Source of the DNA: Leptotrichia buccalis C-1013-b
GTDB lineage: Bacteria > Fusobacteriota > Fusobacteriia > Fusobacteriales > Leptotrichiaceae
Assembly (NCBI RefSeq): GCF_000023905.1
Contig: NC_013192.1
Span: 1,054,001 to 1,118,000, forward strand
Length of the DNA: 64,000 nucleotides
Reading direction: 5' to 3'
The translations under genes were made by a program, and so were the position numbers. The notes beneath the pieces are model-generated. The model was not told where the DNA came from. It saw only the letters and a list, made by a program, of their open reading frames with translations, and searched no databases. Each line of letters begins with the position of its first letter. Position 1 is the first letter of the stretch. This document shows, piece by piece, positions 1-64,000 of this stretch.

Positions 1-162
1 TTGTGCATTTAGGCTTTTTAATGTTTGTGCATTGATTGCTACACTTTCAAAGTATGTTTTCATTTGCCAGTAATCTGAAGTTGCACCTCCTCCAAGCATT
101 CCTGAAAATGAATTTATTGATATAACTGTCATTAATATTAAAAAGAATATTATTTTTTTCAT
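1..162 (-). CDS. VirB5/TrbJ-like secreted T4SS protein (N-terminal part only)
   Basis: Only the first 54 codons are inside the window; the gene continues past the left edge. The start is the ATG at 160-162, one base after the VirB4 stop, with a GGGAGG ribosome site inside the end of VirB4. The protein opens with MKKIIFFLILMTVIS and a short hydrophobic run, a typical signal peptide, followed by a Gly-rich stretch and a segment with Tyr-Trp-Gln. A signal-peptide protein directly after VirB4 is usually the minor pilin/adhesin VirB5 or TrbJ, which sits at the pilus tip or base in the periplasm. The family call rests mainly on position and signal peptide; too little is visible to be sure. Confidence 0.5.
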   Translation of the reverse strand, partial: MKKIIFFLILMTVISINSFSGMLGGGATSDYWQMKTYFESVAINAQTLKSLNAQ

Positions 163-163
163 T

Positions 164-2647
164 TTAGTTACCTCCCTGTATAATTTCTTTGCATCTTCTA
201 AATTCTTTGCTATTTTTGCCCAGCTTGTATTCTAACCATTTTAAATTTATTTCTTTTAAATCCTTTGTTTCAGCACATATTTCCTGTATTTTCATCTGAT
301 CTGTCGAACTTGCAGAACCTACATAAGCTAGTTCAATTTTACCTAAATCCATTTCAAATTCTCTTGATCCAAGATCACTTTTATAAAAATATTGTTTCTG
401 CATTTCCCCTCGTGCAACTTTTTCAATTTCTATTGAATTTAAGCCAAATTTTGAATAAAGGTCTTTCCAGTAATTCTGTGCCTGTGGAGAAGGGAGAAGT
501 ATTTTTGTCTTACATCCATCAACTATTGCAGGTGTTATTTCAGATTTTGCAATTTCATCAAGCGACTGTGTTGCAAAGATTATAAAGGCATTCAGTTTTG
601 CAAGGGTTCTAAGCCAGTCATTAAATTTAAGCCTGAAACTTTCGTTTTCCATTGCAAACCAAGCCTCATCAACTACGATTGCAGTTAAATAGTCCTTTGT
701 TAATTTTTCCACTTCTATTCTATGAAACAGATAGCTTAATATAGGAGCCGTCGCTTTTGGATCTTCTATTATTCTTCCCATTTCAAATACTTGCCAGTTT
801 GAATCTGAAAAATTATCCTCATTATTATCAAAATATTTTCCATATGAACCTGTATTTGTGTATGGCTCAAGTGCCTGCTGAATTTCCTTGTTCATAACTG
901 TAAATGCAAAATTTGTCATTGTTCTCCTGTTAGGCGGATCGTTTGAAAGAGTCGTAAGCGTTTCCCAGATTGTACTTTTCATATCAGGCGTTACAATTAC
1001 ATTTTCCTGCTGAAGAAGAGAAATTATCCAGTTGCTTGCAAATGCTCTTTCTGTTTCGATATGAATATTTGCAAGCGGTTGAAATGCCAAATCATTATCT
1101 CCGCCTTTTCCCAAGTCATAAAATTTTCCGCCCATACAGGCAGTCAAGACACGTATCGAACCACCTTTATCAAAAAAGAATACCTGGGCGTTTGGATATT
1201 TTTTTAGTTCAGCTGTTATCATACCTAGTAATACAGATTTTCCAGACCTTGTTGGACCTGCTATTAGCGTATGTGCCGCATCCTTTATATGAAGATTAAA
1301 GTAAAATATATCATTCAAATCTGTTTTAGTCATCATAAGCGGAACTCCTGTAATATTTTTCTTATCCCTAAAAAATTCATTTACTTCCTCTCCACGATAC
1401 AGCGATGAAGTAGGAAAAAGACAGCTTAAAAGCATTGAATTTATTGGATATTTTCTTATATTTGCCTTCACATTTCCCGGAATAGCCCCTAAATATGAGG
1501 GGAAAATATTGTACTTGTCAATCGAGCAAGTAAAATCCTGTTCATCAAATATTGTTACTATTTTAAGTGCATTGTCCTCAATCCTTTTTAAATCTTCATC
1601 AGCAAGTATTATGGTAAATGTGTAATAGCCATAATTTATTCCACCTTCCTTAAATTCATTTAAAGCCATTTTTGCCTCTTCTGTTTTTGCTAGTTCCAGC
1701 TCATCAATATTAAATGAAGGCTTTTTAGTTATGGCTTCCGTTATATACTGCCCAAAGTTCTTCTGCTTTCCCTGATGAAAAATAAAGAAGTTTTTTAACA
1801 TCTTTTTTGCTTCATTTGGTGAAAGAATAATATACCTTGCTGACATTCTAAATTCAAAGTCCAGACTTTCAAGTTTTTTTAAAACTCTTGACTCTATGTC
1901 ATCAGGAAATAAATTAATTGAGATTGTCCTTAAATGTTTTGCCTTAGTCAATCTTTGTATTTTTGTATCTTTTCCATTTTCAAAACTTGAATTTGATAAA
2001 TATTGATCAATTGGATATAGAGAAGATTTCGGCATTTTTTTCTTTTCAGGAAATTCAGCATTTACTGTGGAGTACATGTATGCCATAAGTTCGTCTCCTT
2101 GCAAAACTTCAATGCTTGTTGTAGCATATTTTAATAAAGCAATGAACGAGGCTACTTTTTGCCTGAATATTTTTAATTCCCTTTCTGCTTCTTCCGCCAT
2201 CTTTTCTTCTGAATCGTCTTCCTTTTTATTTGCTAGTAATGAATTTATCTTATTTTCAGCATCTTCTGCTATCAAATACGTCAATGTTATATAGTAATCA
2301 CATTTAAAATATTCTCCTTTTGAAAACAAATCTTTTCTTTCCTTTTCCATAAGAACTGTCGGAATAAAGTTATCGTTAATCTCTGTTTCAATATACCCTC
2401 TGGACTTTTTTCTCTGGACTTCATAATGTACGATAAAATTATCAGGAAGTTTCTTTATTGCGTTGTTATACTGTAATATTTTTAAGTTCACTTCTTCCTC
2501 AGTAAAAAAATCCAAGTCGTGATTTCTCACTTTGAGAGTTACTTGAAACCCCATATTTTTATTAACAAGAATAAAGTCATTGAGAAGGAAGTCCCAAGGG
2601 ATATGATAAATAAATGAATTTTTGTAGTTATTAAGTGTTTTCCCCAT
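164..2647 (-). CDS. virB4: VirB4/TrbE-type conjugation ATPase
   Basis: An 827-residue cytoplasmic ATPase that powers pilus assembly and substrate transfer in type IV secretion. The Walker A motif GPTRSGKS lies near residue 464 and the Walker B/DEAW motif (VVDEAWFAM) near residue 660, the normal layout for VirB4 with a poorly conserved N-terminal half and a C-terminal motor domain. The length is typical of the family. It begins one base after the preceding 216-residue gene and is followed one base later by the VirB5-like gene, so it is translated within a compact operon. No lesion is seen in the reading frame. Confidence 0.93.
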   Translation of the reverse strand: MGKTLNNYKNSFIYHIPWDFLLNDFILVNKNMGFQVTLKVRNHDLDFFTEEEVNLKILQYNNAIKKLPDNFIVHYEVQRKKSRGYIETEINDNFIPTVLMEKERKDLFSKGEYFKCDYYITLTYLIAEDAENKINSLLANKKEDDSEEKMAEEAERELKIFRQKVASFIALLKYATTSIEVLQGDELMAYMYSTVNAEFPEKKKMPKSSLYPIDQYLSNSSFENGKDTKIQRLTKAKHLRTISINLFPDDIESRVLKKLESLDFEFRMSARYIILSPNEAKKMLKNFFIFHQGKQKNFGQYITEAITKKPSFNIDELELAKTEEAKMALNEFKEGGINYGYYTFTIILADEDLKRIEDNALKIVTIFDEQDFTCSIDKYNIFPSYLGAIPGNVKANIRKYPINSMLLSCLFPTSSLYRGEEVNEFFRDKKNITGVPLMMTKTDLNDIFYFNLHIKDAAHTLIAGPTRSGKSVLLGMITAELKKYPNAQVFFFDKGGSIRVLTACMGGKFYDLGKGGDNDLAFQPLANIHIETERAFASNWIISLLQQENVIVTPDMKSTIWETLTTLSNDPPNRRTMTNFAFTVMNKEIQQALEPYTNTGSYGKYFDNNEDNFSDSNWQVFEMGRIIEDPKATAPILSYLFHRIEVEKLTKDYLTAIVVDEAWFAMENESFRLKFNDWLRTLAKLNAFIIFATQSLDEIAKSEITPAIVDGCKTKILLPSPQAQNYWKDLYSKFGLNSIEIEKVARGEMQKQYFYKSDLGSREFEMDLGKIELAYVGSASSTDQMKIQEICAETKDLKEINLKWLEYKLGKNSKEFRRCKEIIQGGN

Positions 2648-2648
2648 T

Positions 2649-3299
2649 CTATCTTTCCTTTTCTTTATTTTTATAATTTTTTTTATTCTGATTACCTTTA
2701 ATATTTTCTTTGATTTCTTCTCTTTTTAGAACTTTGCTTAAGATGTCTCCTCTATCTATTAATACGAATTTTTCTTCATTACTTTTAGATATTTTTGTTG
2801 TAAATAACACTTTATTTGCTGATAATTCTTTTTGTGCGGCTACAAAGTTTTTAAATTCTAGTCCTGTTTTTTCTCTGACTGATTTTGAGTCAAGGTATGC
2901 TAAGTTTCCTAAATTTTCTTTGTATGTATTGTAAATTAATTTTGCGTTATCTGATAACGTTGAAAGCTTTTCTCCCTTCACTTTTTCTGTTTCTTTTATT
3001 TTATTCGCTGCTTCTTCTAATTTTTTTTCATAGTTATCTTTAAATTCAAGTGATTTATCTTTATTGGTAAAATATTTTATTTTATGAGCTTCAAATATAG
3101 AACCATCATAATTTATTTTTTCTTCTGTTGAATGATGAAAAAATATCTTATTATCCTGTACTAATTCCTTAAATGCTTCATTAAACTTTTCTTCTTCTTT
3201 TATTCCTAGCTTTTCCATTATCTGATTTCTGCTTAATGTAGTGTATCCACCTTCATTTTTTGTTCTTTCTTCTAAAAAATTCATAATTTTTTCTTTCAT
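2649..3299 (-). CDS. Hypothetical protein inside the T4SS operon, possible winged-helix
   Basis: A 216-residue, highly charged soluble protein that I do not recognise. The first 60 residues (a helix, a 'TTLSRNQIMEKLGI' segment, then a helix) read like a winged-helix or replication-initiator fold. A second similar segment near residues 130-160 ('LDSKSVREKTGLEFKNFVAA') suggests a duplicated domain. The tail is Lys/Glu/Asn-rich. It lies between VirB3 and VirB4 and abuts VirB4. It could be an element-specific regulator or a T4SS accessory protein; the fold is inferred from pattern only. Confidence 0.55.
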   Translation of the reverse strand: MKEKIMNFLEERTKNEGGYTTLSRNQIMEKLGIKEEEKFNEAFKELVQDNKIFFHHSTEEKINYDGSIFEAHKIKYFTNKDKSLEFKDNYEKKLEEAANKIKETEKVKGEKLSTLSDNAKLIYNTYKENLGNLAYLDSKSVREKTGLEFKNFVAAQKELSANKVLFTTKISKSNEEKFVLIDRGDILSKVLKREEIKENIKGNQNKKNYKNKEKER

Positions 3300-3335
3300 T
3301 TCAATTATTTCCCTTTCAATATTTTTTCTTTTCGC

Positions 3336-3575
3336 TTAAGGATTTAAATATCTTTCAGTTTTATAATGCTCCATTATCAGTTCCAATGTCATTGAATCCC
3401 TTACTGACATAACTGCACACAGAATATATATTGTTCCTGCTGGTATAAAAATTATCCAATGCCTGAATATTAAAAATATGATTCCTGTGAATAACACTAG
3501 CGATATAAAAATTTTATATGGCAGTCCCATTATCATCTTTACATCCAGTAAAGACTTATAAACCTTCAGCTTCAT
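3336..3575 (-). CDS. virB3: VirB3/TrbD-like inner-membrane protein
   Basis: A 79-residue protein with two adjacent hydrophobic segments (about residues 22-55), preceded by a short basic N-terminus and followed by a charged tail. This is the size and topology of VirB3/TrbD, the small inner-membrane subunit that anchors VirB4. Its start overlaps the last 20 bases of the VirB11 gene, indicating translational coupling. The call rests on size, topology and place in the operon. Confidence 0.7.
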   Translation of the reverse strand: MKLKVYKSLLDVKMIMGLPYKIFISLVLFTGIIFLIFRHWIIFIPAGTIYILCAVMSVRDSMTLELIMEHYKTERYLNP

Positions 3576-4563
3576 ATCCTACCTCCTCAATTTCATATTC
3601 TTTTGTCTTTTTGTTAAAACCATTCACTTTGATTATCTTATTTACCTTTCTTACAGTTTTACCATTTTCAGTTATTCTTATGATATTTACAATTACATCT
3701 ACGGAACGCCCTATAAGTGGCTGTCTTGGATTCCTGTCAACTTCCATTAATAGTTCTTCCAGTCTTTCCAAAGTTTCTTCTGCACCATCCGAATGGACTG
3801 TTGTAAATCCTCCACTATGACCAGTATTCCAGTTTTTAAGTATCTCCTCAGCTTCTTCTCCATATCTAAGTTCTCCTTGAATAATTCTATCAGGTCTGTG
3901 TCTAAGTGCATCTTTTGATAATTCCAATGCAGAAACATCTTCAGTTACAAAAACTCTTAACACATTTTCCTTATCACAAATAATTTCTTCAACTTCTTCA
4001 ATAATGTATATTCTTTCAACAGTATTCCTAATTCTGTCAACTTGCTTTAAATAATCAACAAGAGCATTAGTAAATGTTGTCTTTCCTGTACCAGTTCCAC
4101 CCGATACAACTATATTCTTTTTACTTAAAATGGCTTCCGTAAGAAAATTTTTCTGAAATTCTGTAATTGAACCCATTGCTAAATAGTCATCAAGCGTAAA
4201 TATTTTTTTAGGTCTTTTCCTTATTGTAAATATTGGAATCCCTTTAGTAATTCCTTTTGCAGCTCCCTGAAATCTGTCAGAATTTGGCAAATTTCCAGAA
4301 AGTCTTGGATTTTTTTCAGAAATTATCTTTGAGTTGTATGAAGCCAATACTTGAATAATTTTATATCCTTCCATCTCATTCAGATATGTATTTGTCTTAT
4401 ACATTCCCCTTTCATATGATTCCACCCATACATATCCATCGGGATTTAGCATTATTTCAGTAATATCGTCATCTTCCATATATTCTTTCAGTGCTGACAA
4501 CCTTTCATTTACAAAATCTATCTGTGTTTGCTTTTGCAGTTCATATTTTTCACTTTCTGTCAT
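3556..4563 (-). CDS. virB11: VirB11/TrbB-type secretion ATPase
   Basis: A 335-residue hexameric traffic ATPase of the type II/IV secretion family that works at the cytoplasmic base of the channel. Walker A (SGGTGTGKTT) lies near residue 154. The Asp box/Walker B region contains 'IQGELRYGEEA', and the His box is 'GHSGGFTTVHSDG'; all are diagnostic. The length matches TrbB/VirB11. The start ATG overlaps the TGA stop of the coiled-coil gene upstream (ATGA), so the two are coupled. The frame is intact. Confidence 0.93.
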   Translation of the reverse strand: MTESEKYELQKQTQIDFVNERLSALKEYMEDDDITEIMLNPDGYVWVESYERGMYKTNTYLNEMEGYKIIQVLASYNSKIISEKNPRLSGNLPNSDRFQGAAKGITKGIPIFTIRKRPKKIFTLDDYLAMGSITEFQKNFLTEAILSKKNIVVSGGTGTGKTTFTNALVDYLKQVDRIRNTVERIYIIEEVEEIICDKENVLRVFVTEDVSALELSKDALRHRPDRIIQGELRYGEEAEEILKNWNTGHSGGFTTVHSDGAEETLERLEELLMEVDRNPRQPLIGRSVDVIVNIIRITENGKTVRKVNKIIKVNGFNKKTKEYEIEEVGYEAEGL

Positions 4564-4847
4564 AATACTTTAGCCAATTCCTTCATTTTTTTAGTAGCTT
4601 CATCATTACTTGGACTTTCAATTATGATTTTCAGAAGCTTGTTTTCTACACCTGATTTTTCTAAAATTTCTCTTAAGATAGCTGTATTTTCCTGTTCAAT
4701 TTTTTCAATTTCCTTTTGAGAATTAACTATTATTTTCTCCAGTTTGGCAATTTTTTCTTTATTTCTTTTTATTCTTTCAGTATAATTTTTTTCTCTAGCT
4801 TTTCTTCTTTTCTTTACTATTTCATCTGAACTGTTAATTGTCTCCAT
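4560..4847 (-). CDS. Small coiled-coil protein between VirD4 and VirB11
   Basis: A 95-residue Lys/Glu-rich protein predicted as one long coiled coil (residues about 10-60) with a C-terminal helical segment. The start chosen is the ATG at 4845-4847 because a GGGGGAT ribosome site precedes it; an upstream in-frame ATG at 4910 would overlap VirD4 by 50 bases. The stop overlaps the VirB11 start. I do not recognise the family. Its place beside the coupling protein would fit an adaptor or relaxosome-accessory role, but that is inference. Confidence 0.6.
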   Translation of the reverse strand: METINSSDEIVKKRRKAREKNYTERIKRNKEKIAKLEKIIVNSQKEIEKIEQENTAILREILEKSGVENKLLKIIIESPSNDEATKKMKELAKVL

Positions 4848-4860
4848 ATATCCCCCTATC

Positions 4861-6891
4861 CTATTTTTCTGATTTATACTTTTTTCTTGCCTTTTCAATA
4901 ATTTTTTCATATTTTATATCATCGTAAAAATCTTCTTCTTTCATCCTAAATGTATGCTCATATTCATACATCCCCTTCATTGCTTCAAATATTACATATC
5001 CATCTTTAAAAAATACTGGCTGGTGCTGCGTTCTTTTTAACAGTTCAGGATATTCGTAGTAATAGAGCTTATCTAATAATAAAGGTTTTTTATATCCCGT
5101 AATTACAACTGCTTTTCTGTCAGGCAGCAGTCTTATTTCTGAAGGACTTAATAAATCCTTTCCCTGCTCTGAAACATTTCCTCCCCCTTTTAGCCCAATA
5201 TTTCTACTTTTTACCCTGATTGTTTCTTTACCAAGTGTCTTTGAAATATAGTCAGGCGCAGCTTCATCGTTTGGTCTACCAAATACTTGAATTTGACATC
5301 CATTCAACACCTCTTTCCCCTGTTTATCGTATGTTGAATTTAACTGATCAAGTCCCTGAAATATTCCAACCATCTTTATTCCAAATCCTGCATAGTATCC
5401 CAAGCCTTTTACAAGAGGTTTCATCCTGCCATAAGCATTCAGTTCATCCATTAAAAATATTATGTTGAAATTTTTCTTGCTTAAACTTTCCATTAATAAA
5501 TTTGTCAGCTGAATATACATTATCCGTACTAATGGAGCTAATAAATCTATATCTTTTGGTTTTATTACAAAATATAAATCCACAGGCTTATCACTATTAA
5601 CCAAGTCCAATGCCCTAAAATCAGACTTTCCTATATTTTTTACGACCGAAGGAATTTCAAATACCTGTAATTTAGTCTTTGCTGTTGATGTGATAGACTT
5701 AAATGTATTTTCTCCTGTATTTTGTAATAAATATCCAAACTGTTTTGCAACAAAGGGGTGCAATCCTTTGTTTAATGCTTTAATTGATTCATCATCAGTA
5801 TATATTTTCCTAAGCCTTTCAACTGTTTTTTTCTTTAGAATAAAATCTTTTGACATTTCATCCTCGTATTCATCTTCTTCCATAGGCTTTCCAAGATATT
5901 TTGCAAACATTCTATACAAAGAATTTTCAGTATTAGTGATTATTGATATTACATCGTTTAGTGAAACTCTAACATCTGTTATATCAGGATCTTCTTCAGG
6001 ACGATTGCTTACTTCTCTGTAATGAACATAACCAGTTAAAGTAGAAATTGTATCTTTTGCACTGTCTCCCCAAAACGGATCCTTGCTCTCATCTTCCCCA
6101 ACAATCATTGTTCCAATTATTCTGCAATCTTCAATCTCATAATTTGTTCCATATCTTACTTCTGATAAAAAGTTATAGCTATTTGAAAGTTCACTCATTG
6201 GTTCAAATTTTAATATTCTATGTTTTAGTATCTTTGCTCTGTACCAACTTGTAAGTTCGTAATTTTCCTTTTTTATGTCAGAAATAAAAGTTGACCTTTT
6301 TTTTAATCCTGCAACAAGGCTTGGAATAATGTATCCTACACCCTTTCCTCCTCTTGTTGGCAAAAATAGGGCAATATGTATCATTGACGTATCATAAAGC
6401 AATTTTAATTTCCCTGATAAAGTTTTTACATATCCAATAACAAAACCATTTTCATTGCCGCTTAAAAAATCTACATCTGACGGTTTTTTCTTATTTTTCT
6501 TCAAATCATCATATGTTCCAAATTCAGCTTCTCCGTGTGATTTTAGTTTCTTTTTTTTCCAGTATGGCATTGTTAGAATAATTAATGATCCAACCAAAAG
6601 AGAGCATATACCTAACTGAAACTGTGAAGTTAATCTAGGAGTTTTTTTCATTATCATTTCCCAATTTCCAGATGGAAAATACATATACTGATTCTTTTTC
6701 CCAATAATTACTGGTTTTATTAATCTACGTATTTTTGCAAAAGTTGCATAGTTATTAACTTTTTCCAGTTCTTCCATATAGTTTGTTGATATTACCATTA
6801 AACCTGTTATATTTACCAAAATGAACATTATTATTGAAAAAATCCATTTTACAGGCTTCGTATTTTTAAGCGGCTTGTATTTTTTATCCAT
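4861..6891 (-). CDS. virD4: VirD4/TraG-type coupling protein
   Basis: A 676-residue inner-membrane ATPase that docks the relaxase-DNA complex to the secretion channel. Two N-terminal membrane segments (about residues 14-35 and 90-108) are followed by the Walker A variant PTRGGKGVG near residue 180, characteristic of the VirD4/TraG family, and a Walker B region 'IIFLMDELNAYG' near residue 484. The C-terminal part contains the usual 'GYKKPLLLDKLYYYEYPE'-type tail. It starts two bases after the VirB10 stop. No disruption is seen. Confidence 0.95.
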   Translation of the reverse strand: MDKKYKPLKNTKPVKWIFSIIMFILVNITGLMVISTNYMEELEKVNNYATFAKIRRLIKPVIIGKKNQYMYFPSGNWEMIMKKTPRLTSQFQLGICSLLVGSLIILTMPYWKKKKLKSHGEAEFGTYDDLKKNKKKPSDVDFLSGNENGFVIGYVKTLSGKLKLLYDTSMIHIALFLPTRGGKGVGYIIPSLVAGLKKRSTFISDIKKENYELTSWYRAKILKHRILKFEPMSELSNSYNFLSEVRYGTNYEIEDCRIIGTMIVGEDESKDPFWGDSAKDTISTLTGYVHYREVSNRPEEDPDITDVRVSLNDVISIITNTENSLYRMFAKYLGKPMEEDEYEDEMSKDFILKKKTVERLRKIYTDDESIKALNKGLHPFVAKQFGYLLQNTGENTFKSITSTAKTKLQVFEIPSVVKNIGKSDFRALDLVNSDKPVDLYFVIKPKDIDLLAPLVRIMYIQLTNLLMESLSKKNFNIIFLMDELNAYGRMKPLVKGLGYYAGFGIKMVGIFQGLDQLNSTYDKQGKEVLNGCQIQVFGRPNDEAAPDYISKTLGKETIRVKSRNIGLKGGGNVSEQGKDLLSPSEIRLLPDRKAVVITGYKKPLLLDKLYYYEYPELLKRTQHQPVFFKDGYVIFEAMKGMYEYEHTFRMKEEDFYDDIKYEKIIEKARKKYKSEK

Positions 6892-6893
6892 AA

Positions 6894-8243
6894 TTATTTC
6901 CTATATGGAGATAAAATTATATCCTTGCTTACAAAGATATTAAATTTTTTACCTCTCTTTATTTCAATTGTAGGCTGTCTGTTTAAATCTTTTTCAATGA
7001 TTCTTTCACCGATACTTCTAATATTCTGTGCAGCATCTGAAACACCTGTACCAATATTCACTCTTGACCTGCTTCCAGTCTCAATATTTACATTTAGACC
7101 TTCAAGTGATCCTGAAGCTATATTTATAGCAGAGGATAGTAACACACTTCTCATAAGTTTCCAGAAATGGTTGTTAGTTTTTCCTTTCAATCCTGCATTA
7201 CCTAACAAATCAACTCCCTGCATATTATCAAGCACAAGTGTTGAGCCATTTGGAAATACTAGTCTTTGCCATATCAATAAAACTCTATTCTGTCCATACG
7301 TTATACTGCTATCATATTTCCCAATTATTTTTGTACCCATAGGAATCAAAATATTTTTTCCAGTACGGTAGTCATAGACATTTTCTCTAACTTGAGCAAT
7401 CACATCTCCCGGTAAATCAGAATTAATTGCTGTTACAAGAACGGCTGGAATAAAGCTCCCTGTCTTTAACTCATATTTCCCTATTGCAGGATTTTTTAAA
7501 TTAGTCGAATAGAAGCTGTCCTGTTTTTGTTTCAGGAATAAGGACTTTGACTTTTGTTTATTCTGATCTGTGTCATTTTCATTTTGCTGTTGTGTATTTT
7601 GTGAAGCTGGTTGCTGTTCCTGATATTGTTCTGGTACTTGTGGAGTTTGTGTTGAAACTCCTTTATCAAATCCTATTGAGGATTTTCTCCATTCCTTATA
7701 TTTCTCTGAAGGAGCTACAGAAGTAGCTGAAGTATTAGTATTTTCATTTTCAGAAACATTAGAAAATGATGGAGGAGAAGTTGAAGCTCCATAACTTGAA
7801 TCAAAATTATCGTTATTGTAATCTGAACCTAATTGAGAATCATATTGTGATAAGTTTGGCGTTCCCGTTTTATCAGATGCTGTATTTATATTTTCTGTTC
7901 CAGACTGTGCTATGGTTTCAGAAACTTGAGGATTTTTATTTGCCTGAGTATTTACGGCATCATTTATATCCAGTTCCGTTCCTGTCGATATTGAATCTAC
8001 TTTTTCCTGTTCATTTGACTTCATATTTTTTTTTACCTGATTTGCAAAATATATGCTTGCAAAAATTAAGCCTGAAATTATACAAATTAGAATAATGACT
8101 TTTTTCTTATCAAAAAATTCTTCTATTGTTATTTTTGAATTTTTTATTGTTCCGTTTCCTTCATCTTCAAGCGATATTTCCTCTTCCTTCTGCTCCGTAA
8201 AATCGTCTTCAGAAGTTTCAAAATAGTCATTTTTATTTATCAA
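6894..8243 (-). CDS. virB10: VirB10/TrbI-like channel scaffold
   Basis: A 449-residue protein with a short acidic cytoplasmic head, one membrane helix (about residues 48-67), a long low-complexity Asn/Gln/Ser/Thr-rich periplasmic linker (about 80-235) and a C-terminal VirB10 domain. The C-terminal domain has the usual features 'GSFIPAVLVTAINSDLPG' and 'IPMGTKIIGKYDSS'. VirB10 spans both membranes and gates the channel. It lies between VirB9 and VirD4 with 2-17-base gaps. The linker is long but ordinary for this family. Confidence 0.93.
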   Translation of the reverse strand: MINKNDYFETSEDDFTEQKEEEISLEDEGNGTIKNSKITIEEFFDKKKVIILICIISGLIFASIYFANQVKKNMKSNEQEKVDSISTGTELDINDAVNTQANKNPQVSETIAQSGTENINTASDKTGTPNLSQYDSQLGSDYNNDNFDSSYGASTSPPSFSNVSENENTNTSATSVAPSEKYKEWRKSSIGFDKGVSTQTPQVPEQYQEQQPASQNTQQQNENDTDQNKQKSKSLFLKQKQDSFYSTNLKNPAIGKYELKTGSFIPAVLVTAINSDLPGDVIAQVRENVYDYRTGKNILIPMGTKIIGKYDSSITYGQNRVLLIWQRLVFPNGSTLVLDNMQGVDLLGNAGLKGKTNNHFWKLMRSVLLSSAINIASGSLEGLNVNIETGSRSRVNIGTGVSDAAQNIRSIGERIIEKDLNRQPTIEIKRGKKFNIFVSKDIILSPYRK

Positions 8244-8259
8244 TTAAAACACCCCCTTT

Positions 8260-9084
8260 TTATTTTTTTCGGTTATATATTTTTAATGTTTTTTTCCCAA
8301 GTGTCATGTGTATTTCCTTTACAACACTATTAATCATAACGTTACGCCCCTCAATTTTCGTGTTAACTAAAGACAGTTGATTATCTAACCCTTTAACATA
8401 AAAAGCTGGCATTTCTTGTAAATTTGCCTTCAACACTATAAACGTTTTTTTTCCATTATCAAATACCTGAACTGGTGAAAGTTTAGAATTTTTGTTCCAA
8501 AAATATCTATAATTAAGCTTCATCAAGTCCGTTGTACCAATAGCTTCTGAATTATCTTCATACTCATTCATCAATATTTTTCTTTCATTTGGATATTGCC
8601 ATTCCACTAAAGGATTGTATTCTCCATTTTTAGATTCAATATTAATAAAATAACTGTGTTTATCCGTTACTATATTTATATTAGTCTTGATATCTTCTTC
8701 AAGTGGTTTTATGTATATGTATGTTCTATTTTCTTTTCCACCTACAGCTTCTTCAATCATCCAGCGTTCTGTATCTCCACCAGCCTTAAATATTACTTTT
8801 TCATTTGGAGCTAGCCTTAAAGTTGTTAAATAGTCTGGTTTAGAATAAACTTCATATATACTGTTTTCAGAATAATTGAATACAACAGATGTCTTTTTTA
8901 TCGCCTCTTTCTTCCCACTTAATATTCCATCATCATCAAACAGCCTTTGATTATTTTTTACTGTATCTACTGTAATATCATTTTTTGCATTTCCATCATT
9001 TGCAAAAATATTCGCTGATATCAATGTCAAAAACAATATTGAGAGTATTCTTTTATTAATTTTCTTTAACTTGTTCCCTGTCAT
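8260..9084 (-). CDS. virB9: VirB9/TrbG-like outer-membrane channel protein
   Basis: A 274-residue exported protein. Residues 1-29 form a signal peptide ending near ANA/FAND. The rest is beta-rich, with the VirB9 features of an N-terminal 'YSENSIYEVYSKPDYLTTLRLAPNE' region and the 'NYRYFWNKN' segment that precedes the C-terminal VirB7/VirB10-binding part. VirB9 forms the outer-membrane core complex with VirB10. The genes before and after are VirB8 and VirB10, the canonical order. Confidence 0.88.
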   Translation of the reverse strand: MTGNKLKKINKRILSILFLTLISANIFANDGNAKNDITVDTVKNNQRLFDDDGILSGKKEAIKKTSVVFNYSENSIYEVYSKPDYLTTLRLAPNEKVIFKAGGDTERWMIEEAVGGKENRTYIYIKPLEEDIKTNINIVTDKHSYFINIESKNGEYNPLVEWQYPNERKILMNEYEDNSEAIGTTDLMKLNYRYFWNKNSKLSPVQVFDNGKKTFIVLKANLQEMPAFYVKGLDNQLSLVNTKIEGRNVMINSVVKEIHMTLGKKTLKIYNRKK

Positions 9085-9102
9085 ATATCTCCCTCGTTTT
9101 TT

Positions 9103-9809
9103 CTAATTATTTTCCCTTGAAATTGTAAAATCCTTTATTATGATTCCCAATGGATTTTTAGCTACCAGTTCCTCATTTTTTTCGTTCACATAGTCCACAG
9201 TAAATACTCCAAGATAACTTGTATTTTGTATTTCCATTCCTGTTTCAGAAAACTGTTTTTCCTTCCATCTAACTTGATAAGTGTTTGAAGTATTTGTAAG
9301 TTTATTTGCTGAAACTATATTTACATTGGTTGTAATTTTGTCCGCAAGCATTTGTATTGTTCCTGTTTCCTGAATTACTGCATCCAGTTTTTTTTGTGAA
9401 TTTTGTGTTAAGAAAAAGGCATTTTCCTTTAATTTATTATCATAATACGTCGTATCTTTCGGAAGAGTTCTTATATCCAAAATAAATTTTGATATGAAAT
9501 ATTTTGTTTCTTTCTCCCAACCTTCAAATTCGATTTTGTCAATACATTTACTTCCATTGGAGCTCCTGTAGTTTTATCAACTTGAACAAGAAATACTTTT
9601 ATATTTGTTCTTATAGCGAAATATGCCAGTGCCAAACATAAGACAAGAGCAACAATTACACTTATTCCTAAAATCCTTTTTAACTTTGCATTTGTTTCTG
9701 CGAGTTCAAACAAAGTCTCGGCTCTTTTTTCAAAACTTGTCTTTTCCCTTTTGGCATCAGTTCTTAATTTAAAAATATCTCTTTTCCTGTTTATTCTTTT
9801 TAAATCCAA
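9103..9809 (-). pseudogene. virB8: VirB8/TrbF-like gene split by a one-base frameshift
   Basis: Two overlapping frames together make one VirB8/TrbF protein of about 235 residues. The first frame (from 9809) gives a cytoplasmic head, a membrane helix near residues 46-68 and '...FLVQVDKTTGAPMEVNVL', typical of the VirB8 junction. The second frame (to 9103) continues with 'EKETKYFISKFILDIRTLP', typical of the family core. The join falls near 9540: restoring one base so that the codons read GTA ATT GAC there would fuse the two into VNVIDKIEFEGWEKE. VirB8 is an inner-membrane nucleation factor for the channel. Either a real inactivating deletion or a sequencing error is possible; the short second frame has its own ATG but would lack the membrane anchor. 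Confidence 0.8.
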
Positions 9810-9811
9810 GT

Positions 9812-10177
9812 CTATACTCCTTTCAAAAGACTTGGATCAATCATTGTTCCACCAAGCCCTTTTACTATATCCTCTGAACCAAAAATAAGTGCAAGTGCCA
9901 AAGCAACGCCTATTAGCAAGGTTATAATTGCAGTCATGTTCGGATCAGTCAGCATTTTGAACACTCCAAATCCTATACATCCAATAGCCCCAAGTGAAAA
10001 AACTATTTTCAGTCCATTATTCACATTTGTAAGAAAAGTTACAAGCGTAGCAAATATTCCCGCATTTCCACTTGTAGCCGCTTGAGTTATTATAGTTGTT
10101 GCCAAAAACAAAATCATTAGACACATCAATTGAAATTTTTTATTTAACAATACATTTTTAACTTTTATTTTTTTCAT
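9812..10177 (-). CDS. virB2: VirB2/TrbC-like pilin subunit
   Basis: A 121-residue protein with a long signal sequence (about residues 1-35, cleavage probably after TQA-A) and two hydrophobic helices separated by a short polar loop ('KMLTDPN'), the hallmark of the VirB2/TrbC major pilin. It is preceded by a GAGGGG ribosome site and by a 684-base non-coding leader with paired terminator-like hairpins, and is followed two bases later by VirB8. It is the first gene of the core secretion operon. Its expression may therefore be controlled by the leader. Confidence 0.87.
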   Translation of the reverse strand: MKKIKVKNVLLNKKFQLMCLMILFLATTIITQAATSGNAGIFATLVTFLTNVNNGLKIVFSLGAIGCIGFGVFKMLTDPNMTAIITLLIGVALALALIFGSEDIVKGLGGTMIDPSLLKGV

Positions 10178-10198
10178 TATTTATCGTCCCCTCTTATA

Positions 10199-10259
10199 CA
10201 AAAAAGAGCCTATACAAAATCTTAGAAATGTTTTTTCTAATAATTCTGCACTTAGGCTC
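10199..10259 (-). terminator. Terminator-like hairpin, copy 1 (nearest VirB2)
   Basis: On the minus strand 10259-10206 forms an almost fully paired 54-nt hairpin: outer stem GAGCCUA/UAGGCUC, a middle stem with wobble pairs, an inner 7-bp stem UUAGAAA/UUUCUAA and a 5-nt loop. A run of U (10205-10201) follows. It is a strong intrinsic terminator candidate just ahead of VirB2, so it could act as an attenuator. Confidence 0.75.
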
Positions 10260-10303
10260 CTATATTTAATTTTATATATTCTTTTTTTATCTCAATATCT
10301 TAG

Positions 10304-10336
10304 TTAAGGACTTCTAATATTTAAATCTAATTTCAT
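10304..10336 (-). CDS. Possible 10-residue leader peptide
   Basis: A tiny frame encoding MKLDLNIRSP, preceded by a good GAGGTGAG ribosome site. It lies between the two terminator hairpins and ends 45 bases before copy 1. Its placement resembles a leader peptide that couples translation to attenuation. The length is too short for statistical support, so it is a candidate only. Confidence 0.3.
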   Translation of the reverse strand: MKLDLNIRSP

Positions 10337-10358
10337 ATTCTCACCTCAATTTTGAACA

Positions 10359-10419
10359 AAAAAAAGAGCCTATACAAAATCTCAGAAATGTCTTTTCCGA
10401 TAATCCTGCATTCAGGCTC
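10359..10419 (-). terminator. Terminator-like hairpin, copy 2
   Basis: A second 54-nt hairpin (10419-10366 on the minus strand) followed by a U run, 160 bases upstream of copy 1. It differs from copy 1 at seven positions, all transitions, and none breaks a pair: one pair changes from U-A to C-G, three become G-U, and the others are in a bulge or loop. Confidence 0.75.
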
Positions 10420-10458
10420 TCTATATTTAATTTTACGCTACTTTGTTTTATTCTTCTT

Positions 10459-10526
10459 TTAAAATGAGTTTAAGGAAAAGCCCTGTCCTGCCTATACACC
10501 TCCTAAAACTAGGCTCTCATTTTTTA
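10459..10526 (-). other. Third structured leader segment
   Basis: On the minus strand an outer stem AAAATGAG/CTCATTTT encloses AGCC/GGCT and an internal GCCTA...TAGGC pairing. It also contains an AGGAGGTG stretch that would be a strong ribosome site if exposed, but no start codon at proper spacing gives a long frame. It shares the GCCTA/TAGGC motif with the two terminators downstream. Role unknown; possibly a regulatory 5' leader element. Confidence 0.4.
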
Positions 10527-10626
10527 CGCTGATTTGTTCTTGTGCTAATGTTACCTCAATTTTTTCAAAAAGTCAAGCTCTTTTCAAAAATTTTTCCCAT
10601 AAACTTTCCGAAATTTTTTAAATTTT

Positions 10627-10674
10627 GGAAAGCACGCTTACAAGTTTCTCAAATTTAAAAATTTTTAGAAACTT
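10627..10674 (-). other. oriT: Candidate origin of transfer (oriT)
   Basis: On the minus strand an 8-bp perfect inverted repeat (AAGTTTCT at 10674-10667, AGAAACTT at 10649-10642) is followed immediately by GTAAGCGTGCTTT (10641-10629). From memory, the RSF1010/MobQ origin has the same layout: AGTTTCT/AGAAACC arms directly followed by GTAAnTGCG-type sequence where nicking occurs. Here the loop is longer. The gene just upstream on this strand encodes a MobA/MobL-type relaxase, the right family. The site is inferred by architecture and partial sequence likeness, not by alignment. Confidence 0.5.
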
Positions 10675-10861
10675 ATCGTGATTTTTTCAACAAAAAAAAT
10701 TGCGAAAAAATGGGCTTTCGTTTACACTCAAAAACTCACTTCGTTCGTATTTAATTTCTTAGAAATTAATAATATTTACATCTTCAAAAACGTATTTTTA
10801 CAAAAAAGAACAGTTTTTTACTGCCCCTAAATCTATTTATATTTACTTTCATCAAAAATTT
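10675..10861. other. Non-coding stretch between relaxase and oriT candidate
   Basis: Between the relaxase stop and the oriT candidate there is no convincing gene. The stretch is AT-rich with several short inverted repeats, including an AATTTCTTAGAAATT palindrome near 10754-10768. Further left, 10527-10626 also lacks a gene. Confidence 0.4.
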
Positions 10862-12731
10862 TTATCTTTCTAGTTCATCCAAAACTTCCATATCTTCCAT
10901 TCTAAAATCATCACTTATACCTCCTAAATTTTTATCATAATTTGTACCATTTAAACTTTTACTTTTCTTTTTTCTGTTCCATTTTTTCAGATTTACCTGT
11001 TTTTGTTTTGTCAATCTTTTTTTCTTATCCAACACTTTTATGGCTTCTATATTCTTGATAATTTTTTTGACTTTTTCCCTTTCCTGAACTTTGGAATTAC
11101 CATTTTTTAAAAGTTCATCCTGCAATTTTTTTTGAATTTTTATTTCAATATTTTCTTTTCTTGCCTCATAATTCTCTTTTATTTTTACTTCTCTTTTTAA
11201 CCAATTTAAGTAATATTTTTGTTCACTTATATCCAAATTTTTGTTAAGTTCTTTTTGCAATCCTTCTATTTTAATTTTACTCTCCAAAATATTTTTCTCC
11301 AATTTTGAAAATTCATAATTTGAATATTTATCTTTTATCAAAGTTTCCTGACTGACTATTTCCTCGTTTTTATTTAACTCCTTTATCAAGTTTTTAAGTT
11401 CTTTTTCAATTTTATTTATCTCTTTTAGTCCATCTTTTTCATAAATAAATTGCAAATGATTTATATTATACAGTCCATTTTTTTCATCATTGTATTTAAC
11501 ATTTTTCTCTTTTAAATTTTCATATATCTTGTTCTTCTCATCTTCAAAATCTGCAATTTTTCTTAAATATTTTTCCCTAATATTTTCAACTCGTTTATCA
11601 AAAATATACTTCTTTTTCCAGTCGTTCTGAATTTGATTTCTTAAACTTTCTAAATTTTTTAAGTTCTTATCTTTTGTAATTTTCAAATATTTTATCCTAT
11701 TTTTCTCTTTTGTATTTTTTAGTTCCCTGTCAATTTTTTTGTTCTCATTCAGGAATTTATAGTACTTTTTATCTGTCATCAAGTTGTACACAGTATTTTC
11801 AATTTTATCTTTTGACATTTTCTTTTTTATATCTCTTACACTCTTTTCTAATCCTCTCAGTTTTTCCAGATTTTCTAAATCTCCTATTTTATCCCTTTTT
11901 AAATTTTCATACTCCCTTTCCAGTTTTTTCAATTTTTCAAGTAATTTTTTCATTAAATCTGTTCCAGCTTTTAAAATTCTGCTTTTATTAAATATTCTCT
12001 TCTTAACTTTTTCCTTATCACTTAACTCACTTTCTTTTCTATACAAAATCTTGCCATCAATATTTATCACCTCACGATTTAACTCATAAACTTTTTTATA
12101 GTCATTATTATTTTCCGCATCTCTTTTCTGATCCTTTAATTAATGATTTTGCACTTACTTTCTCAATTCCTTTCTTTTCAAGTTCAAAATTTAAAAATGT
12201 TTCCCACTCTTTCCTTATATTTTTTAACGTACTTCTCTCGTTCCATTTTTTATCTTTTCTCCAACCGCCTTTTTCTATGTTTTTAGAATTATATCTTTTA
12301 AAATACCTATCCTTATCCCTTTTAATAGCATCAATTTTTCTTTCAAAAAACATTATATGCACGTGTGGCTGCATATCTCCATCAAAACTTTTTGGATTGT
12401 GAATTGCATAATTGTACACATATTCTTTTCCAAAAAGATTTTCACAAAAATTATCCACTATCTTTTTATTTTCTTCAGGAGTAAATTCTCTCGGTAATGA
12501 AATTTCAAGTTCTCTGTACAAGTTAGAATTTTTTCTCTCATAAGTTTCTGCACATTTCCAAAAGTTTTTAATGTCGCCAAACTCTTCAGGAAGATTCCTT
12601 ACTTCCTTAAAAAGTAAATCCTCTTTTTTACCATATTTTTCATCTCTATTTATGTAATCTAAATGTGCAGTAGGCGGAATATATTTATTTCCTCTTTTAC
12701 TTTTTTTCATTCTAAGATGAAATATTGCCAC
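10862..12731 (-). pseudogene. MobA/MobL-family relaxase, split by a frameshift
   Basis: The first frame (12731-12108, 207 residues) is a HUH relaxase domain of the MobA/MobL (MobQ) family: motif I 'PPTAHLDYINRD' with the catalytic Tyr near residue 26, and motif III 'MQPHVHIMFFE' with the metal-binding His pair. Relaxases nick oriT and pilot the strand. The frame then stops abruptly at TAA 12108-12110. The -/+1 frame reads straight on ('KRDAENNNDYKKVYELNREVINIDGK...') into a 402-residue Lys/Glu-rich coiled-coil region ending at 10862. Together they give about 620 residues, a normal MobA/MobL length. A single-base indel around 12110-12128 explains the split. A separate coiled-coil gene starting at GTG 12070 is less likely because open reading continues upstream of that GTG in the same frame. 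Confidence 0.75.
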
Positions 12732-12733
12732 GA

Positions 12734-13138
12734 TTATACCCCCGTATTATTTTTTATAATCACATATTTTATATATTTATCATTTATGAAAAAATTTCTA
12801 TCTAATAAAACATCATAATCTTTAAAGTTTATATCAGTATCCAAAATATTTTCAATTTTATACATCCATATTTCATCATTTCTATACAGCTTCATATTAT
12901 ATTTTCCTATTTTATTATCACTTACCTTTATCATTTTCATAATTTTTACAAATGTTTCCTCACTTATATACTCTTTTATTTTCTCATCATTTATTTGATT
13001 ATTTACTATTAATCCCACATTTCTCTTAAAAGTATCTATTGTTTCATTTATCCTTTTTTTAGGTAAGGTCTTGTAAAAAAAACATATATGCTCCTTTCCC
13101 GTCGTTGTCCTTAGCAATCTTATATCGTATATTTTCAT
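12734..13138 (-). CDS. Hypothetical protein upstream of relaxase
   Basis: A 134-residue soluble protein that I do not recognise. It begins 'MKIYDIRLLRTTTGKEHICFFY' and appears alpha/beta, with no membrane segment or clear motif. A GGGAGG ribosome site precedes the ATG. Its stop lies two bases before the relaxase start, so it is co-translated with the relaxase; a relaxosome accessory or element-specific regulator is a reasonable guess from position only. Confidence 0.6.
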   Translation of the reverse strand: MKIYDIRLLRTTTGKEHICFFYKTLPKKRINETIDTFKRNVGLIVNNQINDEKIKEYISEETFVKIMKMIKVSDNKIGKYNMKLYRNDEIWMYKIENILDTDINFKDYDVLLDRNFFINDKYIKYVIIKNNTGV

Positions 13139-13228
13139 ATATTCCTCCCAAATTATTTCTTACAATATTCAAACTGATTTATCAAATAAATTTCTTTTGT
13201 TTCTATTATTTATTTTTCTTATAATTAC

Positions 13229-13261
13229 AAAAACTAACCATAATACAAATATTATGATTAG
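13229..13261 (-). terminator. Intrinsic terminator
   Basis: On the minus strand a CTAATCATAATA/TATTATGGTTAG hairpin (one G-T pair) is followed by TTTTTG. It lies just after the stop of the 167-residue gene and would separate it from the relaxase operon. Confidence 0.7.
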
Positions 13262-13282
13262 CTTATCTCTTATTTTATTTTG

Positions 13283-13786
13283 TTATAATTTTCTTGATTC
13301 AAAAATTCTTTTCAATTGCTCAAAATCATACTCAGCATACTGCTCATTTTCCATTTCTAAGATAACAGTGTTTCCTCCTTTTAAAAACAGTTCTATTTTA
13401 ATATCATATGATTCTCCTTGATGCAGAACTGACTTTAATTTTTTCTTTGCTTCTTCTATCCATCTTATACCTGTCAGCTCGTTAGCAATAATTATTAATT
13501 TTTTTAAATATATGTTTCCATTTATATATTTAAATCTTTCCTTTCTTAATTTCCCAGAAAAATCAAACCCAGCTTCTGTTATAAATTTTTCATAATTTTT
13601 ATACATTTCATCAAGTGATTTGTAGTTTTTCTGTATCACTTCTCCTGTTTTTAGTTTTATATTTAATCTAAATTTTTTAAATAAGAATAATTTTCTTTCA
13701 ACTTTTTCAATATCATTTACATCTATTATTCTATCATCAATTTGTATTTGAATTTTATTATCTAATATGTTATTTATTATATCCAT
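13283..13786 (-). CDS. Hypothetical protein of the mobile element
   Basis: A 167-residue protein, unrecognised. The chosen start is the ATG at 13784-13786 (MDIINNIL) because an AGGGGA ribosome site sits just ahead; an ATG eight codons earlier has no such site. The N-terminal 60 residues look beta-rich ('IQIQIDDRIIDVNDIEKVERK', then 'LNIKLKTGEVIQKNYKSL'), reminiscent of a small PH-like or immunity-protein fold, followed by helices. It is flanked upstream by a TTCTCA..TGAGAA palindrome and downstream by a terminator, so it is its own transcription unit. Confidence 0.55.
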   Translation of the reverse strand: MDIINNILDNKIQIQIDDRIIDVNDIEKVERKLFLFKKFRLNIKLKTGEVIQKNYKSLDEMYKNYEKFITEAGFDFSGKLRKERFKYINGNIYLKKLIIIANELTGIRWIEEAKKKLKSVLHQGESYDIKIELFLKGGNTVILEMENEQYAEYDFEQLKRIFESRKL

Positions 13787-13819
13787 AATAATTCCCCTTT
13801 TAATTTTCATAATCTTAAA

Positions 13820-13843
13820 TTTCTCATATGTGAGAAAAACTGT
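13820..13843. promoter_or_regulatory. Palindromic operator-like site, copy 1
   Basis: TTCTCA-TATG-TGAGAA followed by AAACTG. It lies about 35 bases upstream of the 13283-13786 gene and belongs to a set of near-identical palindromes in this element (14329-14351 and 16270-16284; a weaker one at 15571-15590). Confidence 0.5.
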
Positions 13844-13857
13844 CTTTTAAAATGTAT

Positions 13858-14142
13858 CTACTTACAGTATTCACCAATCGTATAATTCCCCAGTTTATCT
13901 TCATCAATTTTATAAATACTTTTATTTTCAAGTACAACATAAAAATTCTCACCATCGTTTTCACTATATATCTTTATAACTTTATTTGTTCTACATATAT
14001 CCAAAATTTCTTGTTGCTGTTTTTCTTGAAGCTCCTGATTATTCCCTTTCTTTTTTTCCAGTTTATCTGATTGATATTTTATTGAAGCTATAGTGATTAT
14101 AACTAATCCTAAAATTGCTGAAACTTTAATAAATTTTTTCAT
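13858..14142 (-). CDS. Small membrane-anchored or secreted protein
   Basis: A 94-residue protein with an N-terminal hydrophobic segment (residues about 5-22) after MKKF, then a Lys/Glu/Gln-rich linker and a small globular tail ending 'YTIGEYCK'. There is no lipobox Cys at the end of the hydrophobic part, so it is either an anchored or a signal-peptide protein facing the periplasm. Two later Cys residues could form a disulfide. A GGGGAGGAG ribosome site precedes the ATG. Function unknown. Confidence 0.6.
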   Translation of the reverse strand: MKKFIKVSAILGLVIITIASIKYQSDKLEKKKGNNQELQEKQQQEILDICRTNKVIKIYSENDGENFYVVLENKSIYKIDEDKLGNYTIGEYCK

Positions 14143-14265
14143 TTCTCCTCCCCAAATTTTTTATGTATTTTATTTTTCATTCTCTTTATCAAAATCATTA
14201 CTTTTACTTTTTATCTTATTAATTTCAGATTTCCATTTTTCGATTTTAACAGTTCAATGCCTCCA

Positions 14266-14301
14266 ACAAAAAAATCACAGCCAATCTAAATAACTGTGAT
14301 T
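14266..14301 (-). terminator. Intrinsic terminator after the Fic gene
   Basis: On the minus strand AATCACAG...CTGTGATT is followed by TTTTTTT. It lies downstream of the Fic stop at 14358 and ends that unit. Confidence 0.8.
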
Positions 14302-14328
14302 CAATAATTCTTATTTTTTCAATATTTG

Positions 14329-14351
14329 ATTTTCACATGTGAAAAAAACTG
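14329..14351. promoter_or_regulatory. Palindromic operator-like site, copy 2
   Basis: A perfect 14-bp palindrome TTTCACATGTGAAA followed by AAAACTG, of the same type as the sites at 13820 and 16270. It falls just after the Fic stop codon. Confidence 0.45.
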
Positions 14352-14357
14352 CCTATC

Positions 14358-15224
14358 TCACTTTTTCGTGGTTTGTACTTTAATTTTATCATACCAATTT
14401 CTCGGTAAGTCTATGAGTATTTCTGGCTTTCTGTCAACCCATTCTTTATAAAATTTCTCTATCTCAATTTTATTCTTCTTCAAATAATTTTCAAATTTTT
14501 CTTTAGTTTCCTCGTTGAAATGCTTGTAGTAAATCCAGAATGTATTCTCAATGCTTCTTTTAATAAATTCTGTCAACGGTATATAGTTTTTATCAATTGA
14601 AGCAATCTCCAGTGCCTGATAATAATCATCTCTGTCCTCATTTTTTATTATAGTTATTGGATAGCCATTTTTCATCAATTCCAAGTTCATCAACAACCTA
14701 CCAGTACGTCCATTTCCATCATTAAATGGATGTACCATTTCAAAGTCATTATGAAATTTAGCAACTTTTTCTATTAAATTTTTATCACTTTCATTAAAGT
14801 TGTCTATCAGTTCCTGAAGTTTTTCCTCTACCTGATAAAATGGTGTTGTTTGAAATTTTGCACCCAGTATTGTATTATTTTCCTGCTTAAACCTGCCTCT
14901 ATTATCCTTGTCATCATTCAGAATCAAAGCATGAAACTCACGTATAAGTCTTATTGACAAGGGCTCTTCTTTTTTCAGAACTTCATTCAAGAAATCCAGT
15001 GCATACTCCTGTCCCTTTACTTCATTGTGTTCCTTCAAACTTTTTCCTTTTACTGTTATTCCAAACTGAAGTATTATATCAGTTTCACGTAAAGTTAGAG
15101 TATTGCCTTCTATGGCATTTGAATTATATATAAATTCTGTCCTTAAATTATTTTGAAGTTTTCTTAAAATGCCATCATTCAAAGGACGCTCTTTATTTAA
15201 AAATTCTTTGAAAATCTCAACCAT
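14358..15224 (-). CDS. Fic-family AMP transferase, self-inhibited class II type
   Basis: A 288-residue Fic-domain protein. The catalytic loop HPFNDGNGRTGR begins near residue 162, including the His that activates the target hydroxyl and the Gly/Arg residues that bind ATP phosphates. Near residue 40 the N-terminal motif SNAIEGN matches (S/T)xxxE(G/N), the inhibitory helix that blocks ATP in class II Fic proteins. Such enzymes usually AMPylate proteins; the target here cannot be told. The start is the ATG at 15222-15224 with GAAAGGA ahead; the longer frame from 15272 has no ribosome site. It follows the AbrB-type gene by 54 bases and is closed by a terminator. Confidence 0.88.
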   Translation of the reverse strand: MVEIFKEFLNKERPLNDGILRKLQNNLRTEFIYNSNAIEGNTLTLRETDIILQFGITVKGKSLKEHNEVKGQEYALDFLNEVLKKEEPLSIRLIREFHALILNDDKDNRGRFKQENNTILGAKFQTTPFYQVEEKLQELIDNFNESDKNLIEKVAKFHNDFEMVHPFNDGNGRTGRLLMNLELMKNGYPITIIKNEDRDDYYQALEIASIDKNYIPLTEFIKRSIENTFWIYYKHFNEETKEKFENYLKKNKIEIEKFYKEWVDRKPEILIDLPRNWYDKIKVQTTKK

Positions 15225-15278
15225 TTTATTTAATCCTTTCTTCAAATATGTATTGTAAAACAAGTATATCAAATTTTT

Positions 15279-15452
15279 TTATTTCTTTTTCCGTATTATT
15301 ATTTCTTGTTTATTTTCGTCATATATAATTTCAACATTTCTTTCTTCAGTATTTATACCAAACTTTTTTAATAATGGAACAGAAAGAGTTGCTTTTGCCC
15401 CTAATCCATTCCCCGCTTTTGAAAAAGAAATTTTAGAATTTCGTTTTTCCAT
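15279..15452 (-). CDS. AbrB/MazE-type DNA-binding protein, Fic partner
   Basis: A 57-residue protein with a SpoVT/AbrB-like swapped-hairpin pattern: 'GLGAKATLSVPLLKKFGI' followed by 'RNVEIIYDENKQEIIIRKK'. Proteins of this size act as repressors and as antitoxins. The ATG at 15450-15452 has a GGAG ribosome site; a longer frame from 15512 would begin inside the -35 box and is rejected. The gene lies immediately upstream of fic and behind a promoter overlapped by an inverted repeat, so it probably represses its own operon. Since the Fic protein has its own inhibitory helix, an antitoxin role is not required. Confidence 0.75.
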   Translation of the reverse strand: MEKRNSKISFSKAGNGLGAKATLSVPLLKKFGINTEERNVEIIYDENKQEIIIRKKK

Positions 15453-15471
15453 TTTATCTCCTTTAATAATA

Positions 15472-15512
15472 CCTAACAGTTTACTTATATCACAGTTAGG
15501 TACTATTGTCAA
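15472..15512 (-). promoter_or_regulatory. Promoter with overlapping operator for abrB-fic
   Basis: On the minus strand TTGACA (15512-15507), a 17-base spacer and TATAAG (15489-15484). An inverted repeat CCTAACAGT/ACAGTTAGG (15472-15480 and 15492-15500; 8 of 9 positions) straddles the -10 box, which fits autorepression by the AbrB-type protein. Confidence 0.8.
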
Positions 15513-15588
15513 TATATTTTTTAAGAATTATTAAATCTCAATTATTAAATTGTCATTGTACTATTAATTTTCCCAAACGTAAGAAAAA

Positions 15589-15804
15589 CTAAAACTTATT
15601 AGATACACAGCTCACTTTTATCTTACAAAGTAAACTTTTTTCCTCTTTATCATAATAAACTCCCTTTATTTCATCTACTTTAAGAAAAAATCCTTTATAT
15701 CCTTCTTCTATTTTTGTATAGTAATTATCATCTTCATTCAGTTTTCTTATTTCCATTCCAATTTCAATTTCACTATCAACAAATATTAGTATTATATTTC
15801 CCAT
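15589..15804 (-). CDS. Small hypothetical protein
   Basis: A 71-residue protein, unrecognised, mostly beta by pattern ('NIILIFVDSEIEIGMEIRKL', then 'GFFLKVDEIKGVYYDKEEKSLLCKIKV'). It has no membrane segment. It starts a short way inside the element's variable end and stops next to a weak copy of the element's palindrome. The ribosome site is poor, so the call is moderate. Confidence 0.45.
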   Translation of the reverse strand: MGNIILIFVDSEIEIGMEIRKLNEDDNYYTKIEEGYKGFFLKVDEIKGVYYDKEEKSLLCKIKVSCVSNKF

Positions 15805-15876
15805 ATCATAATTTACTTTCTATTTTTATCGTTTATATAAACTTCATTATACAAAAATTTATTTACTAAATTTTTA

Positions 15877-16062
15877 TAATCTATTGCATATTTAATGGGA
15901 TTAGCTGAAGAAGAAAATATAAAACTAACTAAAGATAATTTGACTAAACACAATATAGCATTTTTTAAAAATAAAGATATTAGCGATGAAGATAAAAAGA
16001 AAATGATTGAGTTAATGCAAGAATTTTATTATAAACAAAAGTATGAAAATAAAGATAAATAA
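15877..16062 (+). pseudogene. Remnant of a HTH (XRE/cI-type) regulator
   Basis: The frame after a stop at 15877-15879 reads 'SIAYLMGLAEEENIKL' and then a helical tail of about 45 residues ending at TAA 16062. 'xxYLMGLA' matches the end of the XRE helix-turn-helix domain (commonly 'DYLLGLT'), where helix 5 finishes. The N-terminal HTH is missing. An ATG at 15895 could start a 55-residue protein but has no clear ribosome site. It probably derives from the element's repressor, usually encoded beside the integrase. No closer assignment is possible. Confidence 0.4.
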
Positions 16063-16269
16063 TTTTGTATTAGGGCGTGTCTGAAAAATAATAAAAATTT
16101 TATTTTTTTGAAAAAAATTGTCTCCTTAAAAAAAATTGATATTTTGATACATGAATTTGGAATTTTATATTACATAAACAATGTTTATTAAGTCGAAGAA
16201 GCAATAATTTAATAGGAAAAGAAATACAAAATACTTTAAAAATTATAAATTACTAACAAACTGTTTAAT

Positions 16270-16284
16270 TTTTCTCATATGAGA
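16270..16284. promoter_or_regulatory. Palindromic operator-like site, copy 3
   Basis: A perfect 14-bp palindrome TTCTCATATGAGAA followed by AATCAG, about 35 bases upstream of the integrase start. It belongs to the same set as 13820 and 14329. Confidence 0.5.
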
Positions 16285-16318
16285 AAATCAGTATATTATT
16301 TACAGTGAGGTGTTAAAA

Positions 16319-17416
16319 ATGGGAGTTTATAAAGATGCTGAATGAGGTACTTGGTTTGTAGAATTAAGATATAAAAATGCTTACGGAGAGCCTAAAAAGA
16401 AGAAAAAGAGAGGTTTTAAAAAACAGTCGGATGCAAAAAAATGGGAAGCTAAATTTTTAAATTCTCTATATTCTGATCCTGAAATAACCTTTGAAAATTT
16501 ATATAATGAATACATTAAAGATAATGAAAAAAGATGTAAAAAAACTACTTTATATAATAAGAAATCTTATTTTAAATCACATATTTTACCATATTTTGGT
16601 AAAATGAAAATAAAAGATATTTCAGCTCTTGCCATTCGTAAATGGCAAAATGAATTATTAAAAAATAATTATTCCCAAACTTATTTATTTACTCTGCACA
16701 AACAATTATCTGCATTTTTTAATTTCGCACTCAAATTTTATAATCTTAAACAAAATCCATGTTCTTTATCTGGAAGTATGGGTGGAAAAAAATCAGAAAA
16801 TGAAATGAAAATATGGAATTTGGAAAACTTTACTCTCTTTCTTACAAAAGTTCAAAAAGAAGAACCTAAATTAACATTTGAATTGTTATTTTGGACAGGT
16901 ATGAGAATTGGGGAACTACTAGCCTTAACTTTTGCAGATATAGATTTTGAAAATAACATTATAAAAATAAATAAAACATTGAGTAAAGTAAATAATATTA
17001 TATTGATAACAGATCCTAAAACTAAAGCCTCCATCCGAAATATTCAATGTCCAATTTTTCTTATAGAAGAAATAAAAAGATATAAAAATAATTTTTATGA
17101 CTTTAAAAAAGAACAAAGAATAATTAATATGACTAGACATGGCTTAAGTAGATATATAAAAACTTACTCTAAACGTTTAGGATTAGAAAAAATTAGACTT
17201 CATGATTTTAGACATTCCCATGCTTCTTTCTTACTTCATAAAAATGTTAATATCTTAGTAATTTCTAAAAGGTTGGGACATGAATCCCCATCAACAACTT
17301 TAAATATATATGCACATCTTTTACCTGAATCAAACGATCATTTAAAATTCATTTTGAATGAAAAAAAAAGTTTTGTCCCCAAATTGTCCCCAAATGGAAA
17401 AATAGGCTATCATTAG
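16319..17416 (+). pseudogene. int: Tyrosine integrase with an in-frame TGA at codon 9
   Basis: From the ATG at 16319 (ribosome site GTGAGGT) the frame reads MGVYKDAE, then TGA at 16343-16345, then continues intact for about 355 codons. It contains the AP2-like arm domain ('GTWFVELRYKN'), the core-binding domain and the catalytic domain. The catalytic residues are all present: Arg in 'TGMRIGELL' (about 194), HDFRH (about 294-298), GHESPSTT and Tyr in 'IYAHLL' (about 330). The enzyme would integrate and excise the element. The first ATG after the stop is at 16604 and would lose the arm-binding and most of the core-binding domain. It is therefore a nonsense allele or a base error. Confidence 0.85.
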
Positions 17417-17422
17417 CCTATT
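17401..17422. terminator. Bidirectional terminator at the element boundary
   Basis: AATAGGCTA-TCAT-TAGCCTATT forms an 9-bp hairpin between the convergent integrase and Na/Pi transporter genes. T runs are short, so it is a moderate terminator. The right attachment site of the element should lie about here. Confidence 0.6.
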
Positions 17423-17431
17423 ATCAAACAT

Positions 17432-19087
17432 CTAATTTGCTCTGTTTTCAATCATTTTTTCAACAAGGTTTCTAGCATGATCTCCAATTCTTGTAAAATG
17501 TGACACAACATCTATATAATAAAGTCCAGCTTTTACATCACATTGCTGCTTACTGACCCTTTTTATATGGGCCTTTCTTACTTCCTTTTCTTTGGCATAA
17601 AGTTTATTGTGCAAGTCAACTACTGCAAAAGCTTTTTCTGTATCGTCATTTTTTAGTGCTTCTTCGGCTGTTTCAATAATTCTTTTCGAAATTCTGAACA
17701 GTTTTTCAATTTCTTGGTGAGCTACATCAGTAAATACTACTTTTTTCTTAATTTCATATCGCACATCTCTTATAATTCCGATTGCATGATCCCCTATACG
17801 TTCTACATCACGGCACATATCAAGATACATGCTGATTTCTTCCCCGTCTTTTTCAGTTATATGTTCTTGAGATAATGTTGTTAAGTATTTTGTGATTTCC
17901 TGATCAATGTTATTTATTGCATCTTCTGATTTTTCTACTCTTTCTGCATCTTTTTCGTCGTGATCATGGAAAAATTTAACTGATCTTTCTAAACTTTTGA
18001 GTGTGATTGAAATCATAGAAAGCATCTCCTGTTTAACTTGTCCCAAGGCAATTGACGGTGCGGAAATTAATGCTGAATCCAAATATTTTGGCTTATGTTC
18101 AACTTTATCTTCATCTTTTTCTTTAATTACTTTTACAACTATGTATTCTAATAGTCCAATGAATGGAAATAATAAAATTGTTGTCATGACATTGAATGAA
18201 CCATGTGCAAATGCTATTGTAACTTTTGGATTCAAATGAAGAATTTGAGCCATTTTTTCTACAAATATAGAAAATGGTGACAATAAGACTAGAAAAATTG
18301 CTGTTCCAATTATATTGAACATTGTATGTGATAAGGCTAATCTTTTTGCAGAAGTATTTGCACCAATTACTGCAATTATAGCTGTAATAGTTGTTCCAAT
18401 GTTATCTCCAAAAAGTACTGGTAAAGCAGCTTTTAGTGTTATAAGGTTTTCTTGATATACATTTTGTAAAATACTTATTGTCGCACTTGAAGCTTGTACA
18501 AGCATGGTAATTATAGTTCCAATGAATACTCCTAAAATAGGTTGATGACTAAGTTTTACAGTTAAATCTGTAAATGCTGGTAGATACTTAAGTGGCTCCA
18601 TTGCACCTGACATTAAAGTTAATGCAAAAAATATTCCTCCAAAACCAAACAAAATTCGACCCAAATTGTTTATGAAATTATGTCTTACAAAAAATAGGCA
18701 TGCTGCTCCTAAAAATAATATGGGCAAAGCATAATGCGTGATATTAAAACCGATAATGAAAGTTGTAATTGTTGTACCAATGTTAGCTCCCATAATAATC
18801 CCTATTGCTTGTCTTAAAGTCAAAAGACCTGCTCCAACTAATCCTATCGTAATAACTGACGTACCTGAACTTGACTGTATTAAAGCTGTTACAAAAATCC
18901 CGACTAACACACCTAGAAATGGTGAAGTTGTATATTTATCCAAAATAAATCGAAGTCTATCTCCAGCCGCCATTTGCAGCCCATCCCCCATATATTTTAT
19001 ACAGAATAGGAACAATCCTAATCCTCCTAGAAATCCGAACGCCATCTGCTGATAGTTAATCGTATTGAGTGCTACTTCATTCATCAA
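17432..19087 (-). CDS. Na/Pi cotransporter (NptA type) with PhoU-like tail
   Basis: A 551-residue inner-membrane symporter that takes up phosphate with sodium. The first 310 residues hold the inverted repeats of the Na/Pi family: 'ALIQSSSGTSV' near residue 65 and 'MLVQASSATIS' near residue 197. The C-terminal 200 residues are a helical PhoU-like domain ('MCRDVERIGDHAIGIIRDV'), common in bacterial homologues and likely regulatory. It is convergent with the integrase and stands alone. The stretch upstream (19088-19603) carries its promoter region. Confidence 0.92.
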   Translation of the reverse strand: MMNEVALNTINYQQMAFGFLGGLGLFLFCIKYMGDGLQMAAGDRLRFILDKYTTSPFLGVLVGIFVTALIQSSSGTSVITIGLVGAGLLTLRQAIGIIMGANIGTTITTFIIGFNITHYALPILFLGAACLFFVRHNFINNLGRILFGFGGIFFALTLMSGAMEPLKYLPAFTDLTVKLSHQPILGVFIGTIITMLVQASSATISILQNVYQENLITLKAALPVLFGDNIGTTITAIIAVIGANTSAKRLALSHTMFNIIGTAIFLVLLSPFSIFVEKMAQILHLNPKVTIAFAHGSFNVMTTILLFPFIGLLEYIVVKVIKEKDEDKVEHKPKYLDSALISAPSIALGQVKQEMLSMISITLKSLERSVKFFHDHDEKDAERVEKSEDAINNIDQEITKYLTTLSQEHITEKDGEEISMYLDMCRDVERIGDHAIGIIRDVRYEIKKKVVFTDVAHQEIEKLFRISKRIIETAEEALKNDDTEKAFAVVDLHNKLYAKEKEVRKAHIKRVSKQQCDVKAGLYYIDVVSHFTRIGDHARNLVEKMIENRAN

Positions 19088-19603
19088 ATCAATCCTCTCT
19101 TAATTTTTTATTTTTTGATTATGATTTTTTGTTCAAAGTTAGAATTTTTAGTCAAATTCTTTCTTCGTTATATTTATATCATATTTTTTCTAAATTTGCT
19201 ATTATTTTTTACTGTGTATCAAAGTAAAAATTTTGTCTAGTTTGGTTTATAATTTTTAGTAATTTTTATTCAATAAAATTTATATTGATGCGATAATAAC
19301 GATAATAAAAAGATAATCATTAATTTTAAAGAATAGTGATATTATTAAAACATTTTTAGTATAATTATTGTGTACTAAAAAGTAAATTAATTGTTTTAAA
19401 AATAAAACACTTTTATAATATTTGATTTATTGAATTTTAACAATAAATCTTTATGAAAAAAGAAGATGGAATTATGGAAATCCTTTAGGAAAAATTTAAA
19501 TAATACATAAATAATAAAAATCTTGTAAAATTATTTGACTTAAACTGATTTTTTCTGATATAATGAATTTAAGAAGATAATAAATTTTAGGAGGAATATA
19601 AAG
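19088..19603. other. Non-coding intergenic region between two divergent genes
   Basis: 516 bases of very AT-rich DNA between the Na/Pi transporter and ldh starts. The only sites I can support are the ldh promoter (19535-19564) and its ribosome site TTAGGAGG. Several short frames exist but none has both a ribosome site and a plausible protein. Confidence 0.5.
19535..19564 (+). promoter_or_regulatory. ldh promoter
   Basis: TTGACT, an 18-base spacer and a perfect TATAAT, 40 bases upstream of the ldh start. Confidence 0.8.
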
Positions 19604-20638
19604 ATGAAAATTGTAGTTTTCGATGCAAAACCTTATGATATTGAGTTTTTTGACAAATGGAATGAAACGTTTGGAGCTAATATTACGTATTTTGAGGAAA
19701 AATTGAGTCTGAAAAACGTGATGCTTACTAAGTATCAAGATGTTGTCTGCACATTCGTAAATGATGATTTGAATGCAAAAGTACTAAATATCCTTGCAAA
19801 AAATGGAGTAAGATTAATTGCCGCAAGATGTGCTGGGTATAACAATATTGACTTGAAAGCTGCCCGTGAAAACAGAATTACTGTTTTAAGAGTTCCTGCG
19901 TATTCACCATATGCTGTTGCTGAACATTCATTGGCTCTTCTCATGTCAGTAAATAGAAAAACTCACAAAGCTTACAACAGAACGAGAGAAGGTAACTTTA
20001 GTTTAGCAGGGTTAACTGGAATGGATTTAAATGGAAAAACTGCTGGAATTATAGGAACTGGTAGAATTGCGAGAATTTTCATAAGAATTTTAAACGGATT
20101 AGGAATGAAAGTTATTGGTTACGATAAATTCCCTAATGAACAAGCTGCAAAAGAAGAAAATTTCACTTATGTAACATTAGATGAAATATTTGCAAATTCT
20201 GATGTGATTTCATTACATTGCCCATTATTCCCTGAAACAAGACATACAATTAACAAAGAAACTATTGCTAAAATGAAAGATGGCGTTATTATCATCAATG
20301 CTGCTAGAGGTGGATTAATTGATACTGAAGCGCTAGTTGAAGGATTAAAAGATAAAAAAATCGGTGGAGCAGGACTTGATGTTTATGAAAATGAAAGCAG
20401 TTATTTCTTTGAAGATGAGTCAGCAAGCGTGTTAGAAGATGATTTGCTAGCTAGATTGCTATCGTTTAATAACGTCGTTTTAACTTCTCACCAAGCATTC
20501 TTAACAAAAGAAGCGTTAGACAATATTGCTGAGGCAACATTTAACAATATTTTATCTTATGTAAAAGAAGAACCATTGACAAATGAAGTTTGGTACAATG
20601 AAGAAACTGGTAAAGTTGTTGAAGGTTTAAGAAAATAA
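19604..20638 (+). CDS. ldhA: Fermentative D-lactate dehydrogenase
   Basis: A 344-residue D-2-hydroxyacid dehydrogenase that reduces pyruvate to D-lactate with NADH and so regenerates NAD+. It has the Rossmann motif 'GIIGTGRIARIF' (about residues 149-160), the catalytic Arg in 'INAARGGLID' (about 232), the Glu in 'GLDVYENE' (about 262) and the catalytic His in 'LTSHQAFLT' (about 295). The N-terminal 'CAGYNNIDL' is also typical. Length and motifs match LdhA. It is preceded by a strong promoter and followed by a terminator, so it is monocistronic. Lactate is the main end product of Leptotrichia, which fits. Confidence 0.93.
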   Translation: MKIVVFDAKPYDIEFFDKWNETFGANITYFEEKLSLKNVMLTKYQDVVCTFVNDDLNAKVLNILAKNGVRLIAARCAGYNNIDLKAARENRITVLRVPAYSPYAVAEHSLALLMSVNRKTHKAYNRTREGNFSLAGLTGMDLNGKTAGIIGTGRIARIFIRILNGLGMKVIGYDKFPNEQAAKEENFTYVTLDEIFANSDVISLHCPLFPETRHTINKETIAKMKDGVIIINAARGGLIDTEALVEGLKDKKIGGAGLDVYENESSYFFEDESASVLEDDLLARLLSFNNVVLTSHQAFLTKEALDNIAEATFNNILSYVKEEPLTNEVWYNEETGKVVEGLRK

Positions 20639-20689
20639 TTATCATCTAACAAAATATTTAAAAAAGTTTTTATTTTCTAAGAATTTAAA

Positions 20690-20722
20690 GAGAGGCTGTT
20701 TTAAAGGGCAGCTTCTTTTAAT
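20690..20722 (+). terminator. ldh terminator
   Basis: A hairpin GAGAGGCTG/CAGCTTCTT (two G-T pairs) followed by TTT, 50 bases after the ldh stop. Confidence 0.65.
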
Positions 20723-20795
20723 ATTTTCCTAAAATTGAATTATAAAAAATTAGAGTTTTAGTAAATTTTTACTTAAAAAGAGAGGTATAAAAAAT

Positions 20796-21891
20796 ATGGA
20801 TTTATTTGAAATAAAAAAACAAAATGAAATAAATGAAATTAATATTGAAGAAATTAGGAGGCATCTTTGACCTTGAAAATTTGAAAATTGAAATAGAAAA
20901 TTTGGAAAAACAGACATTTGAGCCTGATTTTTGGAATGCTGAAAACAGTCAAGAAATTTTGAAAAATATCAGTGCAAAGAAAAAAATGCTTGAAGAATAT
21001 GATAATTTAAACGGACTTTTTGAAGATGTTTCTACGATTATCGAGTTTATTGAGATGGGAGACAATTCTTTTGAAAATGAGCTTGAGCAGAAAGCAAAGA
21101 AGTTAGAGAATGAAATTGACAATTTTAAGACTAAACTGCTTTTAGATGAAGAATACGATACGAATAATGCGATTCTTACTATAAATTCAGGTGCTGGCGG
21201 TACAGAAGCCTGCGATTGGGCAGAAATGCTTTACAGAATGTATGACAGATGGGCTAATCGTCATAATTTTAAAGTAGAAGTTCTGGACAGTCTGGCTGGG
21301 GAAGAAGCTGGGATAAAAAGTATTACATTGAATATAAAGGGAAGTTATGCTTACGGCTATTTAAAGGGAGAAAAAGGTGTTCACAGACTTGTTAGAATTT
21401 CTCCGTTTGATTCAAATGCTAGACGACATACTTCATTTGCCGCAGTAAATGTAACTCCTGAAATAGAAGATGACGTGGAAATAAATATTCGTACAGAAGA
21501 CTTGAAAATTGATACGTATCGTGCGAGTGGAGCTGGAGGACAGCACGTAAATACAACAGATTCAGCTGTAAGAATTACACATATTCCAACAAATACAGTA
21601 GTTACTTGTCAAAATGAACGTTCACAGCTAAAAAATCGTGAAACTGCAATGAAAATATTAAAATCAAAATTATTTGAACTGGAATTGGAAAAACGGGAAA
21701 AGGAAATGGCAGAATTAAAAGGAACCGAATCAAAAATCGAATGGGGAAGCCAAATCCGTTCATATGTTTTCCAGCCTTATAAAATGGTAAAGGATCATAG
21801 AACAAAGGCTGAAGAGGGAAATGTGGAAAAAGTTATGGATGGAGACATTGATTTATTTATAAATGAATATTTAAAATATTCTAAATCTTAA
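20796..21891 (+). CDS. prfB: Peptide chain release factor 2, with programmed +1 frameshift
   Basis: RF2 terminates translation at UGA and UAA. The gene starts at ATG 20796 with AGAGGT ahead. After 24 codons it reaches an in-frame TGA (20868-20870) set in the classic slippery context: an AGGAGG Shine-Dalgarno-like sequence, then CAT CTT TGA C. A +1 slip on CTT-T gives '...RRHLDLENLKIEIENL', and the frame continues to 21891. This makes a protein of about 364 residues. The SPF stop-codon recognition tripeptide ('RISPFDSNARRHTSF') is near residue 200 and the catalytic GGQ near 248. The frameshift provides autoregulation by RF2 level; it is not a defect. Confidence 0.97.
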
Positions 21892-22269
21892 TAAATGATA
21901 TGAAAAAATAAAAGAAGTTGAATAGATTTAAAAACGAAGGTTTTATTTTGTGAAAAATAAGAATTATTAATTGGTTGTTGGTTTGTATTTATTTGAACAT
22001 TCTATTTTTTACTTCCTTTGTAATAAATTTGTATATATTAAATATAAATATATTGTATATAAAATACAAAATAAAATATTAAGTTTGTATATGTTTAAAT
22101 TCTAATTTAATAATAATATAATAAAATTCATTAAAACAAAAACATAAATAAAGAATAAAAATATCTAAAAAAATAAAATAAAGTCCTTGAATAATTTCAA
22201 AAAGTGAAGTACAATTATAGTAAATAATAAAACTTTTTAGAAAATATAAAAACTTTAGGAGGTAATGGA
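21892..22269. other. Non-coding intergenic region upstream of deoD
   Basis: 378 AT-rich bases. Apart from the deoD promoter at 22187-22215 and its ribosome site AGGAGG, I see nothing: no RNA gene, no repeat shared with the rest of the window and no supported small gene. Confidence 0.5.
22187..22215 (+). promoter_or_regulatory. deoD promoter
   Basis: TTGAAT, a 17-base spacer and TACAAT, 55 bases upstream of deoD. Confidence 0.6.
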
Positions 22270-22980
22270 ATGGGAACGCCACATATTGGGGCAAATAGAG
22301 GAGATGTTGCAGAAACTATATTGTTGCCGGGAGATCCGCTTAGGGCAAAATATATTGCAGAGACATTTTTGGAAGATGTTGTTCAGTATAACAATGTTAG
22401 AGGGATGCTAGGATTTACTGGTACTTATAAAGGGAAGAAAGTATCTGTTCAGGGAACAGGAATGGGAGTGCCTTCGATTGGGATTTATTCACATGAACTG
22501 ATAACTGAATTTGGAGTAAAAAATTTGATTAGAGTAGGAACTGCTGGTTCTTATCAGGAAGATGTAAAAGTTAGGGACGTTGTTATCGCAATGTCGGCTT
22601 CAACAGATTCTGCTATTAACAAGTTGAGATTTAATGGAGCAGATTATGCACCTACAGCAAGTTCAGACTTAGTTTTCAAGGCTTATGAAATTGCTAAGGC
22701 GAAAGGATTGAATGTAAAGGCTGGAAATGTATTTACAAGTGATACTTTCTATGGAGATGATCCTAATGCTTGGAAAAAATGGGCTGAATTTGGAGTATTA
22801 TGTGTAGAAATGGAAACAGCACAACTTTATACAACTGCAGCAAAATTAGGGGTAAATGCCTTGACATTGCTTACAATTAGTGATTCATTCATTACTCATG
22901 AGGTAACAAGTGCTGAGGAAAGACAAACAACTTTCAATGAAATGATAGAAGTGGCCTTAGAAACAGCATTACAGCTTTAA
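22270..22980 (+). CDS. deoD: Purine nucleoside phosphorylase
   Basis: A 236-residue hexameric PNP that splits purine (deoxy)nucleosides with phosphate into base and (deoxy)ribose 1-phosphate for salvage. The order of motifs is standard: '[21 protein letters not shown]' split around residue 10-20, '[16 protein letters not shown]' near 62-77, and '[13 protein letters not shown]' near 180, with the Glu that binds the ribose. The length is exact for DeoD. It has a strong AGGAGG ribosome site and its own promoter. Confidence 0.97.
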
Positions 22981-23017
22981 AATAATTAAAGAAAATAACT
23001 AAAGGGAGAAAAAATTA

Positions 23018-23167
23018 GTGGAATTTTATAAAAGATTAGTTATAAAAATTTTGGAACGTAGTTCAGTTGGATCTGAAAATAGAATTTTGAAAAAGTTAAA
23101 AAGCGGGTATGACTTGACACAGAGAGAAATGTCAGAACTTGAAGAATTACTGGAAAATATTTTATAA
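23018..23167 (+). CDS. 49-residue conserved-looking small protein
   Basis: A GTG-started frame with an AAGGGAG ribosome site 8 bases ahead, encoding a helical, charged protein: 'EFYKRLVIKILERSSVGSE', then 'RILKKLKSGYDLTQREMSELEELLENIL'. It lies 37 bases after deoD and ends 33 bases before a hairpin, so it is the last gene of the deoD unit. I do not recognise it. The pattern and clean flanks suggest a real gene. It may be a small helical adaptor. Confidence 0.6.
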   Translation: MEFYKRLVIKILERSSVGSENRILKKLKSGYDLTQREMSELEELLENIL

Positions 23168-23200
23168 ATAAAGATATTTAATAAATCTTTATCTTTGAGA

Positions 23201-23219
23201 CAAGGGGATTATCCCCTTG
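23201..23219 (+). terminator. Hairpin after the deoD unit
   Basis: CAAGGGGA-TTA-TCCCCTTG followed by TTGTTAATTT, an 8-bp GC-rich stem ending the deoD unit. It resembles the core palindrome of the MITE-like repeats at 35341 and 39298. Confidence 0.65.
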
Positions 23220-23252
23220 TTGTTAATTTAAACTAAAAGAAAGGAAAATAAA

Positions 23253-24737
23253 ATGAAAATAGAAAATTTATATCCTGAAAAAGTTTTTCACTATTTTAGT
23301 GAAATTTCAAAAATACCAAGAGGTTCAAGAAAAGAAAAAAAGATTAGTGACTGGATTGTAGAATTTGCGAAGGAAAGAAATCTGGAAGTTATTCAGGACA
23401 AGGCATTAAATGTATTAATAAGAAAGCCTGCAACAGTTGGATACGAGGAATATTCACCACTTATCCTGCAAGGACATATGGATATGGTTTGGGAAAAAAA
23501 TAAAAATACACAATTTGATTTTGAAACACAAGGAATTGAACTTGTTGTGGAAGATGGATACTTGAAGGCAAATGGCACAACACTTGGGGCAGATAATGGA
23601 ATTGCTGTGGCTTATGCACTTGCGATACTTGACAGCAATGACTTGAAACATCCAGCACTTGAAATTATTATCACAACTGACGAAGAAGACGGAATGAGCG
23701 GAGTTAATAACCTTGATTTTGGAATTTTTTCTGGAAAGACGCTTATAAACCTGGATACTGAAGAATATGGACAAGTTTATGTGAGCAGTGCAGGTGGTGC
23801 GAGAATCCTTAATGAGTTTAACTTTGATGCAGAAAAACTAGAAGAAGATGATACTGTCATAAGCGTTGATGTGAAAGGGCTTATAGGTGGTCATTCAGGT
23901 GCTGAAATTCATTTAGGATTAGGAAATTCAAATAAAATTTTGGCAGAAGTTCTGAATCACTTAAACAAAAAATACACTCTTGCAATAATGGATATTGACG
24001 GTGGGGAAAAGACTAATGCAATACCGAGAGAGGCTGTGGCGTTACTGGCTGTGAAACTTGAGGATGAAAAAGTCAGTGATTTTGAAAAATTAGCAAATCT
24101 TGCTTTTGAAAATATAATAAAGGATTTTAAAATTATTGATAAAAATCCAGTTATTGAAGTGAAGGAAGTTAAGAAAGAGGAACTAAAAAATCAAGGGAAA
24201 TTATCAATTTCAAACACAAATGCTGTTATTTCATTTTTCCACGAATTTCCAAATGGAGTTATCTCAATGAGTAAAGATATAGAAGGTCTTGTAGAAACTT
24301 CAATAAATCTTGGAGTTATAAAAACTGAAAATAAAGATGGAAAAATTACAATAAAAATTCAGGCATTACCAAGAAGTTCGGTAAATAAATCACTTGAAAA
24401 ATTACTAAATGATGTGAAGGAACTTTCTGAAAAATATGAAGTGGCAATAAAAGTAAATTCTCCATATCCATCTTGGGAATATCGAAAAGATTCAAAGATT
24501 CGTGAAATAGTTGTAAACTCATTTAAAAAAATAACAGGAAAAGATCCTGAAATTAAGGCAATTCACGCTGGACTTGAATGTGGAATTTTTGATAATAATA
24601 TGGAAAATGTTGATATTATTTCAATCGGACCTAATATTTACGGTGCTCACACTCCTGAAGAGAGAATGGAAATAGAGTCAGTTGGAAAAACTTGGGAATT
24701 ATTGTTAAAAGTTTTGGAAGATTACAACATTAAATAA
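23253..24737 (+). CDS. pepD: Aminoacyl-histidine dipeptidase (M20 family)
   Basis: A 494-residue cytosolic zinc dipeptidase (carnosinase-like PepD) that splits Xaa-His and other dipeptides. Metal and catalytic motifs are visible: 'LQGHMDMVWEKN' near residue 80, 'GADNGIAVAYALAIL' near 117, 'TTDEEDGMSGVNN' near 147 with the Glu-Glu pair, 'LIGGHSGAEIH' near 212 and 'HAGLECGIF' near 440. The length is that of PepD. It has an AAAGGAAA ribosome site and sits 28 bases before rnmV. Confidence 0.93.
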   Translation: MKIENLYPEKVFHYFSEISKIPRGSRKEKKISDWIVEFAKERNLEVIQDKALNVLIRKPATVGYEEYSPLILQGHMDMVWEKNKNTQFDFETQGIELVVEDGYLKANGTTLGADNGIAVAYALAILDSNDLKHPALEIIITTDEEDGMSGVNNLDFGIFSGKTLINLDTEEYGQVYVSSAGGARILNEFNFDAEKLEEDDTVISVDVKGLIGGHSGAEIHLGLGNSNKILAEVLNHLNKKYTLAIMDIDGGEKTNAIPREAVALLAVKLEDEKVSDFEKLANLAFENIIKDFKIIDKNPVIEVKEVKKEELKNQGKLSISNTNAVISFFHEFPNGVISMSKDIEGLVETSINLGVIKTENKDGKITIKIQALPRSSVNKSLEKLLNDVKELSEKYEVAIKVNSPYPSWEYRKDSKIREIVVNSFKKITGKDPEIKAIHAGLECGIFDNNMENVDIISIGPNIYGAHTPEERMEIESVGKTWELLLKVLEDYNIK

Positions 24738-24765
24738 AAAAGGAAAAGTTAGAAGGAAATGTTAA

Positions 24766-25350
24766 ATGAAAAAAGAGCCAAGTAAACAAGAAGAAAAATT
24801 GAAAATAAAAGAAATTATAGTAGTCGAAGGGCGAGATGACATAACAGCCATAAAACGAGTTGTAGATGCACACATTATTGCCTTAAACGGCTTCTCCGCA
24901 TTATCTGAAAAAACAATAAATAAAATAGTTGAACTATCAAAAAATAACGATTTAATTTTATTTACAGATCCTGATTTTGCAGGAAAAAAAATTCGTGATA
25001 CATTAAAAAAATATATTCCAAATATAAAACATGCTTTTGTAAGTCAAAAGGATGCAACGAGAAATGATAATATCGGCGTGGAAAATGCCAATGATAAAGC
25101 AATTTTAGAGGCATTAAAAAATGTTGTTACAGCTAATCAAGATGGTAAAAATAGATTTAATATTAGTGATTTGATTGATAATAGATTTGTTTCTGGAAGT
25201 AATGCAAAGGAACGTAGAATAATGCTTGGAGACATGCTGAAAATTGGCTATTATAATGCAAAACAGCTTTTAAAGGCTCTTAATTCATTTAATATTTCAC
25301 GTGAACAGTTTAATGCAGCAGTTAAAAAAATAAATAAAAATGACATATAA
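24766..25350 (+). CDS. rnmV: Ribonuclease M5
   Basis: A 194-residue Toprim nuclease that matures 5S rRNA. The Toprim motifs are 'IIVVEGRDD' near residue 15 and 'LFTDPDFAGKKIR' near 65, with the downstream 'VGVENANDKAI'-like segment ('IGVENANDKAILEAL') typical of RnmV. It is more usual beside ksgA; here it follows pepD by 28 bases. Confidence 0.93.
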   Translation: MKKEPSKQEEKLKIKEIIVVEGRDDITAIKRVVDAHIIALNGFSALSEKTINKIVELSKNNDLILFTDPDFAGKKIRDTLKKYIPNIKHAFVSQKDATRNDNIGVENANDKAILEALKNVVTANQDGKNRFNISDLIDNRFVSGSNAKERRIMLGDMLKIGYYNAKQLLKALNSFNISREQFNAAVKKINKNDI

Positions 25351-25518
25351 ATTTAGAATAACTAATCAATATATAAAAATTGTAATAAATATTGAATAAG
25401 CAATGAATATCATAAAGCTAAAACAGAATACCTGAAGAGAATTTTTAATTTGATATTTGAACATACGATAGATTTAGAATCTAATCGGTAGGCATGTGTG
25501 CAAGGAGGCAAAATAAGA

Positions 25519-26952
25519 ATGAGCGGACCTAAGGTAAGTAAGGCAGAATTAGACAGAATGAGACAAATAGAAGTACAGAAAAAAAAGCAGATTATGTGTG
25601 AAATTAAAAATAAAGAGAGGATAGTTAATAATTTTGATATAAGAATTATTGATTCTGATATTCATGAAAAGTTAGCTAAAAAATTTGAAATTATAAGAAA
25701 AAGATATTATAAAAGTTTAAATGAATTATCGAAAAAATCTAAAATTAAGATGGAAATTGATAAATTAGAAAGAATAAATGAAAATTCTGAAACAATATTA
25801 AGGAAATTTGAGAAGAGTTACGATACGGTATTTAAAAAAATTGAAGAAAATATTAATAAATTAAGTCAAAATGAAATTCAAGAAATAAAAATGAAAATAA
25901 TTCATTTAGTTGATGAAATTCCAGAAAAAGGGGAAACGGAAACTGAGATCATTTTAAAAAATGTAGAAAAAAATATAAATAAACTGTTTAAAGTAAATAA
26001 TAAAGATGTTGGAAAAATAAAGAATATAGAATTTCAGGAAATAAAATTAGAAAAACATGATAGAAGAAAGATATTTAGCTTTTCTATGAAAAATAAAAAA
26101 GTGAAAAAAAATGAAGAAATATCTTTATCATCTTCCAAAGAAATAGAACAAAATACAGAAGAAATTTTAGATAAACTTTATGATTTTATGAAGTCAGATA
26201 AATATACTATAGAAGACAGGCAGAGATTTCTTTGTATGGAAAAAGAAATTCTAGATATAAAAGAAGAAAAAGGAATCACTTTAGAAATAAAAAAATTATT
26301 GATATTGGAAAAAAAAGAAAATATAGAAACAAATTTAAAAAGAATAGAGGTAAATAATAAAGAAGTAGAATTTTTATATGATGATTATTTGAAAGAGGCG
26401 TACTATATTAATCATCAGAATATAAAATCAATAAGAGAATTTTCATCAAAAGAAGATATAAAAAGTGAGATTGAAATTTTGAGAAAAAAAGGTGAAGAAA
26501 TATCTAAGAGAGAATATATTAAGGAACAGCTTGATGAAGTTATGTTAAAGCACGGATATAATGTAATTGATTCTGAACATATAGAAAAAGCAAAAGAAGA
26601 TAACAGATTACTTTATGAAATTGATGATTCTACAGGAATAGATGTTTTTTTATCAGAAACCCAGACTCAGATGGTAACATTAAAAATTGTTGGAATTGGA
26701 TTTGATGAAGAAATAACAGAAAGAGAATCAGACAGGTTGTACGAGGAGCAATGCAATTTTTGTTCCATGTTTCCAGAGCTAGTAGAAGAATTAAGAATAA
26801 GAGGAGTTATACTTAATGAAGTAAGATATAATGAGGCTAATAAAAAGTATAATTCAAAAATCAAAATTAAAAAGAATGATAAGACCAAAAATAAAAAGAA
26901 AAAATCAAGAGAAAATATTAATAATAAAAAATATAGAGAAATTAAGAGGTAA
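25519..26952 (+). CDS. SGPK-type coiled-coil protein, first gene of the kinase operon
   Basis: A 477-residue soluble, Lys/Glu-rich protein. The chosen ATG (25519) gives the N-terminus MSGPKVSKAELDRMR and has an AAGGAGG ribosome site. An opening 'MSGPK' followed by a basic coiled coil is something I associate with uncharacterised proteins of bacterial signalling clusters; no function is known to me. Residues 20-340 are predicted coiled coil. Residues about 360-440 form a small acidic globular domain ('YEIDDSTGIDVFLSETQTQMVTL' split by two strands). The tail is very basic. The stop lies six bases before the FHA gene. It could be a scaffold or substrate of the kinase. Confidence 0.7.
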   Translation: MSGPKVSKAELDRMRQIEVQKKKQIMCEIKNKERIVNNFDIRIIDSDIHEKLAKKFEIIRKRYYKSLNELSKKSKIKMEIDKLERINENSETILRKFEKSYDTVFKKIEENINKLSQNEIQEIKMKIIHLVDEIPEKGETETEIILKNVEKNINKLFKVNNKDVGKIKNIEFQEIKLEKHDRRKIFSFSMKNKKVKKNEEISLSSSKEIEQNTEEILDKLYDFMKSDKYTIEDRQRFLCMEKEILDIKEEKGITLEIKKLLILEKKENIETNLKRIEVNNKEVEFLYDDYLKEAYYINHQNIKSIREFSSKEDIKSEIEILRKKGEEISKREYIKEQLDEVMLKHGYNVIDSEHIEKAKEDNRLLYEIDDSTGIDVFLSETQTQMVTLKIVGIGFDEEITERESDRLYEEQCNFCSMFPELVEELRIRGVILNEVRYNEANKKYNSKIKIKKNDKTKNKKKKSRENINNKKYREIKR

Positions 26953-26958
26953 ATAAAA

Positions 26959-27663
26959 ATGAAATGTCAATATTGTGGTTCAGAAATTGAAGATACAGAT
27001 AAGGGATGTCCTATTTGTTGTGACACGAATTTAACTGAAGAAGAAACTGTAAAAGGAAAAGTTGAGAAAGAAAATGAAAAAACAAACGAAGAAGGGTTAG
27101 AAAATGATGAATCTTCAAATAAAAAAGAGAAATGGATAGCTGAATGCATGGAAGGGCATAAAACAGAAATAGACAAAGATGACAAGGAATTTTATTGTGA
27201 AGAATGTGAAGAAAATTATATAATAAGAGATGACGGAATATGTAAAAAATATCCAAAGAATCAAGCAACAGATGTGAAAGATGATCTAAATTCAGACGAA
27301 AAAACAAATATTACAAATGAAAGAGCAGTATTAAGCGAAAAACAGAAAAACGAAGAATTAATTTCTTTAATTTGGAAAAATAATAAAAATGAAGTTATTA
27401 AAATACCTAAAAAAGGTGGAACTATTGGAAGAGACGGAGATTACGGCTCAAGTTTATTTAATAGATATTATATGAATACAATATCTAGACAGCACATCAA
27501 AATAGAATTCAAAGGTGGAGACTGGGTAATTTCTCATCTCAGTAAAGTAAATGATACAGAAATAAACGGAAAAAAACTGGAACATGATTCTTTTCTAATT
27601 TTAAAAAATAATGATGAAATAACACTTGCTAAAAAGATTTCTTTCAGAGTGGAAATTAAATAA
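26959..27663 (+). CDS. Zinc-ribbon and FHA-domain protein
   Basis: A 234-residue protein with three parts. Residues 1-25 hold a zinc ribbon (CQYCG...CPICC). Residues about 58-95 hold a second Cys/His cluster ('CMEGHK', 'CEECEENY'). Residues about 145-234 are an FHA domain with the hallmark 'GGTIGRDGDYG', 'SRQHIKIEF' and 'NDTEINGKKL' motifs that bind phosphothreonine. FHA proteins read the marks made by Ser/Thr kinases. The kinase gene of this operon carries an array of threonine repeats, an obvious ligand candidate. It starts six bases after the coiled-coil gene and abuts the radical SAM gene. Confidence 0.88.
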   Translation: MKCQYCGSEIEDTDKGCPICCDTNLTEEETVKGKVEKENEKTNEEGLENDESSNKKEKWIAECMEGHKTEIDKDDKEFYCEECEENYIIRDDGICKKYPKNQATDVKDDLNSDEKTNITNERAVLSEKQKNEELISLIWKNNKNEVIKIPKKGGTIGRDGDYGSSLFNRYYMNTISRQHIKIEFKGGDWVISHLSKVNDTEINGKKLEHDSFLILKNNDEITLAKKISFRVEIK

Positions 27664-28242
27664 ATGTATATTGACAGAATACTTTATCCGATTCATACTT
27701 TAGGTCCTGGAAATCGAGCCGTTATTTGGACGAAAGGGTGCTCAAAAGGGTGTAAAAATTGTTCTAACCCCGAATTATGGCATATAGGAAAAGCAGCAAA
27801 GAGCAGAAGTGTTAAGGAATTATTTCAAATTATATTAAATATAAGCAGAGAAAATCGAATAGATGGTATAACTTTTACTGGTGGAGATCCGATAGAGCAA
27901 TTTGATGAACTGATTGAGTTTATTAAGTTGCTTAAAGAAATAACAAATGATATTTTGGTTTATACAGGAGATTATTTTAAAGATTTAAGTAAAAATAGAC
28001 AGGAAAAAATCAAAAAAAATATTTCTGTCTTAATTGATGGACCATATATACATGAATTAAATTTTAAATATGTAAATTTAAGAGGGTCAAAAAATCAAAA
28101 TATTATATACTTTAATAAAAAATTGAAATATAAATATAAGAAATATATGAAAAAAGGCAGAATGATACAGAATATAATTATGGGAGAAAAAATAATATCT
28201 GTAGGAATACACGATAGGCAGGAGGAAAGTAACAGTGGATAA
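27664..28242 (+). CDS. Radical SAM activase-like protein (NrdG type)
   Basis: A 192-residue minimal radical SAM protein. The cluster motif CSKGCKNC (CxxxCxxC) lies near residue 26 in the sequence 'VIWTKGCSKGCKNCSNPELW', and 'TFTGGDPIEQF' near residue 76 is the SAM-binding GGE/GGD-type motif. It resembles activating enzymes such as NrdG, which generate a glycyl radical on a partner. No glycyl-radical enzyme lies nearby, so the substrate is unknown. It starts at the base after the FHA stop and overlaps the next gene by 8 bases, so it belongs to this operon. Confidence 0.85.
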   Translation: MYIDRILYPIHTLGPGNRAVIWTKGCSKGCKNCSNPELWHIGKAAKSRSVKELFQIILNISRENRIDGITFTGGDPIEQFDELIEFIKLLKEITNDILVYTGDYFKDLSKNRQEKIKKNISVLIDGPYIHELNFKYVNLRGSKNQNIIYFNKKLKYKYKKYMKKGRMIQNIIMGEKIISVGIHDRQEESNSG

Positions 28243-30067
28243 AAGACCAAAGTGGCAAAAAGAACTTGAAAGTTTTAAGGGAATAAAATCTACTTTTATA
28301 ATTGAAGGAAATATAAATGATATATACCCTTATTATTTGGATGAAAATAGTGTTAATTATTTAGATTTAGATTTTCTTTTAACTCAAATGCTTAAAATTG
28401 ATGAAGAAAGTAAAGATAATGATAAATTAGAATATGATTTTGTATTCTGTAATCCAGTTTTAGGATTTTACAATAAAAGAATTCACACTAATGTAGCTAA
28501 TGTTTTGAGAGATTTCGATAAATCTGGTAATAATATTTTTAAAAAAGAAAAACCGAATTACATAGTAGATGATATTGAAAAATTTTCAGTTATTGTTAAA
28601 GAGGCGATAACAAGTAAAAAAGAAAAACCCGTTGCAGTAATTATCAATTTTGCAGCAAGATACATATCTTCACCCACTTCATTAGATACAAATGAAAATA
28701 ATATGTTTATAAATCTATTTGAAGCTTCAATGAACGCAAAATCAGTTAAAGGTTATTCAAATACTTTGATATTAGTAGTTGAAAAGTTTAACGACCTTCC
28801 TTCCTGGTTTTATTATAATAATCCTAATGTTAGAACTATAACGATACCTAATCCTGATAAGAAAATAAGGCTTAATTATATAGAAAAAAATTATAAAAAT
28901 GAATTAGAAAATAATATAAAAATTAAGAGCAAATTTATTGATAATACAGAAGGCTTAAAAAATAGAGAATTGAAAGAATTAAAAAATCTTTATAAAAGAT
29001 ATAATAGAAAAGACTCTGATTATACGTTACTGGATGCTTTAACGATGTATAAGTATGGTATCAAGGAAAATATGTGGGAAACAATAGATGAAGAAACAGT
29101 AAATAATCTTGAAAATAGTTTAGAAGAGAGAGTAAAAGGGCAGGATAGGGCGGTTAAAAAGGTAAGTTCGGTTATAAAAAGAGCAGTTACAGGAATGTCA
29201 GGGTTACAACATTCATCAAATGGAAATAAACCTAAAGGAATTTTGTTTTTTGCAGGTCCTACAGGAACAGGTAAAACAGAGCTTACAAAAGCATTGGCAG
29301 AAGTGCTTTTTGGAGATGAAAATAACTGTATAAGATTTGATATGAGTGAATATTCAGAATCTCATTCAGATCAAAAATTATTTGGAGCTCCACCAGGATA
29401 TGTAGGATATGAAGCTGGAGGACAATTAACAAACGCAGTAAAAGAAAAGCCTTTTTCGATACTACTTTTTGATGAAATAGAAAAAGCTCATCCTTCGATA
29501 ATGGATAAATTTCTTCAAATTCTTGAAGATGGAAGAATGACAGATGGACAAGGAAACACAGTATATTTCTCTGAATCATTGATAATTTTCACTTCAAATT
29601 TAGGGATAACAAAAAAAACAATAGATTCTTCTGGAAATGAAAGAAGAGAACAGTTGGTAAGCATAGATGAAACTTATGAAAGTATGGAAAATAAAGTTAT
29701 AAATGGAATAAAAGCTCATTTTAAACCAGAAGTAGTTAATAGAATAGGAAATAATATAGTTGTATTTGATTTTATAAGAGATGAAGTATCTCAATTAATT
29801 GTAAAATCACAAATAAAGAAAATAAATGAAAATATAAAAAGATTAAAAAAAATAGATATAGAAATTAGTCAAGAAACGTTAGAATACTATTATAAATTAT
29901 CAAAAGAAAAAAATGTACTTGAAATGGGAGGAAGAGGAATAGGAAATATGATTGAAGAAAAATATATAAATGAGTTATCTAACTATATATTTGATTCGAG
30001 AAATGAAAAAGGTAAAATAATTATTTATGTTGAAAATGAAAAAATAAAGTTTAAAAAAGGAGAATAA
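28235..30067 (+). CDS. ClpB-like AAA+ ATPase with a degenerate first half
   Basis: A 610-residue protein. The C-terminal half is a complete ClpA/B D2-type AAA+ domain: Walker A GPTGTGKT near residue 340, pore loop GYVGYE near 388, Walker B LLFDEIEKAH near 410, sensor 1 'FTSNLG' near 450 and the arginine finger in 'FKPEVVNRIG' near 497, then the C-terminal small domain. The N-terminal 270 residues resemble an AAA+ fold in outline ('FIIEGNINDIYPYY', 'VAVIINFAARYI') but have no Walker A, so it is not a normal D1. There is no ClpB middle domain. GTG start with GGAGG ahead. Such machines unfold or remodel proteins. Confidence 0.85.
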   Translation: MDKRPKWQKELESFKGIKSTFIIEGNINDIYPYYLDENSVNYLDLDFLLTQMLKIDEESKDNDKLEYDFVFCNPVLGFYNKRIHTNVANVLRDFDKSGNNIFKKEKPNYIVDDIEKFSVIVKEAITSKKEKPVAVIINFAARYISSPTSLDTNENNMFINLFEASMNAKSVKGYSNTLILVVEKFNDLPSWFYYNNPNVRTITIPNPDKKIRLNYIEKNYKNELENNIKIKSKFIDNTEGLKNRELKELKNLYKRYNRKDSDYTLLDALTMYKYGIKENMWETIDEETVNNLENSLEERVKGQDRAVKKVSSVIKRAVTGMSGLQHSSNGNKPKGILFFAGPTGTGKTELTKALAEVLFGDENNCIRFDMSEYSESHSDQKLFGAPPGYVGYEAGGQLTNAVKEKPFSILLFDEIEKAHPSIMDKFLQILEDGRMTDGQGNTVYFSESLIIFTSNLGITKKTIDSSGNERREQLVSIDETYESMENKVINGIKAHFKPEVVNRIGNNIVVFDFIRDEVSQLIVKSQIKKINENIKRLKKIDIEISQETLEYYYKLSKEKNVLEMGGRGIGNMIEEKYINELSNYIFDSRNEKGKIIIYVENEKIKFKKGE

Positions 30068-30072
30068 TCTTT

Positions 30073-30828
30073 ATGTTTAAATATTGCTCAAGAAACGATA
30101 TTGGTGTTTTATACGGTATTAATGATGATAAATTTATGATTAATGATGTTATTGTAGAAACTGGAGATTATAAAGGTGAAGCTGGAAATTATATAAGTGC
30201 TGTATTATGTGATGGAGTAGGTGGACAATTAGAAGGTGACAGAGCCGCTTTAGAAACTCTAAAAAATCTAAAAGAAATAATAAAAGAAGATGTTGCAAAA
30301 GAAGAAATTATTGAGAAAGTAAAAGAAACTAATGATTTAATAAGAAAGCTTCAAAAAGAGGAAAATAAAGAAAATGGACTGAAAACTACATTAGTTGGGA
30401 TTTATGCAAATCAAGATGTTTTTATATATTATAATCTTGGAGACAGCAGGGCTTACCGATATAGAAAAGGTTATTTTCAAAGGTTGACAAGAGATGATTC
30501 AAAAATACAAGATATGCTGGATAGGGAAATTATAACAGAGGAAGAAGCGATGAATCATCCTGAAAAAAATATAATCAATAAATGTATCGGATATTCAGAT
30601 GAATGTGAGCTTAATATCTATTCTTCAAATATTGGATTAATACCTGATGATATTATATTTTTATGTTCAGATGGGGTTACAGATGTTATTGATGACGATA
30701 CATTGAAATCAATTTTTGATAAAAAAGGTTCAATAGAAGAAAGCTTGGAAGAAATACATTCTCTTAGTCTAAAAAATGGAAGTAAGGATAATATAAGCTT
30801 AATTATAATCAAAAAGGAGAACCAATAA
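30073..30828 (+). CDS. PP2C-type protein phosphatase
   Basis: A 251-residue metal-dependent Ser/Thr phosphatase. The metal-binding motifs are 'AVLCDGVGGQLEGD' near residue 50, 'YYNLGDSRAYRY' near 118, 'FLCSDGVTDVID' near 197 and 'KDNISLIII' near the C-terminus; these are the PP2C signature Asp residues. It is the natural antagonist of the kinase encoded one base later. It starts five bases after the AAA+ stop, so it is translated from the same mRNA. Confidence 0.93.
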   Translation: MFKYCSRNDIGVLYGINDDKFMINDVIVETGDYKGEAGNYISAVLCDGVGGQLEGDRAALETLKNLKEIIKEDVAKEEIIEKVKETNDLIRKLQKEENKENGLKTTLVGIYANQDVFIYYNLGDSRAYRYRKGYFQRLTRDDSKIQDMLDREIITEEEAMNHPEKNIINKCIGYSDECELNIYSSNIGLIPDDIIFLCSDGVTDVIDDDTLKSIFDKKGSIEESLEEIHSLSLKNGSKDNISLIIIKKENQ

Positions 30829-30829
30829 A

Positions 30830-33800
30830 ATGAGTGATAATAACAGAATACCAACAATGCCACAAAATGAAACTATTGAGAGAAGTGCAACAGTACCACA
30901 AAATGGAACTATTGAAAGAAGCGCAACAGTACCACAGAATGAAAACATTGAAAGAAATTCAACAGTGCCGCAAAATATAGATGCTGAAAGAGAATCTACG
31001 GTGCCACAAAATGATTTTAATAATATAAGAAATGAAGAAATAGATTTAGATGGAGAAAAAACTTATATTTCTGATAATGGACGTTTAACTTTAAAAATAA
31101 AAGATACAGATGAAATAAAAGTAAAAAGTGGAGAATCAAGACTTTTTAAAAATAAAGTTTATAATAATGAGGGAAAAGAAGTAGAAGTACTAATAAAAAT
31201 TCTTAAAAATATAGATATAGAATCTGATGCTAAAAAATTAGAGAATAGAAAAAAGATTCTTAAGTTAGTATATAAAAAAGGAAAAGAAGTAGAGAAAAAT
31301 AATTTAGCTAGAGTTATATCTTATGGAAAAGTCATTACAGAAAAAAATCATGAATATTTTGCAGAAGTTTATCGATATTATTCAGGTGGAGATTTGTTTA
31401 ATAAAGCACCTTTAAAATATGAAGAACTAGAAAAAAATGTAATTCCTTCACTACTTAAAGCTTTGAGATATCTACATAGCCATAATATAGTTCATAGAGA
31501 TATAAAACCTGAAAATATTTATATTGATGATAAAGGGAAAATATACTTAGGAGATTTTGGAATAGCACGTTATATAGAAAGTAATATAGATTATGATGAA
31601 AAAAAATTTGGAACTTTAGGATATGCTGCACCAGAGTTATTACTTCCTAATACAGGAAGAGTTAAAAAAGAATCTGATTATTATTCATTAGGACAGACAT
31701 TGTATACTTTATTTACAAAAAAATTAATGTATGAGTCTGTTAAAGATAAAAAATTACTTAATGATGATATGATGAGTGATAAATATTATGGATTGTCAAG
31801 ATTAAATGAACATAAGTTATTTGAAGCTTTAATAAGAGGGCTGTTAAAATATTCTCCTGCAGATAGATTTAATGATAAACATATAGAAAGATTTTTAAAG
31901 GGAGATAATACTTTAAAAAGAGAAGTAAAAATGGAAGAAGAGGGTAATTTTGATTTTCCTTTAAGGATCTATGGAAAAACTCTTTGGTCTAAAAATGAAA
32001 TGTATGACTTCTTAATTCAAAATAAAGATAAAGCAGACGAGATATTAAATAATGAGTTTCTTTCGCAAAATTTTGAAAAAAATAATATGCTGTATGATGC
32101 AAAAAAAATGTCAGATATAGAAAGATTATATTTAACTGGAGATAATTTCGAGAAAAAATATCAACTTTTTGAATTATATAAATTTTTAAAAGATGAATAT
32201 ATATTTGTATGGGGAAATGAAGAAATAAAAAACTATAAACAAATTCCCTTTATTCCACATCAAGAGTTAAAACGTCTTCTTCAAAGAGGAGCTATACAAG
32301 AATTTTTAACAAAATCAGAATTTGATACTAAATTCATAGAAAGACTTGAAGAAATCAAGAATTATAAAAGTATACTAATAGCTTTTATATTAATAATTTG
32401 TTTTGATCCTGATAATAATGGAAAAAATGTAAAAGAATATACATATCGAAGAAAAGATTTTAATGATTTAATCAAAGAATGGATTAATAATAAAAATGAG
32501 GCATTGACACCATTATTAGCTTTATTGTATATTAATGGATATGATGTGGATATAAATGAAAATAGCTTTAATATGTTGAAATTTTTAATGGCACTTGAGA
32601 AAGAAGCAAAAGAAGATGAAGTCAAATTAAAAATAAGGGAAAAATTTTTAGAAAGAAACATAAACAATATTAATTACAAATATAACAAATTAAAAACCGT
32701 AATAAATGACATTAATAGCTCTAAATATGAAGCAACTGGTTTAGAATCACAAGAAATATTAGATAATATTTGTAATTGCCAAATTTTTCTAGAAAAAATG
32801 GATATAAACGAAATAATGAGAACCATTAATAATTTTGAAAATAAGTATCAAGAATTTGAAAGAAGATTTGAAAATAACCCATATAGTGTAATAATGAAAT
32901 CTTATCCTGAAGATGTAATTGTAACAAGACATTATAGCAAATATCCCCAAAATATAGAATTAAGAAAATACAATGAAGATTTTAAAAAAGAAGTCTCTGA
33001 AAAAAAATTATCATTGAAAAATTTAACAAAATATCTGGGAAATGTCAGAATAGCACCATTCTATTTAGCTTCGATAATATCATTCATTTTAGGGTATGTC
33101 TTTAGTATAAATAATTTGTATGCTAATATTGAAAATGTGGGAATAAGAGATATTCTTCCAACATTTCAGTATTTATTTTATGGAATAGGAGTATATTTTA
33201 TAATTAAAGCTGTAACTTTTACAATATTACAGATGAGTACAGATTATAAAGTCATTGAAAGAGAATATGATATTCTTTTTGAGAGAACTTTTGGAAATGA
33301 TTATGAAAAAAATATAGATCGAATATCTGATTTAATTCATAGACAAGCACAAGGAAAATTTGAGGAAGATTATTCTGAAGCTGAGAAAAAATTATATGAA
33401 TTAGCTAAAAAGTATGGTCAATCTGTCGATAATTATAAAAAAATAAGAAAAATAATAGAAAAAATACAGCATGTACTTCCAGTGTTATCTATGACGTCAA
33501 TATTGTTTTTTACGTTTAAGAATCTTGATATTTTTGCTAATGAGTATTTCTTCTTTAAAATGTACTGTTATCTTCTATTTCTTGCAACAATATATATATT
33601 TGCAATAGAGACGCACATAGACACTTACTTTTCATATTCAGTAAAAATATGGTCAACATTATCAATAATTTCAATAATTGGAGTCTATACTTATAACCGT
33701 TCAATTGAATACACTTTAAACTCTTTAATTCCTTGCGGAATAGCAGTAGTACTTTTTGCGATGCTATGGAAGAATATTGAAAAAATTATTGAATCTATTG

Positions 33801-34150
33801 ATACAAGTACTATAAAAGGTGTATTATTTTACATTATGTTAATTCCTGGAATTTTAGTTCCGCTTAGTTTACTAACTACGTCTCAACAAATAGGATGGTT
33901 TTATTTTTCTTTATTATTAGCAGTGCCAGCTGCGATTGGAATGTTTTTAAACAGTGGTAATCTTTTTTCAGGATATGTTTTATATAAAATACCATTTGCA
34001 TTATTGGGATATTCTTTAATAGGAATGACTCAAACTTCGATGTTTAGTTTAACGGGAATTTTCAATGGATTTATAGTACTTCTTTTAGGAGATGTCTTAG
34101 TAGTGATTGTTCTGATGATTCTGTTTGGAGTAATTGCATCAATCTTTTAA
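30830..34150 (+). CDS. Membrane Ser/Thr protein kinase with Thr-repeat N-terminus
   Basis: An 1106-residue kinase. Residues 6-61 hold five 12-residue repeats with Thr at exactly 9, 21, 33, 45 and 57, each followed by V/M-P-Q-N. The Hanks-type kinase domain covers about 85-345: Lys in 'VEVLIKILKN', HRDIKPEN near 221, GDFGIAR near 242 and 'GTLGYAAPELL' near 261. Then comes an approximately 390-residue helical region with no recognised domain, a first pair of membrane helices near 745-795, a soluble loop and about seven more membrane helices from 880 to the end. The Thr repeats look like autophosphorylation sites for the FHA protein. It starts one base after the phosphatase stop. Confidence 0.92.
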   Translation: MSDNNRIPTMPQNETIERSATVPQNGTIERSATVPQNENIERNSTVPQNIDAERESTVPQNDFNNIRNEEIDLDGEKTYISDNGRLTLKIKDTDEIKVKSGESRLFKNKVYNNEGKEVEVLIKILKNIDIESDAKKLENRKKILKLVYKKGKEVEKNNLARVISYGKVITEKNHEYFAEVYRYYSGGDLFNKAPLKYEELEKNVIPSLLKALRYLHSHNIVHRDIKPENIYIDDKGKIYLGDFGIARYIESNIDYDEKKFGTLGYAAPELLLPNTGRVKKESDYYSLGQTLYTLFTKKLMYESVKDKKLLNDDMMSDKYYGLSRLNEHKLFEALIRGLLKYSPADRFNDKHIERFLKGDNTLKREVKMEEEGNFDFPLRIYGKTLWSKNEMYDFLIQNKDKADEILNNEFLSQNFEKNNMLYDAKKMSDIERLYLTGDNFEKKYQLFELYKFLKDEYIFVWGNEEIKNYKQIPFIPHQELKRLLQRGAIQEFLTKSEFDTKFIERLEEIKNYKSILIAFILIICFDPDNNGKNVKEYTYRRKDFNDLIKEWINNKNEALTPLLALLYINGYDVDINENSFNMLKFLMALEKEAKEDEVKLKIREKFLERNINNINYKYNKLKTVINDINSSKYEATGLESQEILDNICNCQIFLEKMDINEIMRTINNFENKYQEFERRFENNPYSVIMKSYPEDVIVTRHYSKYPQNIELRKYNEDFKKEVSEKKLSLKNLTKYLGNVRIAPFYLASIISFILGYVFSINNLYANIENVGIRDILPTFQYLFYGIGVYFIIKAVTFTILQMSTDYKVIEREYDILFERTFGNDYEKNIDRISDLIHRQAQGKFEEDYSEAEKKLYELAKKYGQSVDNYKKIRKIIEKIQHVLPVLSMTSILFFTFKNLDIFANEYFFFKMYCYLLFLATIYIFAIETHIDTYFSYSVKIWSTLSIISIIGVYTYNRSIEYTLNSLIPCGIAVVLFAMLWKNIEKIIESIDTSTIKGVLFYIMLIPGILVPLSLLTTSQQIGWFYFSLLLAVPAAIGMFLNSGNLFSGYVLYKIPFALLGYSLIGMTQTSMFSLTGIFNGFIVLLLGDVLVVIVLMILFGVIASIF

Positions 34151-34189
34151 ATAATCTAAAAAATTTTTATTAAATTTTGAAAAATATAG

Positions 34190-34237
34190 TGGAAAAGATA
34201 TAGTAACGAATATTTCTATACTTTTCCATAATTTTTT
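34190..34237 (+). terminator. Terminator of the kinase operon
   Basis: TGGAAAAGATATAG/CTATACTTTTCCA hairpin (13 pairs with one bulge) followed by TAATTTTTTT, 40 bases after the kinase stop. Confidence 0.85.
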
Positions 34238-34243
34238 TATAAA

Positions 34244-34276
34244 ATAAAAACCCCTGAAAACCAGTGTTTCCAAGGG
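34244..34276 (-). terminator. rpsI terminator
   Basis: On the minus strand CCCTTGGAAAC...GTTTTCAGGGG followed by TTTTTATTTT, just after rpsI and back-to-back with the kinase terminator. Confidence 0.75.
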
Positions 34277-34293
34277 CATATAAAATAATACAA

Positions 34294-34692
34294 TTATCTT
34301 TTTGAGAATTGTGGGCTTCTTCTTGCTTTCTTTTTCCCGTATTTTTTTCTTTCAACCATTCTTGAATCTCTTGTTAAGAATCCTGCTTCTTTTAAAGCTC
34401 CTCTTAATTCAGCATCAGCTACTAATAAAGCTCTTGAAACACCATGTCTAATTGCTCCTGCTTGTCCAGTGTTTCCTCCACCAATTACATTAACTTTTAC
34501 TCCGTATTTGTTTAAAGTTTCTGTTAATTCCAATGGTTGTTCTACTATTTTAGCCAAGATTTCTCTTCCACCAAAATATTCTCTCATATCTTTTCCATTT
34601 ATTGTTACTCCAGTTTCACCTGGTACTAATCTTACTCTTGCTACTGAAGTTTTTCTTCTTCCAGTTCCTAAATATTGAATTTTTTCTGCCAC
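34294..34692 (-). CDS. rpsI: Ribosomal protein uS9
   Basis: A 132-residue small-subunit protein with the standard opening '[14 protein letters not shown]', the central '[19 protein letters not shown]' and the C-terminal '[17 protein letters not shown]' tail whose last Lys-Arg contacts the P-site tRNA. It follows rplM by 13 bases, the conserved arrangement, and has its own terminator. Confidence 0.98.
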
Positions 34693-34705
34693 GAAAATTT
34701 ACCTC

Positions 34706-35140
34706 CTATAACTCTATTCTTTCTGGTTTTTGTGCTGTATGCGTATGTTCTGTTCCTGTGAATAATCTCAATCTGTTAATCATTTGGCTTCCTAATTTGT
34801 TTTTAGGTAACATTCTTTCTACAGCTTTTCTGATTACTTCAGTAGGTTGTTTTTGTAACATTTCTTCTAAATTTCTTACTTTCAATCCACCTGGATATCC
34901 ACTATGTCTGTAATATTTTTTGTCTAATAATTTGTTCCCTGTTACAGCAATTTTATCAGCGTTCAATACGATAACAAAATCTCCTCCATCAACGTGTGGT
35001 GTGTAACTTGGTTTATGTTTACCCATTAATCTAACTGCGATTTCAGTAGCTAGTTTTCCAAGTACTTTTCCTTCTGCGTCTATCTCATACCAGTTTCTTA
35101 CAACTTCTTCTTTTTTTTGCATTACAGTGTATTTACTCAC
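34706..35140 (-). CDS. rplM: Ribosomal protein uL13
   Basis: A 144-residue large-subunit protein, with 'WYEIDAEGKVLGKLATEIA' and 'LMGKHKPSYTPHVDGGDFV' in their normal places and 'MLPKNKLGSQMINRLRLF' near the end. GTG start with an AGGAGGA ribosome site. First gene of the rplM-rpsI operon, behind a near-perfect promoter. Confidence 0.98.
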   Translation of the reverse strand: MSKYTVMQKKEEVVRNWYEIDAEGKVLGKLATEIAVRLMGKHKPSYTPHVDGGDFVIVLNADKIAVTGNKLLDKKYYRHSGYPGGLKVRNLEEMLQKQPTEVIRKAVERMLPKNKLGSQMINRLRLFTGTEHTHTAQKPERIEL

Positions 35141-35149
35141 TTTGTTTCC

Positions 35150-35206
35150 TCCTGTTTTTATTCTCTATTTTATAGAATAACGGTCCTTTGTGGGAAAGGC
35201 TCATAT
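35150..35206 (-). promoter_or_regulatory. Possible L13-type ribosomal leader
   Basis: The transcript before rplM can form CCTTT-cccac-AAAGG and then TTATTCT/AGAGAATAA, two stems just ahead of the ribosome site. rplM leaders of this kind bind L13 in other Firmicutes-like bacteria. I infer the role from position; a covariance search would be needed. Confidence 0.4.
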
Positions 35207-35212
35207 TAGTTA

Positions 35213-35241
35213 ATTATATATTATTTCCTTTTACTTGTCAA
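35213..35241 (-). promoter_or_regulatory. rplM-rpsI promoter
   Basis: TTGACA (35241-35236), a 17-base spacer and TATAAT (35218-35213): both boxes match consensus exactly. It lies about 73 bases upstream of rplM. Confidence 0.9.
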
Positions 35242-35340
35242 GTGAATTTCCTTGATATTTTTCCATTTGAAGAAATTTAAAAGATTTTATTCATAAAAAA
35301 TACCATTTTTACTTTTAATCCTTGTAAAATTCAATAGATA

Positions 35341-35439
35341 TGTTCGACAACCTAAATTTTTTATTTATACAAGGGGTCAAGACCCCTTGCTTCAGAATAT
35401 TTGTTTTATTAAATTCTAAATACATATTACTGTCAGACA
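35341..35439 (-). repeat. MITE-like element, copy A
   Basis: About 99 bp, with near-inverted ends (TGTTCGACAAC and TGTCTGACAGT) and a central 20-bp palindrome CAAGGGGTCAAGACCCCTTG at 35370-35389. Copy B at 39298-39394 is about 85 percent alike by eye, in the opposite orientation. It contains no frame for a transposase. It lies in the gene-free stretch 35242-35554. Confidence 0.7.
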
Positions 35440-35532
35440 GATTTTGCATATTTATAGTAAAACTGACTTAAAACCAAACTCAAAAGCTACGACTATTTTA
35501 CCCAAACCCTAAATTTATATGATTTTTAATAG

Positions 35533-35555
35533 TTCTATTTTAAATGGGTTCGAGT
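35533..35555 (-). repeat. 23-bp dispersed repeat, copy 1
   Basis: On the minus strand ACTCGAACCCATTTAAAATAGAA (shown as 12 + 11: ACTCGAACCCAT, TTAAAATAGAA). It matches 51725-51747 at 22 of 23 positions. It touches the end of the nucleotidyltransferase gene. Confidence 0.5.
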
Positions 35556-36310
35556 TATTTCAAAATTTTATAAAAATATTCATTCAAATTTTCCCAATTA
35601 TGTTTTTCATCGGTTATTTTATTGATATTTTCTTCCATTATTTCAAAGTTTTTTTCAATATATTCATTAAGAATTTCTATTTTTTCTGAATAATCCATTT
35701 CCAGCATTTGAATCTTTTTTTCCAATAGTTTTTCTATTTCCATTTTTACTTTTTCATCATTTTTCAGTTCTTCATTTAAAAGTTTTGAAAATTCCATTGG
35801 TGGATAAATCTTTTTATCAAGTATCCATTTTGTAGCAAGTAGCGAACGTAAAACATAAAAATATTTTTTTATTCTTACTTTATCTCCTTTTAAATATTCA
35901 CGATAGTTCGTTTTTGCCATATTCAAGTAATGATACAAATTTTTTTTAGGCGAAAAATAGTGTGGCAATAATTTTTTTAATTCTTCAAATTCTTTCGTTT
36001 TTTTATATACAATTGGAGAATTACACCATTCAAGCAAAGCGGGATTTGTTTTATACAGTAATTTTAACGCCTTTTTTATATCCCAACCACTAATGTCCAG
36101 TGTTTCATCAAGCTGCCATTCTATTACATCCCGAATTTCATTTAGTTTCAAATATTCCTTAGTTTCCCTCACATAAATAAATCTCACATCATAATCGCTA
36201 TCTGGCGAAGCAAATCCCCAAGCACGACTTCCAGATTCCACAGCAAGAATAATTTTTACATTTTCTATTTTTTCAATTTCTTCTAATTTTTGTTTTATAA
36301 TTTTATTCAT
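35555..36310 (-). CDS. Predicted nucleotidyltransferase (RlaP/YcgL type)
   Basis: A 251-residue polymerase-beta-type nucleotidyltransferase. The 'ESGSRAWGFASPDSDYDVRFIYV' region (about residues 25-45) carries the GS...DxD catalytic motif of the RlaP family (PF10127), and 'LLEWCNSPIVYK' near 90 is also characteristic. The C-terminal half is helical. The family is predicted to modify RNA or nucleotides, but its substrate is unknown. It is a single gene with no close partner. Confidence 0.85.
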   Translation of the reverse strand: MNKIIKQKLEEIEKIENVKIILAVESGSRAWGFASPDSDYDVRFIYVRETKEYLKLNEIRDVIEWQLDETLDISGWDIKKALKLLYKTNPALLEWCNSPIVYKKTKEFEELKKLLPHYFSPKKNLYHYLNMAKTNYREYLKGDKVRIKKYFYVLRSLLATKWILDKKIYPPMEFSKLLNEELKNDEKVKMEIEKLLEKKIQMLEMDYSEKIEILNEYIEKNFEIMEENINKITDEKHNWENLNEYFYKILK

Positions 36311-36408
36311 TTAATCCCTTCTTTCAAAATTAAAATTTATTGTCAAATATATTTAAATTATACCACAAAAAATAAAATTCTAAATAAAAAAACAGAGGGT
36401 AACATTTT

Positions 36409-36424
36409 TTCAAATATATTTGAA
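36409..36424. promoter_or_regulatory. Perfect palindrome upstream of the PTS regulator
   Basis: TTCAAATATATTTGAA, a 16-bp perfect palindrome, 62 bases upstream of the regulator start. It may be an operator; no protein can be named. Confidence 0.45.
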
Positions 36425-36486
36425 GTGTAATGTAAATTGATTATTTTAATTTATAGAGGTATCCTTATTATAGAAAGGTGAATATT

Positions 36487-38544
36487 ATGTTAAACTATAG
36501 GGAAACTGAAATATTAAATAACCTTATTAAAGGGAAAAAATATAATTTTAAATTAATATCTGAGAAATATGGAGTTTCAGACAGGGCGGCCAGATATTAT
36601 ATTAATAACATCGACAGCATTTTGCGGTTACTTGACTACAAAATTACTAAAAAGGCTAAAAATAGCATTTCTCTTGACACTAATCAGGATTTTAAAAATT
36701 TATTTGAGATTTTGGAAAAAATTCATAAATTATCTATAGAAGACAGGATAGATATTTTAAAGTTAATATTATTTTTTGACGAAAAAGGACTTAATATTAC
36801 AAAGATATGTGAAGAACTTGAGATTTCTAGAACAACAATAAAAAAAGATTTGAAACTGATATCAGAAGAATTTAAAATGCAAGGAATCGAGCTAGTTTAT
36901 AAAAATGCTAATGGTTATCGCCTTAATGGTAATTTTCGAGAAATTCTCATAAAAAAAATTGAACTTCTAGAGAAAATATTTGGCTCCCTTAATGATAAAA
37001 ATTCTTCAAAAGTAGTAAAGGCACAGGTTTATCGTTATTTCTTCAAATATATCAAACAAAAAAATATTGAAAATACAAAAAAATTTATTGTAGAAATTGA
37101 AAAAGTGATGTTTTTAAATATAAATGAGGAAAGCTATAATAAAATATTTTCTTATGTGTTAATTTTATTAAATTTCGAGAAAATTTATGAAAACAGCAAT
37201 GATTTGACTGCAAAGAAATTTTTAATTAATACGGAAGAATACAAAAAAATTGAAAAAATTTTAAAAAATATTTTGAATAAAAATGAAATAAAGACTGAGA
37301 TATTGATTGAAATAACAGATTTAATAATGGGGATAAATATAAACAGTTTAAAAAATAATTCGTTTGAAGACTGGATAAACGAGGAACTGATTATAAAAAA
37401 AATGATTTCCAAAGTGAGCAAAATTGTAAAAACTGACTTGACACGTGATGAAATACTATATAACGGACTTTTATACCATATAAAGCCTGCTATGTACAGA
37501 ATAAAAAATAATATTCAAATTACAAATTCGGTTTTTCAGGAATTAATTTTAGAAAAAGATCCTATTTTGGATGTAGTAAATAAAGCTATAGAGGAAATTG
37601 AAGGGCTTTTTGAAGTAAAGTTTCCAGAAGATGAAATTGCTCTTATGGGCTTTCATATAAAGGCTTCCATCGAAAGAAACACTTCTGAAAAAACTAAAAA
37701 GGTTATATTAATTTGTGGACTGGGTTATGGCAGTTCAAAGGTGCTTGAACAAAGTTTAAAGGAAAATTATGATTTGGATATTGTAGATGTTCTGCCATAC
37801 TATTTAATAAAAACTTCAATGCCAAATTATGCAAATATTGATTTAATTTTATCTACTATCGATTTAGAAGAAAACTATGATATTCCTGTTATAAAAATAA
37901 ATCCATTGCTTAAAGAGCAAGATTTTATCCTCTTATCAAAATATGGAATAAGAAAAAATATAACAAAAATTTCTTTAAAGCAAATAATGGACATAATAAA
38001 AAATAATACAACCATAACAGATGAATATAAACTTATAAATGATTTGAAAGATAAACTTGAAAATAAAATTATTGATGACTTATCTGAAGCAGGAATTATT
38101 TTAAAGAAAATGCTTAATAAAAACAACATTCAATTTGTCAACGAAGTTAGTGATTGGAAAGAAGCAATAACTAAAGCTGGAAATATACTTCAAAAAAACG
38201 GATTTATCAAGCAAGATTATATAGAAGAAATGATAAACATGATTGAAAAACATGGAGCTTATATCATTATTGAGGAAGGAATGGCAATTCCACACGCATC
38301 AATTTCAAAAAATGTATTAAAAACGGGGATTTCATTATTAATTGTAAAAGAAAAAGTTCTATTTCCAAATGGAAAAGGCGCAAACATATTTTTAAGTTTT
38401 GCAACTACCAGCAAAACAGAGCATCTAGGAATTTTAAATGACTTATTTGAATTAATTACAAAATATAACTTTATTGAAAAAATCTCAAAAATAACTGAAT
38501 ATGAAGAATTAGAAGAATATTTCAGAAAGGAACTCGTATGTTAG
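36487..38544 (+). CDS. PRD-containing activator (MtlR/LicR type) with EIIB and EIIA domains
   Basis: A 685-residue transcriptional regulator. It has an N-terminal pair of HTH domains (about 1-150), two PRDs (about 165-385), an EIIB-like domain with Cys in 'LICGLGYGSSK' near residue 408, and a C-terminal EIIA type 2 domain with the phosphorylatable His in 'AIPHASISKNV' near 602. PTS phosphorylation of these domains tells it whether sugar is being imported. The ATG at 36487 is chosen because AAAGGTG precedes it; a GTG at 36478 lies inside that site. It overlaps the EIIA gene by 7 bases and should activate the PTS-transketolase operon. Confidence 0.9.
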   Translation: MLNYRETEILNNLIKGKKYNFKLISEKYGVSDRAARYYINNIDSILRLLDYKITKKAKNSISLDTNQDFKNLFEILEKIHKLSIEDRIDILKLILFFDEKGLNITKICEELEISRTTIKKDLKLISEEFKMQGIELVYKNANGYRLNGNFREILIKKIELLEKIFGSLNDKNSSKVVKAQVYRYFFKYIKQKNIENTKKFIVEIEKVMFLNINEESYNKIFSYVLILLNFEKIYENSNDLTAKKFLINTEEYKKIEKILKNILNKNEIKTEILIEITDLIMGININSLKNNSFEDWINEELIIKKMISKVSKIVKTDLTRDEILYNGLLYHIKPAMYRIKNNIQITNSVFQELILEKDPILDVVNKAIEEIEGLFEVKFPEDEIALMGFHIKASIERNTSEKTKKVILICGLGYGSSKVLEQSLKENYDLDIVDVLPYYLIKTSMPNYANIDLILSTIDLEENYDIPVIKINPLLKEQDFILLSKYGIRKNITKISLKQIMDIIKNNTTITDEYKLINDLKDKLENKIIDDLSEAGIILKKMLNKNNIQFVNEVSDWKEAITKAGNILQKNGFIKQDYIEEMINMIEKHGAYIIIEEGMAIPHASISKNVLKTGISLLIVKEKVLFPNGKGANIFLSFATTSKTEHLGILNDLFELITKYNFIEKISKITEYEELEEYFRKELVC

Positions 38545-38969
38545 AAAAAATACTTGATGGTAATATACAAATAATAGATTCAGTAATTGACTGGAAAGAT
38601 AGTATCAAAATTGCAGGAAAACCTCTATTAGAAAAAAATATAATAACGGAAAATTATATCAACGCTATGATAGAAAGCATCGAAAAACTAGGTTTTTATG
38701 TTATTTTAAGAGACAATTTGGCAATGCCGCATGCAAGACCCGAAGACGGTACATTGGGAACTGGAGTAAGCCTTTTAAAACTAAATAATCCAGTATATTA
38801 TGGCAATTCTAAAGTACAGCTGGTATTTGTGCTGGCAACTAAAGATGCTGATAGTCATATGGAAACTCTTATGCAGTTAATGGAATTGTTTCAAGATGAT
38901 GAAAGTATTGAAAAATTAATAGTTTCAAAGGATTATGACGAAATATTAGAAATTATAAAAAAATATTGA
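38538..38969 (+). CDS. ulaC: PTS EIIA component (mannitol/fructose/ascorbate type)
   Basis: A 143-residue EIIA type 2 domain. The active-site His lies in 'LAMPHARPEDGTLGTGVSL' near residue 65. It accepts phosphate from HPr and passes it to the EIIB encoded next. It overlaps the regulator gene. Closest assignment is the L-ascorbate type because of the UlaA-like EIIC downstream. Confidence 0.85.
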   Translation: MLEKILDGNIQIIDSVIDWKDSIKIAGKPLLEKNIITENYINAMIESIEKLGFYVILRDNLAMPHARPEDGTLGTGVSLLKLNNPVYYGNSKVQLVFVLATKDADSHMETLMQLMELFQDDESIEKLIVSKDYDEILEIIKKY

Positions 38970-39018
38970 TTAAAAAAAAATAAAAATAAATTATAAACAA
39001 AATTAGGAGGAGATTATT

Positions 39019-39288
39019 ATGAAAATAATGGCAGTTTGTGGATCAGGATTAGGAAGTAGCTTTATGGTGGAAATGAACATTAAAAAGGTTCTTAAAAAAA
39101 TTGGTGTAGAAGCTGAAGTTGAACATTCTGACTTGGCATCAGCACTTCCAGGAGCAGCAGATGTATTTGTAATGGGAAAGGATATTGCAGAAAGTGCAAC
39201 AGTTCCAGCTGATAAATTAATTGTTTTAGACAGCATTATTAGTATGCCTGAACTGGAAGAAAAATTAACAGATTATTTCAAAAAATAA
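39019..39288 (+). CDS. ulaB: PTS EIIB component (ascorbate type)
   Basis: An 89-residue EIIB of the lactose/ascorbate class. The phosphocysteine is in 'AVCGSGLGSSFMVE' near residue 6, followed by the phosphate-binding loop. It sits between EIIA and EIIC with GGAGGAG as ribosome site. A MITE-like repeat fills the gap to EIIC. Confidence 0.9.
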   Translation: MKIMAVCGSGLGSSFMVEMNIKKVLKKIGVEAEVEHSDLASALPGAADVFVMGKDIAESATVPADKLIVLDSIISMPELEEKLTDYFKK

Positions 39289-39297
39289 AAATAAACT

Positions 39298-39394
39298 TGT
39301 TCGGAAACTATATGTATCTAGAATTTAATAAAACAAATATTATGAAGCAAGGGGTCTTGACCCCTTGTTAAAATAAAAAATAAGTTGTCAGACA
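39298..39394 (+). repeat. MITE-like element, copy B
   Basis: About 97 bp, with ends TGTTCGGAAAC and TGTCAGACA and the central palindrome CAAGGGGTCTTGACCCCTTG at 39348-39367. It lies inside the PTS operon between EIIB and EIIC. The palindrome could form a strong hairpin and lower downstream expression. Confidence 0.7.
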
Positions 39395-39440
39395 TATTTA
39401 ATATATCAAAAAAATAAAATATAAAATTTAGGAGGGCAAA

Positions 39441-40790
39441 ATGAAAGGCTTATTAACTCTTATTGTGGACATTTTAAAAGTTCCGTCAATTTTAGTTGGA
39501 TTGATAGCTATGATTGGTTTACTAGTTCAGAAAAAACCAGCTACAGATATAGTAAAAGGTACAATTAAGACGATTTTAGGATTTTTAGTGCTAGGTGGAG
39601 GAGCAGGACTTGTTGTAAACTCGCTAGCGCCTATGGGAAGCATGTTTGAACAAGGATTTCATGTTCAAGGAATAGTGCCTAATAATGAAGCAATTGTTTC
39701 ATTGGCATTAAAAGAATATGGAACAATAACAGCGTTAATAATGGCGCTTGGAATGTTCTGGAACATATTTATCGCAAGATTTACGAAATTAAAATATATT
39801 TTCCTGACAGGACACCATACTTTGTATATGGCATGTATGATTGGAATAATATTAAAAGTTGGAGGATTTAGCGGGCCTTTATTAGTAATCATTGGTTCAT
39901 TGACATTAGGACTTGTAATGGCAATATTTCCTGCACTGGCACAACCTTATGTTAGAAAAATTACTGGAAGCGATGATGTTGGATTTGGGCATTTCAGCAC
40001 AATAGGGTATGTTTTATCTGGATTTGTCGGATCTTTAGTTGGAAAAGGTTCAAAATCAACTGAAGAAATGAAATTGCCTAAAAATTTAAGTTTTTTAAGA
40101 GACAGCTCTATTTCAATTTCATTAACTATGATGATAATTTACTTAATTTTGGCATTAGTTGCGGGAAAAGAATATGTTGAAAAGGAATTAAGCAGCGGAG
40201 ATAACTTCTTAGTATTTGCAATTATTCAGGCTATAACATTTGCAGCGGGAGTTTATATTATTTTATCAGGTGTTAGACTTGTTCTTGCTGAAATAGTTCC
40301 AGCCTTTGTAGGATTTTCTGAAAAGCTTGTACCAAATGCAAAACCTGCGTTAGATTGCCCAATCGTATTCCCTTATGCGCCAAATGCTGTATTAATTGGC
40401 TTTTTATGCAGCTTTTTAGGAGGAATTGTTGGATTATTTATGCTTGGTATGTTAAAATGGACTCTTATCTTGCCAGGAGTAGTTCCTCATTTCTTCTGTG
40501 GAGCGACAGCAGGTGTATTTGGAAACGCTACTGGTGGTAGAAGAGGTGCTTCAGTTGGAGCCTTTGCAAATGGACTATTATTGACATTCTTGCCTGTAAT
40601 TTTATTACCAGTGCTAGGAAATTTAGGATTTGCAAACACTACATTCTCTGATGCAGATTTTGTAACAGTTGGAATTGTGTTAGGTAATATGGCAAAACAT
40701 ATATCTCCAGTAGTAATTTCTGGAATAATCGTTGGAATAACTGCTATTTTAGTAGCCTTTGGATTTGTACCTTCAAAAAAATCAGAATAA
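39441..40790 (+). CDS. ulaA: PTS EIIC permease, ascorbate (UlaA) type
   Basis: A 449-residue integral membrane permease with about 10-11 helices. 'LVGLIAMIGLLVQKKPATDIVKG' at the start, 'GHHTLYMACM' near 128 and 'CPIVFPYAPNAVLIGFL' near 310 are typical of the SgaT/UlaA family. It imports and phosphorylates a sugar acid or pentitol-like substrate. Exact substrate unknown. AGGAGGG ribosome site. Confidence 0.9.
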   Translation: MKGLLTLIVDILKVPSILVGLIAMIGLLVQKKPATDIVKGTIKTILGFLVLGGGAGLVVNSLAPMGSMFEQGFHVQGIVPNNEAIVSLALKEYGTITALIMALGMFWNIFIARFTKLKYIFLTGHHTLYMACMIGIILKVGGFSGPLLVIIGSLTLGLVMAIFPALAQPYVRKITGSDDVGFGHFSTIGYVLSGFVGSLVGKGSKSTEEMKLPKNLSFLRDSSISISLTMMIIYLILALVAGKEYVEKELSSGDNFLVFAIIQAITFAAGVYIILSGVRLVLAEIVPAFVGFSEKLVPNAKPALDCPIVFPYAPNAVLIGFLCSFLGGIVGLFMLGMLKWTLILPGVVPHFFCGATAGVFGNATGGRRGASVGAFANGLLLTFLPVILLPVLGNLGFANTTFSDADFVTVGIVLGNMAKHISPVVISGIIVGITAILVAFGFVPSKKSE

Positions 40791-40842
40791 ATCATTGTTA
40801 AAACAGAAATAACAATTGACTATCATTTGGAAGGAGCCAAAA

Positions 40843-41691
40843 ATGAATAGTGATTATAATGAAAAAGTGAAAGAAATGAAAAAATTAGCCGCCAATATTA
40901 GGATAAATACACTAAAATCCCTTACTAATCTAGGTTTTGGGCATTACGGCGGAAGTTTATCAATTGTTGAAATATTAGCAGTACTGTATGGTGGCATTAT
41001 GAATGTTGATGCTAAAAATCCACATTGGGAAGGCAGAGATTATTTTGTGCTGTCAAAAGGGCATGCAGGCCCTGCACTCTACACAACTTTAGCTTTAAAA
41101 GGATTTTTCCCGCTTGAAGAAATTTACACATTAAATCAGAATGGAACAAATTTGCCAAGCCATCCAGATAGACTCAAAACAAAAGGAATTGACGCCACAA
41201 CAGGCTCTCTGGGACAAGGAATCTCAATTGCCACAGGAATCGCAAAAGCCTTACAAATAGATAAAAAATCTAATAGGGTATTCTGTATTGTTGGAGATGG
41301 AGAAATAAATGAAGGACAGTGCTGGGAAGCATTTCAGTTTATTGCTCACCATAACTTAAATAATTTAACGGTGTTCCTCGATTACAACAAAAAACAGCTG
41401 GACGGTGCTTTGGATGAAATAATAAAGCCATTCTCTTTTGAGGAAAAAATGAAATCATTCGGCTTTGATGCTGTTACTGTAAAAGGAAATGATATTGAAA
41501 AAATGTATGATATTTTGAAAGTGCCTCGTAAAAACAATGAAAAACCACTATTTGTAATACTTGACACTATAAAAGGGCAAGGTGTCGAATACATTGAAAA
41601 AATGAAAAATTCTCATCATCTAAGATTGACTGATGAACTAAAGCGGGAAATCGAAAAGGCGATAAAGGATTTGGAAAGCGAGGTGGAATAA
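40843..41691 (+). CDS. Transketolase, N-terminal subunit
   Basis: A 282-residue protein equal to the thiamine-diphosphate-binding half of transketolase: 'GFGHYGGSLSIVEILAVLYGG', 'SKGHAGPALYTTLA' and the ThDP motif 'GDGEINEGQCWEAFQF' near residue 160. The ATG at 40843 has an AAGGAGC ribosome site and gives MNSDYNEK; an earlier in-frame start has none. It abuts the C-terminal subunit gene. The pair makes one active enzyme that moves two-carbon units between sugar phosphates, so the imported sugar is likely fed into the pentose phosphate pathway. Confidence 0.93.
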   Translation: MNSDYNEKVKEMKKLAANIRINTLKSLTNLGFGHYGGSLSIVEILAVLYGGIMNVDAKNPHWEGRDYFVLSKGHAGPALYTTLALKGFFPLEEIYTLNQNGTNLPSHPDRLKTKGIDATTGSLGQGISIATGIAKALQIDKKSNRVFCIVGDGEINEGQCWEAFQFIAHHNLNNLTVFLDYNKKQLDGALDEIIKPFSFEEKMKSFGFDAVTVKGNDIEKMYDILKVPRKNNEKPLFVILDTIKGQGVEYIEKMKNSHHLRLTDELKREIEKAIKDLESEVE

Positions 41692-42654
41692 ATGATAAAA
41701 ATTTATACTGGAACTTCAAAAAAAGATGAAATAGAAATGAGAAAAGTTTATTCTTCCAAACTTTGTGAATTACTGGAAAAACATAATAAAGTTGTAGCTC
41801 TTGAAGCTGACTTAATGAATGCAATTACAACTGACAAGATACAGGATAAATACCCTGAAAGAGTTATAAACTGCGGTATAATGGAAGCAAATATGATAAG
41901 TGTTGCAGCTGGAATGTCCATCGCTGGAAAATATCCATTTGCACACACTTTTACGGCTTTTGCGAGTCGAAGATGCTTTGATCAGCTCTTTATGTCTGGA
42001 GCATATCAAAAAAATAACATAAAAGTAATTGCTTCTGACGCAGGAGTAACTGCCGCCCATAATGGAGGAACTCACATGTCCTTTGAAGATATGGGAATAA
42101 TGAGAGGACTCGCTAATACAGTTGTACTAGAAGTAACAGATGCCACAATGTTTGAAAATATTCTCGAACAAGTTGCTACAAAAGATGGCTTCTACTGGAT
42201 TAGAACAATCAGAAAAAATGCATCAACAATTTATGAAAAAGGTTCAACATTTGAAATTGGAAAAGGAAACTTATTAAGAGATGGTTCAGATATTACTTTA
42301 ATAGCAAACGGAATTATGGTAGTAGAAGCCTTAAAAACAGCAGAAAAATTAAAAAACGAAGGAATAAATGCCGCTGTAATAGATATGTTCACTTTAAATC
42401 CAATAGACAAAGAGTTAATTGAAACGTATGCACAAAAAACAGGAAAAATAGTAACTTGTGAAAATCATAGCATTCATAACGGTTTAGGAAGTGCAGTTGC
42501 TGAAGTAATTGCTGAAACTGGAAATACAAAATTAAGAAGAATTGGAATAAAAGAAAGATTTGGACAAGTTGGAACATTAGACTTTCTGATGAATGAGTAT
42601 GAATTAACTGCGGAGCATATTTACGGAGCTGCGATGGAATTACTGAAAGATTAA
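41692..42654 (+). CDS. Transketolase, C-terminal subunit
   Basis: A 320-residue protein with the pyrimidine-binding and C-terminal domains of transketolase: 'VALEADLMNAITTDKIQDKYPERV', 'IMEANMISVAAGMSIAG' (catalytic Glu) and 'DAGVTAAHNGGTHMSFEDMGIMRG'. It begins at the base after the N-terminal subunit stop, and the two are surely one heterodimer. Last gene of the PTS operon; two hairpins follow. Confidence 0.93.
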   Translation: MIKIYTGTSKKDEIEMRKVYSSKLCELLEKHNKVVALEADLMNAITTDKIQDKYPERVINCGIMEANMISVAAGMSIAGKYPFAHTFTAFASRRCFDQLFMSGAYQKNNIKVIASDAGVTAAHNGGTHMSFEDMGIMRGLANTVVLEVTDATMFENILEQVATKDGFYWIRTIRKNASTIYEKGSTFEIGKGNLLRDGSDITLIANGIMVVEALKTAEKLKNEGINAAVIDMFTLNPIDKELIETYAQKTGKIVTCENHSIHNGLGSAVAEVIAETGNTKLRRIGIKERFGQVGTLDFLMNEYELTAEHIYGAAMELLKD

Positions 42655-42667
42655 AATTCATTTTAAT

Positions 42668-42694
42668 TAAAACCAAAATTTTTGAATTTGGTTT
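42668..42694 (+). terminator. Hairpin after transketolase
   Basis: AAAACCAAA-ATTTTTGAA-TTTGGTTTT, a 9-bp stem that ends in U residues, 14 bases after the stop. Confidence 0.55.
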
Positions 42695-42715
42695 TAAAGA
42701 CTATTACGATAAATT

Positions 42716-42768
42716 AAAAAATATACTCAATAAACTGAGAAATTGAGAAGTTTAAAGAGTATATTTTT
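42716..42768. terminator. Bidirectional terminator
   Basis: AAAAATATACTC (42716-42727) and GAGTATATTTTT (42757-42768) form a 12-bp stem with A and T runs on both sides, between the convergent transketolase and DUF421 genes. Confidence 0.7.
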
Positions 42769-42774
42769 ATTTTA

Positions 42775-43407
42775 TTATTTTCTTACAATAAAAAGTTTAT
42801 CATTATTACTGTATTCTACCAAGAAAATATCATTAATATCCAAAACATTGTACTTTGCTAGTTCTTCCTTCAGCCATTCATCATTTTTTCCAATATGCTC
42901 TAAATTATCTTCTATTATTTTTCCTTCTGAAACTAATAAATTCGAATAATTTTCATCATTTTTCTGTATGACGATTAACTGTCCATTTGATTCCATGAAT
43001 GCATCTTCAATATCTGATATTTTGAAAATGCCTTTCGTTCTTAGCTTTGTATAAAAATCAGGAATAGAAAGAGTTGCCTGAGCAAAATTTTCTGTTAGCA
43101 TTTTTCCGCCTTTTATTAAGTATACAATTTGTCCATCTATCATTTTTTTTACATTCTTGTTTGAATTTTTTAGAAAATCTATTGTTGTCATTAACAGTCC
43201 CCATATTAACAGAACTATTAGAAACTGAACTATTGTTATGCTAGGATTGTAAATCACACCACCAATAATTCCCCCAAGAACATAGTTACCTATCTGATCT
43301 TCTGTTGAAGTTGGTGCTAGCTGGCTTCGTCCGTTTAAATTCATAAATACGACCAAGGCAATAAATCCGATTGTAAGTTTTATCGCTACAGGAATTATAA
43401 AATCCAA
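42775..43407 (-). CDS. DUF421 (YetF/YcaP-type) membrane protein
   Basis: A 210-residue protein with three membrane helices (about residues 4-22, 40-60 and 62-80) and a cytoplasmic domain with 'GGKMLTENFAQATLSIPDFYTKLRTKGI', the DUF421 hallmark. The function of the family is unsettled. It is paired with a DUF3290 gene 55 bases upstream, a pairing also known in lactic acid bacteria. Confidence 0.88.
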   Translation of the reverse strand: MDFIIPVAIKLTIGFIALVVFMNLNGRSQLAPTSTEDQIGNYVLGGIIGGVIYNPSITIVQFLIVLLIWGLLMTTIDFLKNSNKNVKKMIDGQIVYLIKGGKMLTENFAQATLSIPDFYTKLRTKGIFKISDIEDAFMESNGQLIVIQKNDENYSNLLVSEGKIIEDNLEHIGKNDEWLKEELAKYNVLDINDIFLVEYSNNDKLFIVRK

Positions 43408-43462
43408 ATTACATCATCTCACTTTCTCTATTATTTTTTACTTTTAAAAATAAGAAAATTCA

Positions 43463-43906
43463 TTATTCTTTAAATGTCTTAATTTCATCTACGTAAGGTA
43501 CTGTCATCTGTTCAACTAGAATATTATTGTCTACCCAGTGAATCTGATAGAATTTATCCCTTATTTTATAAACAGTGTGTTCTGTTATTTCAGGAGTATT
43601 TATAAAAATCTCATCTTCTCTTACTTTAAATTTTTCAGCTAATTTTTTAATAACACTTGCCGAATTTTTATAAACTTTTTCCTGATTATTTCTAGCCCTA
43701 TAATTTTCAAAATGATACAAGCCAAACAGAAAAATAAACATTAGTCCAAGCATGCTAAGCTGCTTATCTCTTAAAGAAATGCTTCCCTTAAACCATTTCC
43801 AAAATGCAAATAATACAAATGCAATTACTAAAACAATCATAATAAGAAAAAATTTATCAGTTATAATTTTTTTGTTCTCTAAATAAATAAAATTATAAAA
43901 TTCCAT
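43463..43906 (-). CDS. DUF3290 membrane protein
   Basis: A 147-residue protein with a short N-terminal tail 'MEFYNFIYLENKK', two membrane helices (about 18-36 and 48-64) and a small C-terminal domain. Size, topology and 'MxFYxxxYL' start match DUF3290. Function unknown; probably forms a complex with the DUF421 protein encoded next. Confidence 0.8.
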   Translation of the reverse strand: MEFYNFIYLENKKIITDKFFLIMIVLVIAFVLFAFWKWFKGSISLRDKQLSMLGLMFIFLFGLYHFENYRARNNQEKVYKNSASVIKKLAEKFKVREDEIFINTPEITEHTVYKIRDKFYQIHWVDNNILVEQMTVPYVDEIKTFKE

Positions 43907-44122
43907 ATTTTTAGTATTATCTCCTTTCTAAAATTTTAAAATGATAGCTATTATATCACTTTTTCCATACAAAATAAAGAGTTTTACAAAAAAATAATTT
44001 GAAATTCTAAATATACTTTAAAATTTTGTTCTTAAATATTCAAATTAATAATTTTTATTTTAAAGTTTATCAAAATGCTAATTTGAATACTTTAAAATTA
44101 GGTTTTTATTTTAAAAAATAAA

Positions 44123-44151
44123 TTGGAAAAAAATAGCAAATTTGCTATAAT
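44123..44151 (+). promoter_or_regulatory. Promoter of the U32 peptidase gene
   Basis: TTGGAA, a 17-base spacer and TATAAT, 44 bases upstream of the start. Confidence 0.7.
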
Positions 44152-44194
44152 ATAAAAGGTAAAAAAAATTCGACAAAATGGAGAGAAAATTAAA

Positions 44195-46489
44195 TTGAAA
44201 CAGGAAATGAATTTTGATAAAAAAGGAAAAATGAATATTTTGGCACCAGCTGGAAATTATGAAAAACTGGTTGCAGCTGTGAAAGCTGGGGCTAATGAAG
44301 TGTTTTTTGGTCTAAAAGGATTTGGAGCGAGAAGAAATAATGAAAATCTGGCAATGCAGGAAGTGTTTGACGGGATTGACTATGCTCATTCACGTGGCGT
44401 TAAGACACTTATGACTTTAAATACTATTTTGAAGGACAGCGAAATTAACAGCATGTACAACAACATTAAGAGAGTTTATGAACATGGGATTGATGCTGTT
44501 ATTGTACAGGATTTGGGATTTGTGAAGTTTTTGAAGGAAAATTTTCCAGATTTGAAAATTCATGGAAGTACTCAGATGACTGTAGCAAATCACATTGAAG
44601 CCAATAAATTAAAGGAACTAGGGCTTACCCGTGTCTGTCTTGCAAGAGAACTTTCCTTTGAAGAAATAAAAAGCATTCGTGAAAATACCGATATTGAACT
44701 GGAAATCTTTGTATCAGGTTCGCTTTGCATTTCTTATTCTGGAAATTGCTATATAAGCAGTTTTATTGGAGGAAGAAGTGGAAACCGTGGACTTTGTGCC
44801 TATTCTTGCCGTAAAAAGTTTACAGATGAAAATGGGGAAAGTGCTTATTTTTTAAGTCCTAATGATCAGTTATTGCAAGAAAAGGAAATAAATATGTTAA
44901 AAGACATTGGAATTGATGCAATAAAAGTTGAAGGGCGAAAAAAATCAAGTGAATATGTTTACGAAACTGTAAGCTATTATGACAATATTTTAAAAGGTAC
45001 TCCACGTCCGACGGAAAGTTACAAACTTTTTAATCGTGGGTATTCAAAAGGATATTTTTATTTGGATAATAAGCTTATGAATTTCAAATATTCTTCAAAT
45101 TTTGGATATTTTCTTGGAGCGAGAATTGGTGAATCGAATAATTTTAAAATTGATGATGAATTAATTTTAGGAGATGGAGTTCAATTTGTGGATGAAAATT
45201 TTGAGCAAATTGGCGGAGAATATGTAAATAAAATTCGGATTATTGAGGCTGGAAAAAGTGAAAATTCTGGAAGAAAAAATAAAAAGCAAAATAGTCAGAA
45301 AGAAGGAGAAAAAGTCCAAAAGGCTGATAGATTTGACATTGTTTCAATCGGAAAATTGCCAAAAGGGACAAAATATATTTACAAAAATTATTCTAAAGAA
45401 ATTAATGACAGAATTATCCATAATATAAAAGTTTCTAAAAGATATGCAGCTGTTAATGCCGCATTATTGGCAAAAAAAAGCCAAGAAATTGAACTTACTC
45501 TGGAAATTGAAAATCTGAAAAATGAAATAATTTCTGTTACGAAAAAAGGGAATATTATTGAACAAGATGCAAAAAAATTGATTACAAAGGAACAAATCGC
45601 TGAAAAAATTGGGGAACTTGGAGATACGACATTTGAGCTTGGAAAAATTCAGATTGACTATGATGGAACTTCATTTATTCCGTTTAGTGAGCTGAAAAGT
45701 CTGAAAAGAGAATGTGTTTCGGAACTTTTGGAAAAACTGCTTGAATCTTACAAAAGAAAAGCTATTGAGCGAAAAACATACAATTTTGAAACAATTAATC
45801 TGGAAGATGGAAAAAATAAAAATAGTGAGAAACCTATTATTTCAGCACTTGTTTCAAATGATGAGCAGGAAAAAATTTGCCGTGAAATGGGAATAACAAA
45901 AATTTATCGAAAACAGTTTGATGTTGCAAAAGAAAAAAATTTGTCAAAAACAAGTAAAATAAAAATAGGTACAAATCTGGTTTCCAATCTTTATCAGGCG
46001 ATTATGGGAGAAAAAACTGGAGTGACTGGACAAACGCTGGACTGGAATTTAAACGTTTTCAATAACCATACTATTGAAATGTTTTCGAGATTTAAAAATC
46101 TTGAAACAGTATTTTTATCGCCAGAATTAAATTATCGCCAGTTAAAAAACATAAAATCTGATAAGCTGAAAAAAGGACTTGTGATTTATGGCTACTTAAA
46201 AGGAATGTATATTGAGCATAGAATCTTTGACAAAGAATACAAGGAGCTGGAAGGTGAATTTTATGATAAGTACAAAATTATAAGAAATGAACTTGATAAT
46301 ATTGAACTTTATTTGGATAAGCCGATGAATCTGATACCGAAGCTGGATGATATTTATGAGTTGGATTTGGATGAACTTAGACTTGATTTTACTTTTGAAA
46401 CTGGGGATGAAGTGAGAAAAATTATAAGAAGCGTTGATACAAAAAGTGGGAAATATACTCCGTATGCTTTTGAGCAGGGAGTTTTATAA
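44195..46489 (+). CDS. U32-family peptidase / 23S rRNA hydroxylase-like protein
   Basis: A 764-residue protein of the U32 family (also includes RlhA and TrhP, which hydroxylate RNA bases). The family signature 'EIFVSGSLCISYSGNCYIS' (E-x-F-x2-G-S-L-C-x4-G-x-C) begins near residue 168. The TIM-barrel start 'NILAPAGNYEKLVAAVKAGANEV' is standard. The C-terminal half includes the DUF3656-type region. With this length it resembles RlhA-like rather than the short secreted collagenase type. TTG start with GGAGA upstream; ribosome site is modest. Substrate not certain. Confidence 0.85.
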   Translation: MKQEMNFDKKGKMNILAPAGNYEKLVAAVKAGANEVFFGLKGFGARRNNENLAMQEVFDGIDYAHSRGVKTLMTLNTILKDSEINSMYNNIKRVYEHGIDAVIVQDLGFVKFLKENFPDLKIHGSTQMTVANHIEANKLKELGLTRVCLARELSFEEIKSIRENTDIELEIFVSGSLCISYSGNCYISSFIGGRSGNRGLCAYSCRKKFTDENGESAYFLSPNDQLLQEKEINMLKDIGIDAIKVEGRKKSSEYVYETVSYYDNILKGTPRPTESYKLFNRGYSKGYFYLDNKLMNFKYSSNFGYFLGARIGESNNFKIDDELILGDGVQFVDENFEQIGGEYVNKIRIIEAGKSENSGRKNKKQNSQKEGEKVQKADRFDIVSIGKLPKGTKYIYKNYSKEINDRIIHNIKVSKRYAAVNAALLAKKSQEIELTLEIENLKNEIISVTKKGNIIEQDAKKLITKEQIAEKIGELGDTTFELGKIQIDYDGTSFIPFSELKSLKRECVSELLEKLLESYKRKAIERKTYNFETINLEDGKNKNSEKPIISALVSNDEQEKICREMGITKIYRKQFDVAKEKNLSKTSKIKIGTNLVSNLYQAIMGEKTGVTGQTLDWNLNVFNNHTIEMFSRFKNLETVFLSPELNYRQLKNIKSDKLKKGLVIYGYLKGMYIEHRIFDKEYKELEGEFYDKYKIIRNELDNIELYLDKPMNLIPKLDDIYELDLDELRLDFTFETGDEVRKIIRSVDTKSGKYTPYAFEQGVL

Positions 46490-46557
46490 ATTTAAGAAGA
46501 ATTGAAAATTGTAAAAAATTGGTTTGGAAGATAAATTTGAAATAATAAGGAGGAAAC

Positions 46558-47679
46558 TTGGAAATTGAAAAAAATCAGAAATATCTGAAAAAATTGTATT
46601 TACTTTTGGGTGCATCAATTTTTATACACTACGGTTTAGTAATATTATTTAGTATTCTGATATTGATAAATATTTTTGTGACAGGCGAGTATAAAAAAAT
46701 TTTTAAGGATAAGTCGCTTATAACAATTGGGATTGTTTTAGGTTTTTCAATTATAACATCTGTATTTTACAGGAATATTTTAGGATTGATTGCTGTGCCG
46801 ATATTTTTGTGCCTTGTAGTTGGACGTTATTATACGTTAGTTGTTAATGTGGAATTTAAAAATAGAAATTTAGAATGGATGGCAAAATTTTCTGGAGTCT
46901 CATTTTTCATTGGACTTTGCGAGTTTTTGTTTACACACGACAGAGCGGGATATTTTGCGTATTTTAATCCAAATTATCTGGGAAGCATTATGATGATGTC
47001 GGCGATTATAAATTTATATTTTGCCTTTGAAAAAAAATCGAAAATAAATATTTTAATATTTTTTGTAAATATTCTGACAATTTTTCTAACTGGCTCAAGG
47101 TCATCATTAATCGCAGTAGTGCTTGGAATATTTGCCTTGTTTTTTTACTTTTTACGAAAAAGATACTTTGCAGGAGGAATTTTGCTGCTTTTGGGATATG
47201 CAATTGGAGTGATTTCAGGAGTTTTGCCGTTTTTGAGGGAAAATACGCTGGTGGAGTATTTTTGGCTAAGAGTGGAAATAATTGACATGGCATTCAGAAT
47301 TTTCAAAAGAACGAATATTTTATACGGACATGGAAATTTTTATTATTATAAGTTTACAAATCACGTATATCCACATTCTCACAATGCTCTTGTGGAACTG
47401 CTTTTAAGCTATGGTCTAATTGGAACAATTGCCCTGCTTACAGTGTTTTTGCGGTATTTATACGATATTTTAAGAAATGATAGAAATAATGTTTTAAAAA
47501 TTGCATTAATCGCTGGAATTGTAGTTCATAATTTTACCGATTTTGCGATATTTTGGATACAAACTGTGCTTTTATTTATTATGGCTCTATCTTATGAGGA
47601 AGAAAATGAACAGATACGTAGTTATGGTTTTAGAAAAATTGGAAAAATAACAAATAAAATTGAGAGGAATAAAAAATGA
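46558..47679 (+). CDS. O-antigen ligase family protein
   Basis: A 373-residue membrane protein with about 10-11 helices and the Wzy/WaaL periplasmic loop motif 'HSHNALVELLLSYGLIG' near residue 275, preceded by 'GHGNFYYYKF'. Such enzymes transfer or polymerise O-antigen onto lipid A-core at the periplasmic face. The TTG start has a GGAGG ribosome site. It overlaps the next gene by four bases (ATGA). Confidence 0.88.
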   Translation: MEIEKNQKYLKKLYLLLGASIFIHYGLVILFSILILINIFVTGEYKKIFKDKSLITIGIVLGFSIITSVFYRNILGLIAVPIFLCLVVGRYYTLVVNVEFKNRNLEWMAKFSGVSFFIGLCEFLFTHDRAGYFAYFNPNYLGSIMMMSAIINLYFAFEKKSKINILIFFVNILTIFLTGSRSSLIAVVLGIFALFFYFLRKRYFAGGILLLLGYAIGVISGVLPFLRENTLVEYFWLRVEIIDMAFRIFKRTNILYGHGNFYYYKFTNHVYPHSHNALVELLLSYGLIGTIALLTVFLRYLYDILRNDRNNVLKIALIAGIVVHNFTDFAIFWIQTVLLFIMALSYEEENEQIRSYGFRKIGKITNKIERNKK

Positions 47680-48239
47680 GAGATAACATATATGTAGGAC
47701 TTGTACATTATCCTGTATATAACAAAAATAATGTAGTTGTGGCAACTTCTGTCACAAACTTTGATATACACGATATTTCCAGAACTTGCAGAACCTACGA
47801 TATAAAAAAATATTTCATAATCACTCCAGTCGATGCCCAGAAGGAATTGACAAGCAGAATTATCGGCTACTGGACTGAAGGAAACGGAATAGAATTTAAC
47901 AAAAATCGAAATGAAGCTTTTGAAAATACAGAACTTGAAGATTCTGTCCAAAGTGCAATAGAAACAATTGAAAAAATTGAAGGAAAAAAGCCAAAAATCA
48001 TTACAACTTCGGCAAAAACTTTTCCAAATACTGTTAGATATGATGATTTAGGCAAGGAAATGGTTGAAGATGACTCGCCATACTTGATTTTATTTGGAAC
48101 TGGATGGGGACTTACAAATGAAATTATGGATTTATCCTACAAAATTTTGGAGCCGATTCGAGGAAAGACTAAATATAATCATTTATGTGTCAGAAGCGCT
48201 GTCTCAATTATTTTGGACAGATTGCTCGGAGAAAATTAA
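47676..48239 (+). CDS. SPOUT-fold RNA methyltransferase (TrmD-like)
   Basis: A 187-residue protein of the family annotated as SAM-dependent RNA methyltransferase (PF09936). Markers are 'GLVHYPVYNKNNVVVATSVTN' split around residue 7-25, and the SPOUT knot 'LILFGTGWGLTNEIMD' near residue 133. It lies in a run of RNA-modification and ribosome-assembly genes. The target RNA is unknown to me. Confidence 0.88.
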   Translation: MRDNIYVGLVHYPVYNKNNVVVATSVTNFDIHDISRTCRTYDIKKYFIITPVDAQKELTSRIIGYWTEGNGIEFNKNRNEAFENTELEDSVQSAIETIEKIEGKKPKIITTSAKTFPNTVRYDDLGKEMVEDDSPYLILFGTGWGLTNEIMDLSYKILEPIRGKTKYNHLCVRSAVSIILDRLLGEN

Positions 48240-48275
48240 ATAAAAAAATATACAAAAATTAGAAAGGACACACTT

Positions 48276-48695
48276 ATGGAGGAAAAAAATAAAAAAATAG
48301 TGGGAATTGTGGTAGTTAGCCATAGCAATAAACTTGCAGAAGAAATAATAAATTTTGTAAAAATTTTTAAGCAGACTGATTTTCCATTGGAAAATGGCGG
48401 AAATGCAAACAGGGAAGTATACGGAACAAATATTGAAAATGTGAAAAATGCAATAATTAGAGCAGATAACGGTGCAGGAGTCCTTGTATTTGTGGATATG
48501 GGAAGCTCTGTATTCAATGCGGTTAAGGCTATAAAGGAACTTGATGGAGAAGTTGAAGCAAAAATTGCAGATGCGCCTTTGGTAGAAGGTATTATTTCCG
48601 CTGTTGCAGCTAATTTTGATGGAATAGATTTGGACGAGTTAAAAATAATTGCTGAAGATAGTAAAAAATTTACAAAATTGAAAAAAAAGATTTAA
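48276..48695 (+). CDS. dhaM: PTS-dependent dihydroxyacetone kinase phosphotransfer subunit
   Basis: A 139-residue EIIA-Man domain protein, with the phospho-His in 'GIVVVSHSNKLAEEI' near residue 18 and 'VFVDMGSSVFN' near 72. DhaM passes phosphate from HPr to the ADP of DhaL for glycerone phosphorylation. No dhaK or dhaL is in the window, so they must lie elsewhere or the gene serves another phosphotransfer. Confidence 0.88.
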   Translation: MEEKNKKIVGIVVVSHSNKLAEEIINFVKIFKQTDFPLENGGNANREVYGTNIENVKNAIIRADNGAGVLVFVDMGSSVFNAVKAIKELDGEVEAKIADAPLVEGIISAVAANFDGIDLDELKIIAEDSKKFTKLKKKI

Positions 48696-48719
48696 GAAAG
48701 AGAGAAATTTAAATAAAAA

Positions 48720-49229
48720 ATGGAAAATTTAATAAATATAGGAACAATCGTTGGAACACATCATTTACGTGGAAGCGTCAAAATTAATTCGATTTTTGAG
48801 AATATTGAAGTTATTGAAAATGAACGTGTTTTATTGGAAAAAAATGAGAAAAAGAAATTGCTTGTTGTGAAGAAAGTGAAAAGGCTGAATGAAAAAAAGG
48901 CAATTTTAGATTTTGAAGGTATTGAAAATATTGACGAGGCAAAAGAACTGAATGGCTTCAAAGTTAAAATTCGACGTGATTTACTGCCTGAAAGAAACGA
49001 AAACGAGTTTTACATAAAAGATTTATTTGGGATAGAAGTGTTTTCTGAAAATGAAAAAATTGGGGAAGTTGTAGACGTAATGGAAACCGCGGCTCACAAT
49101 ATTTTAATCATTGAAGATATTGAAACAAAAAAAGAAATAATGGTTCCATTAATTGATGAGTTTGTAACAAAAATCGACTTTCCAAACAACAGAATTGAAG
49201 TAAGCCTAATTGATGGAATGCGAGAATAA
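48720..49229 (+). CDS. rimM: 16S rRNA processing protein RimM
   Basis: A 169-residue ribosome maturation factor. The N-terminal motif 'IGTIVGTHHLRGSVKI' and the PRC-barrel region 'FYIKDLFGIEVFS' match the family. It acts on 30S assembly at the 16S 3' domain and is encoded next to trmD, the standard pair. The gap to dhaM is short. Confidence 0.95.
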   Translation: MENLINIGTIVGTHHLRGSVKINSIFENIEVIENERVLLEKNEKKKLLVVKKVKRLNEKKAILDFEGIENIDEAKELNGFKVKIRRDLLPERNENEFYIKDLFGIEVFSENEKIGEVVDVMETAAHNILIIEDIETKKEIMVPLIDEFVTKIDFPNNRIEVSLIDGMRE

Positions 49230-49256
49230 TTAAAATTGTAAAGAAGGTAAAAATTA

Positions 49257-50012
49257 ATGAAATTTAATGTACTTACGTTATTTCCTGAGCTATTTGAGCA
49301 GTATTTATCCCAAACTATTTTAAAACGAGCAATTGACAAGGATATTATTGACTTTAATATCGTAAACATCAGAGATTACGCCAGAAATAAACATAGCCAG
49401 ATGGACGACATCCCTTTTGGTGGCGGCGCTGGAATGGTTCTAAAGCCAGAAGCCTACTGGAACTTCTTTTACGAAAACTACGAATTTTATAATAATGAAA
49501 ATTCAGATTTAAAGAAGCCTTATGTAATTTTCTTATCTCCGCAAGGAAAACAGCTGACTCATAAAAAAGTTACAGAACTTTCAGAAAAAGAGGAAATCGT
49601 GCTTATTTCAGGACGTTATGAAGGACTTGACCAAAGGGTAATTGATAAATTTGTAGATGAGGAAATTTCGATTGGGGATTATGTGCTGAGCAGCGGGGAC
49701 TTGCCGTGCCTTGTGATAATGGATTCTGTAATTCGTATAAAGGAAGGCGTGATAAAAAAGGAGTCTTTTGAAACTGACTCATTTTACAATGGGCTTTTAG
49801 GTTTTCCACAATACACAAGGCCCGTAGAAATAGATGGATATTCGGTTCCCGAAGTATTACGGAGTGGGAATCATGCTAAAATTGATGAATATAGACAGCT
49901 CCATTCGATCGAGAAAACTATGAAAAATAGAATGGATTTATTTGAGAAAAAATTGGCTGAAGATGAAGAATTTTTGAAACTATGTGAAAAATATAAATTG
50001 AAATTAAAATAA
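49257..50012 (+). CDS. trmD: tRNA (guanine37-N1)-methyltransferase
   Basis: A 251-residue SPOUT enzyme that methylates G37 of tRNAs. Motifs include 'PFGGGAGMVLKPE' near residue 55, 'FLSPQGKQLTHKKV' near 95, 'GRYEGLDQRVID' near 118 and 'IGDYVLSSGDLPCLV' near 137. The length is standard. Downstream of rimM with a 27-base gap. Confidence 0.97.
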   Translation: MKFNVLTLFPELFEQYLSQTILKRAIDKDIIDFNIVNIRDYARNKHSQMDDIPFGGGAGMVLKPEAYWNFFYENYEFYNNENSDLKKPYVIFLSPQGKQLTHKKVTELSEKEEIVLISGRYEGLDQRVIDKFVDEEISIGDYVLSSGDLPCLVIMDSVIRIKEGVIKKESFETDSFYNGLLGFPQYTRPVEIDGYSVPEVLRSGNHAKIDEYRQLHSIEKTMKNRMDLFEKKLAEDEEFLKLCEKYKLKLK

Positions 50013-50127
50013 GAAGAGTGCTTTTTCTGGACTCCTTTTTATGTATTTTTTTCAACAGTAATGTTATTTTTGGTTTTATGTGGTACAATTAAAGTAATAA
50101 TAAAATATTAATTAGGAGGAAAGTGCT

Positions 50128-51705
50128 ATGTATTTAATTGATTTTTTTAAAAAATTATTTAAATCTAAAAATATTGGAATTATTATATGGCTTGTGTTTA
50201 ATATCTTAATATTTATTTTTCCTTTTATTTCAATAAGTCCAAATTATCCGATATTAGGTTTACTTTGTGGAATAGCTGTATATGTTGGTACGATAGCTAT
50301 TGTTTTATCTCCATTAGGTGAATGGTTTTTTAGACTAATAAATGGGTGCAAAAAAATAATTGATCCAAGGATTATTAATCGTTTAACTCCATTATTTAAT
50401 GAAGTTTACGCGAGGGCTAAAATGAATGATCCAAATTTATCCCCCAATATTAAATTATATATGCTTAATGATCATTATCCTAATGCTTTTGCCTTAGGAA
50501 GAAATACAGTTTGCGTGACAAGAGGTCTACTCCATTTAGATGATGAAAAAATTAAGGGAATTTTCGCTCATGAATTTTCACATTTATCAAACAAGGATAC
50601 AGATTTCCTTTTATTTATCTATATTGGAAATTTATTTATGACATGTGCTTTTATGATTGCTAGAGTAATGATTGGGATAATGAGCTTCATTTTAGGAGTG
50701 GCAACTAGTGATGACGATGATTTCGATATTATTAAAGGTCTTAGAGGTTTAATTTTTTCCTATATAGCTGATTTTTTTTATGTGATAGCTGTTGGATTGT
50801 ATACAAAATTAGGACTCATCCTAGTACGTCACTCTATGAGAAAACAAGAATATGAAGCAGATAAATTCGCATATGATTTAGGTTATGGTGAACAGTTAAG
50901 AGATGCACTGACAGAATTACTAGATGTAAATGAAACTCCCAAAAATTTTGCTGCAAATCTAATGTCAACTCACCCAGATACATTTTCAAGAATTGATAAA
51001 CTAAATATATATCTTTTTCAAAATAGTTATACTGAAAATATTAATTTTGACAAAAATACACCAACTCAAAAGCTTTCAAATGAATACGCACAAGCAACTT
51101 ATACTGAAAATGTAAAAAAAAGAGAATCTTCAAATGAAAATTCAAACATTCTTTATAAAGTATTGCTATCTGTTTCTTGCATAATAATCGCATTCTTAAC
51201 AGGTTATATGTTTTCTAAAATGAATAATAATACAATATCTATCAAACATACTACTCCTAAAAGTTCTCAAGAACAAACTATAGAACAAAATAATACAAAA
51301 GTAAATAGTAATGAAGTACAGCTAGAAAATAATAATCAAATAAATACAAATTCACAAGATATTTCTGACATTAATTTAGCAAGTAAAGATTTTTCAAACT
51401 TTAGTGAACAACCTTCACAAAATATGACTGATTTAGAAAATATAAGTTATTTAGCCTCAAATTTGCCGTCAGTAAATTTTTTAATAGAAAACTTTAATTC
51501 AGAAGAATTAGCTTTATTAAGAAACTCAATATATGCTAAATATAATCGTAGATTTCAAACGCCTAGATATTCCAGTTATTTTAGTAGAAAAACATGGTAT
51601 AGAGGAGAATATGATGAAGTAAGCGAAAGAAATTTCTCGCAAGATGAATTTGATTTATTGAATAATATCCTAATAGCAGAAGGAAAACCAACTATCAGTA
51701 GATAA
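50128..51705 (+). CDS. M48 metalloprotease with C-terminal YARHG domain
   Basis: A 525-residue membrane protein. Residues 15-75 hold two helices, then the M48 domain with the zinc motif HEFSH near residue 147 and the third ligand in 'EYEADKFAYDLGYGEQL' near 245, as in HtpX. A further membrane helix near residue 345 is followed by a low-complexity Asn/Gln/Ser linker and a YARHG domain ('LLRNSIYAKYNRRFQTP' near 462), a small extracellular module of unknown role. Probably an envelope protease. Ribosome site AGGAGGA. Confidence 0.88.
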   Translation: MYLIDFFKKLFKSKNIGIIIWLVFNILIFIFPFISISPNYPILGLLCGIAVYVGTIAIVLSPLGEWFFRLINGCKKIIDPRIINRLTPLFNEVYARAKMNDPNLSPNIKLYMLNDHYPNAFALGRNTVCVTRGLLHLDDEKIKGIFAHEFSHLSNKDTDFLLFIYIGNLFMTCAFMIARVMIGIMSFILGVATSDDDDFDIIKGLRGLIFSYIADFFYVIAVGLYTKLGLILVRHSMRKQEYEADKFAYDLGYGEQLRDALTELLDVNETPKNFAANLMSTHPDTFSRIDKLNIYLFQNSYTENINFDKNTPTQKLSNEYAQATYTENVKKRESSNENSNILYKVLLSVSCIIIAFLTGYMFSKMNNNTISIKHTTPKSSQEQTIEQNNTKVNSNEVQLENNNQINTNSQDISDINLASKDFSNFSEQPSQNMTDLENISYLASNLPSVNFLIENFNSEELALLRNSIYAKYNRRFQTPRYSSYFSRKTWYRGEYDEVSERNFSQDEFDLLNNILIAEGKPTISR

Positions 51706-51724
51706 ATCTATATATTTATTTTAT

Positions 51725-51747
51725 ACTCGAACCCATTTTAAATAGAA
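51725..51747 (+). repeat. 23-bp dispersed repeat, copy 2
   Basis: Matches 35533-35555 (opposite strand) at 22 of 23 positions. Located 20 bases after the M48 gene. Confidence 0.5.
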
Positions 51748-51762
51748 GAGGTTATTATAAGA

Positions 51763-51804
51763 ATAAACTGCATCCAATATGTTAAAATAAAAGGTGCAGT
51801 TTAT
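51763..51804 (+). terminator. Long hairpin after the M48 gene
   Basis: ATAAACTGCA and TGCAGTTTAT form a perfect 10-bp stem with a 22-base loop, followed by TTTT. Likely terminator in either direction. Confidence 0.55.
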
Positions 51805-51817
51805 TTTTCAAAAAATT

Positions 51818-52072
51818 TTAATAAATTACTCTAAATCCAATTCCACTTCTTACATTCTTACCTTTAGTGTCATATCCAGTATTTACAGTAACTTCAATTC
51901 TTGTGTTATCCAATCCAATATTCAAGTCAAACTTACCATTTCCACGTATATCTTCTTTTTCTTTTTTCAAGTTATACTATTCAGCTATAAGCCAACTCCT
52001 ACCTGATTTTCATCCTGAAGTTTTTCAATTTCGTTTTTGTAAGCCGCTGTTAGTCCAACAGAGGTTGGAATC
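51818..52072 (-). pseudogene. Autotransporter beta-barrel C-terminal remnant
   Basis: On the minus strand the last 50 codons read 'KEDIRGNGKFDLNIGLDNTR' then 'TVNTGYDTKGKNVRSGIGFRVIY' (split here) and stop at 51818-51820. Ending in alternating residues with a terminal aromatic Tyr is the outer-membrane beta-barrel end of type V autotransporters as seen in fusobacteria. An upstream piece in another frame reads 'SVGLTAAYKNEIEKLQDENQ' and then stops. No signal peptide or passenger is present. A decayed fragment, not a gene. The gap 51706-52136 otherwise holds no gene. Confidence 0.7.
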
Positions 52073-52090
52073 ATAAAATAACTCTTTACA

Positions 52091-52105
52091 ATACCTAAAA
52101 GGTAT
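52091..52105. promoter_or_regulatory. Operator-like palindrome upstream of padR
   Basis: ATACCT-AAA-AGGTAT, with a third half site AAGGTATA at 52114 and the ribosome site AGGAGGT just before the start. Position and symmetry fit autoregulation by PadR. Confidence 0.6.
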
Positions 52106-52136
52106 GTTACTATAAGGTATATATAGGAGGTATATT

Positions 52137-52742
52137 ATGGATAAAATAATTTTAGGAATTTTAATGTTACACAGAATGACCGCATATGAGCTTCGAAATG
52201 TAATCAGAAATAATTTTAAATCTATGTGTAGTGACAGTCTTGGGAGTATTCAGGCAGCTCTCAAAAAATTGCTTATGTTGGAAATGGTTACTTTTGAAGA
52301 GCTTGTTGAAAAAGGAGTAAATAAAAAAAGATACTCAATAACTGATATTGGACAAAAAACGTTAATAAAATGGATAAGGATTCCTATTGATATGTCAAAG
52401 ACAAAAAATTTAGATATCGGAAAACTTCTTTTTATGGGATATGTTTCAGAAAATGAACAAAAGAATCTAATTGATAAAATCATTGATTCTTTAGAGGAGG
52501 AATATACGGCGCTAAAAAGATTAAGAGAATCAATACATATCGAAAAAGAAAGGGAAACACTTAAAAACTACCTGCTTATAGATATAGAATATCAAAAAAG
52601 AATTAAAAATTTAAATAAAGAAAACGATATATCTGAAAATATTAAAGAAATCAGTAAATTTACATTGACTACTTTAGATTATGGAATTGATATTACTGCT
52701 TTTAACATAGAATGGTTTAAAAAATTGAAGAAAAGAGTATAG
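52137..52742 (+). CDS. PadR-family transcriptional regulator
   Basis: A 201-residue winged-helix repressor. The N-terminal 85 residues ('ILGILMLHRMTAYELRNVI', 'GSIQAALKKLLMLEMVTFEE', 'NKKRYSITDIGQKTLIKWI') match PadR. The C-terminal half is the helical dimerisation domain. It starts the unit with the CPBP protease gene 19 bases downstream, so it probably controls it and itself. Ligand unknown. Confidence 0.88.
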   Translation: MDKIILGILMLHRMTAYELRNVIRNNFKSMCSDSLGSIQAALKKLLMLEMVTFEELVEKGVNKKRYSITDIGQKTLIKWIRIPIDMSKTKNLDIGKLLFMGYVSENEQKNLIDKIIDSLEEEYTALKRLRESIHIEKERETLKNYLLIDIEYQKRIKNLNKENDISENIKEISKFTLTTLDYGIDITAFNIEWFKKLKKRV

Positions 52743-52760
52743 AAAGAAAGGTGAGATGAG

Positions 52761-53645
52761 ATGAATGATACAAGTAAGATTAAACGAAATATAATTATCT
52801 TTACGATTTTTAGTACTGCTTGTGGCTGGATAGGATATCTTGTTGATAAATTGTCTGGTCAAGCTCATTATGAAAATGTTGGAACAATGGCAGGAGAAGA
52901 GCCTTTTGGAATGCTTATCTGGTTAGCATCTCCATTAATTTGTACAATTCTTCTTCGTATTTTTGGAGGAGATGGTTGGAAAGGCTCAGGATTTTCTATT
53001 AATTTTAAAAATAATAAAAAGTTATATTTGATTAGCTTTTTGGTATACCCCACTGTAACTTTAATTGTTATATTACTGGGATTAATAACGAAAGGTGTCA
53101 AATTTTCTAATGTAAATATTGGAATTACGACTTATATTGGGATTTTGTTTGCACAGATTGCCATTCAATTTATAAAAAATATATTTGAAGAGTCAGTTTG
53201 GAGAGCCTATCTTACAAATCAATTGTTAAAATTAAAATTATCCGATTTGAAATTATACTTACTTATCGGATTTATCTGGTGGATTTGGCACTTGCCTTAT
53301 ATTATGATATTTCTGTCCGAAAGTGAAATACAAAACACTTTACCTGTTGGAAGACTGATTTTTTTCTTTATTGGAACAATAGTAGTAATATGCTGGACGG
53401 TAATGTATACGGAAATTTTTAGAGTTACTAAATCTATGTGGTCATTAGTTATTATGCATACTATGGAAGATGCAGTGATAAATCCGTTGCTTCTTTTAGG
53501 AATTGTATCTGTAGAAAAAAATCAGGCGTTTCTTTTTTCACTTTCAGTAGGTATAATTCCGACAATTCTTTATTTGATAGTGGGATTAGTTATCAGAAAT
53601 TGGAGAAAAAGACAAGAGAAACAAAGTAAAAAAGAAAGTGTATAA
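52761..53645 (+). CDS. CPBP-family intramembrane protease
   Basis: A 294-residue protein with about eight membrane helices. The catalytic motif EESVWR near residue 140 (EExxxR), 'WWIWHLPYI' near 174 with the second-motif His, and 'IMHTMED' near 233 match the CPBP/Abi family (PF02517). Members act as intramembrane peptidases or bacteriocin-immunity proteins. It follows padR in an apparent operon. Confidence 0.85.
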   Translation: MNDTSKIKRNIIIFTIFSTACGWIGYLVDKLSGQAHYENVGTMAGEEPFGMLIWLASPLICTILLRIFGGDGWKGSGFSINFKNNKKLYLISFLVYPTVTLIVILLGLITKGVKFSNVNIGITTYIGILFAQIAIQFIKNIFEESVWRAYLTNQLLKLKLSDLKLYLLIGFIWWIWHLPYIMIFLSESEIQNTLPVGRLIFFFIGTIVVICWTVMYTEIFRVTKSMWSLVIMHTMEDAVINPLLLLGIVSVEKNQAFLFSLSVGIIPTILYLIVGLVIRNWRKRQEKQSKKESV

Positions 53646-53774
53646 TTTTGTTATATTATTATCAGGATTTTTAGGTTCCCAAAGAAAATCAGTTATAATA
53701 CCAAAATACTGGTCTCATAAGTATCAAATAGTTAAATAAAAACTTTACAAATAAAATATAATTTGAATTTTGAA

Positions 53775-53923
53775 GGGCTGCCTCATAAGGTAAATAAAAT
53801 TACTAAATCATAAATTTTATATATTTTACTATATTTATAAAATCAATAAAAATAATATCTGTTGATTTTTAAAAATATATAATATTTATGTTAGTAAAAT
53901 TATTTTTGACTTATGAGACACCC
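53775..53923. repeat. MITE-like near-palindrome
   Basis: About 149 bp whose two halves are inverted copies of each other: the left begins GGGCTGCCTCATAAG, the right (minus strand) begins GGGTGTCTCATAAG, and the likeness runs about 60 bases inward. No coding frame. GGGxTGxCTCATAAG-type ends are typical of insertion-sequence termini, so this is probably a non-autonomous derivative. Confidence 0.65.
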
Positions 53924-53942
53924 TCCATTTCGTCAAACTATC

Positions 53943-54818
53943 TTAATAGTTAAACACTAAATTAGAAATCACAATCATAAATATTATCAGTAAATATAAC
54001 AAATTATTCTTCATAAAGTCAAGTATATTTTTCCTATCTTCAATACTCAGTTTAAAAACCGAAAGCACCTCTTTGTACTTTCCTCCCAACAATCTAATTA
54101 TAAAAAATACTAATAAAAAGATAATCAAAAAGGCAGAAAATAAACCAATTAGAATTAGAAGTATATCAATTCTTAAAATTGCTAAAACTTGAGATGTTTT
54201 TGTTATTGCATTTATAAAAAAATGTATTAAAATAGAATATTTTATTGAATACTTGTATGCAACATAGGAAAAAATAATTCCTGTGAAAAACGCTGGAATA
54301 ATCATATCTGTATTATAATGAGATAATGCGAAAAAAATTGAATTAATAATTATTGCTGTTTTAATTCCATATTTTTTCAAATTATTCATTATAACTCCAC
54401 GAAATACAATTTCTTCTAATACTGGTGCCACAAAAACTGTCATTATTATATCTGTATATAAAGGTTCATATATTGCTACTACAGGTGTTCGTCCTTTATG
54501 ACTGCTCATTAATACAATTAAAAAACTAAAAAAATTACCTATCCAAAAGGCTAATGCAAAATATACACTAAAGTCTTTTGCATTTAATTTTTCATTCGTT
54601 TTAAAATATTCATATTTTTTATAAGTTTTAACAAAATAATAAATTATTGGAAAACTAAGTATCCATCTGTGTATTCTAAACATGTATACATATTTAAATA
54701 TCTGACTATCTATGATTGATATTTTGTTGTTTACAAAAATCATAAATATTAGATGAAGTATATAAATTATAAATAAAATTAAGAAACTATCTTTTTTTGT
54801 ATTATCCTTAAAACTCAT
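53943..54818 (-). CDS. CPBP-family intramembrane protease
   Basis: A 291-residue protein with about eight membrane helices and the motif 'APVLEEIVFRGVIMNNL' near residue 132, then 'FFALSHYNTDMI' near 163 and 'FINAIT' near 203, which complete the CPBP active site. It ends just after the MITE-like repeat and is convergent with the other CPBP gene. The two are not close copies. Confidence 0.85.
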   Translation of the reverse strand: MSFKDNTKKDSFLILFIIYILHLIFMIFVNNKISIIDSQIFKYVYMFRIHRWILSFPIIYYFVKTYKKYEYFKTNEKLNAKDFSVYFALAFWIGNFFSFLIVLMSSHKGRTPVVAIYEPLYTDIIMTVFVAPVLEEIVFRGVIMNNLKKYGIKTAIIINSIFFALSHYNTDMIIPAFFTGIIFSYVAYKYSIKYSILIHFFINAITKTSQVLAILRIDILLILIGLFSAFLIIFLLVFFIIRLLGGKYKEVLSVFKLSIEDRKNILDFMKNNLLYLLIIFMIVISNLVFNY

Positions 54819-55038
54819 TATTTTTTGCCTCCAATTATTTTACATAATCTGCCAATGTCACTGTCAATTTTTTTATGTCTTTAATGAGGGAATTCCATTT
54901 TTTATTTTACTTATATCTCCTTGCCTTATTCAAATGAAACATGTAAATTCTTTTTGCATAATATTTTTATCTTAAAACAATATCTAAAAAAATTTTATTT
55001 TATTTATTAATTTTTAATAGTTTATATTCTTAATAAAA

Positions 55039-55905
55039 TTAATTTAATATTTCAATATTTTTAACATCCATTAAAACAGCTGAATGATGATGTGCATTAT
55101 TTGAATGGAATAATTCGCCTGTCATTTTAACTTTTTTACCGTATGCTTGATTTGATTTCAAATAATTAATTAGATTTTCATCAAGAACTAAATGTAATTC
55201 TGTTACTCCTGTCTCAACTATATTTTCAGAATCATCTGCAACAGCTGGAACTACTTTTATTGGCGAACTTAAAAATAAGAAATAAGGATAAATTGTTTTT
55301 CCATTTTCATTTTCTGCTCCATCTTCCACAAATATTTTTTTTATGTCAAAAGTTCCGATTAAAGTTTGGCTATTTGTATAATAATACGTTGATTTATTAA
55401 GACTTTCTGTTTTCTGTTTTTTCTTTTTCTCAATATTTGCATCAGAAACCATATCACTTTCTAGAATTAATTTCCATTCATTTCCTATTTTTTTGAAAAC
55501 TAAATAAGACGGATAATCTTTCGTCCCTTTTTTAGTTGTAACTTCTTTTACAAATTCTGCTTTATATTGCGTATCTGAAATTTGCTGAATATCAATATCA
55601 CCTTTAATCACTTGTCCATAAACAGGATTTTTTTCAAAAAACTTTTTTTGATCTTTAATATAGTAATCTCTTGTGACTGTTTGCTGATAATATTCAATTT
55701 TATCTGCAAGCATATTTTCCAAAACTGTAAAATCTCCATTACTTGAAGCCTTATTCCATAATTCAACCATTTCTTTTACTTCTTGCTCTGAAGTCTTTGC
55801 TTTTTGCGTAGAATTTTTTTCTGATTTTTTATCGTTATTACTTTGATTATTTAAACCACATGAAAAAGTTACCAATAATATTGATAATATAGCTAATTTT
55901 TTCAT
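55039..55905 (-). CDS. Lipoprotein with NTF2-like domain
   Basis: A 288-residue lipoprotein. The signal peptide ends in 'LVTFSCGLNNQ', with a lipobox Cys at residue 16. A low-complexity Lys/Ser/Asn spacer follows. Residues about 40-150 look like an NTF2/SnoaL-type fold ('VKEMVELWNKASSNGDFTVLENML' split), and the rest is a beta-rich region. Exported and anchored to a membrane; function unknown. Single gene between CPBP and trpS. Confidence 0.75.
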   Translation of the reverse strand: MKKLAILSILLVTFSCGLNNQSNNDKKSEKNSTQKAKTSEQEVKEMVELWNKASSNGDFTVLENMLADKIEYYQQTVTRDYYIKDQKKFFEKNPVYGQVIKGDIDIQQISDTQYKAEFVKEVTTKKGTKDYPSYLVFKKIGNEWKLILESDMVSDANIEKKKKQKTESLNKSTYYYTNSQTLIGTFDIKKIFVEDGAENENGKTIYPYFLFLSSPIKVVPAVADDSENIVETGVTELHLVLDENLINYLKSNQAYGKKVKMTGELFHSNNAHHHSAVLMDVKNIEILN

Positions 55906-55932
55906 ATATTAATTTCCTTTCAGATTATTTTT

Positions 55933-56907
55933 TTAATAATTTTTCTTCAAAAGTCCCACAACATCTCTAACTTCATTCATCTTCGCAGTTGCAATGCTTC
56001 TAGCCTTATTTGCACCTTCTCGCAAAATTCCATATATATAGTCCATATTATTTTCCAGTTCTTCACGTTTTTTCTGGAATGGAGAAAAATAATCCATGAA
56101 TTTGTCAAACAATTCATTTTTAGCGTGTCCATATCCAAAGTTTCCAGCTCTGAATTTTTCCTTCAATGCTTCTACTTCTTTTTCTGTTGCAAAAAGAGCA
56201 TATAATTTTGTAATGTTGTTGTCAGGATTTTTTGGTTCTTCTAAAGGCGTTGAATCTGTTACGATGCTCATTATCTGTTTTTTCAATGCTTTTTTTGAAC
56301 CAAACATATTTATTACATTTCCATAGGACTTGCTCATTTTATCGCCATCTGTTCCTGGCACAGTCGCTACATTTTCAACAATTTTTTCCTTTGGTAATTT
56401 AAACACTTCCTTGCCGTAAGTTTCGTTAAATTTAGTTGCAATATCACGAGTCATTTCCACATGCTGCTTTTGATCCTTCCCAACAGGCACAATATCTGGT
56501 GAGTACATCAAAATATCTGCCGCCATAAGTATCGGATAAGTAAACAGCCCCACATTTGGCTTAATCCCTTTTGCAACTTTATCTTTGTATGAATGAGCTC
56601 TTTCCAGTAGTCCCATTGGAGAAATATTTGATAAAATCCAAGACAATTCAGCATGTTCAGGCACATCCGACTGCAAAAACAATGTTGACTTTTCAGGATC
56701 CAAACCTAAAGCCACATAATCCAAAATCACATTTATTGTATTAGATTTTAAATCTTCTCCTTTTGGCGAAGATGTTAAAGCGTGATAATTTGCTAAAAAG
56801 TAAAATCCTTCATATTCATCTTGCAATTCCACAAACTGTTTAATTGCTCCAAAATAATTTCCGATATGTAAAATTCCGCTGGGCTGTATTCCCGATAAAC
56901 TTCTCAT
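55933..56907 (-). CDS. trpS: Tryptophanyl-tRNA synthetase
   Basis: A 324-residue class I synthetase that charges tRNA-Trp. The HIGH-type motif 'GILHIGNYFGA' is near residue 12 and KMSKS ('GDKMSKSYGN') near residue 192. The start at 56905-56907 follows a GGAGG ribosome site; the 17-codon longer frame from 56958 has none. The length is standard. Single-gene unit. Confidence 0.96.
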   Translation of the reverse strand: MRSLSGIQPSGILHIGNYFGAIKQFVELQDEYEGFYFLANYHALTSSPKGEDLKSNTINVILDYVALGLDPEKSTLFLQSDVPEHAELSWILSNISPMGLLERAHSYKDKVAKGIKPNVGLFTYPILMAADILMYSPDIVPVGKDQKQHVEMTRDIATKFNETYGKEVFKLPKEKIVENVATVPGTDGDKMSKSYGNVINMFGSKKALKKQIMSIVTDSTPLEEPKNPDNNITKLYALFATEKEVEALKEKFRAGNFGYGHAKNELFDKFMDYFSPFQKKREELENNMDYIYGILREGANKARSIATAKMNEVRDVVGLLKKNY

Positions 56908-57030
56908 AAAAACCTCCATAATTTTATTGCTAAATAAATATTTATATTTTAAAAACATATTTATATTATATCATTAAAATTTTTTTTTGTAAAATATTGG
57001 AGAAGTCTAAAAAACAGAATAAACTAATGT

Positions 57031-58164
57031 TTATTTTTTTATCTCTAAAGATTCTCGTAGTAATTTATCACATTTTTCTCTTTTCTTCATCATTATTTCG
57101 TAACTTTCATTTTTTTCTGCCATTAATTCTTCCAGATTAATTTTTTCCTTTATTTTAAAAACATAATTTAAAATATCAAAATTACATTCATTCTCTAATA
57201 CTATGTCATTAGAAACTGATCTTAAGACACCATTAACGTCTTCTTTTTTATTAAAGATTTCTAATAATTCCTTGAAGTTTTCTACTTTGATTTTTTCGTT
57301 TCCTTTTTCAAAAAAATCTTGAGTTTGAATAAAGAATACATGTCCTTTATTTTCTTTTTCTTCGTTAAATATTACTAATTGATTTTTTAGTATATTATTA
57401 AATGGCACAGTTATTATACATTGAATTTTATCTGATTTTACAATTTCTTCTTTTTCTTTTAAAGTTAATGAATCAATAGCACTTTTTTCCACTATGCCTT
57501 TCTTATTATTTTTTATTAAATCGTATATTAATTTTTTTGAAGTTATTTCTTTTGTTAAAATTATTGATATTTTTTCCTTATTTTTTAAATTTGCTATAGC
57601 AAATAAAATATTTGTAATAGTATCTATTTCATTTTTTTCTATTTCACAGCTATAAAATATATTTTCTTCAAAAAAATTGATATCGTATAAAATTTCATTG
57701 TTTCTTATTCCAAGAATTTCTGATAACAGCTGGACTATGTTATCATTATGTATTATTGACCAATTGATCATCTTGTCAATATAATTTTTTGCTATTTTTA
57801 CACATTTTCCTCTGAAAATATCCAGTTTGAGATCTATTTCCATAGCTCCTGCATCTTCAATCAGCTCTTCCCTGTTTAAACGACTTTCTATAGCTTTATA
57901 AGTGTCTTCAAATATCTTTATTTTACTTGATAAATTTTTCATATTTTTTAGATAATTTTCTTTTAAATTGTACGTAAAACCTATATTATTTAAATATTCC
58001 AAAAACAGATAATTATTATCTTTCAAAACTTCTAATTCTTCGCAGACAACTTTACTTATTACAGTCATATATAAAAACAATGATGTTTTAAGTATACCTA
58101 TTTTTTTTGAATTTTTTTCATTTTCGAGTTCCTCACACATAACTTTAAAAAATTTATTCTTCAT
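57031..58164 (-). CDS. HsdM-like protein without methylase motifs
   Basis: A 377-residue soluble protein. By pattern it resembles the type I methyltransferase subunit: an N-terminal helical part, then 'GAMEIDLKLDIF' and, in the C-terminal half, 'KIQCIITVPFNNILKNQLVIFN', a 'GHVFFIQTQDFF' strand pair and 'NGVLRSVSNDIVLENECNFDI', which echo the HsdM C-terminus. I see no NPPF/DPPF catalytic motif and no SAM-binding GxG motif. It overlaps the HsdS-like gene by 11 bases. If correct, it is a non-catalytic derivative; alternatively an unrelated family. Moderate certainty. Confidence 0.45.
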   Translation of the reverse strand: MKNKFFKVMCEELENEKNSKKIGILKTSLFLYMTVISKVVCEELEVLKDNNYLFLEYLNNIGFTYNLKENYLKNMKNLSSKIKIFEDTYKAIESRLNREELIEDAGAMEIDLKLDIFRGKCVKIAKNYIDKMINWSIIHNDNIVQLLSEILGIRNNEILYDINFFEENIFYSCEIEKNEIDTITNILFAIANLKNKEKISIILTKEITSKKLIYDLIKNNKKGIVEKSAIDSLTLKEKEEIVKSDKIQCIITVPFNNILKNQLVIFNEEKENKGHVFFIQTQDFFEKGNEKIKVENFKELLEIFNKKEDVNGVLRSVSNDIVLENECNFDILNYVFKIKEKINLEELMAEKNESYEIMMKKREKCDKLLRESLEIKK

Positions 58165-58741
58165 CTATTATCACCTGATTATTCTCAATAACTCTTTCTT
58201 CAATATACTTTCTTTTTATCTTCAAATATTTCATTGTACTATATTCTTCATCTTCAAAACTTGTTATTATTTTAGCCATTTCATCCTGAACTTCTCTTTC
58301 AGGCATCTTCACACGCAGTTCTACTATATCCCCTTTATTTACAGCTCTGACAGTACCCATTGTCTTGTATTTTTTTTCAAAATACAATAATACTAATTCC
58401 GTTTTTAAAAGCCATTGAAGATATTTGGGGTTTATTTTTTCGTTTGGTCTTAAAATAAAATAAAGTGTTGACGGAAGGACTCTTTCATAATCCTTATCCA
58501 CGTATACCACATCTATTTTGCTTCCTTTAGCTTGAAATAGGACATCATCCTTTTTTATGAAATACTTATCGGCTATTTTATTTTTTCCATTTTTATATCT
58601 GTCTGGAACTTCTGCATAATCAAAAGTTTCTATTTTTCCATTATTTACCATTGTTGGATTTAGTAAAAAATATCCTGTTTCAGAATCAGCTGTTTTTACA
58701 TTTAATGGCGCTATTATATCTACATTATCTCCTAATTTCAT
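58154..58741 (-). CDS. HsdS-like specificity-type protein, single target domain
   Basis: A 195-residue protein like one half of a type I restriction specificity subunit: 'DDVLFQAKGSKIDVVYVDKDYERVLPST' (shown in part) then 'PNEKINPKYLQWLLKTE' and 'VRAVNKGDIVELRVKMPEREVQDEMAKII' (shown in part), the typical TRD end and connecting helix start. Only one TRD is present, half the usual length. It overlaps the HsdM-like gene. No HsdR is nearby. It may bind DNA or another partner. A possible promoter with TATAAT lies just upstream. Confidence 0.6.
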   Translation of the reverse strand: MKLGDNVDIIAPLNVKTADSETGYFLLNPTMVNNGKIETFDYAEVPDRYKNGKNKIADKYFIKKDDVLFQAKGSKIDVVYVDKDYERVLPSTLYFILRPNEKINPKYLQWLLKTELVLLYFEKKYKTMGTVRAVNKGDIVELRVKMPEREVQDEMAKIITSFEDEEYSTMKYLKIKRKYIEERVIENNQVIIDEE

Positions 58742-58817
58742 GTTTACCTCTTCTTATTCTATTTTTTTCATATTTATTATAACATAAAAAAACACAGAAT
58801 ACTATATAATTATTCTT

Positions 58818-59822
58818 TTATATTCCTATAAAATATGTATTTATTATGAAAACTCCTAAAGTAAGTACTATTAAAGCCACAATAAATCTGATCAGATAGC
58901 TAGTTCGTTTATTATCAGATGTAAGTTTCAAATTTTCAGCTTCATCATTTAAAGTATCTTCAATTTCTGTATCTGAGTTATCTGAAAGATTGTATGCAAT
59001 ATTATTTTCTTCACAAAAGCCTATAAAAATATTAATCGCTTCTTTTTCATTTTCTAGTATTTTTTTAATATTATGAACTGTTTTCATCCCAACAGTTTTA
59101 TTTTTGTATATTTTTACATAATTTAATTCTTTCATTACTTCATTATATTTTAAATATTTATCATATTTTTGTTTTTCTTCATTATTATTAATCATGTTCT
59201 CAATTTGATTGTACAATTTGTTTTTGGCAGAAGAAATATCATTATGAAGATTTGTCAGCTTTTTTCTTTCTTTAATTATAATATTATTATTTAAAGTTTC
59301 AAATTTTAAATTTTGAGAATTCAAAAAGCTATAAATATCTTTATTATTCAATATTTTTAATGATTTTTCTATCACTTCAAAGTCAGCTCTCTTTTTAATA
59401 ATATCAAGATAATCATTGTATATTGTTTTATCGTACAATTCAAAATTGGGATTTTCCATAATTCTTTCCCTTACAATTTTCTCACTTCTCTTCGTTTCTC
59501 TTGAAATTTTTTTTATAATATCATCTGTAAAGACTTTAATACTTCCTTCTCCCATTTTTAAAGCATTATCTACAGGAGTAATAGCATCTTTTATTAATTC
59601 TTTTCTTATATTATTATCTCCTAACATTTCTTTTTTTATGGTATCATATGAATTAATATATCTTATAAAGTCTTCCTTATTAAGAGCACGAACTTTTCTT
59701 CTTTCCCATTCAACTTTTTTTTCTTCTATCTTTTGTTTTATTTTTTCTTCATTTTCCTCAGCATCAGGATAAAAATCCAATCCCAATACCACATACCAAT
59801 TATCTTTTATTTCTTTTGACAC
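58818..59822 (-). CDS. J-domain-like membrane-anchored protein without HPD
   Basis: A 334-residue protein. The N-terminus 'NWYVVLGLDFYPDAEEN' followed by a Lys/Glu helix and 'VEWERRK' resembles a DnaJ N-terminal domain in layout, but the HPD tripeptide that stimulates Hsp70 is absent. Residues 80-300 are helical and charged. One membrane helix closes the protein (about 312-330). GTG start with AAAGGAG ahead. Position just after the DnaK-like gene supports a partner role. The J-like call is pattern-based. Confidence 0.55.
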   Translation of the reverse strand: MSKEIKDNWYVVLGLDFYPDAEENEEKIKQKIEEKKVEWERRKVRALNKEDFIRYINSYDTIKKEMLGDNNIRKELIKDAITPVDNALKMGEGSIKVFTDDIIKKISRETKRSEKIVRERIMENPNFELYDKTIYNDYLDIIKKRADFEVIEKSLKILNNKDIYSFLNSQNLKFETLNNNIIIKERKKLTNLHNDISSAKNKLYNQIENMINNNEEKQKYDKYLKYNEVMKELNYVKIYKNKTVGMKTVHNIKKILENEKEAINIFIGFCEENNIAYNLSDNSDTEIEDTLNDEAENLKLTSDNKRTSYLIRFIVALIVLTLGVFIINTYFIGI

Positions 59823-59948
59823 TGTATATTCTCCTTTAAGTTTTTATTCATCTAAATTTAGCAAAGTCGCTTTAAATAAAAATTTACTCAAATTCCATAA
59901 TATCAATTCAGACATTATAAAACTTGAGTATTTTATAAAAATAATTTT

Positions 59949-61595
59949 TTATATCAATGTTATGCCTTGAACTTTGTTTTTTATTCTCTCTAGTTCTTGT
60001 TTCGACATAATTCCTTTTGTATTCATCTCAACTTTTACTTCCTTATTACTAGTTTTGTCAAGCCCTTTTACCTCAAGGATTCCTTCCTTAGTTAATTTTA
60101 AAGTTATTTCTATTGGAGAACCTTTCGGAAGATTTTTAGGTAATTCCAAGGTTACCTTCCCTAGTTTTAAATTTTCTTCCAGTTCAAAATACTCCTCCAT
60201 ACTGTCATTTTCATATATTGTTATATCTACTGTTTCCTGATTTGGAAGATAAGTTCCGAAAACTTTTGAAACCTCTAAGAAACCATTATTCATAAGCTGA
60301 TTTTTTATAATCATATTATAACCAATTTGTCTTCCATTTACAATAGGATTTAAAGCAAAACTTTTTGTTGTTGTCATAACAACTTCTCTTGCTTTTCCTC
60401 CTAAACTCATTATTTCTGGAGAGAAACTCAATTTTTCTTTGTAGTCTTTCGCATTTAATTCTTTTATATCTCCATCAATATTTACTTTTATATTTTCTTC
60501 AGATTCAAAATCCTTTTCTGAAAGATTTTTTTGATTATTTACATAAACGTTTACAGCATGAATTGCTGCACCTTTAGCTACAGCTTCGTCAGGTTCAAGG
60601 AAATGTACTTTTTCCTTTCCAAATTTTGCCTCTAAAGTTTCCTTTACTTGTGGCATCCTTGTCGAACCACCGACCAAAAGAACCTCATCAATTTGGTATC
60701 CCTTATTTTTAGATATTTCAAGTACAGTTTCCACTTTATTCATTGTTTCTCTAAGATATATTGATGTCATTCTATCAAAATCTTCTCTCGTTACTGATAA
60801 TTTTTCCTGTTTTGCATCGCCTTCTAATATTCCGCTTGCCTTAGTGGTTGCAGTTAGTCTTTTTTTTAATTTTTCAGCCATTTCTCTTAATCTTTGATCC
60901 AAATATTCATCAGGTTCAACTTCATAGCCAACTTTTTGACTAAACTGATTAATTAAATAAGACATTAATGTTTCATCCCAATTTTTACCACCTAAGTCGT
61001 GATCTCCATCAGAACATACAACTTCTATCTTATCAGCACTTATTCTCATAACTGTAACGTCAAATGTCCCACCACCAAGATCATATACTAAAACTGTTTT
61101 TTCATCATGTTTTCTTGTACAGCCATAATATATCGCCGCAGCTGTTGGTTCGCTTATAATTTCTAATACGTTTAATCCAGCAATTTTACCAGCATTTTTA
61201 GTGGCTGTACGTTCTGCTGTTCCAAAATATGCAGGACAAGTTATCACAACATCTTTTACTTCAACTCCAAGCTGCTCCGAAGCATCTCTTGCAAGTTTTT
61301 TTAAAATATATGATGAAATTTCTTCTGGCATTTTGGGCTCACCATTGTAATCAAGCATACTAATTTCTTTACCCATATAAGATTTTACCAATAATACGGT
61401 TGTTTCTGGTTTTATACTCGATTCCTCTTTCGCATCGCTTCCTACGATTACGGTATCATCTTCAAAAGCTACTACAGAAGGGGTTATGTTTTCGCCTTCT
61501 AAGTTTTTGATTACTTCTGCTCTCCCTGTTTCATCTACACGAGCTATGCAAGAATATGTCGTTCCTAGATCAATTCCAAATACATATTTTGACAT
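59949..61595 (-). CDS. DnaK-like Hsp70, shortened C-terminus
   Basis: A 548-residue Hsp70. The ATPase domain shows 'GIDLGTTYSCIA' at the start, 'DLGGGTFDVTV' near residue 170 and 'LLVGGSTRMPQVKE' near 312. The substrate-binding part follows but there is no long C-terminal lid, and the total is about 60-90 residues shorter than housekeeping DnaK. The start at 61593-61595 (MSKYVFGI) has a GGAAG ribosome site. Its neighbours are GrpE-like and J-like genes, so it forms a dedicated set; a housekeeping dnaK probably exists elsewhere. Confidence 0.88.
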   Translation of the reverse strand: MSKYVFGIDLGTTYSCIARVDETGRAEVIKNLEGENITPSVVAFEDDTVIVGSDAKEESSIKPETTVLLVKSYMGKEISMLDYNGEPKMPEEISSYILKKLARDASEQLGVEVKDVVITCPAYFGTAERTATKNAGKIAGLNVLEIISEPTAAAIYYGCTRKHDEKTVLVYDLGGGTFDVTVMRISADKIEVVCSDGDHDLGGKNWDETLMSYLINQFSQKVGYEVEPDEYLDQRLREMAEKLKKRLTATTKASGILEGDAKQEKLSVTREDFDRMTSIYLRETMNKVETVLEISKNKGYQIDEVLLVGGSTRMPQVKETLEAKFGKEKVHFLEPDEAVAKGAAIHAVNVYVNNQKNLSEKDFESEENIKVNIDGDIKELNAKDYKEKLSFSPEIMSLGGKAREVVMTTTKSFALNPIVNGRQIGYNMIIKNQLMNNGFLEVSKVFGTYLPNQETVDITIYENDSMEEYFELEENLKLGKVTLELPKNLPKGSPIEITLKLTKEGILEVKGLDKTSNKEVKVEMNTKGIMSKQELERIKNKVQGITLI

Positions 61596-61613
61596 TTTTA
61601 TTCTTCCTTTCAT

Positions 61614-62213
61614 TTAATTGTTTTTATAAACATATACTTCTACTTTTTCTGGAAAGATAATTTTATTTTTTTCTGTATAAATATATCCATTCGTTAAAAT
61701 ATTACAAATTTTTCCATGTAATTTTTCATCTGATGTTTTTATTTGTTTTACTATACGTTGTTTCTTTACCTTGTAATCATCTTTTTCTTTTTTAGTTTCG
61801 TAAATTTCTATATTATTATTTTCTAAAATAGTTTCAATTTCTTCCACATAACTTTCAAGCATTTCAACTTTTTTTTCATCAGTTTCTTTGGAAGAATGTT
61901 TTACAGCTCTTCTCATCCTTTCCCTCATATTTATCAAATCCATTATAAGAGGTTTTATAAGCTGAAAATAAAGATCATCTTTATAGTCTTGAAGTTCCTT
62001 GTGCAATTTGTCGACTATATTTTTTTCAAAATCTATATTTAAGATTTTTTGAGAAACCGTATCATTCATAACATCCATTTTTTCATTAAGTTCCTGAATC
62101 TCTTCAAATACACTTTTTTCTTCAGCATCCAATTTTACTGCTTCATTTTTTAAAGCTGGATGAAATATTTTTGATACGCCCCTTTTCTTAATTTTTTCTG
62201 CTTCCATAATCAT
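61614..62213 (-). CDS. GrpE-like coiled-coil protein
   Basis: A 199-residue protein. A long central coiled coil (about 35-110) is followed by 'NILTNGYIYTEKNKIIFPEKV', which closely echoes the end of GrpE ('GY...N.K.IRPAKV'). GrpE exchanges ADP for ATP on Hsp70. It lies one base ahead of the longest possible dnaK frame and is the first gene of the chaperone unit, behind an extended -10 promoter. The assignment rests on pattern and neighbours. Confidence 0.6.
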   Translation of the reverse strand: MIMEAEKIKKRGVSKIFHPALKNEAVKLDAEEKSVFEEIQELNEKMDVMNDTVSQKILNIDFEKNIVDKLHKELQDYKDDLYFQLIKPLIMDLINMRERMRRAVKHSSKETDEKKVEMLESYVEEIETILENNNIEIYETKKEKDDYKVKKQRIVKQIKTSDEKLHGKICNILTNGYIYTEKNKIIFPEKVEVYVYKNN

Positions 62214-62295
62214 TGTCCTTTCATGTATCCTTAATTTCTTACCAAATTATATTTAATATTAAATATGTTTTTAATACATTTAGACAATTTATTGT

Positions 62296-62304
62296 ATTAT
62301 AGCA
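62296..62304 (-). promoter_or_regulatory. Extended -10 promoter of the chaperone unit
   Basis: TGCTATAAT on the minus strand, 80 bases upstream of the GrpE-like gene; no good -35 box, as is usual for extended -10 promoters. Confidence 0.5.
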
Positions 62305-62342
62305 TATTTATCACTAAATTTCACTAACTTTTTCTGTGCAAT

Positions 62343-64000
62343 TTAAAATTCTTCTTTTATTTCCCTATAAGCCCTATTTTTATCCTTTACTATAACTTTC
62401 CCGCTTGTCTCAATTATTTTAAAACTTTCTGGATCTGCACCTTTAATTTCCTGATTCCCACGATATACCTTGTTCTTATCCTTTGCATAACCAAACATTA
62501 ACTGTACAAATGACGAAGTATCAGCACCTTCTACTTTTGAAAAAATATTATTTGGAGTTAATTTATCCAATTTAGACATGTCAAAATAATAAACTTCGTT
62601 TTTGTCCTGAAAATAACCCTCAAATTTAGATCCATACGAATAATCAGCATTGGAATCTTTAAAAGAAGTTGCGTCAAAATTTAAAGGGACTATTTCGTAT
62701 GCTTCTTTACCAGTTCTAGTTTTCAAGGCATAAACTTTATCTTTAGTTTTAAAAAAAGAAATAATATCTTCACCATTTTTAAAGTTACTATCCACAAACT
62801 CTAATCCAACTGGACTTATACCTTTCATTTTATTTCCATAATAATAAACATTGTTTTTGTCTTTTGAAAATTCATCATTCAAAACCTCAAAACTGTTTCT
62901 ATCTGCATCTGCTATTTTTTTCAAGCCCATTTTATACAATTCATTTTCATAATACACATTATTTTTATCACGGAAATAATTTTCCGAATAACTAAATATT
63001 TCAAAAGTTTTAGAATCTACTTTAGGACTTTTTACAACGGCTGTTTTTACACTTTTTAGCTCGCCAGTTTCTTCATCAAATACGTCAATAAGTTTGTATA
63101 TATTCTTATTGTCATTTAAAAAATTAAGTGGTATATTTCGTCTATTAACCAGCCTTATAACTTTAAAGCCATTTGGGCTTATATCATTTAGTTTTCTTCC
63201 TGCATAATAAACATTTTTTTTATCGTATGAAAAATCTTCATCTTCTACAATAGTAAAACTATTTTTATCTACATCCTGTAACTGCACAACATTATACCCT
63301 GCATAATAAACATTATTTTTATCTTTTGAATATCTGGTATCTTTCTCTATTACTTCAAAAGTATCTTTATCAGCATTTTTTACAACCTTGAAATATCCAT
63401 GCTTTTCATCTGACGTTACTGCATATACATTTTCATCATCTTTTCCATAAAGAATACGTTTATCATCTGAAACTTTTATTGGCTCAAATTTTTCAGGATT
63501 TTTTATATTCGCTTTTTCTCCCAAATAGTAGATTTCATTTCCATTTTTAATCAAATCACTATCCAAAACTTTAAAATCTTTTTCATTTATTTTCCCAAGA
63601 TTTTTAACATCTCCAAAGTAATAATACAGGTTATTCTTATCTCTGGCATAATTTGTTTCAGAAATTCTTCTAAAAGTTTGAGGGTCTGCACCTTTTATAA
63701 TGTCTACTGTCGCATACACATTTTTATCATCCTTTGAATACATTCCATCCGAAATTATTTTAAATGTTTTTGGATTTGCACCTTCAATTTTTTCTCCTGA
63801 ATAATAGACTGAATTCTTATCTTTTGCATAACTATGGTCTCCTTCCAGAACCACAAACGAATTTACATCTGCATTTAAAATTTTATCTGAGCCATAGAAC
63901 ACATTTTTATCATCTTTTGAATAAAAATAACCCAAAGCTTTTATTGTTTTTGGATTTGCTCCATTTATTTTGTGAATCCATTCATTAATTGGCCTATAAA
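62343..64000 (-). CDS. DKNYY-repeat protein (5' end beyond the window)
   Basis: At least 552 codons, open to the right edge, so the true start is outside. The protein is a tandem array of about 40-residue repeats built around 'YSKDDKNVFY', 'YAKDKNSVYY', 'YARDKNNLYYY' and 'FSKDKNNVYYYG', alternating with 'GADPxxFxxI'-type strands. This is the DKNYY family (PF13644), common in fusobacteria and thought to be surface-exposed or envelope-associated. Function unknown. An apparent TTG start at 63935 is internal, since the frame continues upstream. Confidence 0.88.
   Translation of the reverse strand, partial: YRPINEWIHKINGANPKTIKALGYFYSKDDKNVFYGSDKILNADVNSFVVLEGDHSYAKDKNSVYYSGEKIEGANPKTFKIISDGMYSKDDKNVYATVDIIKGADPQTFRRISETNYARDKNNLYYYFGDVKNLGKINEKDFKVLDSDLIKNGNEIYYLGEKANIKNPEKFEPIKVSDDKRILYGKDDENVYAVTSDEKHGYFKVVKNADKDTFEVIEKDTRYSKDKNNVYYAGYNVVQLQDVDKNSFTIVEDEDFSYDKKNVYYAGRKLNDISPNGFKVIRLVNRRNIPLNFLNDNKNIYKLIDVFDEETGELKSVKTAVVKSPKVDSKTFEIFSYSENYFRDKNNVYYENELYKMGLKKIADADRNSFEVLNDEFSKDKNNVYYYGNKMKGISPVGLEFVDSNFKNGEDIISFFKTKDKVYALKTRTGKEAYEIVPLNFDATSFKDSNADYSYGSKFEGYFQDKNEVYYFDMSKLDKLTPNNIFSKVEGADTSSFVQLMFGYAKDKNKVYRGNQEIKGADPESFKIIETSGKVIVKDKNRAYREIKEEF

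What the first reader, a model, noticed from the sequence alone, without database searches (positions are those of the whole stretch)
25519..34237. Six-gene kinase-phosphatase-FHA-AAA+-radical SAM operon
One compact transcription unit (gaps of 6 bases or less, one 8-base overlap, strong terminator) joins an SGPK coiled-coil protein, a zinc-ribbon FHA reader, a radical SAM enzyme, a ClpB-like remodeler, a PP2C phosphatase and a membrane Ser/Thr kinase. The writer, reader and eraser of Thr phosphorylation are present together with an unfoldase and a radical enzyme. I know related kinase/phosphatase sets (for example the TerY-P triad) but not one with this content. A phosphorylation-controlled protein-remodelling or stress/defence system is the simplest reading.
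Basis: partly seen in the sequence, partly recalled or inferred. Interest (0 to 1): 0.85.

Follow-up and report, generated by a model that had tools for sequence, protein, structure and literature searches.

The report
Mobile kinase–AAA+–radical SAM switch operon
Six neighbouring genes form a compact, sporadically inherited control system, found in at least four bacterial phyla but in no database or paper searched, in which a protein kinase, a matching reader and an eraser probably switch a protein-unfolding motor and a radical enzyme, most likely to defend the cell against viruses or other mobile DNA (the defence role is untested).

Summary
The six-gene operon is real and at the stated place (25519-34150; terminator hairpin 34189-34229). 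It is not a local accident. A search of about 1,500 genomes with the AAA+ protein's N-domain found it in 0.3-3% of genomes of five classes. The neighbours recur: radical SAM 15/18, FHA 11/18, kinase 11/18, SGPK protein 10/18, PP2C 5/18, against 4, 0, 3, 0 and 2 of 71 ClpB-type control loci. The same six-gene order recurs in four other loci (same genus and Clostridia), and the six parts in other orders in Actinomycetes. Three new regularities point to a mechanism. (1) The kinase's disordered N-tail carries Thr motifs with D/N/Q/E at exactly +3 (50 seen, 22 expected; no other offset enriched), the FHA pThr+3 rule. (2) The coiled-coil protein has diverged to 10-25% identity except for an almost invariant, disordered N-terminal MSGPK. 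(3) The AAA+ protein has a dead Cdc48-like D1 and an active ClpB-like D2. Proteobacterial versions fuse the kinase to a DUF4011 helicase-nuclease or add a helicase plus PIN nuclease, which suggests defence. No published system with these parts was found. Function is untested.

The parts
25502..25508 (+). ribosome-binding site AAGGAGG of the first gene
   Evidence: sequence
25519..26952 (+). SGPK protein, 477 aa: coiled coil (8-344) plus C-terminal alpha/beta domain
   Evidence: ORF; alignments; AF2; no Pfam, NCBIfam or PADLOC family
25519..25533 (+). codons for the almost invariant N-terminal motif M-S-G-P-K (disordered in the model)
26551..26808 (+). conserved C-terminal alpha/beta domain of the SGPK protein (residues 345-430)
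   Evidence: AF2 pLDDT mostly 85-92; conserved GY...C...G columns; no significant PDB fold match
26959..27663 (+). zinc-ribbon FHA protein, 234 aa
27421..27627 (+). FHA domain (residues 155-223) with pThr-binding R, S, H, N conserved
27664..28242 (+). NrdG/PflA-like radical SAM enzyme, 192 aa
27739..27762 (+). CxxxCxxC 4Fe-4S motif (C26, C30, C33)
   Evidence: invariant
28235..30067 (+). double-AAA+ unfoldase-like protein, 610 aa
28235..29089 (+). degenerate AAA+ D1 (Cdc48/Vps4/PAN-like fold, no Walker A GKT, no Walker B DE)
   Evidence: AF2 pLDDT 82.7, pTM 0.81; Foldseek to Vps4 8e-7, PAN 4e-6, p97 2e-5, prob 1.0
29090..30064 (+). active ClpB/ClpC-type D2: Walker A GPTGTGKT (29255-29278), Walker B LLFDEIEKAH, pore loop GYVG
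30073..30828 (+). PP2C (Stp1-like) Ser/Thr phosphatase, 251 aa
30830..34150 (+). Hanks-type Ser/Thr kinase, 1106 aa
30854..31009 (+). kinase N-tail: five T-[MV]-P-Q motifs (T9, T21, T33, T45, T57; 12-residue period), predicted FHA-docking phosphothreonines
   Evidence: sequence; statistics
31154..31885 (+). kinase catalytic domain (HRD, DFG, APE intact)
33044..34147 (+). membrane-spanning C-terminal region (about 8 hydrophobic segments)
34189..34229 (+). terminator hairpin, followed by a T-run

Best explanation
This is a sporadically inherited, phosphorylation-switched conflict or stress module. Shown by sequence comparison: a recurring core of the SGPK coiled-coil protein, a double-AAA+ protein with dead D1 and active ClpB-like D2, and an NrdG/PflA-like radical SAM enzyme, with which a kinase, an FHA/zinc-ribbon protein and a PP2C are co-inherited. 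Inferred mechanism: a trigger sensed by the kinase (its C-terminal half is membrane-spanning here) raises autophosphorylation of the repeated Thr motifs in the kinase's own N-tail. The FHA protein docks on them by the pThr+3 rule and brings the core machine to the kinase. PP2C resets the switch. The AAA+ motor then remodels a client, and the radical SAM enzyme modifies a protein, the best candidate being the disordered N-terminal SGPK tag of the coiled-coil protein. The output is most likely abortive or anti-mobile-element: in Proteobacteria the kinase is fused to a DUF4011 helicase plus MTES_1575 nuclease, and in Aristaeella lactis that helicase-nuclease is encoded next door. Rough likelihoods: kinase tail-FHA docking 0.75; defence or anti-mobile-element role 0.55; radical SAM acting on the SGPK protein 0.3.
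For: Co-inheritance: (census 18 vs control 71: rSAM p=7e-11, FHA 9e-10, SGPK 9e-9, kinase 2e-7, PP2C 3e-3). Six parts in the same order in G006/L089, A. lactis plasmid/L090, L127 and L129; six parts in other orders in L138 and L139. Tail motifs: Thr with D/N/Q/E at +3 50 vs 22.2 expected, D alone 23 vs 7.1, 0 of 1000 shuffles; offsets -3 to +5 other than +3 not significant; five TVPQ-type repeats here, TQRD x5 in L139, T[RQE]LD x3 in L137, T[VRI]RD x3 in L132. FHA phosphopeptide-binding residues conserved almost throughout the 14 domains. MSGPK nearly invariant in an otherwise 10-25% identical protein and disordered. D1 fold and loss of its motifs. rSAM nearest to PFL-activating enzyme in PDB and to NrdG in NCBIfam. 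Helicase-nuclease partners. Patchiness: 2 of 13 same-genus genomes and 3 of 98 in the phylum sample; plasmid carriage.
Against: No phenotype. The fusobacterial operons have no adjacent helicase or nuclease, and DUF4011 is absent from both genomes, so the effector here is unidentified. The window operon sits among housekeeping genes, not in a defence island, and no clean empty site could be shown. PP2C is found in only 5/18 census loci (local model; contig ends). A kinase-less version (L095-L099, L130) keeps AAA+ and radical SAM but its coiled-coil protein lacks MSGPK, so MSGPK may serve the kinase branch rather than the radical SAM enzyme. L129 (MSGFT), L103 (MSHGQ) and L012 (MSGPS) deviate. 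Tail enrichment includes tandem repeats, which are not independent (without L139: D at +3 in 18 of 86 Thr against a background of 7.9%), and one Streptomyces tail (L016/L142) was left out of the test.
Confidence: 0.55

Rival explanations
1. A stress or proteostasis system: membrane stress activates the kinase, and the AAA+ protein disaggregates or remodels proteins under phospho-control; helicase-nuclease partners in other lineages are secondary recruitments.
For: ClpB/ClpC-type D2 with pore loop; membrane-spanning kinase here and in Actinomycetes; no nuclease in the fusobacterial operons.
Against: Very low, patchy occurrence (0.3-3% of genomes), plasmid carriage and helicase-nuclease partners in Proteobacteria and Aristaeella are unusual for core proteostasis; a radical SAM enzyme has no obvious role.
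Confidence: 0.25
2. A kinase-phosphatase toxin-antitoxin logic like KKP: the kinase is toxic, PP2C is the antitoxin, and the other genes modulate toxicity.
For: Kinase and PP2C adjacent and both with intact motifs; KKP precedent, a PP2C-neutralised kinase defence module (PMC11341870).
Against: PP2C is the least conserved partner (5/18), while AAA+ and radical SAM persist in kinase-less versions (L095-L099, L130), so the AAA+/radical SAM core is the constant part.
Confidence: 0.12
3. A peptide- or protein-modification pathway: the radical SAM enzyme matures the SGPK protein (possibly a glycyl radical or backbone modification at Gly3), and the AAA+ motor and phospho-switch gate the modified protein.
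For: NrdG/PflA-type enzyme with no partner reductase in the operon; a disordered, nearly invariant N-terminal SGPK.
Against: Kinase-less versions keep the radical SAM enzyme without MSGPK; glycyl radicals of known enzymes lie near the C-terminus in an RVxG[YF] context (established knowledge).
Confidence: 0.25
4. A chance cluster of unrelated housekeeping-type genes.
For: None beyond the rarity of the operon in the genus.
Against: The same parts recur in many loci of several phyla far above the control.
Confidence: 0.01

Closest known systems
KKP kinase-kinase-phosphatase prophage module (PMC11341870)
   Same: Adjacent Ser/Thr kinase and PP2C; phosphorylation balance gives antiphage defence
   Different: Two kinases (the paper screens for FHA- and CSD-fused kinases), and no AAA+ or radical SAM is mentioned; here one kinase and a separate FHA protein
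TerY-P triad (vWA + kinase + PP2C; recalled, not read)
   Same: Kinase plus PP2C as a transferable signalling unit
   Different: No vWA protein here; FHA reader, AAA+ and radical SAM added
vWA-MoxR/FtsH ternary conflict systems (Kaur et al. 2020, PMC7159879)
   Same: AAA+ NTPase-centred conflict systems; FHA appears sporadically, and one FtsH subtype has a stand-alone radical SAM gene
   Different: No vWA, MoxR or FtsH family match over cut-off here; the AAA+ is dead-D1 plus ClpB-like D2
MADS (MAD6 kinase)
   Same: MAD6 is the best PADLOC match of the kinase (131 bits)
   Different: NCBIfam MAD6 score 87.8 vs cut-off 460; no other MADS parts
Mokosh / Hhe / PADLOC PDC-S37
   Same: SF1 helicase (with or without kinase or nuclease) like the partners in Proteobacteria and Aristaeella (PDC-S37 1308 bits, Hhe 545, MkoA 340)
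   Different: Those helicases are absent from the fusobacterial operons; AAA+, radical SAM and SGPK are not part of those systems
Dodola (DolB; PADLOC PDC-M37B)
   Same: ClpB-like ATPase in a defence system
   Different: Only generic D2 similarity (70-90 bits); no DolA; different N-domain
NrdG / pyruvate formate-lyase activating enzyme
   Same: Same radical SAM subtype (NrdG 103 bits; PFL-AE nearest in PDB)
   Different: Below the NrdG cut-off (126.1); no reductase or lyase gene in the operon

Membership tests
TerY-P triad | vWA (TerY) protein next to kinase and PP2C | tested here: not met
   No vWA domain in any of the six proteins
KKP | PP2C followed by two kinase genes | tested here: not met
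   PP2C followed by one kinase, then terminator
Dodola | DolA next to DolB | tested here: not met
   No DolA match in the operon; DolB match restricted to the generic D2 region
Mokosh / Hhe | SF1 RNA helicase or DUF4011-helicase-nuclease protein | tested here: not met
   None in the operon; no DUF4011 in G000 or G006. Met by partners in L013, L090, L095
MADS | MAD6-type kinase above cut-off with the MAD1-8 set | tested here: not met
   87.8 bits vs 460; no other mad protein above generic AAA level
NrdG equivalog | TIGR02491 score of at least 126.1 | tested here: not met
   103.4 bits
ClpB equivalog | TIGR03346 score of at least 1232 with two active AAA domains and an N-domain | tested here: not met
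   284.5 bits, D2 only; D1 degenerate
T6SS Fha/PpkA/PppA | TagH-type FHA with Tss genes | tested here: not met
   25.8 bits vs 120.25; no Tss domain in the operon
Functional FHA phosphothreonine reader | Conserved R, S, H, N of the pThr site | tested here: met
Active Hanks kinase | VAIK Lys, HRD, DFG, APE | tested here: met
   invariant columns
Anti-phage defence system | Protects against phage or other mobile DNA | not testable with these tools
   needs a challenge experiment

The most novel reading that the evidence does not exclude
A new class of phospho-gated conflict system whose core is a radical SAM enzyme that installs a modification (possibly a protein radical on Gly3) on the disordered N-terminal SGPK tag of a coiled-coil protein, with a dead-D1 double-AAA+ motor remodelling the modified protein, and with kinase-tail phosphothreonines and the FHA protein deciding when this happens.
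Probability: 0.22. Interest if true: 0.92.

Novelty: new variant of a known kind. Interest (0 to 1): 0.74.

Why it matters
If right, it adds a widespread, unnamed bacterial module in which writer, reader, eraser, docking sites and effector machine are all encoded together, so bacterial Thr-phosphorylation signalling can be tested end to end in one operon. The pThr+3 signature gives immediate, cheap peptide-binding tests. The nearly invariant SGPK tag beside a PflA/NrdG-type enzyme poses a concrete chemical question. The helicase-nuclease versions offer a route to the target.

Tried and rejected
Published name for the set: targeted full-text searches gave nothing with these parts; only open-licence papers are held. 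PADLOC PDC-M37B/DolB for the AAA+: rejected, generic D2 match (PDC-M37 overlaps Dodola). ClpB orthologue: rejected by score and dead D1. NrdG orthologue: below cut-off. Phage carriage: no AAA N-domain or SGPK match among the 160 viral loci fetched for A1 and A3, and no match in phage records. E. coli genomes: the rows listed were all clpK-type D2 matches. Empty site: pepD-rnmV is conserved in relatives, but different genes (tag, prfB and others) follow, so no clean empty site was obtained. PDB fold of the SGPK C-domain: no significant match; FANCL (E 0.3) and RnlA (E 1.4) not trusted.
Full report
OBSERVATION. The operon lies between rnmV and the divergently read rpsI-rplM. The host is an AT-rich fusobacterium-like genome of 2.47 Mb; my guess is Leptotrichia, which no tool states.

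IS IT A UNIT? The SGPK protein is found in 2 of 13 same-genus genomes including this one, and the AAA+ N-domain in 3 of 98 genomes of the phylum sample. The second same-genus copy (G006, locus L089) has the same six genes in the same order at another place, with its AAA+ gene interrupted by a TnpB-type insertion sequence. A first scan of GTDB genomes and plasmids found relatives in Clostridia, alpha- and betaproteobacteria and Actinomycetota. A blind census then used only the N-terminal domain of the AAA+ protein as bait: 6 of 391 Clostridia, 1 of 337 Alphaproteobacteria, 6 of 369 Gammaproteobacteria (GTDB sense) and 7 of 297 Actinomycetes. These counts include the centre genome of each sample, which was chosen because it has the domain. 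Leaving out the centres, 18 genomes remain; within the flanks read, radical SAM is present in 15, FHA in 11, kinase in 11, SGPK in 10 and PP2C in 5. In 71 control loci around ordinary ClpB/ClpC-type ATPases the same models ring in 4, 0, 3, 0 and 2. The six-gene set in the window's order occurs in L089, L090 (Aristaeella lactis plasmid, with a DUF6273 gene inserted before the kinase), L127 and L129; in other orders in L138 and L139.

ARCHITECTURES. (a) Six-part, as here. (b) Alpha- and betaproteobacteria: AAA+ and radical SAM, then a giant protein of about 2,100 residues that fuses zinc ribbon, kinase, DUF4011, SF1 helicase and MTES_1575 nuclease (domains read on L013; helicase and kinase models also ring in L014, L017, L131), then an MSGPK protein. 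(c) Aristaeella: six parts plus an upstream DUF4011 helicase-nuclease and a second kinase. (d) Kinase-less, on gamma-, beta- and alphaproteobacterial plasmids and in one Clostridia genome: SF1 helicase, usually a PIN-nuclease protein, coiled-coil protein, AAA+, radical SAM (L095-L099, L130). (e) AAA+ without detected partners (L009-L011, L133-L135). The constant part is therefore coiled coil plus AAA+ plus radical SAM; the phospho-switch is the major variant; helicase-nucleases attach to it in several lineages. PADLOC recognises those helicases as PDC-S37/Hhe (1308 and 545 bits) or Mokosh-like MkoA (340 bits), but none of its models matched the SGPK protein or more than the generic part of the AAA+ and radical SAM proteins.

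THE PHOSPHO-SWITCH. The kinase, PP2C and FHA sites are intact. The kinase has an unconserved N-tail before its catalytic domain. Here it reads TMPQ-TVPQ-TVPQ-TVPQ-TVPQ at a 12-residue period. In L139 it is TQRD five times, in L137 TRLD/TQLD/TELD, in L136 TRRD/THRD/TRRD, in L132 TVRD/TRRD/TIRD, in Aristaeella TIFN/TVLN/TIIN, and in the proteobacterial fusions a single ET[IRV]ID. Pooled over 17 tails, Thr is followed at +3 by D, N, Q or E 50 times against 22.2 expected; Asp alone 23 against 7.1; 0 of 1000 within-tail shuffles reach either value; no other offset from -3 to +5 is significant. FHA domains choose phosphothreonine ligands by the +3 residue (established knowledge: Rad53 FHA1 prefers pTxxD). 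I read the tail as a cis-encoded FHA docking array. Caveats: repeats within a tail are not independent, one available tail (L016/L142) was omitted, and L127-L129 show little.

THE CORE. The AAA+ N-domain looks unclassified by sequence, but its AF2 model (pLDDT 82.7, pTM 0.81) matches AAA+ modules of Vps4, PAN and p97 (E 8e-7 to 2e-5, probability 1.0). Walker A and B are lost (EGNINDIY, IINFAAR), so it is a dead D1 ahead of an active ClpB/ClpC-type D2 with a GYVG pore loop. The SGPK protein has a disordered N-terminus, a long coiled coil and a confident C-terminal alpha/beta domain, with no PDB match. Its most conserved feature is M-S-G-P-K at residues 1-5, identical in 10 of 10 proteins of the first alignment, whose members are (apart from the sister copy at 46%) 11-22% identical to the window's. 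Later relatives include MSGSPK, MSGPS, MSGFT and one clear loss. Coiled-coil proteins of the kinase-less version lack it. The radical SAM enzyme is of NrdG/PflA type and keeps CxxxCxxC throughout. A link between this enzyme and the SGPK tag is an attractive guess, not shown.

VERDICT. Tested memberships in TerY-P, KKP, Mokosh/Hhe, Dodola, MADS, NrdG, ClpB and T6SS all fail on a defining feature. I rate it a new variant of the broad kind 'phosphorylation-controlled conflict system', with a core that no searched source describes.

Noticed in passing
window 164-8243, - strand: Type IV conjugation genes (VirB4/TrbE-like, VirD4/TraG-like, TrbI-like): a conjugative element lies about 17 kb upstream of the operon.
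   Followed up: no
L089 11320-13300: TnpB-type insertion sequence interrupts the AAA+ gene of the sister operon in G006, so that copy may be decaying.
   Followed up: partly
L095-L099 (plasmids), L130: Kinase-less plasmid version: SF1 helicase (Mokosh MkoA-like), PIN-nuclease protein, coiled-coil protein, AAA+, radical SAM; also on Acinetobacter plasmid pNDM1_010055, where a further AAA and radical SAM pair follows. Looks like an unnamed defence system.
   Followed up: partly
L009-L011 (Clostridia, two of them rumen-derived by name): Close AAA+ relatives (43-44% identity) with none of the other parts detected nearby; in L009 and L011 a gene of about 247 aa follows.
   Followed up: no
window 35241-35213, - strand: Perfect consensus sigma-70 promoter TTGACA-17-TATAAT upstream of rplM-rpsI.
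   Followed up: no
window 35555-36310, - strand: RlaP-family (RNA repair pathway) nucleotidyltransferase gene.
   Followed up: no
G000:C1 463862, 1011354, 1027881: Three further FHA-domain loci elsewhere in this genome.
   Followed up: no
L145 (same-genus genome G009), downstream of rnmV: A different accessory-looking 295-aa gene sits directly after rnmV, as the operon does here; the spot may be an insertion hot spot.
   Followed up: no
L093 (Geminocystis plasmid pGM01): Cyanobacterial version with an MSGSPK coiled-coil protein, AAA+ and radical SAM, surrounded by several small P-loop (GxxGxGKT-type) proteins.
   Followed up: no

Follow-up and report, generated by a model that had tools for sequence, protein, structure and literature searches.

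A repeated threonine motif in the N-terminal tail of a bacterial cassette kinase: a candidate phosphorylation-dependent docking strip for an FHA protein

Introduction

What is served by five copies of one threonine motif, set in tandem at the very start of a bacterial protein kinase? The kinase is encoded in the single-contig genome (2,465,610 bases) of Leptotrichia buccalis C-1013-b, within a stretch of 64,000 nucleotides that was analysed as a whole and is termed the window hereafter. An earlier sequence-only reading had described Thr residues at positions 9, 21, 33, 45 and 57, exactly 12 apart and each followed by (V/M)-P-Q-N, which was confirmed by translation of 30830–34150 (1106 residues). 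It had further proposed that these residues are autophosphorylated and recruit an FHA protein encoded nearby, and that the response could be tuned by the number of marks. The analysis reported here suggests that the tail is probably a disordered multi-site docking strip, the motifs of which, once phosphorylated, would dock the FHA protein of the same gene cassette in a manner reversed by a PP2C-type phosphatase.

Materials and methods

The survey comprised 90 loci, namely the best 80 of 114 radical SAM relatives, which were obtained by scanning public genomes with a radical SAM alignment, along with the corresponding locus of genome G006 from the same phylum, eight plasmid loci found via the AAA+ protein, and the window. 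Loci were typed with FHA and kinase HMMs, each seeded with two to four sequences. In addition, genome contigs were scanned with the whole kinase and viral contigs with the radical SAM alignment; each scan matched a pattern in 24 stretches and yielded zero relatives. A tblastn search of plasmids and phages with the kinase returned no match covering 80% of the query.

Results

The cassette and its kinase

The kinase gene comes last in a set of six; in order, those before it encode an MSGPK coiled-coil protein, a zinc-ribbon FHA protein, a radical SAM protein, a ClpB-like AAA+ ATPase and a PP2C phosphatase (Table 1). The FHA gene, which had been placed three genes upstream of the kinase, lies four upstream, with three genes between the two. 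The Pfam match and the four catalytic residues listed in Table 1 identify the kinase as Hanks-type. It is not of the PASTA/PknB (Stk1) type, as no Pfam match to PASTA repeats was found in it; its score against the Stk1-type model NF033483 (81.9 bits) is far below the cut-off of 450 bits. Seven hydrophobic segments are found between residues 739 and 1088 of its C-terminal part.

Table 1. Features of the cassette and of the window kinase, in window coordinates
Feature	Coordinates	Strand	Remark
MSGPK coiled-coil protein	25519..26952	+	ORF start may be GTG 25498
Zinc-ribbon protein with C-terminal FHA domain (residues 155–223), proposed reader of the phospho-Thr tail	26959..27663	+	
NrdG-like radical SAM / 4Fe-4S single-cluster protein	27664..28242	+	Profile matches
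ClpB/DolB-like AAA+ ATPase with its own N-terminal domain	28235..30067	+	Profile matches
PP2C-type phosphatase (Stp1-like)	30073..30828	+	Profile matches
Hanks-type Ser/Thr kinase, 1106 aa: Thr-repeat tail, kinase domain, long C-terminal part	30830..34150	+	Pkinase PF00069, E 1.1e-32
N-terminal tail, residues 1–67, predicted disordered, five Thr motifs	30830..31030	+	pLDDT
Motif copy 1, RIPTMPQN, Thr9	30845..30868	+	
Motif copy 2, RSATVPQN, Thr21	30881..30904	+	
Motif copy 3, RSATVPQN, Thr33	30917..30940	+	
Motif copy 4, RNSTVPQN, Thr45	30953..30976	+	
Motif copy 5, RESTVPQN, Thr57	30989..31012	+	
Kinase domain, residues about 77–356; K123, HRD D224, N229, DFG D242	31058..31897	+	

The zinc-ribbon protein was recognized as an FHA protein by its profile match (PF00498, E 8.3e-10), its fold and its Gly-Arg, Ser and Asn pocket residues. 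Its FHA region was modelled confidently, with block means of 87–97 from residue 131 onwards, and the best structural matches of this model were themselves FHA domains, of DgcB and of Rad53 type, several of them with phospho-Thr peptides according to the entry titles. Matches to the MSGPK family occur in 61 of the 90 loci, and the N-terminus MSGPK is identical in three aligned members.

Elsewhere in this genome, two regions (G000:C1:463862–469708 and 992849–1028138) that resemble copies of one another together code for two additional short kinases, neither with a Thr tail, and for three additional FHA proteins. The notion that a Thr tail is a general trait of the kinases of this genome was discarded, since those of L118 and L119 start almost directly with the kinase domain.

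The Thr-repeat tail of the window kinase

All five Thr residues stand in R-x-x-T-(M/V)-P-Q-N, with Arg at −3 in five of five copies, and all copies are contained in the first 61 residues. In the structure model, pLDDT values were below 50 at residues 1–4 and 6–67, followed by a kinase domain that was mostly confident. Clustered S/T-Q dipeptides, as in an SQ/TQ cluster domain, are absent from the tail, in which Gln is found at +3 and not at +1.

The five-copy motif is more than chance. The motif R-x-x-T-(V/M/I)-P-Q was searched for as degenerate DNA, a form in which Ser is also allowed in place of Arg, and Ala at +1. This pattern gave eight matches in the whole 2.47-Mb genome, five of them in the window tail, compared with two for the reversed-pattern control. 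With three extra DNA-level matches against these two, the existence of many further motif targets across the genome is unsupported.

Related loci

The cassette recurs in Clostridia and other bacteria, and most of the kinases encoded in such cassettes have a tail in which a Thr motif is repeated. FHA and kinase were found together in 50 of the 90 loci, FHA alone in 16, the kinase alone in four and neither in 20, counts that are phylogenetically non-independent and in which many loci end at contig ends. As cassettes are inherited as a unit, the co-occurrence of FHA and kinase does not constitute independent evidence. The AAA+/radical SAM pair is also present, without kinase or FHA, on proteobacterial plasmids (L019, L020, L022, L023 and L024), where it adjoins a PIN-domain protein and a large AAA-domain protein.

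Within the phylum, the kinase was present in 2 of 98 genomes, that of the window and G006. The two kinases are 51% identical, and the G006 tail comprises three R-x-x-T-(M/I)-P-Q motifs, with Thr spacings of 11 and 10, plus a fourth in which Ala replaces Thr. The motif R-x-x-T-(M/V/I)-P-Q has thus been kept between both proteins, with changed spacing and linkers. The same six genes are found in G006, where an insertion (L015:7320–9500) containing an ORF that we take to be transposon-type and TnpB-like splits the AAA+ gene. Given the interrupted AAA+ gene and the tail Thr replaced by Ala, this cassette may be decaying.

Most kinase tails in the surveyed loci carry motifs of the T-V-I-N-P or T-E-I-N-S type (T-x-I-N class). 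The PQ class, T-(M/V/I/L)-P-Q, has five members: the kinases of the window, G006, L025 (five copies) and L085 (eight copies), and the cut-off start of a kinase gene in L027 (five copies), which was recognized as such by its place after PP2C (ORF L027:13350). In addition, KTQAMGVG-like copies are present in L028 and KTMIMP-like copies in L081. Other cassette proteins were considered as motif carriers and rejected, as no locus ORF outside the kinase tails has two TMPQ-type motifs. Four non-kinase ORFs with clustered T-x-I-N matches were found, which are unlike the kinase tails.

Threonine preference in the tails

The anchor position was left free and its occupancy was counted in the 58 kinase ORFs from the 90 loci. 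For the x-I-N pattern, it was Thr in 102 of 113 matches (99 of 110 with identical tails counted once) and Ser in two; the 25 matches to the PQ pattern comprised 21 with Thr and none with Ser. Both patterns had been written after the tails were inspected. Taken together, the tails comprise 2999 residues, of which 265 are Thr and 263 Ser. Across the five PQ-class proteins, Thr anchors 26 of 27 copies, and the residue at −3 is Arg in 22 of the 27 and His in five L027 copies.

Because the patterns followed inspection, two class-free tests were run, in both of which identical tails were counted once and tails shorter than 25 residues, among them those of L028 and L046, were omitted. The first, performed on 54 distinct tails including the cut-off L027 kinase start, measured the within-tail similarity of the residues at +1 to +3 after Thr, which gave z = 18.1 against shuffles, compared with −1.0 for Ser, 0.8 for Ala and 3.6 for Asn as anchors; the residues at −3 to −1 before Thr gave z = 6.6. 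In the second, performed on 53 tails without the L027 start, a Thr-anchored 3-mer was repeated in 43 tails (shuffle mean 7.9, maximum 16) and a Ser-anchored one in 14 (shuffle mean 8.5, maximum 15). Among FHA-bearing loci, the repeated-Thr test failed for the kinases of L026, L044, L048, L077, L082 and L093 and for the two full L027 kinases. Of these, the L093 kinase has a single motif alongside FHA in its locus, and the L026 and L077 tails show looser repeats by eye.

These results bear on two readings of the tail other than phospho-dependent FHA docking. In one, the phosphorylated tail would serve the kinase itself as a pseudosubstrate or autoregulatory strip, and the FHA protein would read something else. 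Arg at −3 followed by a hydrophobic residue at +1 does look like a kinase recognition motif, at least in those PQ-class copies that have the Arg; moreover, some bacterial kinases prefer Thr, and the preference seen in the tails could stem partly from the kinase rather than from the reader. However, the T-x-I-N tails do not share the Arg at −3, in L027 this residue is His, and a pseudosubstrate needs no multiple copies. Furthermore, the more strongly conserved side is that after Thr, which is the side read by FHA domains: according to the accessible part of PMC4037201, these bind phospho-Thr and not phospho-Ser, with pTXXI, pTXXT and Asp+3 ligands. We consider such an autoregulatory role unlikely.

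In the other reading, the tail would bind PP2C, the AAA+ protein or the FHA protein through unphosphorylated repeated motifs. Tandem short linear motifs are common docking sites, and Pro-Gln or Ile-Asn could be read without a phosphate, but an anchor Thr that is almost never replaced, in a cassette that encodes a kinase, a PP2C phosphatase and an FHA domain, makes phosphate-free docking quite improbable. We retain the phosphorylated docking strip as the preferred reading.

Spacing and duplication

A reading of the exact 12-residue spacing as a conserved ruler was considered and rejected. Evenly spaced arrays account for 5 of the 26 with three or more motifs, and the PQ-class Thr spacings are four times 12 (window), four times 14, four times 13, 11–17, and 11 and 10 (G006), the spacing being exact in the window, L025 and L027 tails. 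Because copy number and spacing vary, the 12-residue step reflects local duplication and is not a conserved feature. At the DNA level, Tandem Repeats Finder detected a 36-bp unit at 30852–30976, with 3.5 copies, 83% matches and a score of 166. The five copies in the window differ from each other only synonymously at Thr, Pro and Gln, each of these codons varying in 4 of 10 copy pairs, and use the same codons for Arg and Asn; differences at positions −2 and −1 and in the linker are mostly amino-acid-changing.

The view that the repeat is a recent and functionless tandem DNA duplication in a tolerant N-terminus, to which the visible 36-bp unit, the three exactly spaced tails and the varying copy number would point, is largely refuted and can hardly be right, given the synonymous changes at Thr, Pro and Gln against amino-acid changes in the linkers of the window copies, the use of all four Thr codons at the unchanged Thr of L085, and the persistence of the motif across species despite altered spacing and linkers.

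Kinase and FHA pockets

Of the 58 kinase ORFs aligned, 54 have the full catalytic set of Lys, HRD-Asp, Asn and DFG-Asp; the exceptions are those of L025 and L085 (Lys replaced by Arg), L018 and L046. The kinases of L025 (13221–14876) and L085 (11074–13479) have the most perfect RIPTMPQ arrays, yet an Arg is aligned with the usual ATP-binding Lys, and autophosphorylation in these two is doubtful for this reason. In 41 aligned FHA proteins, G157, S176 and N198 are invariant, and R158, H179, T200 and N203 are at least 90% conserved.

The L046 kinase lacks the tail, and its metal-binding Asn and DFG-Asp are replaced. The FHA-like protein of this locus has its pocket Arg and Ser replaced and shows no Pfam FHA domain at E 0.01, and a divergent PP2C (PF13672, E 4e-23) is still encoded upstream. 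As a single case noticed post hoc, this joint loss of tail, kinase metal ligands and FHA pocket offers a lead and carries no statistical weight. A search for relatives of the L046 kinase gave 2 of 250 genomes; the second, L142, is a distant relative (24% match) that has no tail and in which HRD and DFG are intact. The region L046:3014–5415 adjoins vWA-type genes, one of them Pfam-confirmed, and the divergent PP2C, a neighbourhood that presumably resembles TerY-like sets. The TerY-type triad consists of kinase, phosphatase and vWA protein; vWA is present in L046, and no match to it was found among the six window proteins.

Of the remaining cases, L018 and L076 have no FHA in reach and no repeated Thr motif. 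In L036 and L054, the tail motif is present and the locus itself yielded no FHA gene; FHA proteins are encoded elsewhere in these genomes.

Discussion

Proposed mechanism

The proposal that phospho-Thr marks on the tail are read by the cassette FHA protein has gained strong, though indirect, support from the Thr-specific conservation, the predicted disorder of the tail and the intact pockets, as well as from tail–FHA co-occurrence in cassettes and the joint loss in L046; in the two relatives with Arg for Lys, this change speaks against simple autophosphorylation. As envisaged, the kinase would phosphorylate its own N-terminal tail at Thr in several of the R-x-x-T-(M/V)-P-Q-N motifs, and these sites would be bound by the FHA domain of the zinc-ribbon protein, which is encoded in the same operon. 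The FHA protein would thereby bring itself to the kinase, here probably at the membrane, and would, more speculatively, probably act as an adaptor for the ClpB-like AAA+ machine and its radical SAM partner, a link between FHA and AAA+ that is conjecture. Several motif copies would provide avidity, their exact spacing being unimportant, and the same-operon PP2C would erase the marks. Similar kinase tails are found beside an FHA gene in many gut bacteria, in line with a switchable docking strip.

Comparison with known systems

Multi-phospho-Thr clusters read by FHA domains are already known from yeast, and FHA–kinase–phosphatase circuits from bacteria. The Thr cluster of yeast Rad53 SCD1 is N-terminal. 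As in our proposal, the Rad53 SCD1–Dun1 pair involves a Thr cluster on a kinase that is read by the FHA domain of another protein, and the Dun1 FHA ligand carries two phospho-Thr, as stated in the portion of PMC4037201 available. The cassettes differ in having T-(M/V)-P-Q or T-x-I-N in place of T-Q, in the tandem array and bacterial setting, and in that the writer is presumably the kinase itself.

The T6SS pathway of PpkA, PppA, Fha and ClpV likewise combines a kinase, a phosphatase, an FHA protein and a Clp-family AAA+ protein; in the accessible sections of PMC3953482, TssL phosphorylated at Thr14 is bound by Fha, and ClpV1 foci depend on Fha1. The cassette adds a radical SAM and an MSGPK protein, and its proposed phospho-ligand is the repeated kinase tail. 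The T6SS sheath protein TssC/VipB (PF05943) had 0 matches in the whole window genome. In Mycobacterium tuberculosis, the FHA domains of Rv1747, the kinase PknF and the phosphatase PstP control reversible condensation in vitro, as reported in the part of PMC9312465 consulted; there, FHA domains and a disordered linker reside in one transporter, whereas in the cassette the repeats are on the kinase and FHA is separate. Finally, the FHA domain of Bdellovibrio DgcB (PDB 6hc1) is among the best sequence and fold matches to that of the window. According to the entry title, its ligand is a phosphorylated N-terminal peptide, which belongs to the same GGDEF-domain protein, in contrast to the repeated tail on a separate kinase in the cassette.

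A literature search of open-licence papers found no description of the cassette or its tail, and neither is described in the sections of PMC7159879 available. The conserved tandem Thr array on a cassette kinase would be a new form of the known FHA-docking principle.

Possible role in defence

The window AAA+ protein matches DolB of Dodola (E 4.4e-20) and PDC-M37B (E 5.6e-26) in a library used without a cut-off, a similarity that lies mostly in the AAA+ part and to which general ClpB likeness contributes. We know of no kinase, PP2C, FHA or radical SAM gene in Dodola. The partner of DolB is a DUF6414 protein, and no Pfam match to DUF6414 was found among the six window cassette proteins. The names PDC-M37 and Dodola overlap, as one occurrence is called both in the accessible text of a defence-system survey (PMC11811056).

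A DUF4011 helicase-nuclease like that of L043, which matches PDC-S37 and Hhe, is encoded in 25 of the 90 loci, mostly just upstream of the kinase, and is absent from the window cassette. In Clostridia, it often adjoins the kinase (L043, L017 and L081). Because of the PDC-M37B/DolB matches of the AAA+ protein and these 25 loci, a role of the cassette in defence is plausible, though a weaker inference than docking. A bolder extension, which we regard as tentative and rather doubtful, would have a widespread defence-like machine in which the kinase counts its own activation, each phospho-Thr motif docking one FHA–zinc-ribbon protein. The bound FHA proteins would cluster the ClpB-like ATPase, along with the DUF4011 helicase-nuclease in many Clostridia, and PP2C would reset the system, making it a prokaryotic counterpart of Rad53 SCD–FHA.

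Implications

At the level of sequence, the analysis predicts, for the family as a whole, which residues these many bacterial kinases may phosphorylate and which protein may read them. Natural variation in the number of motifs (from one to eight), in motif class (several, each paired with its own FHA protein) and in integrity (one decayed set) offers a test bed for the number of phosphorylated sites that an FHA reader requires. Should the cassette prove to serve defence, it would reveal how phosphorylation turns a ClpB-like machine on and off.
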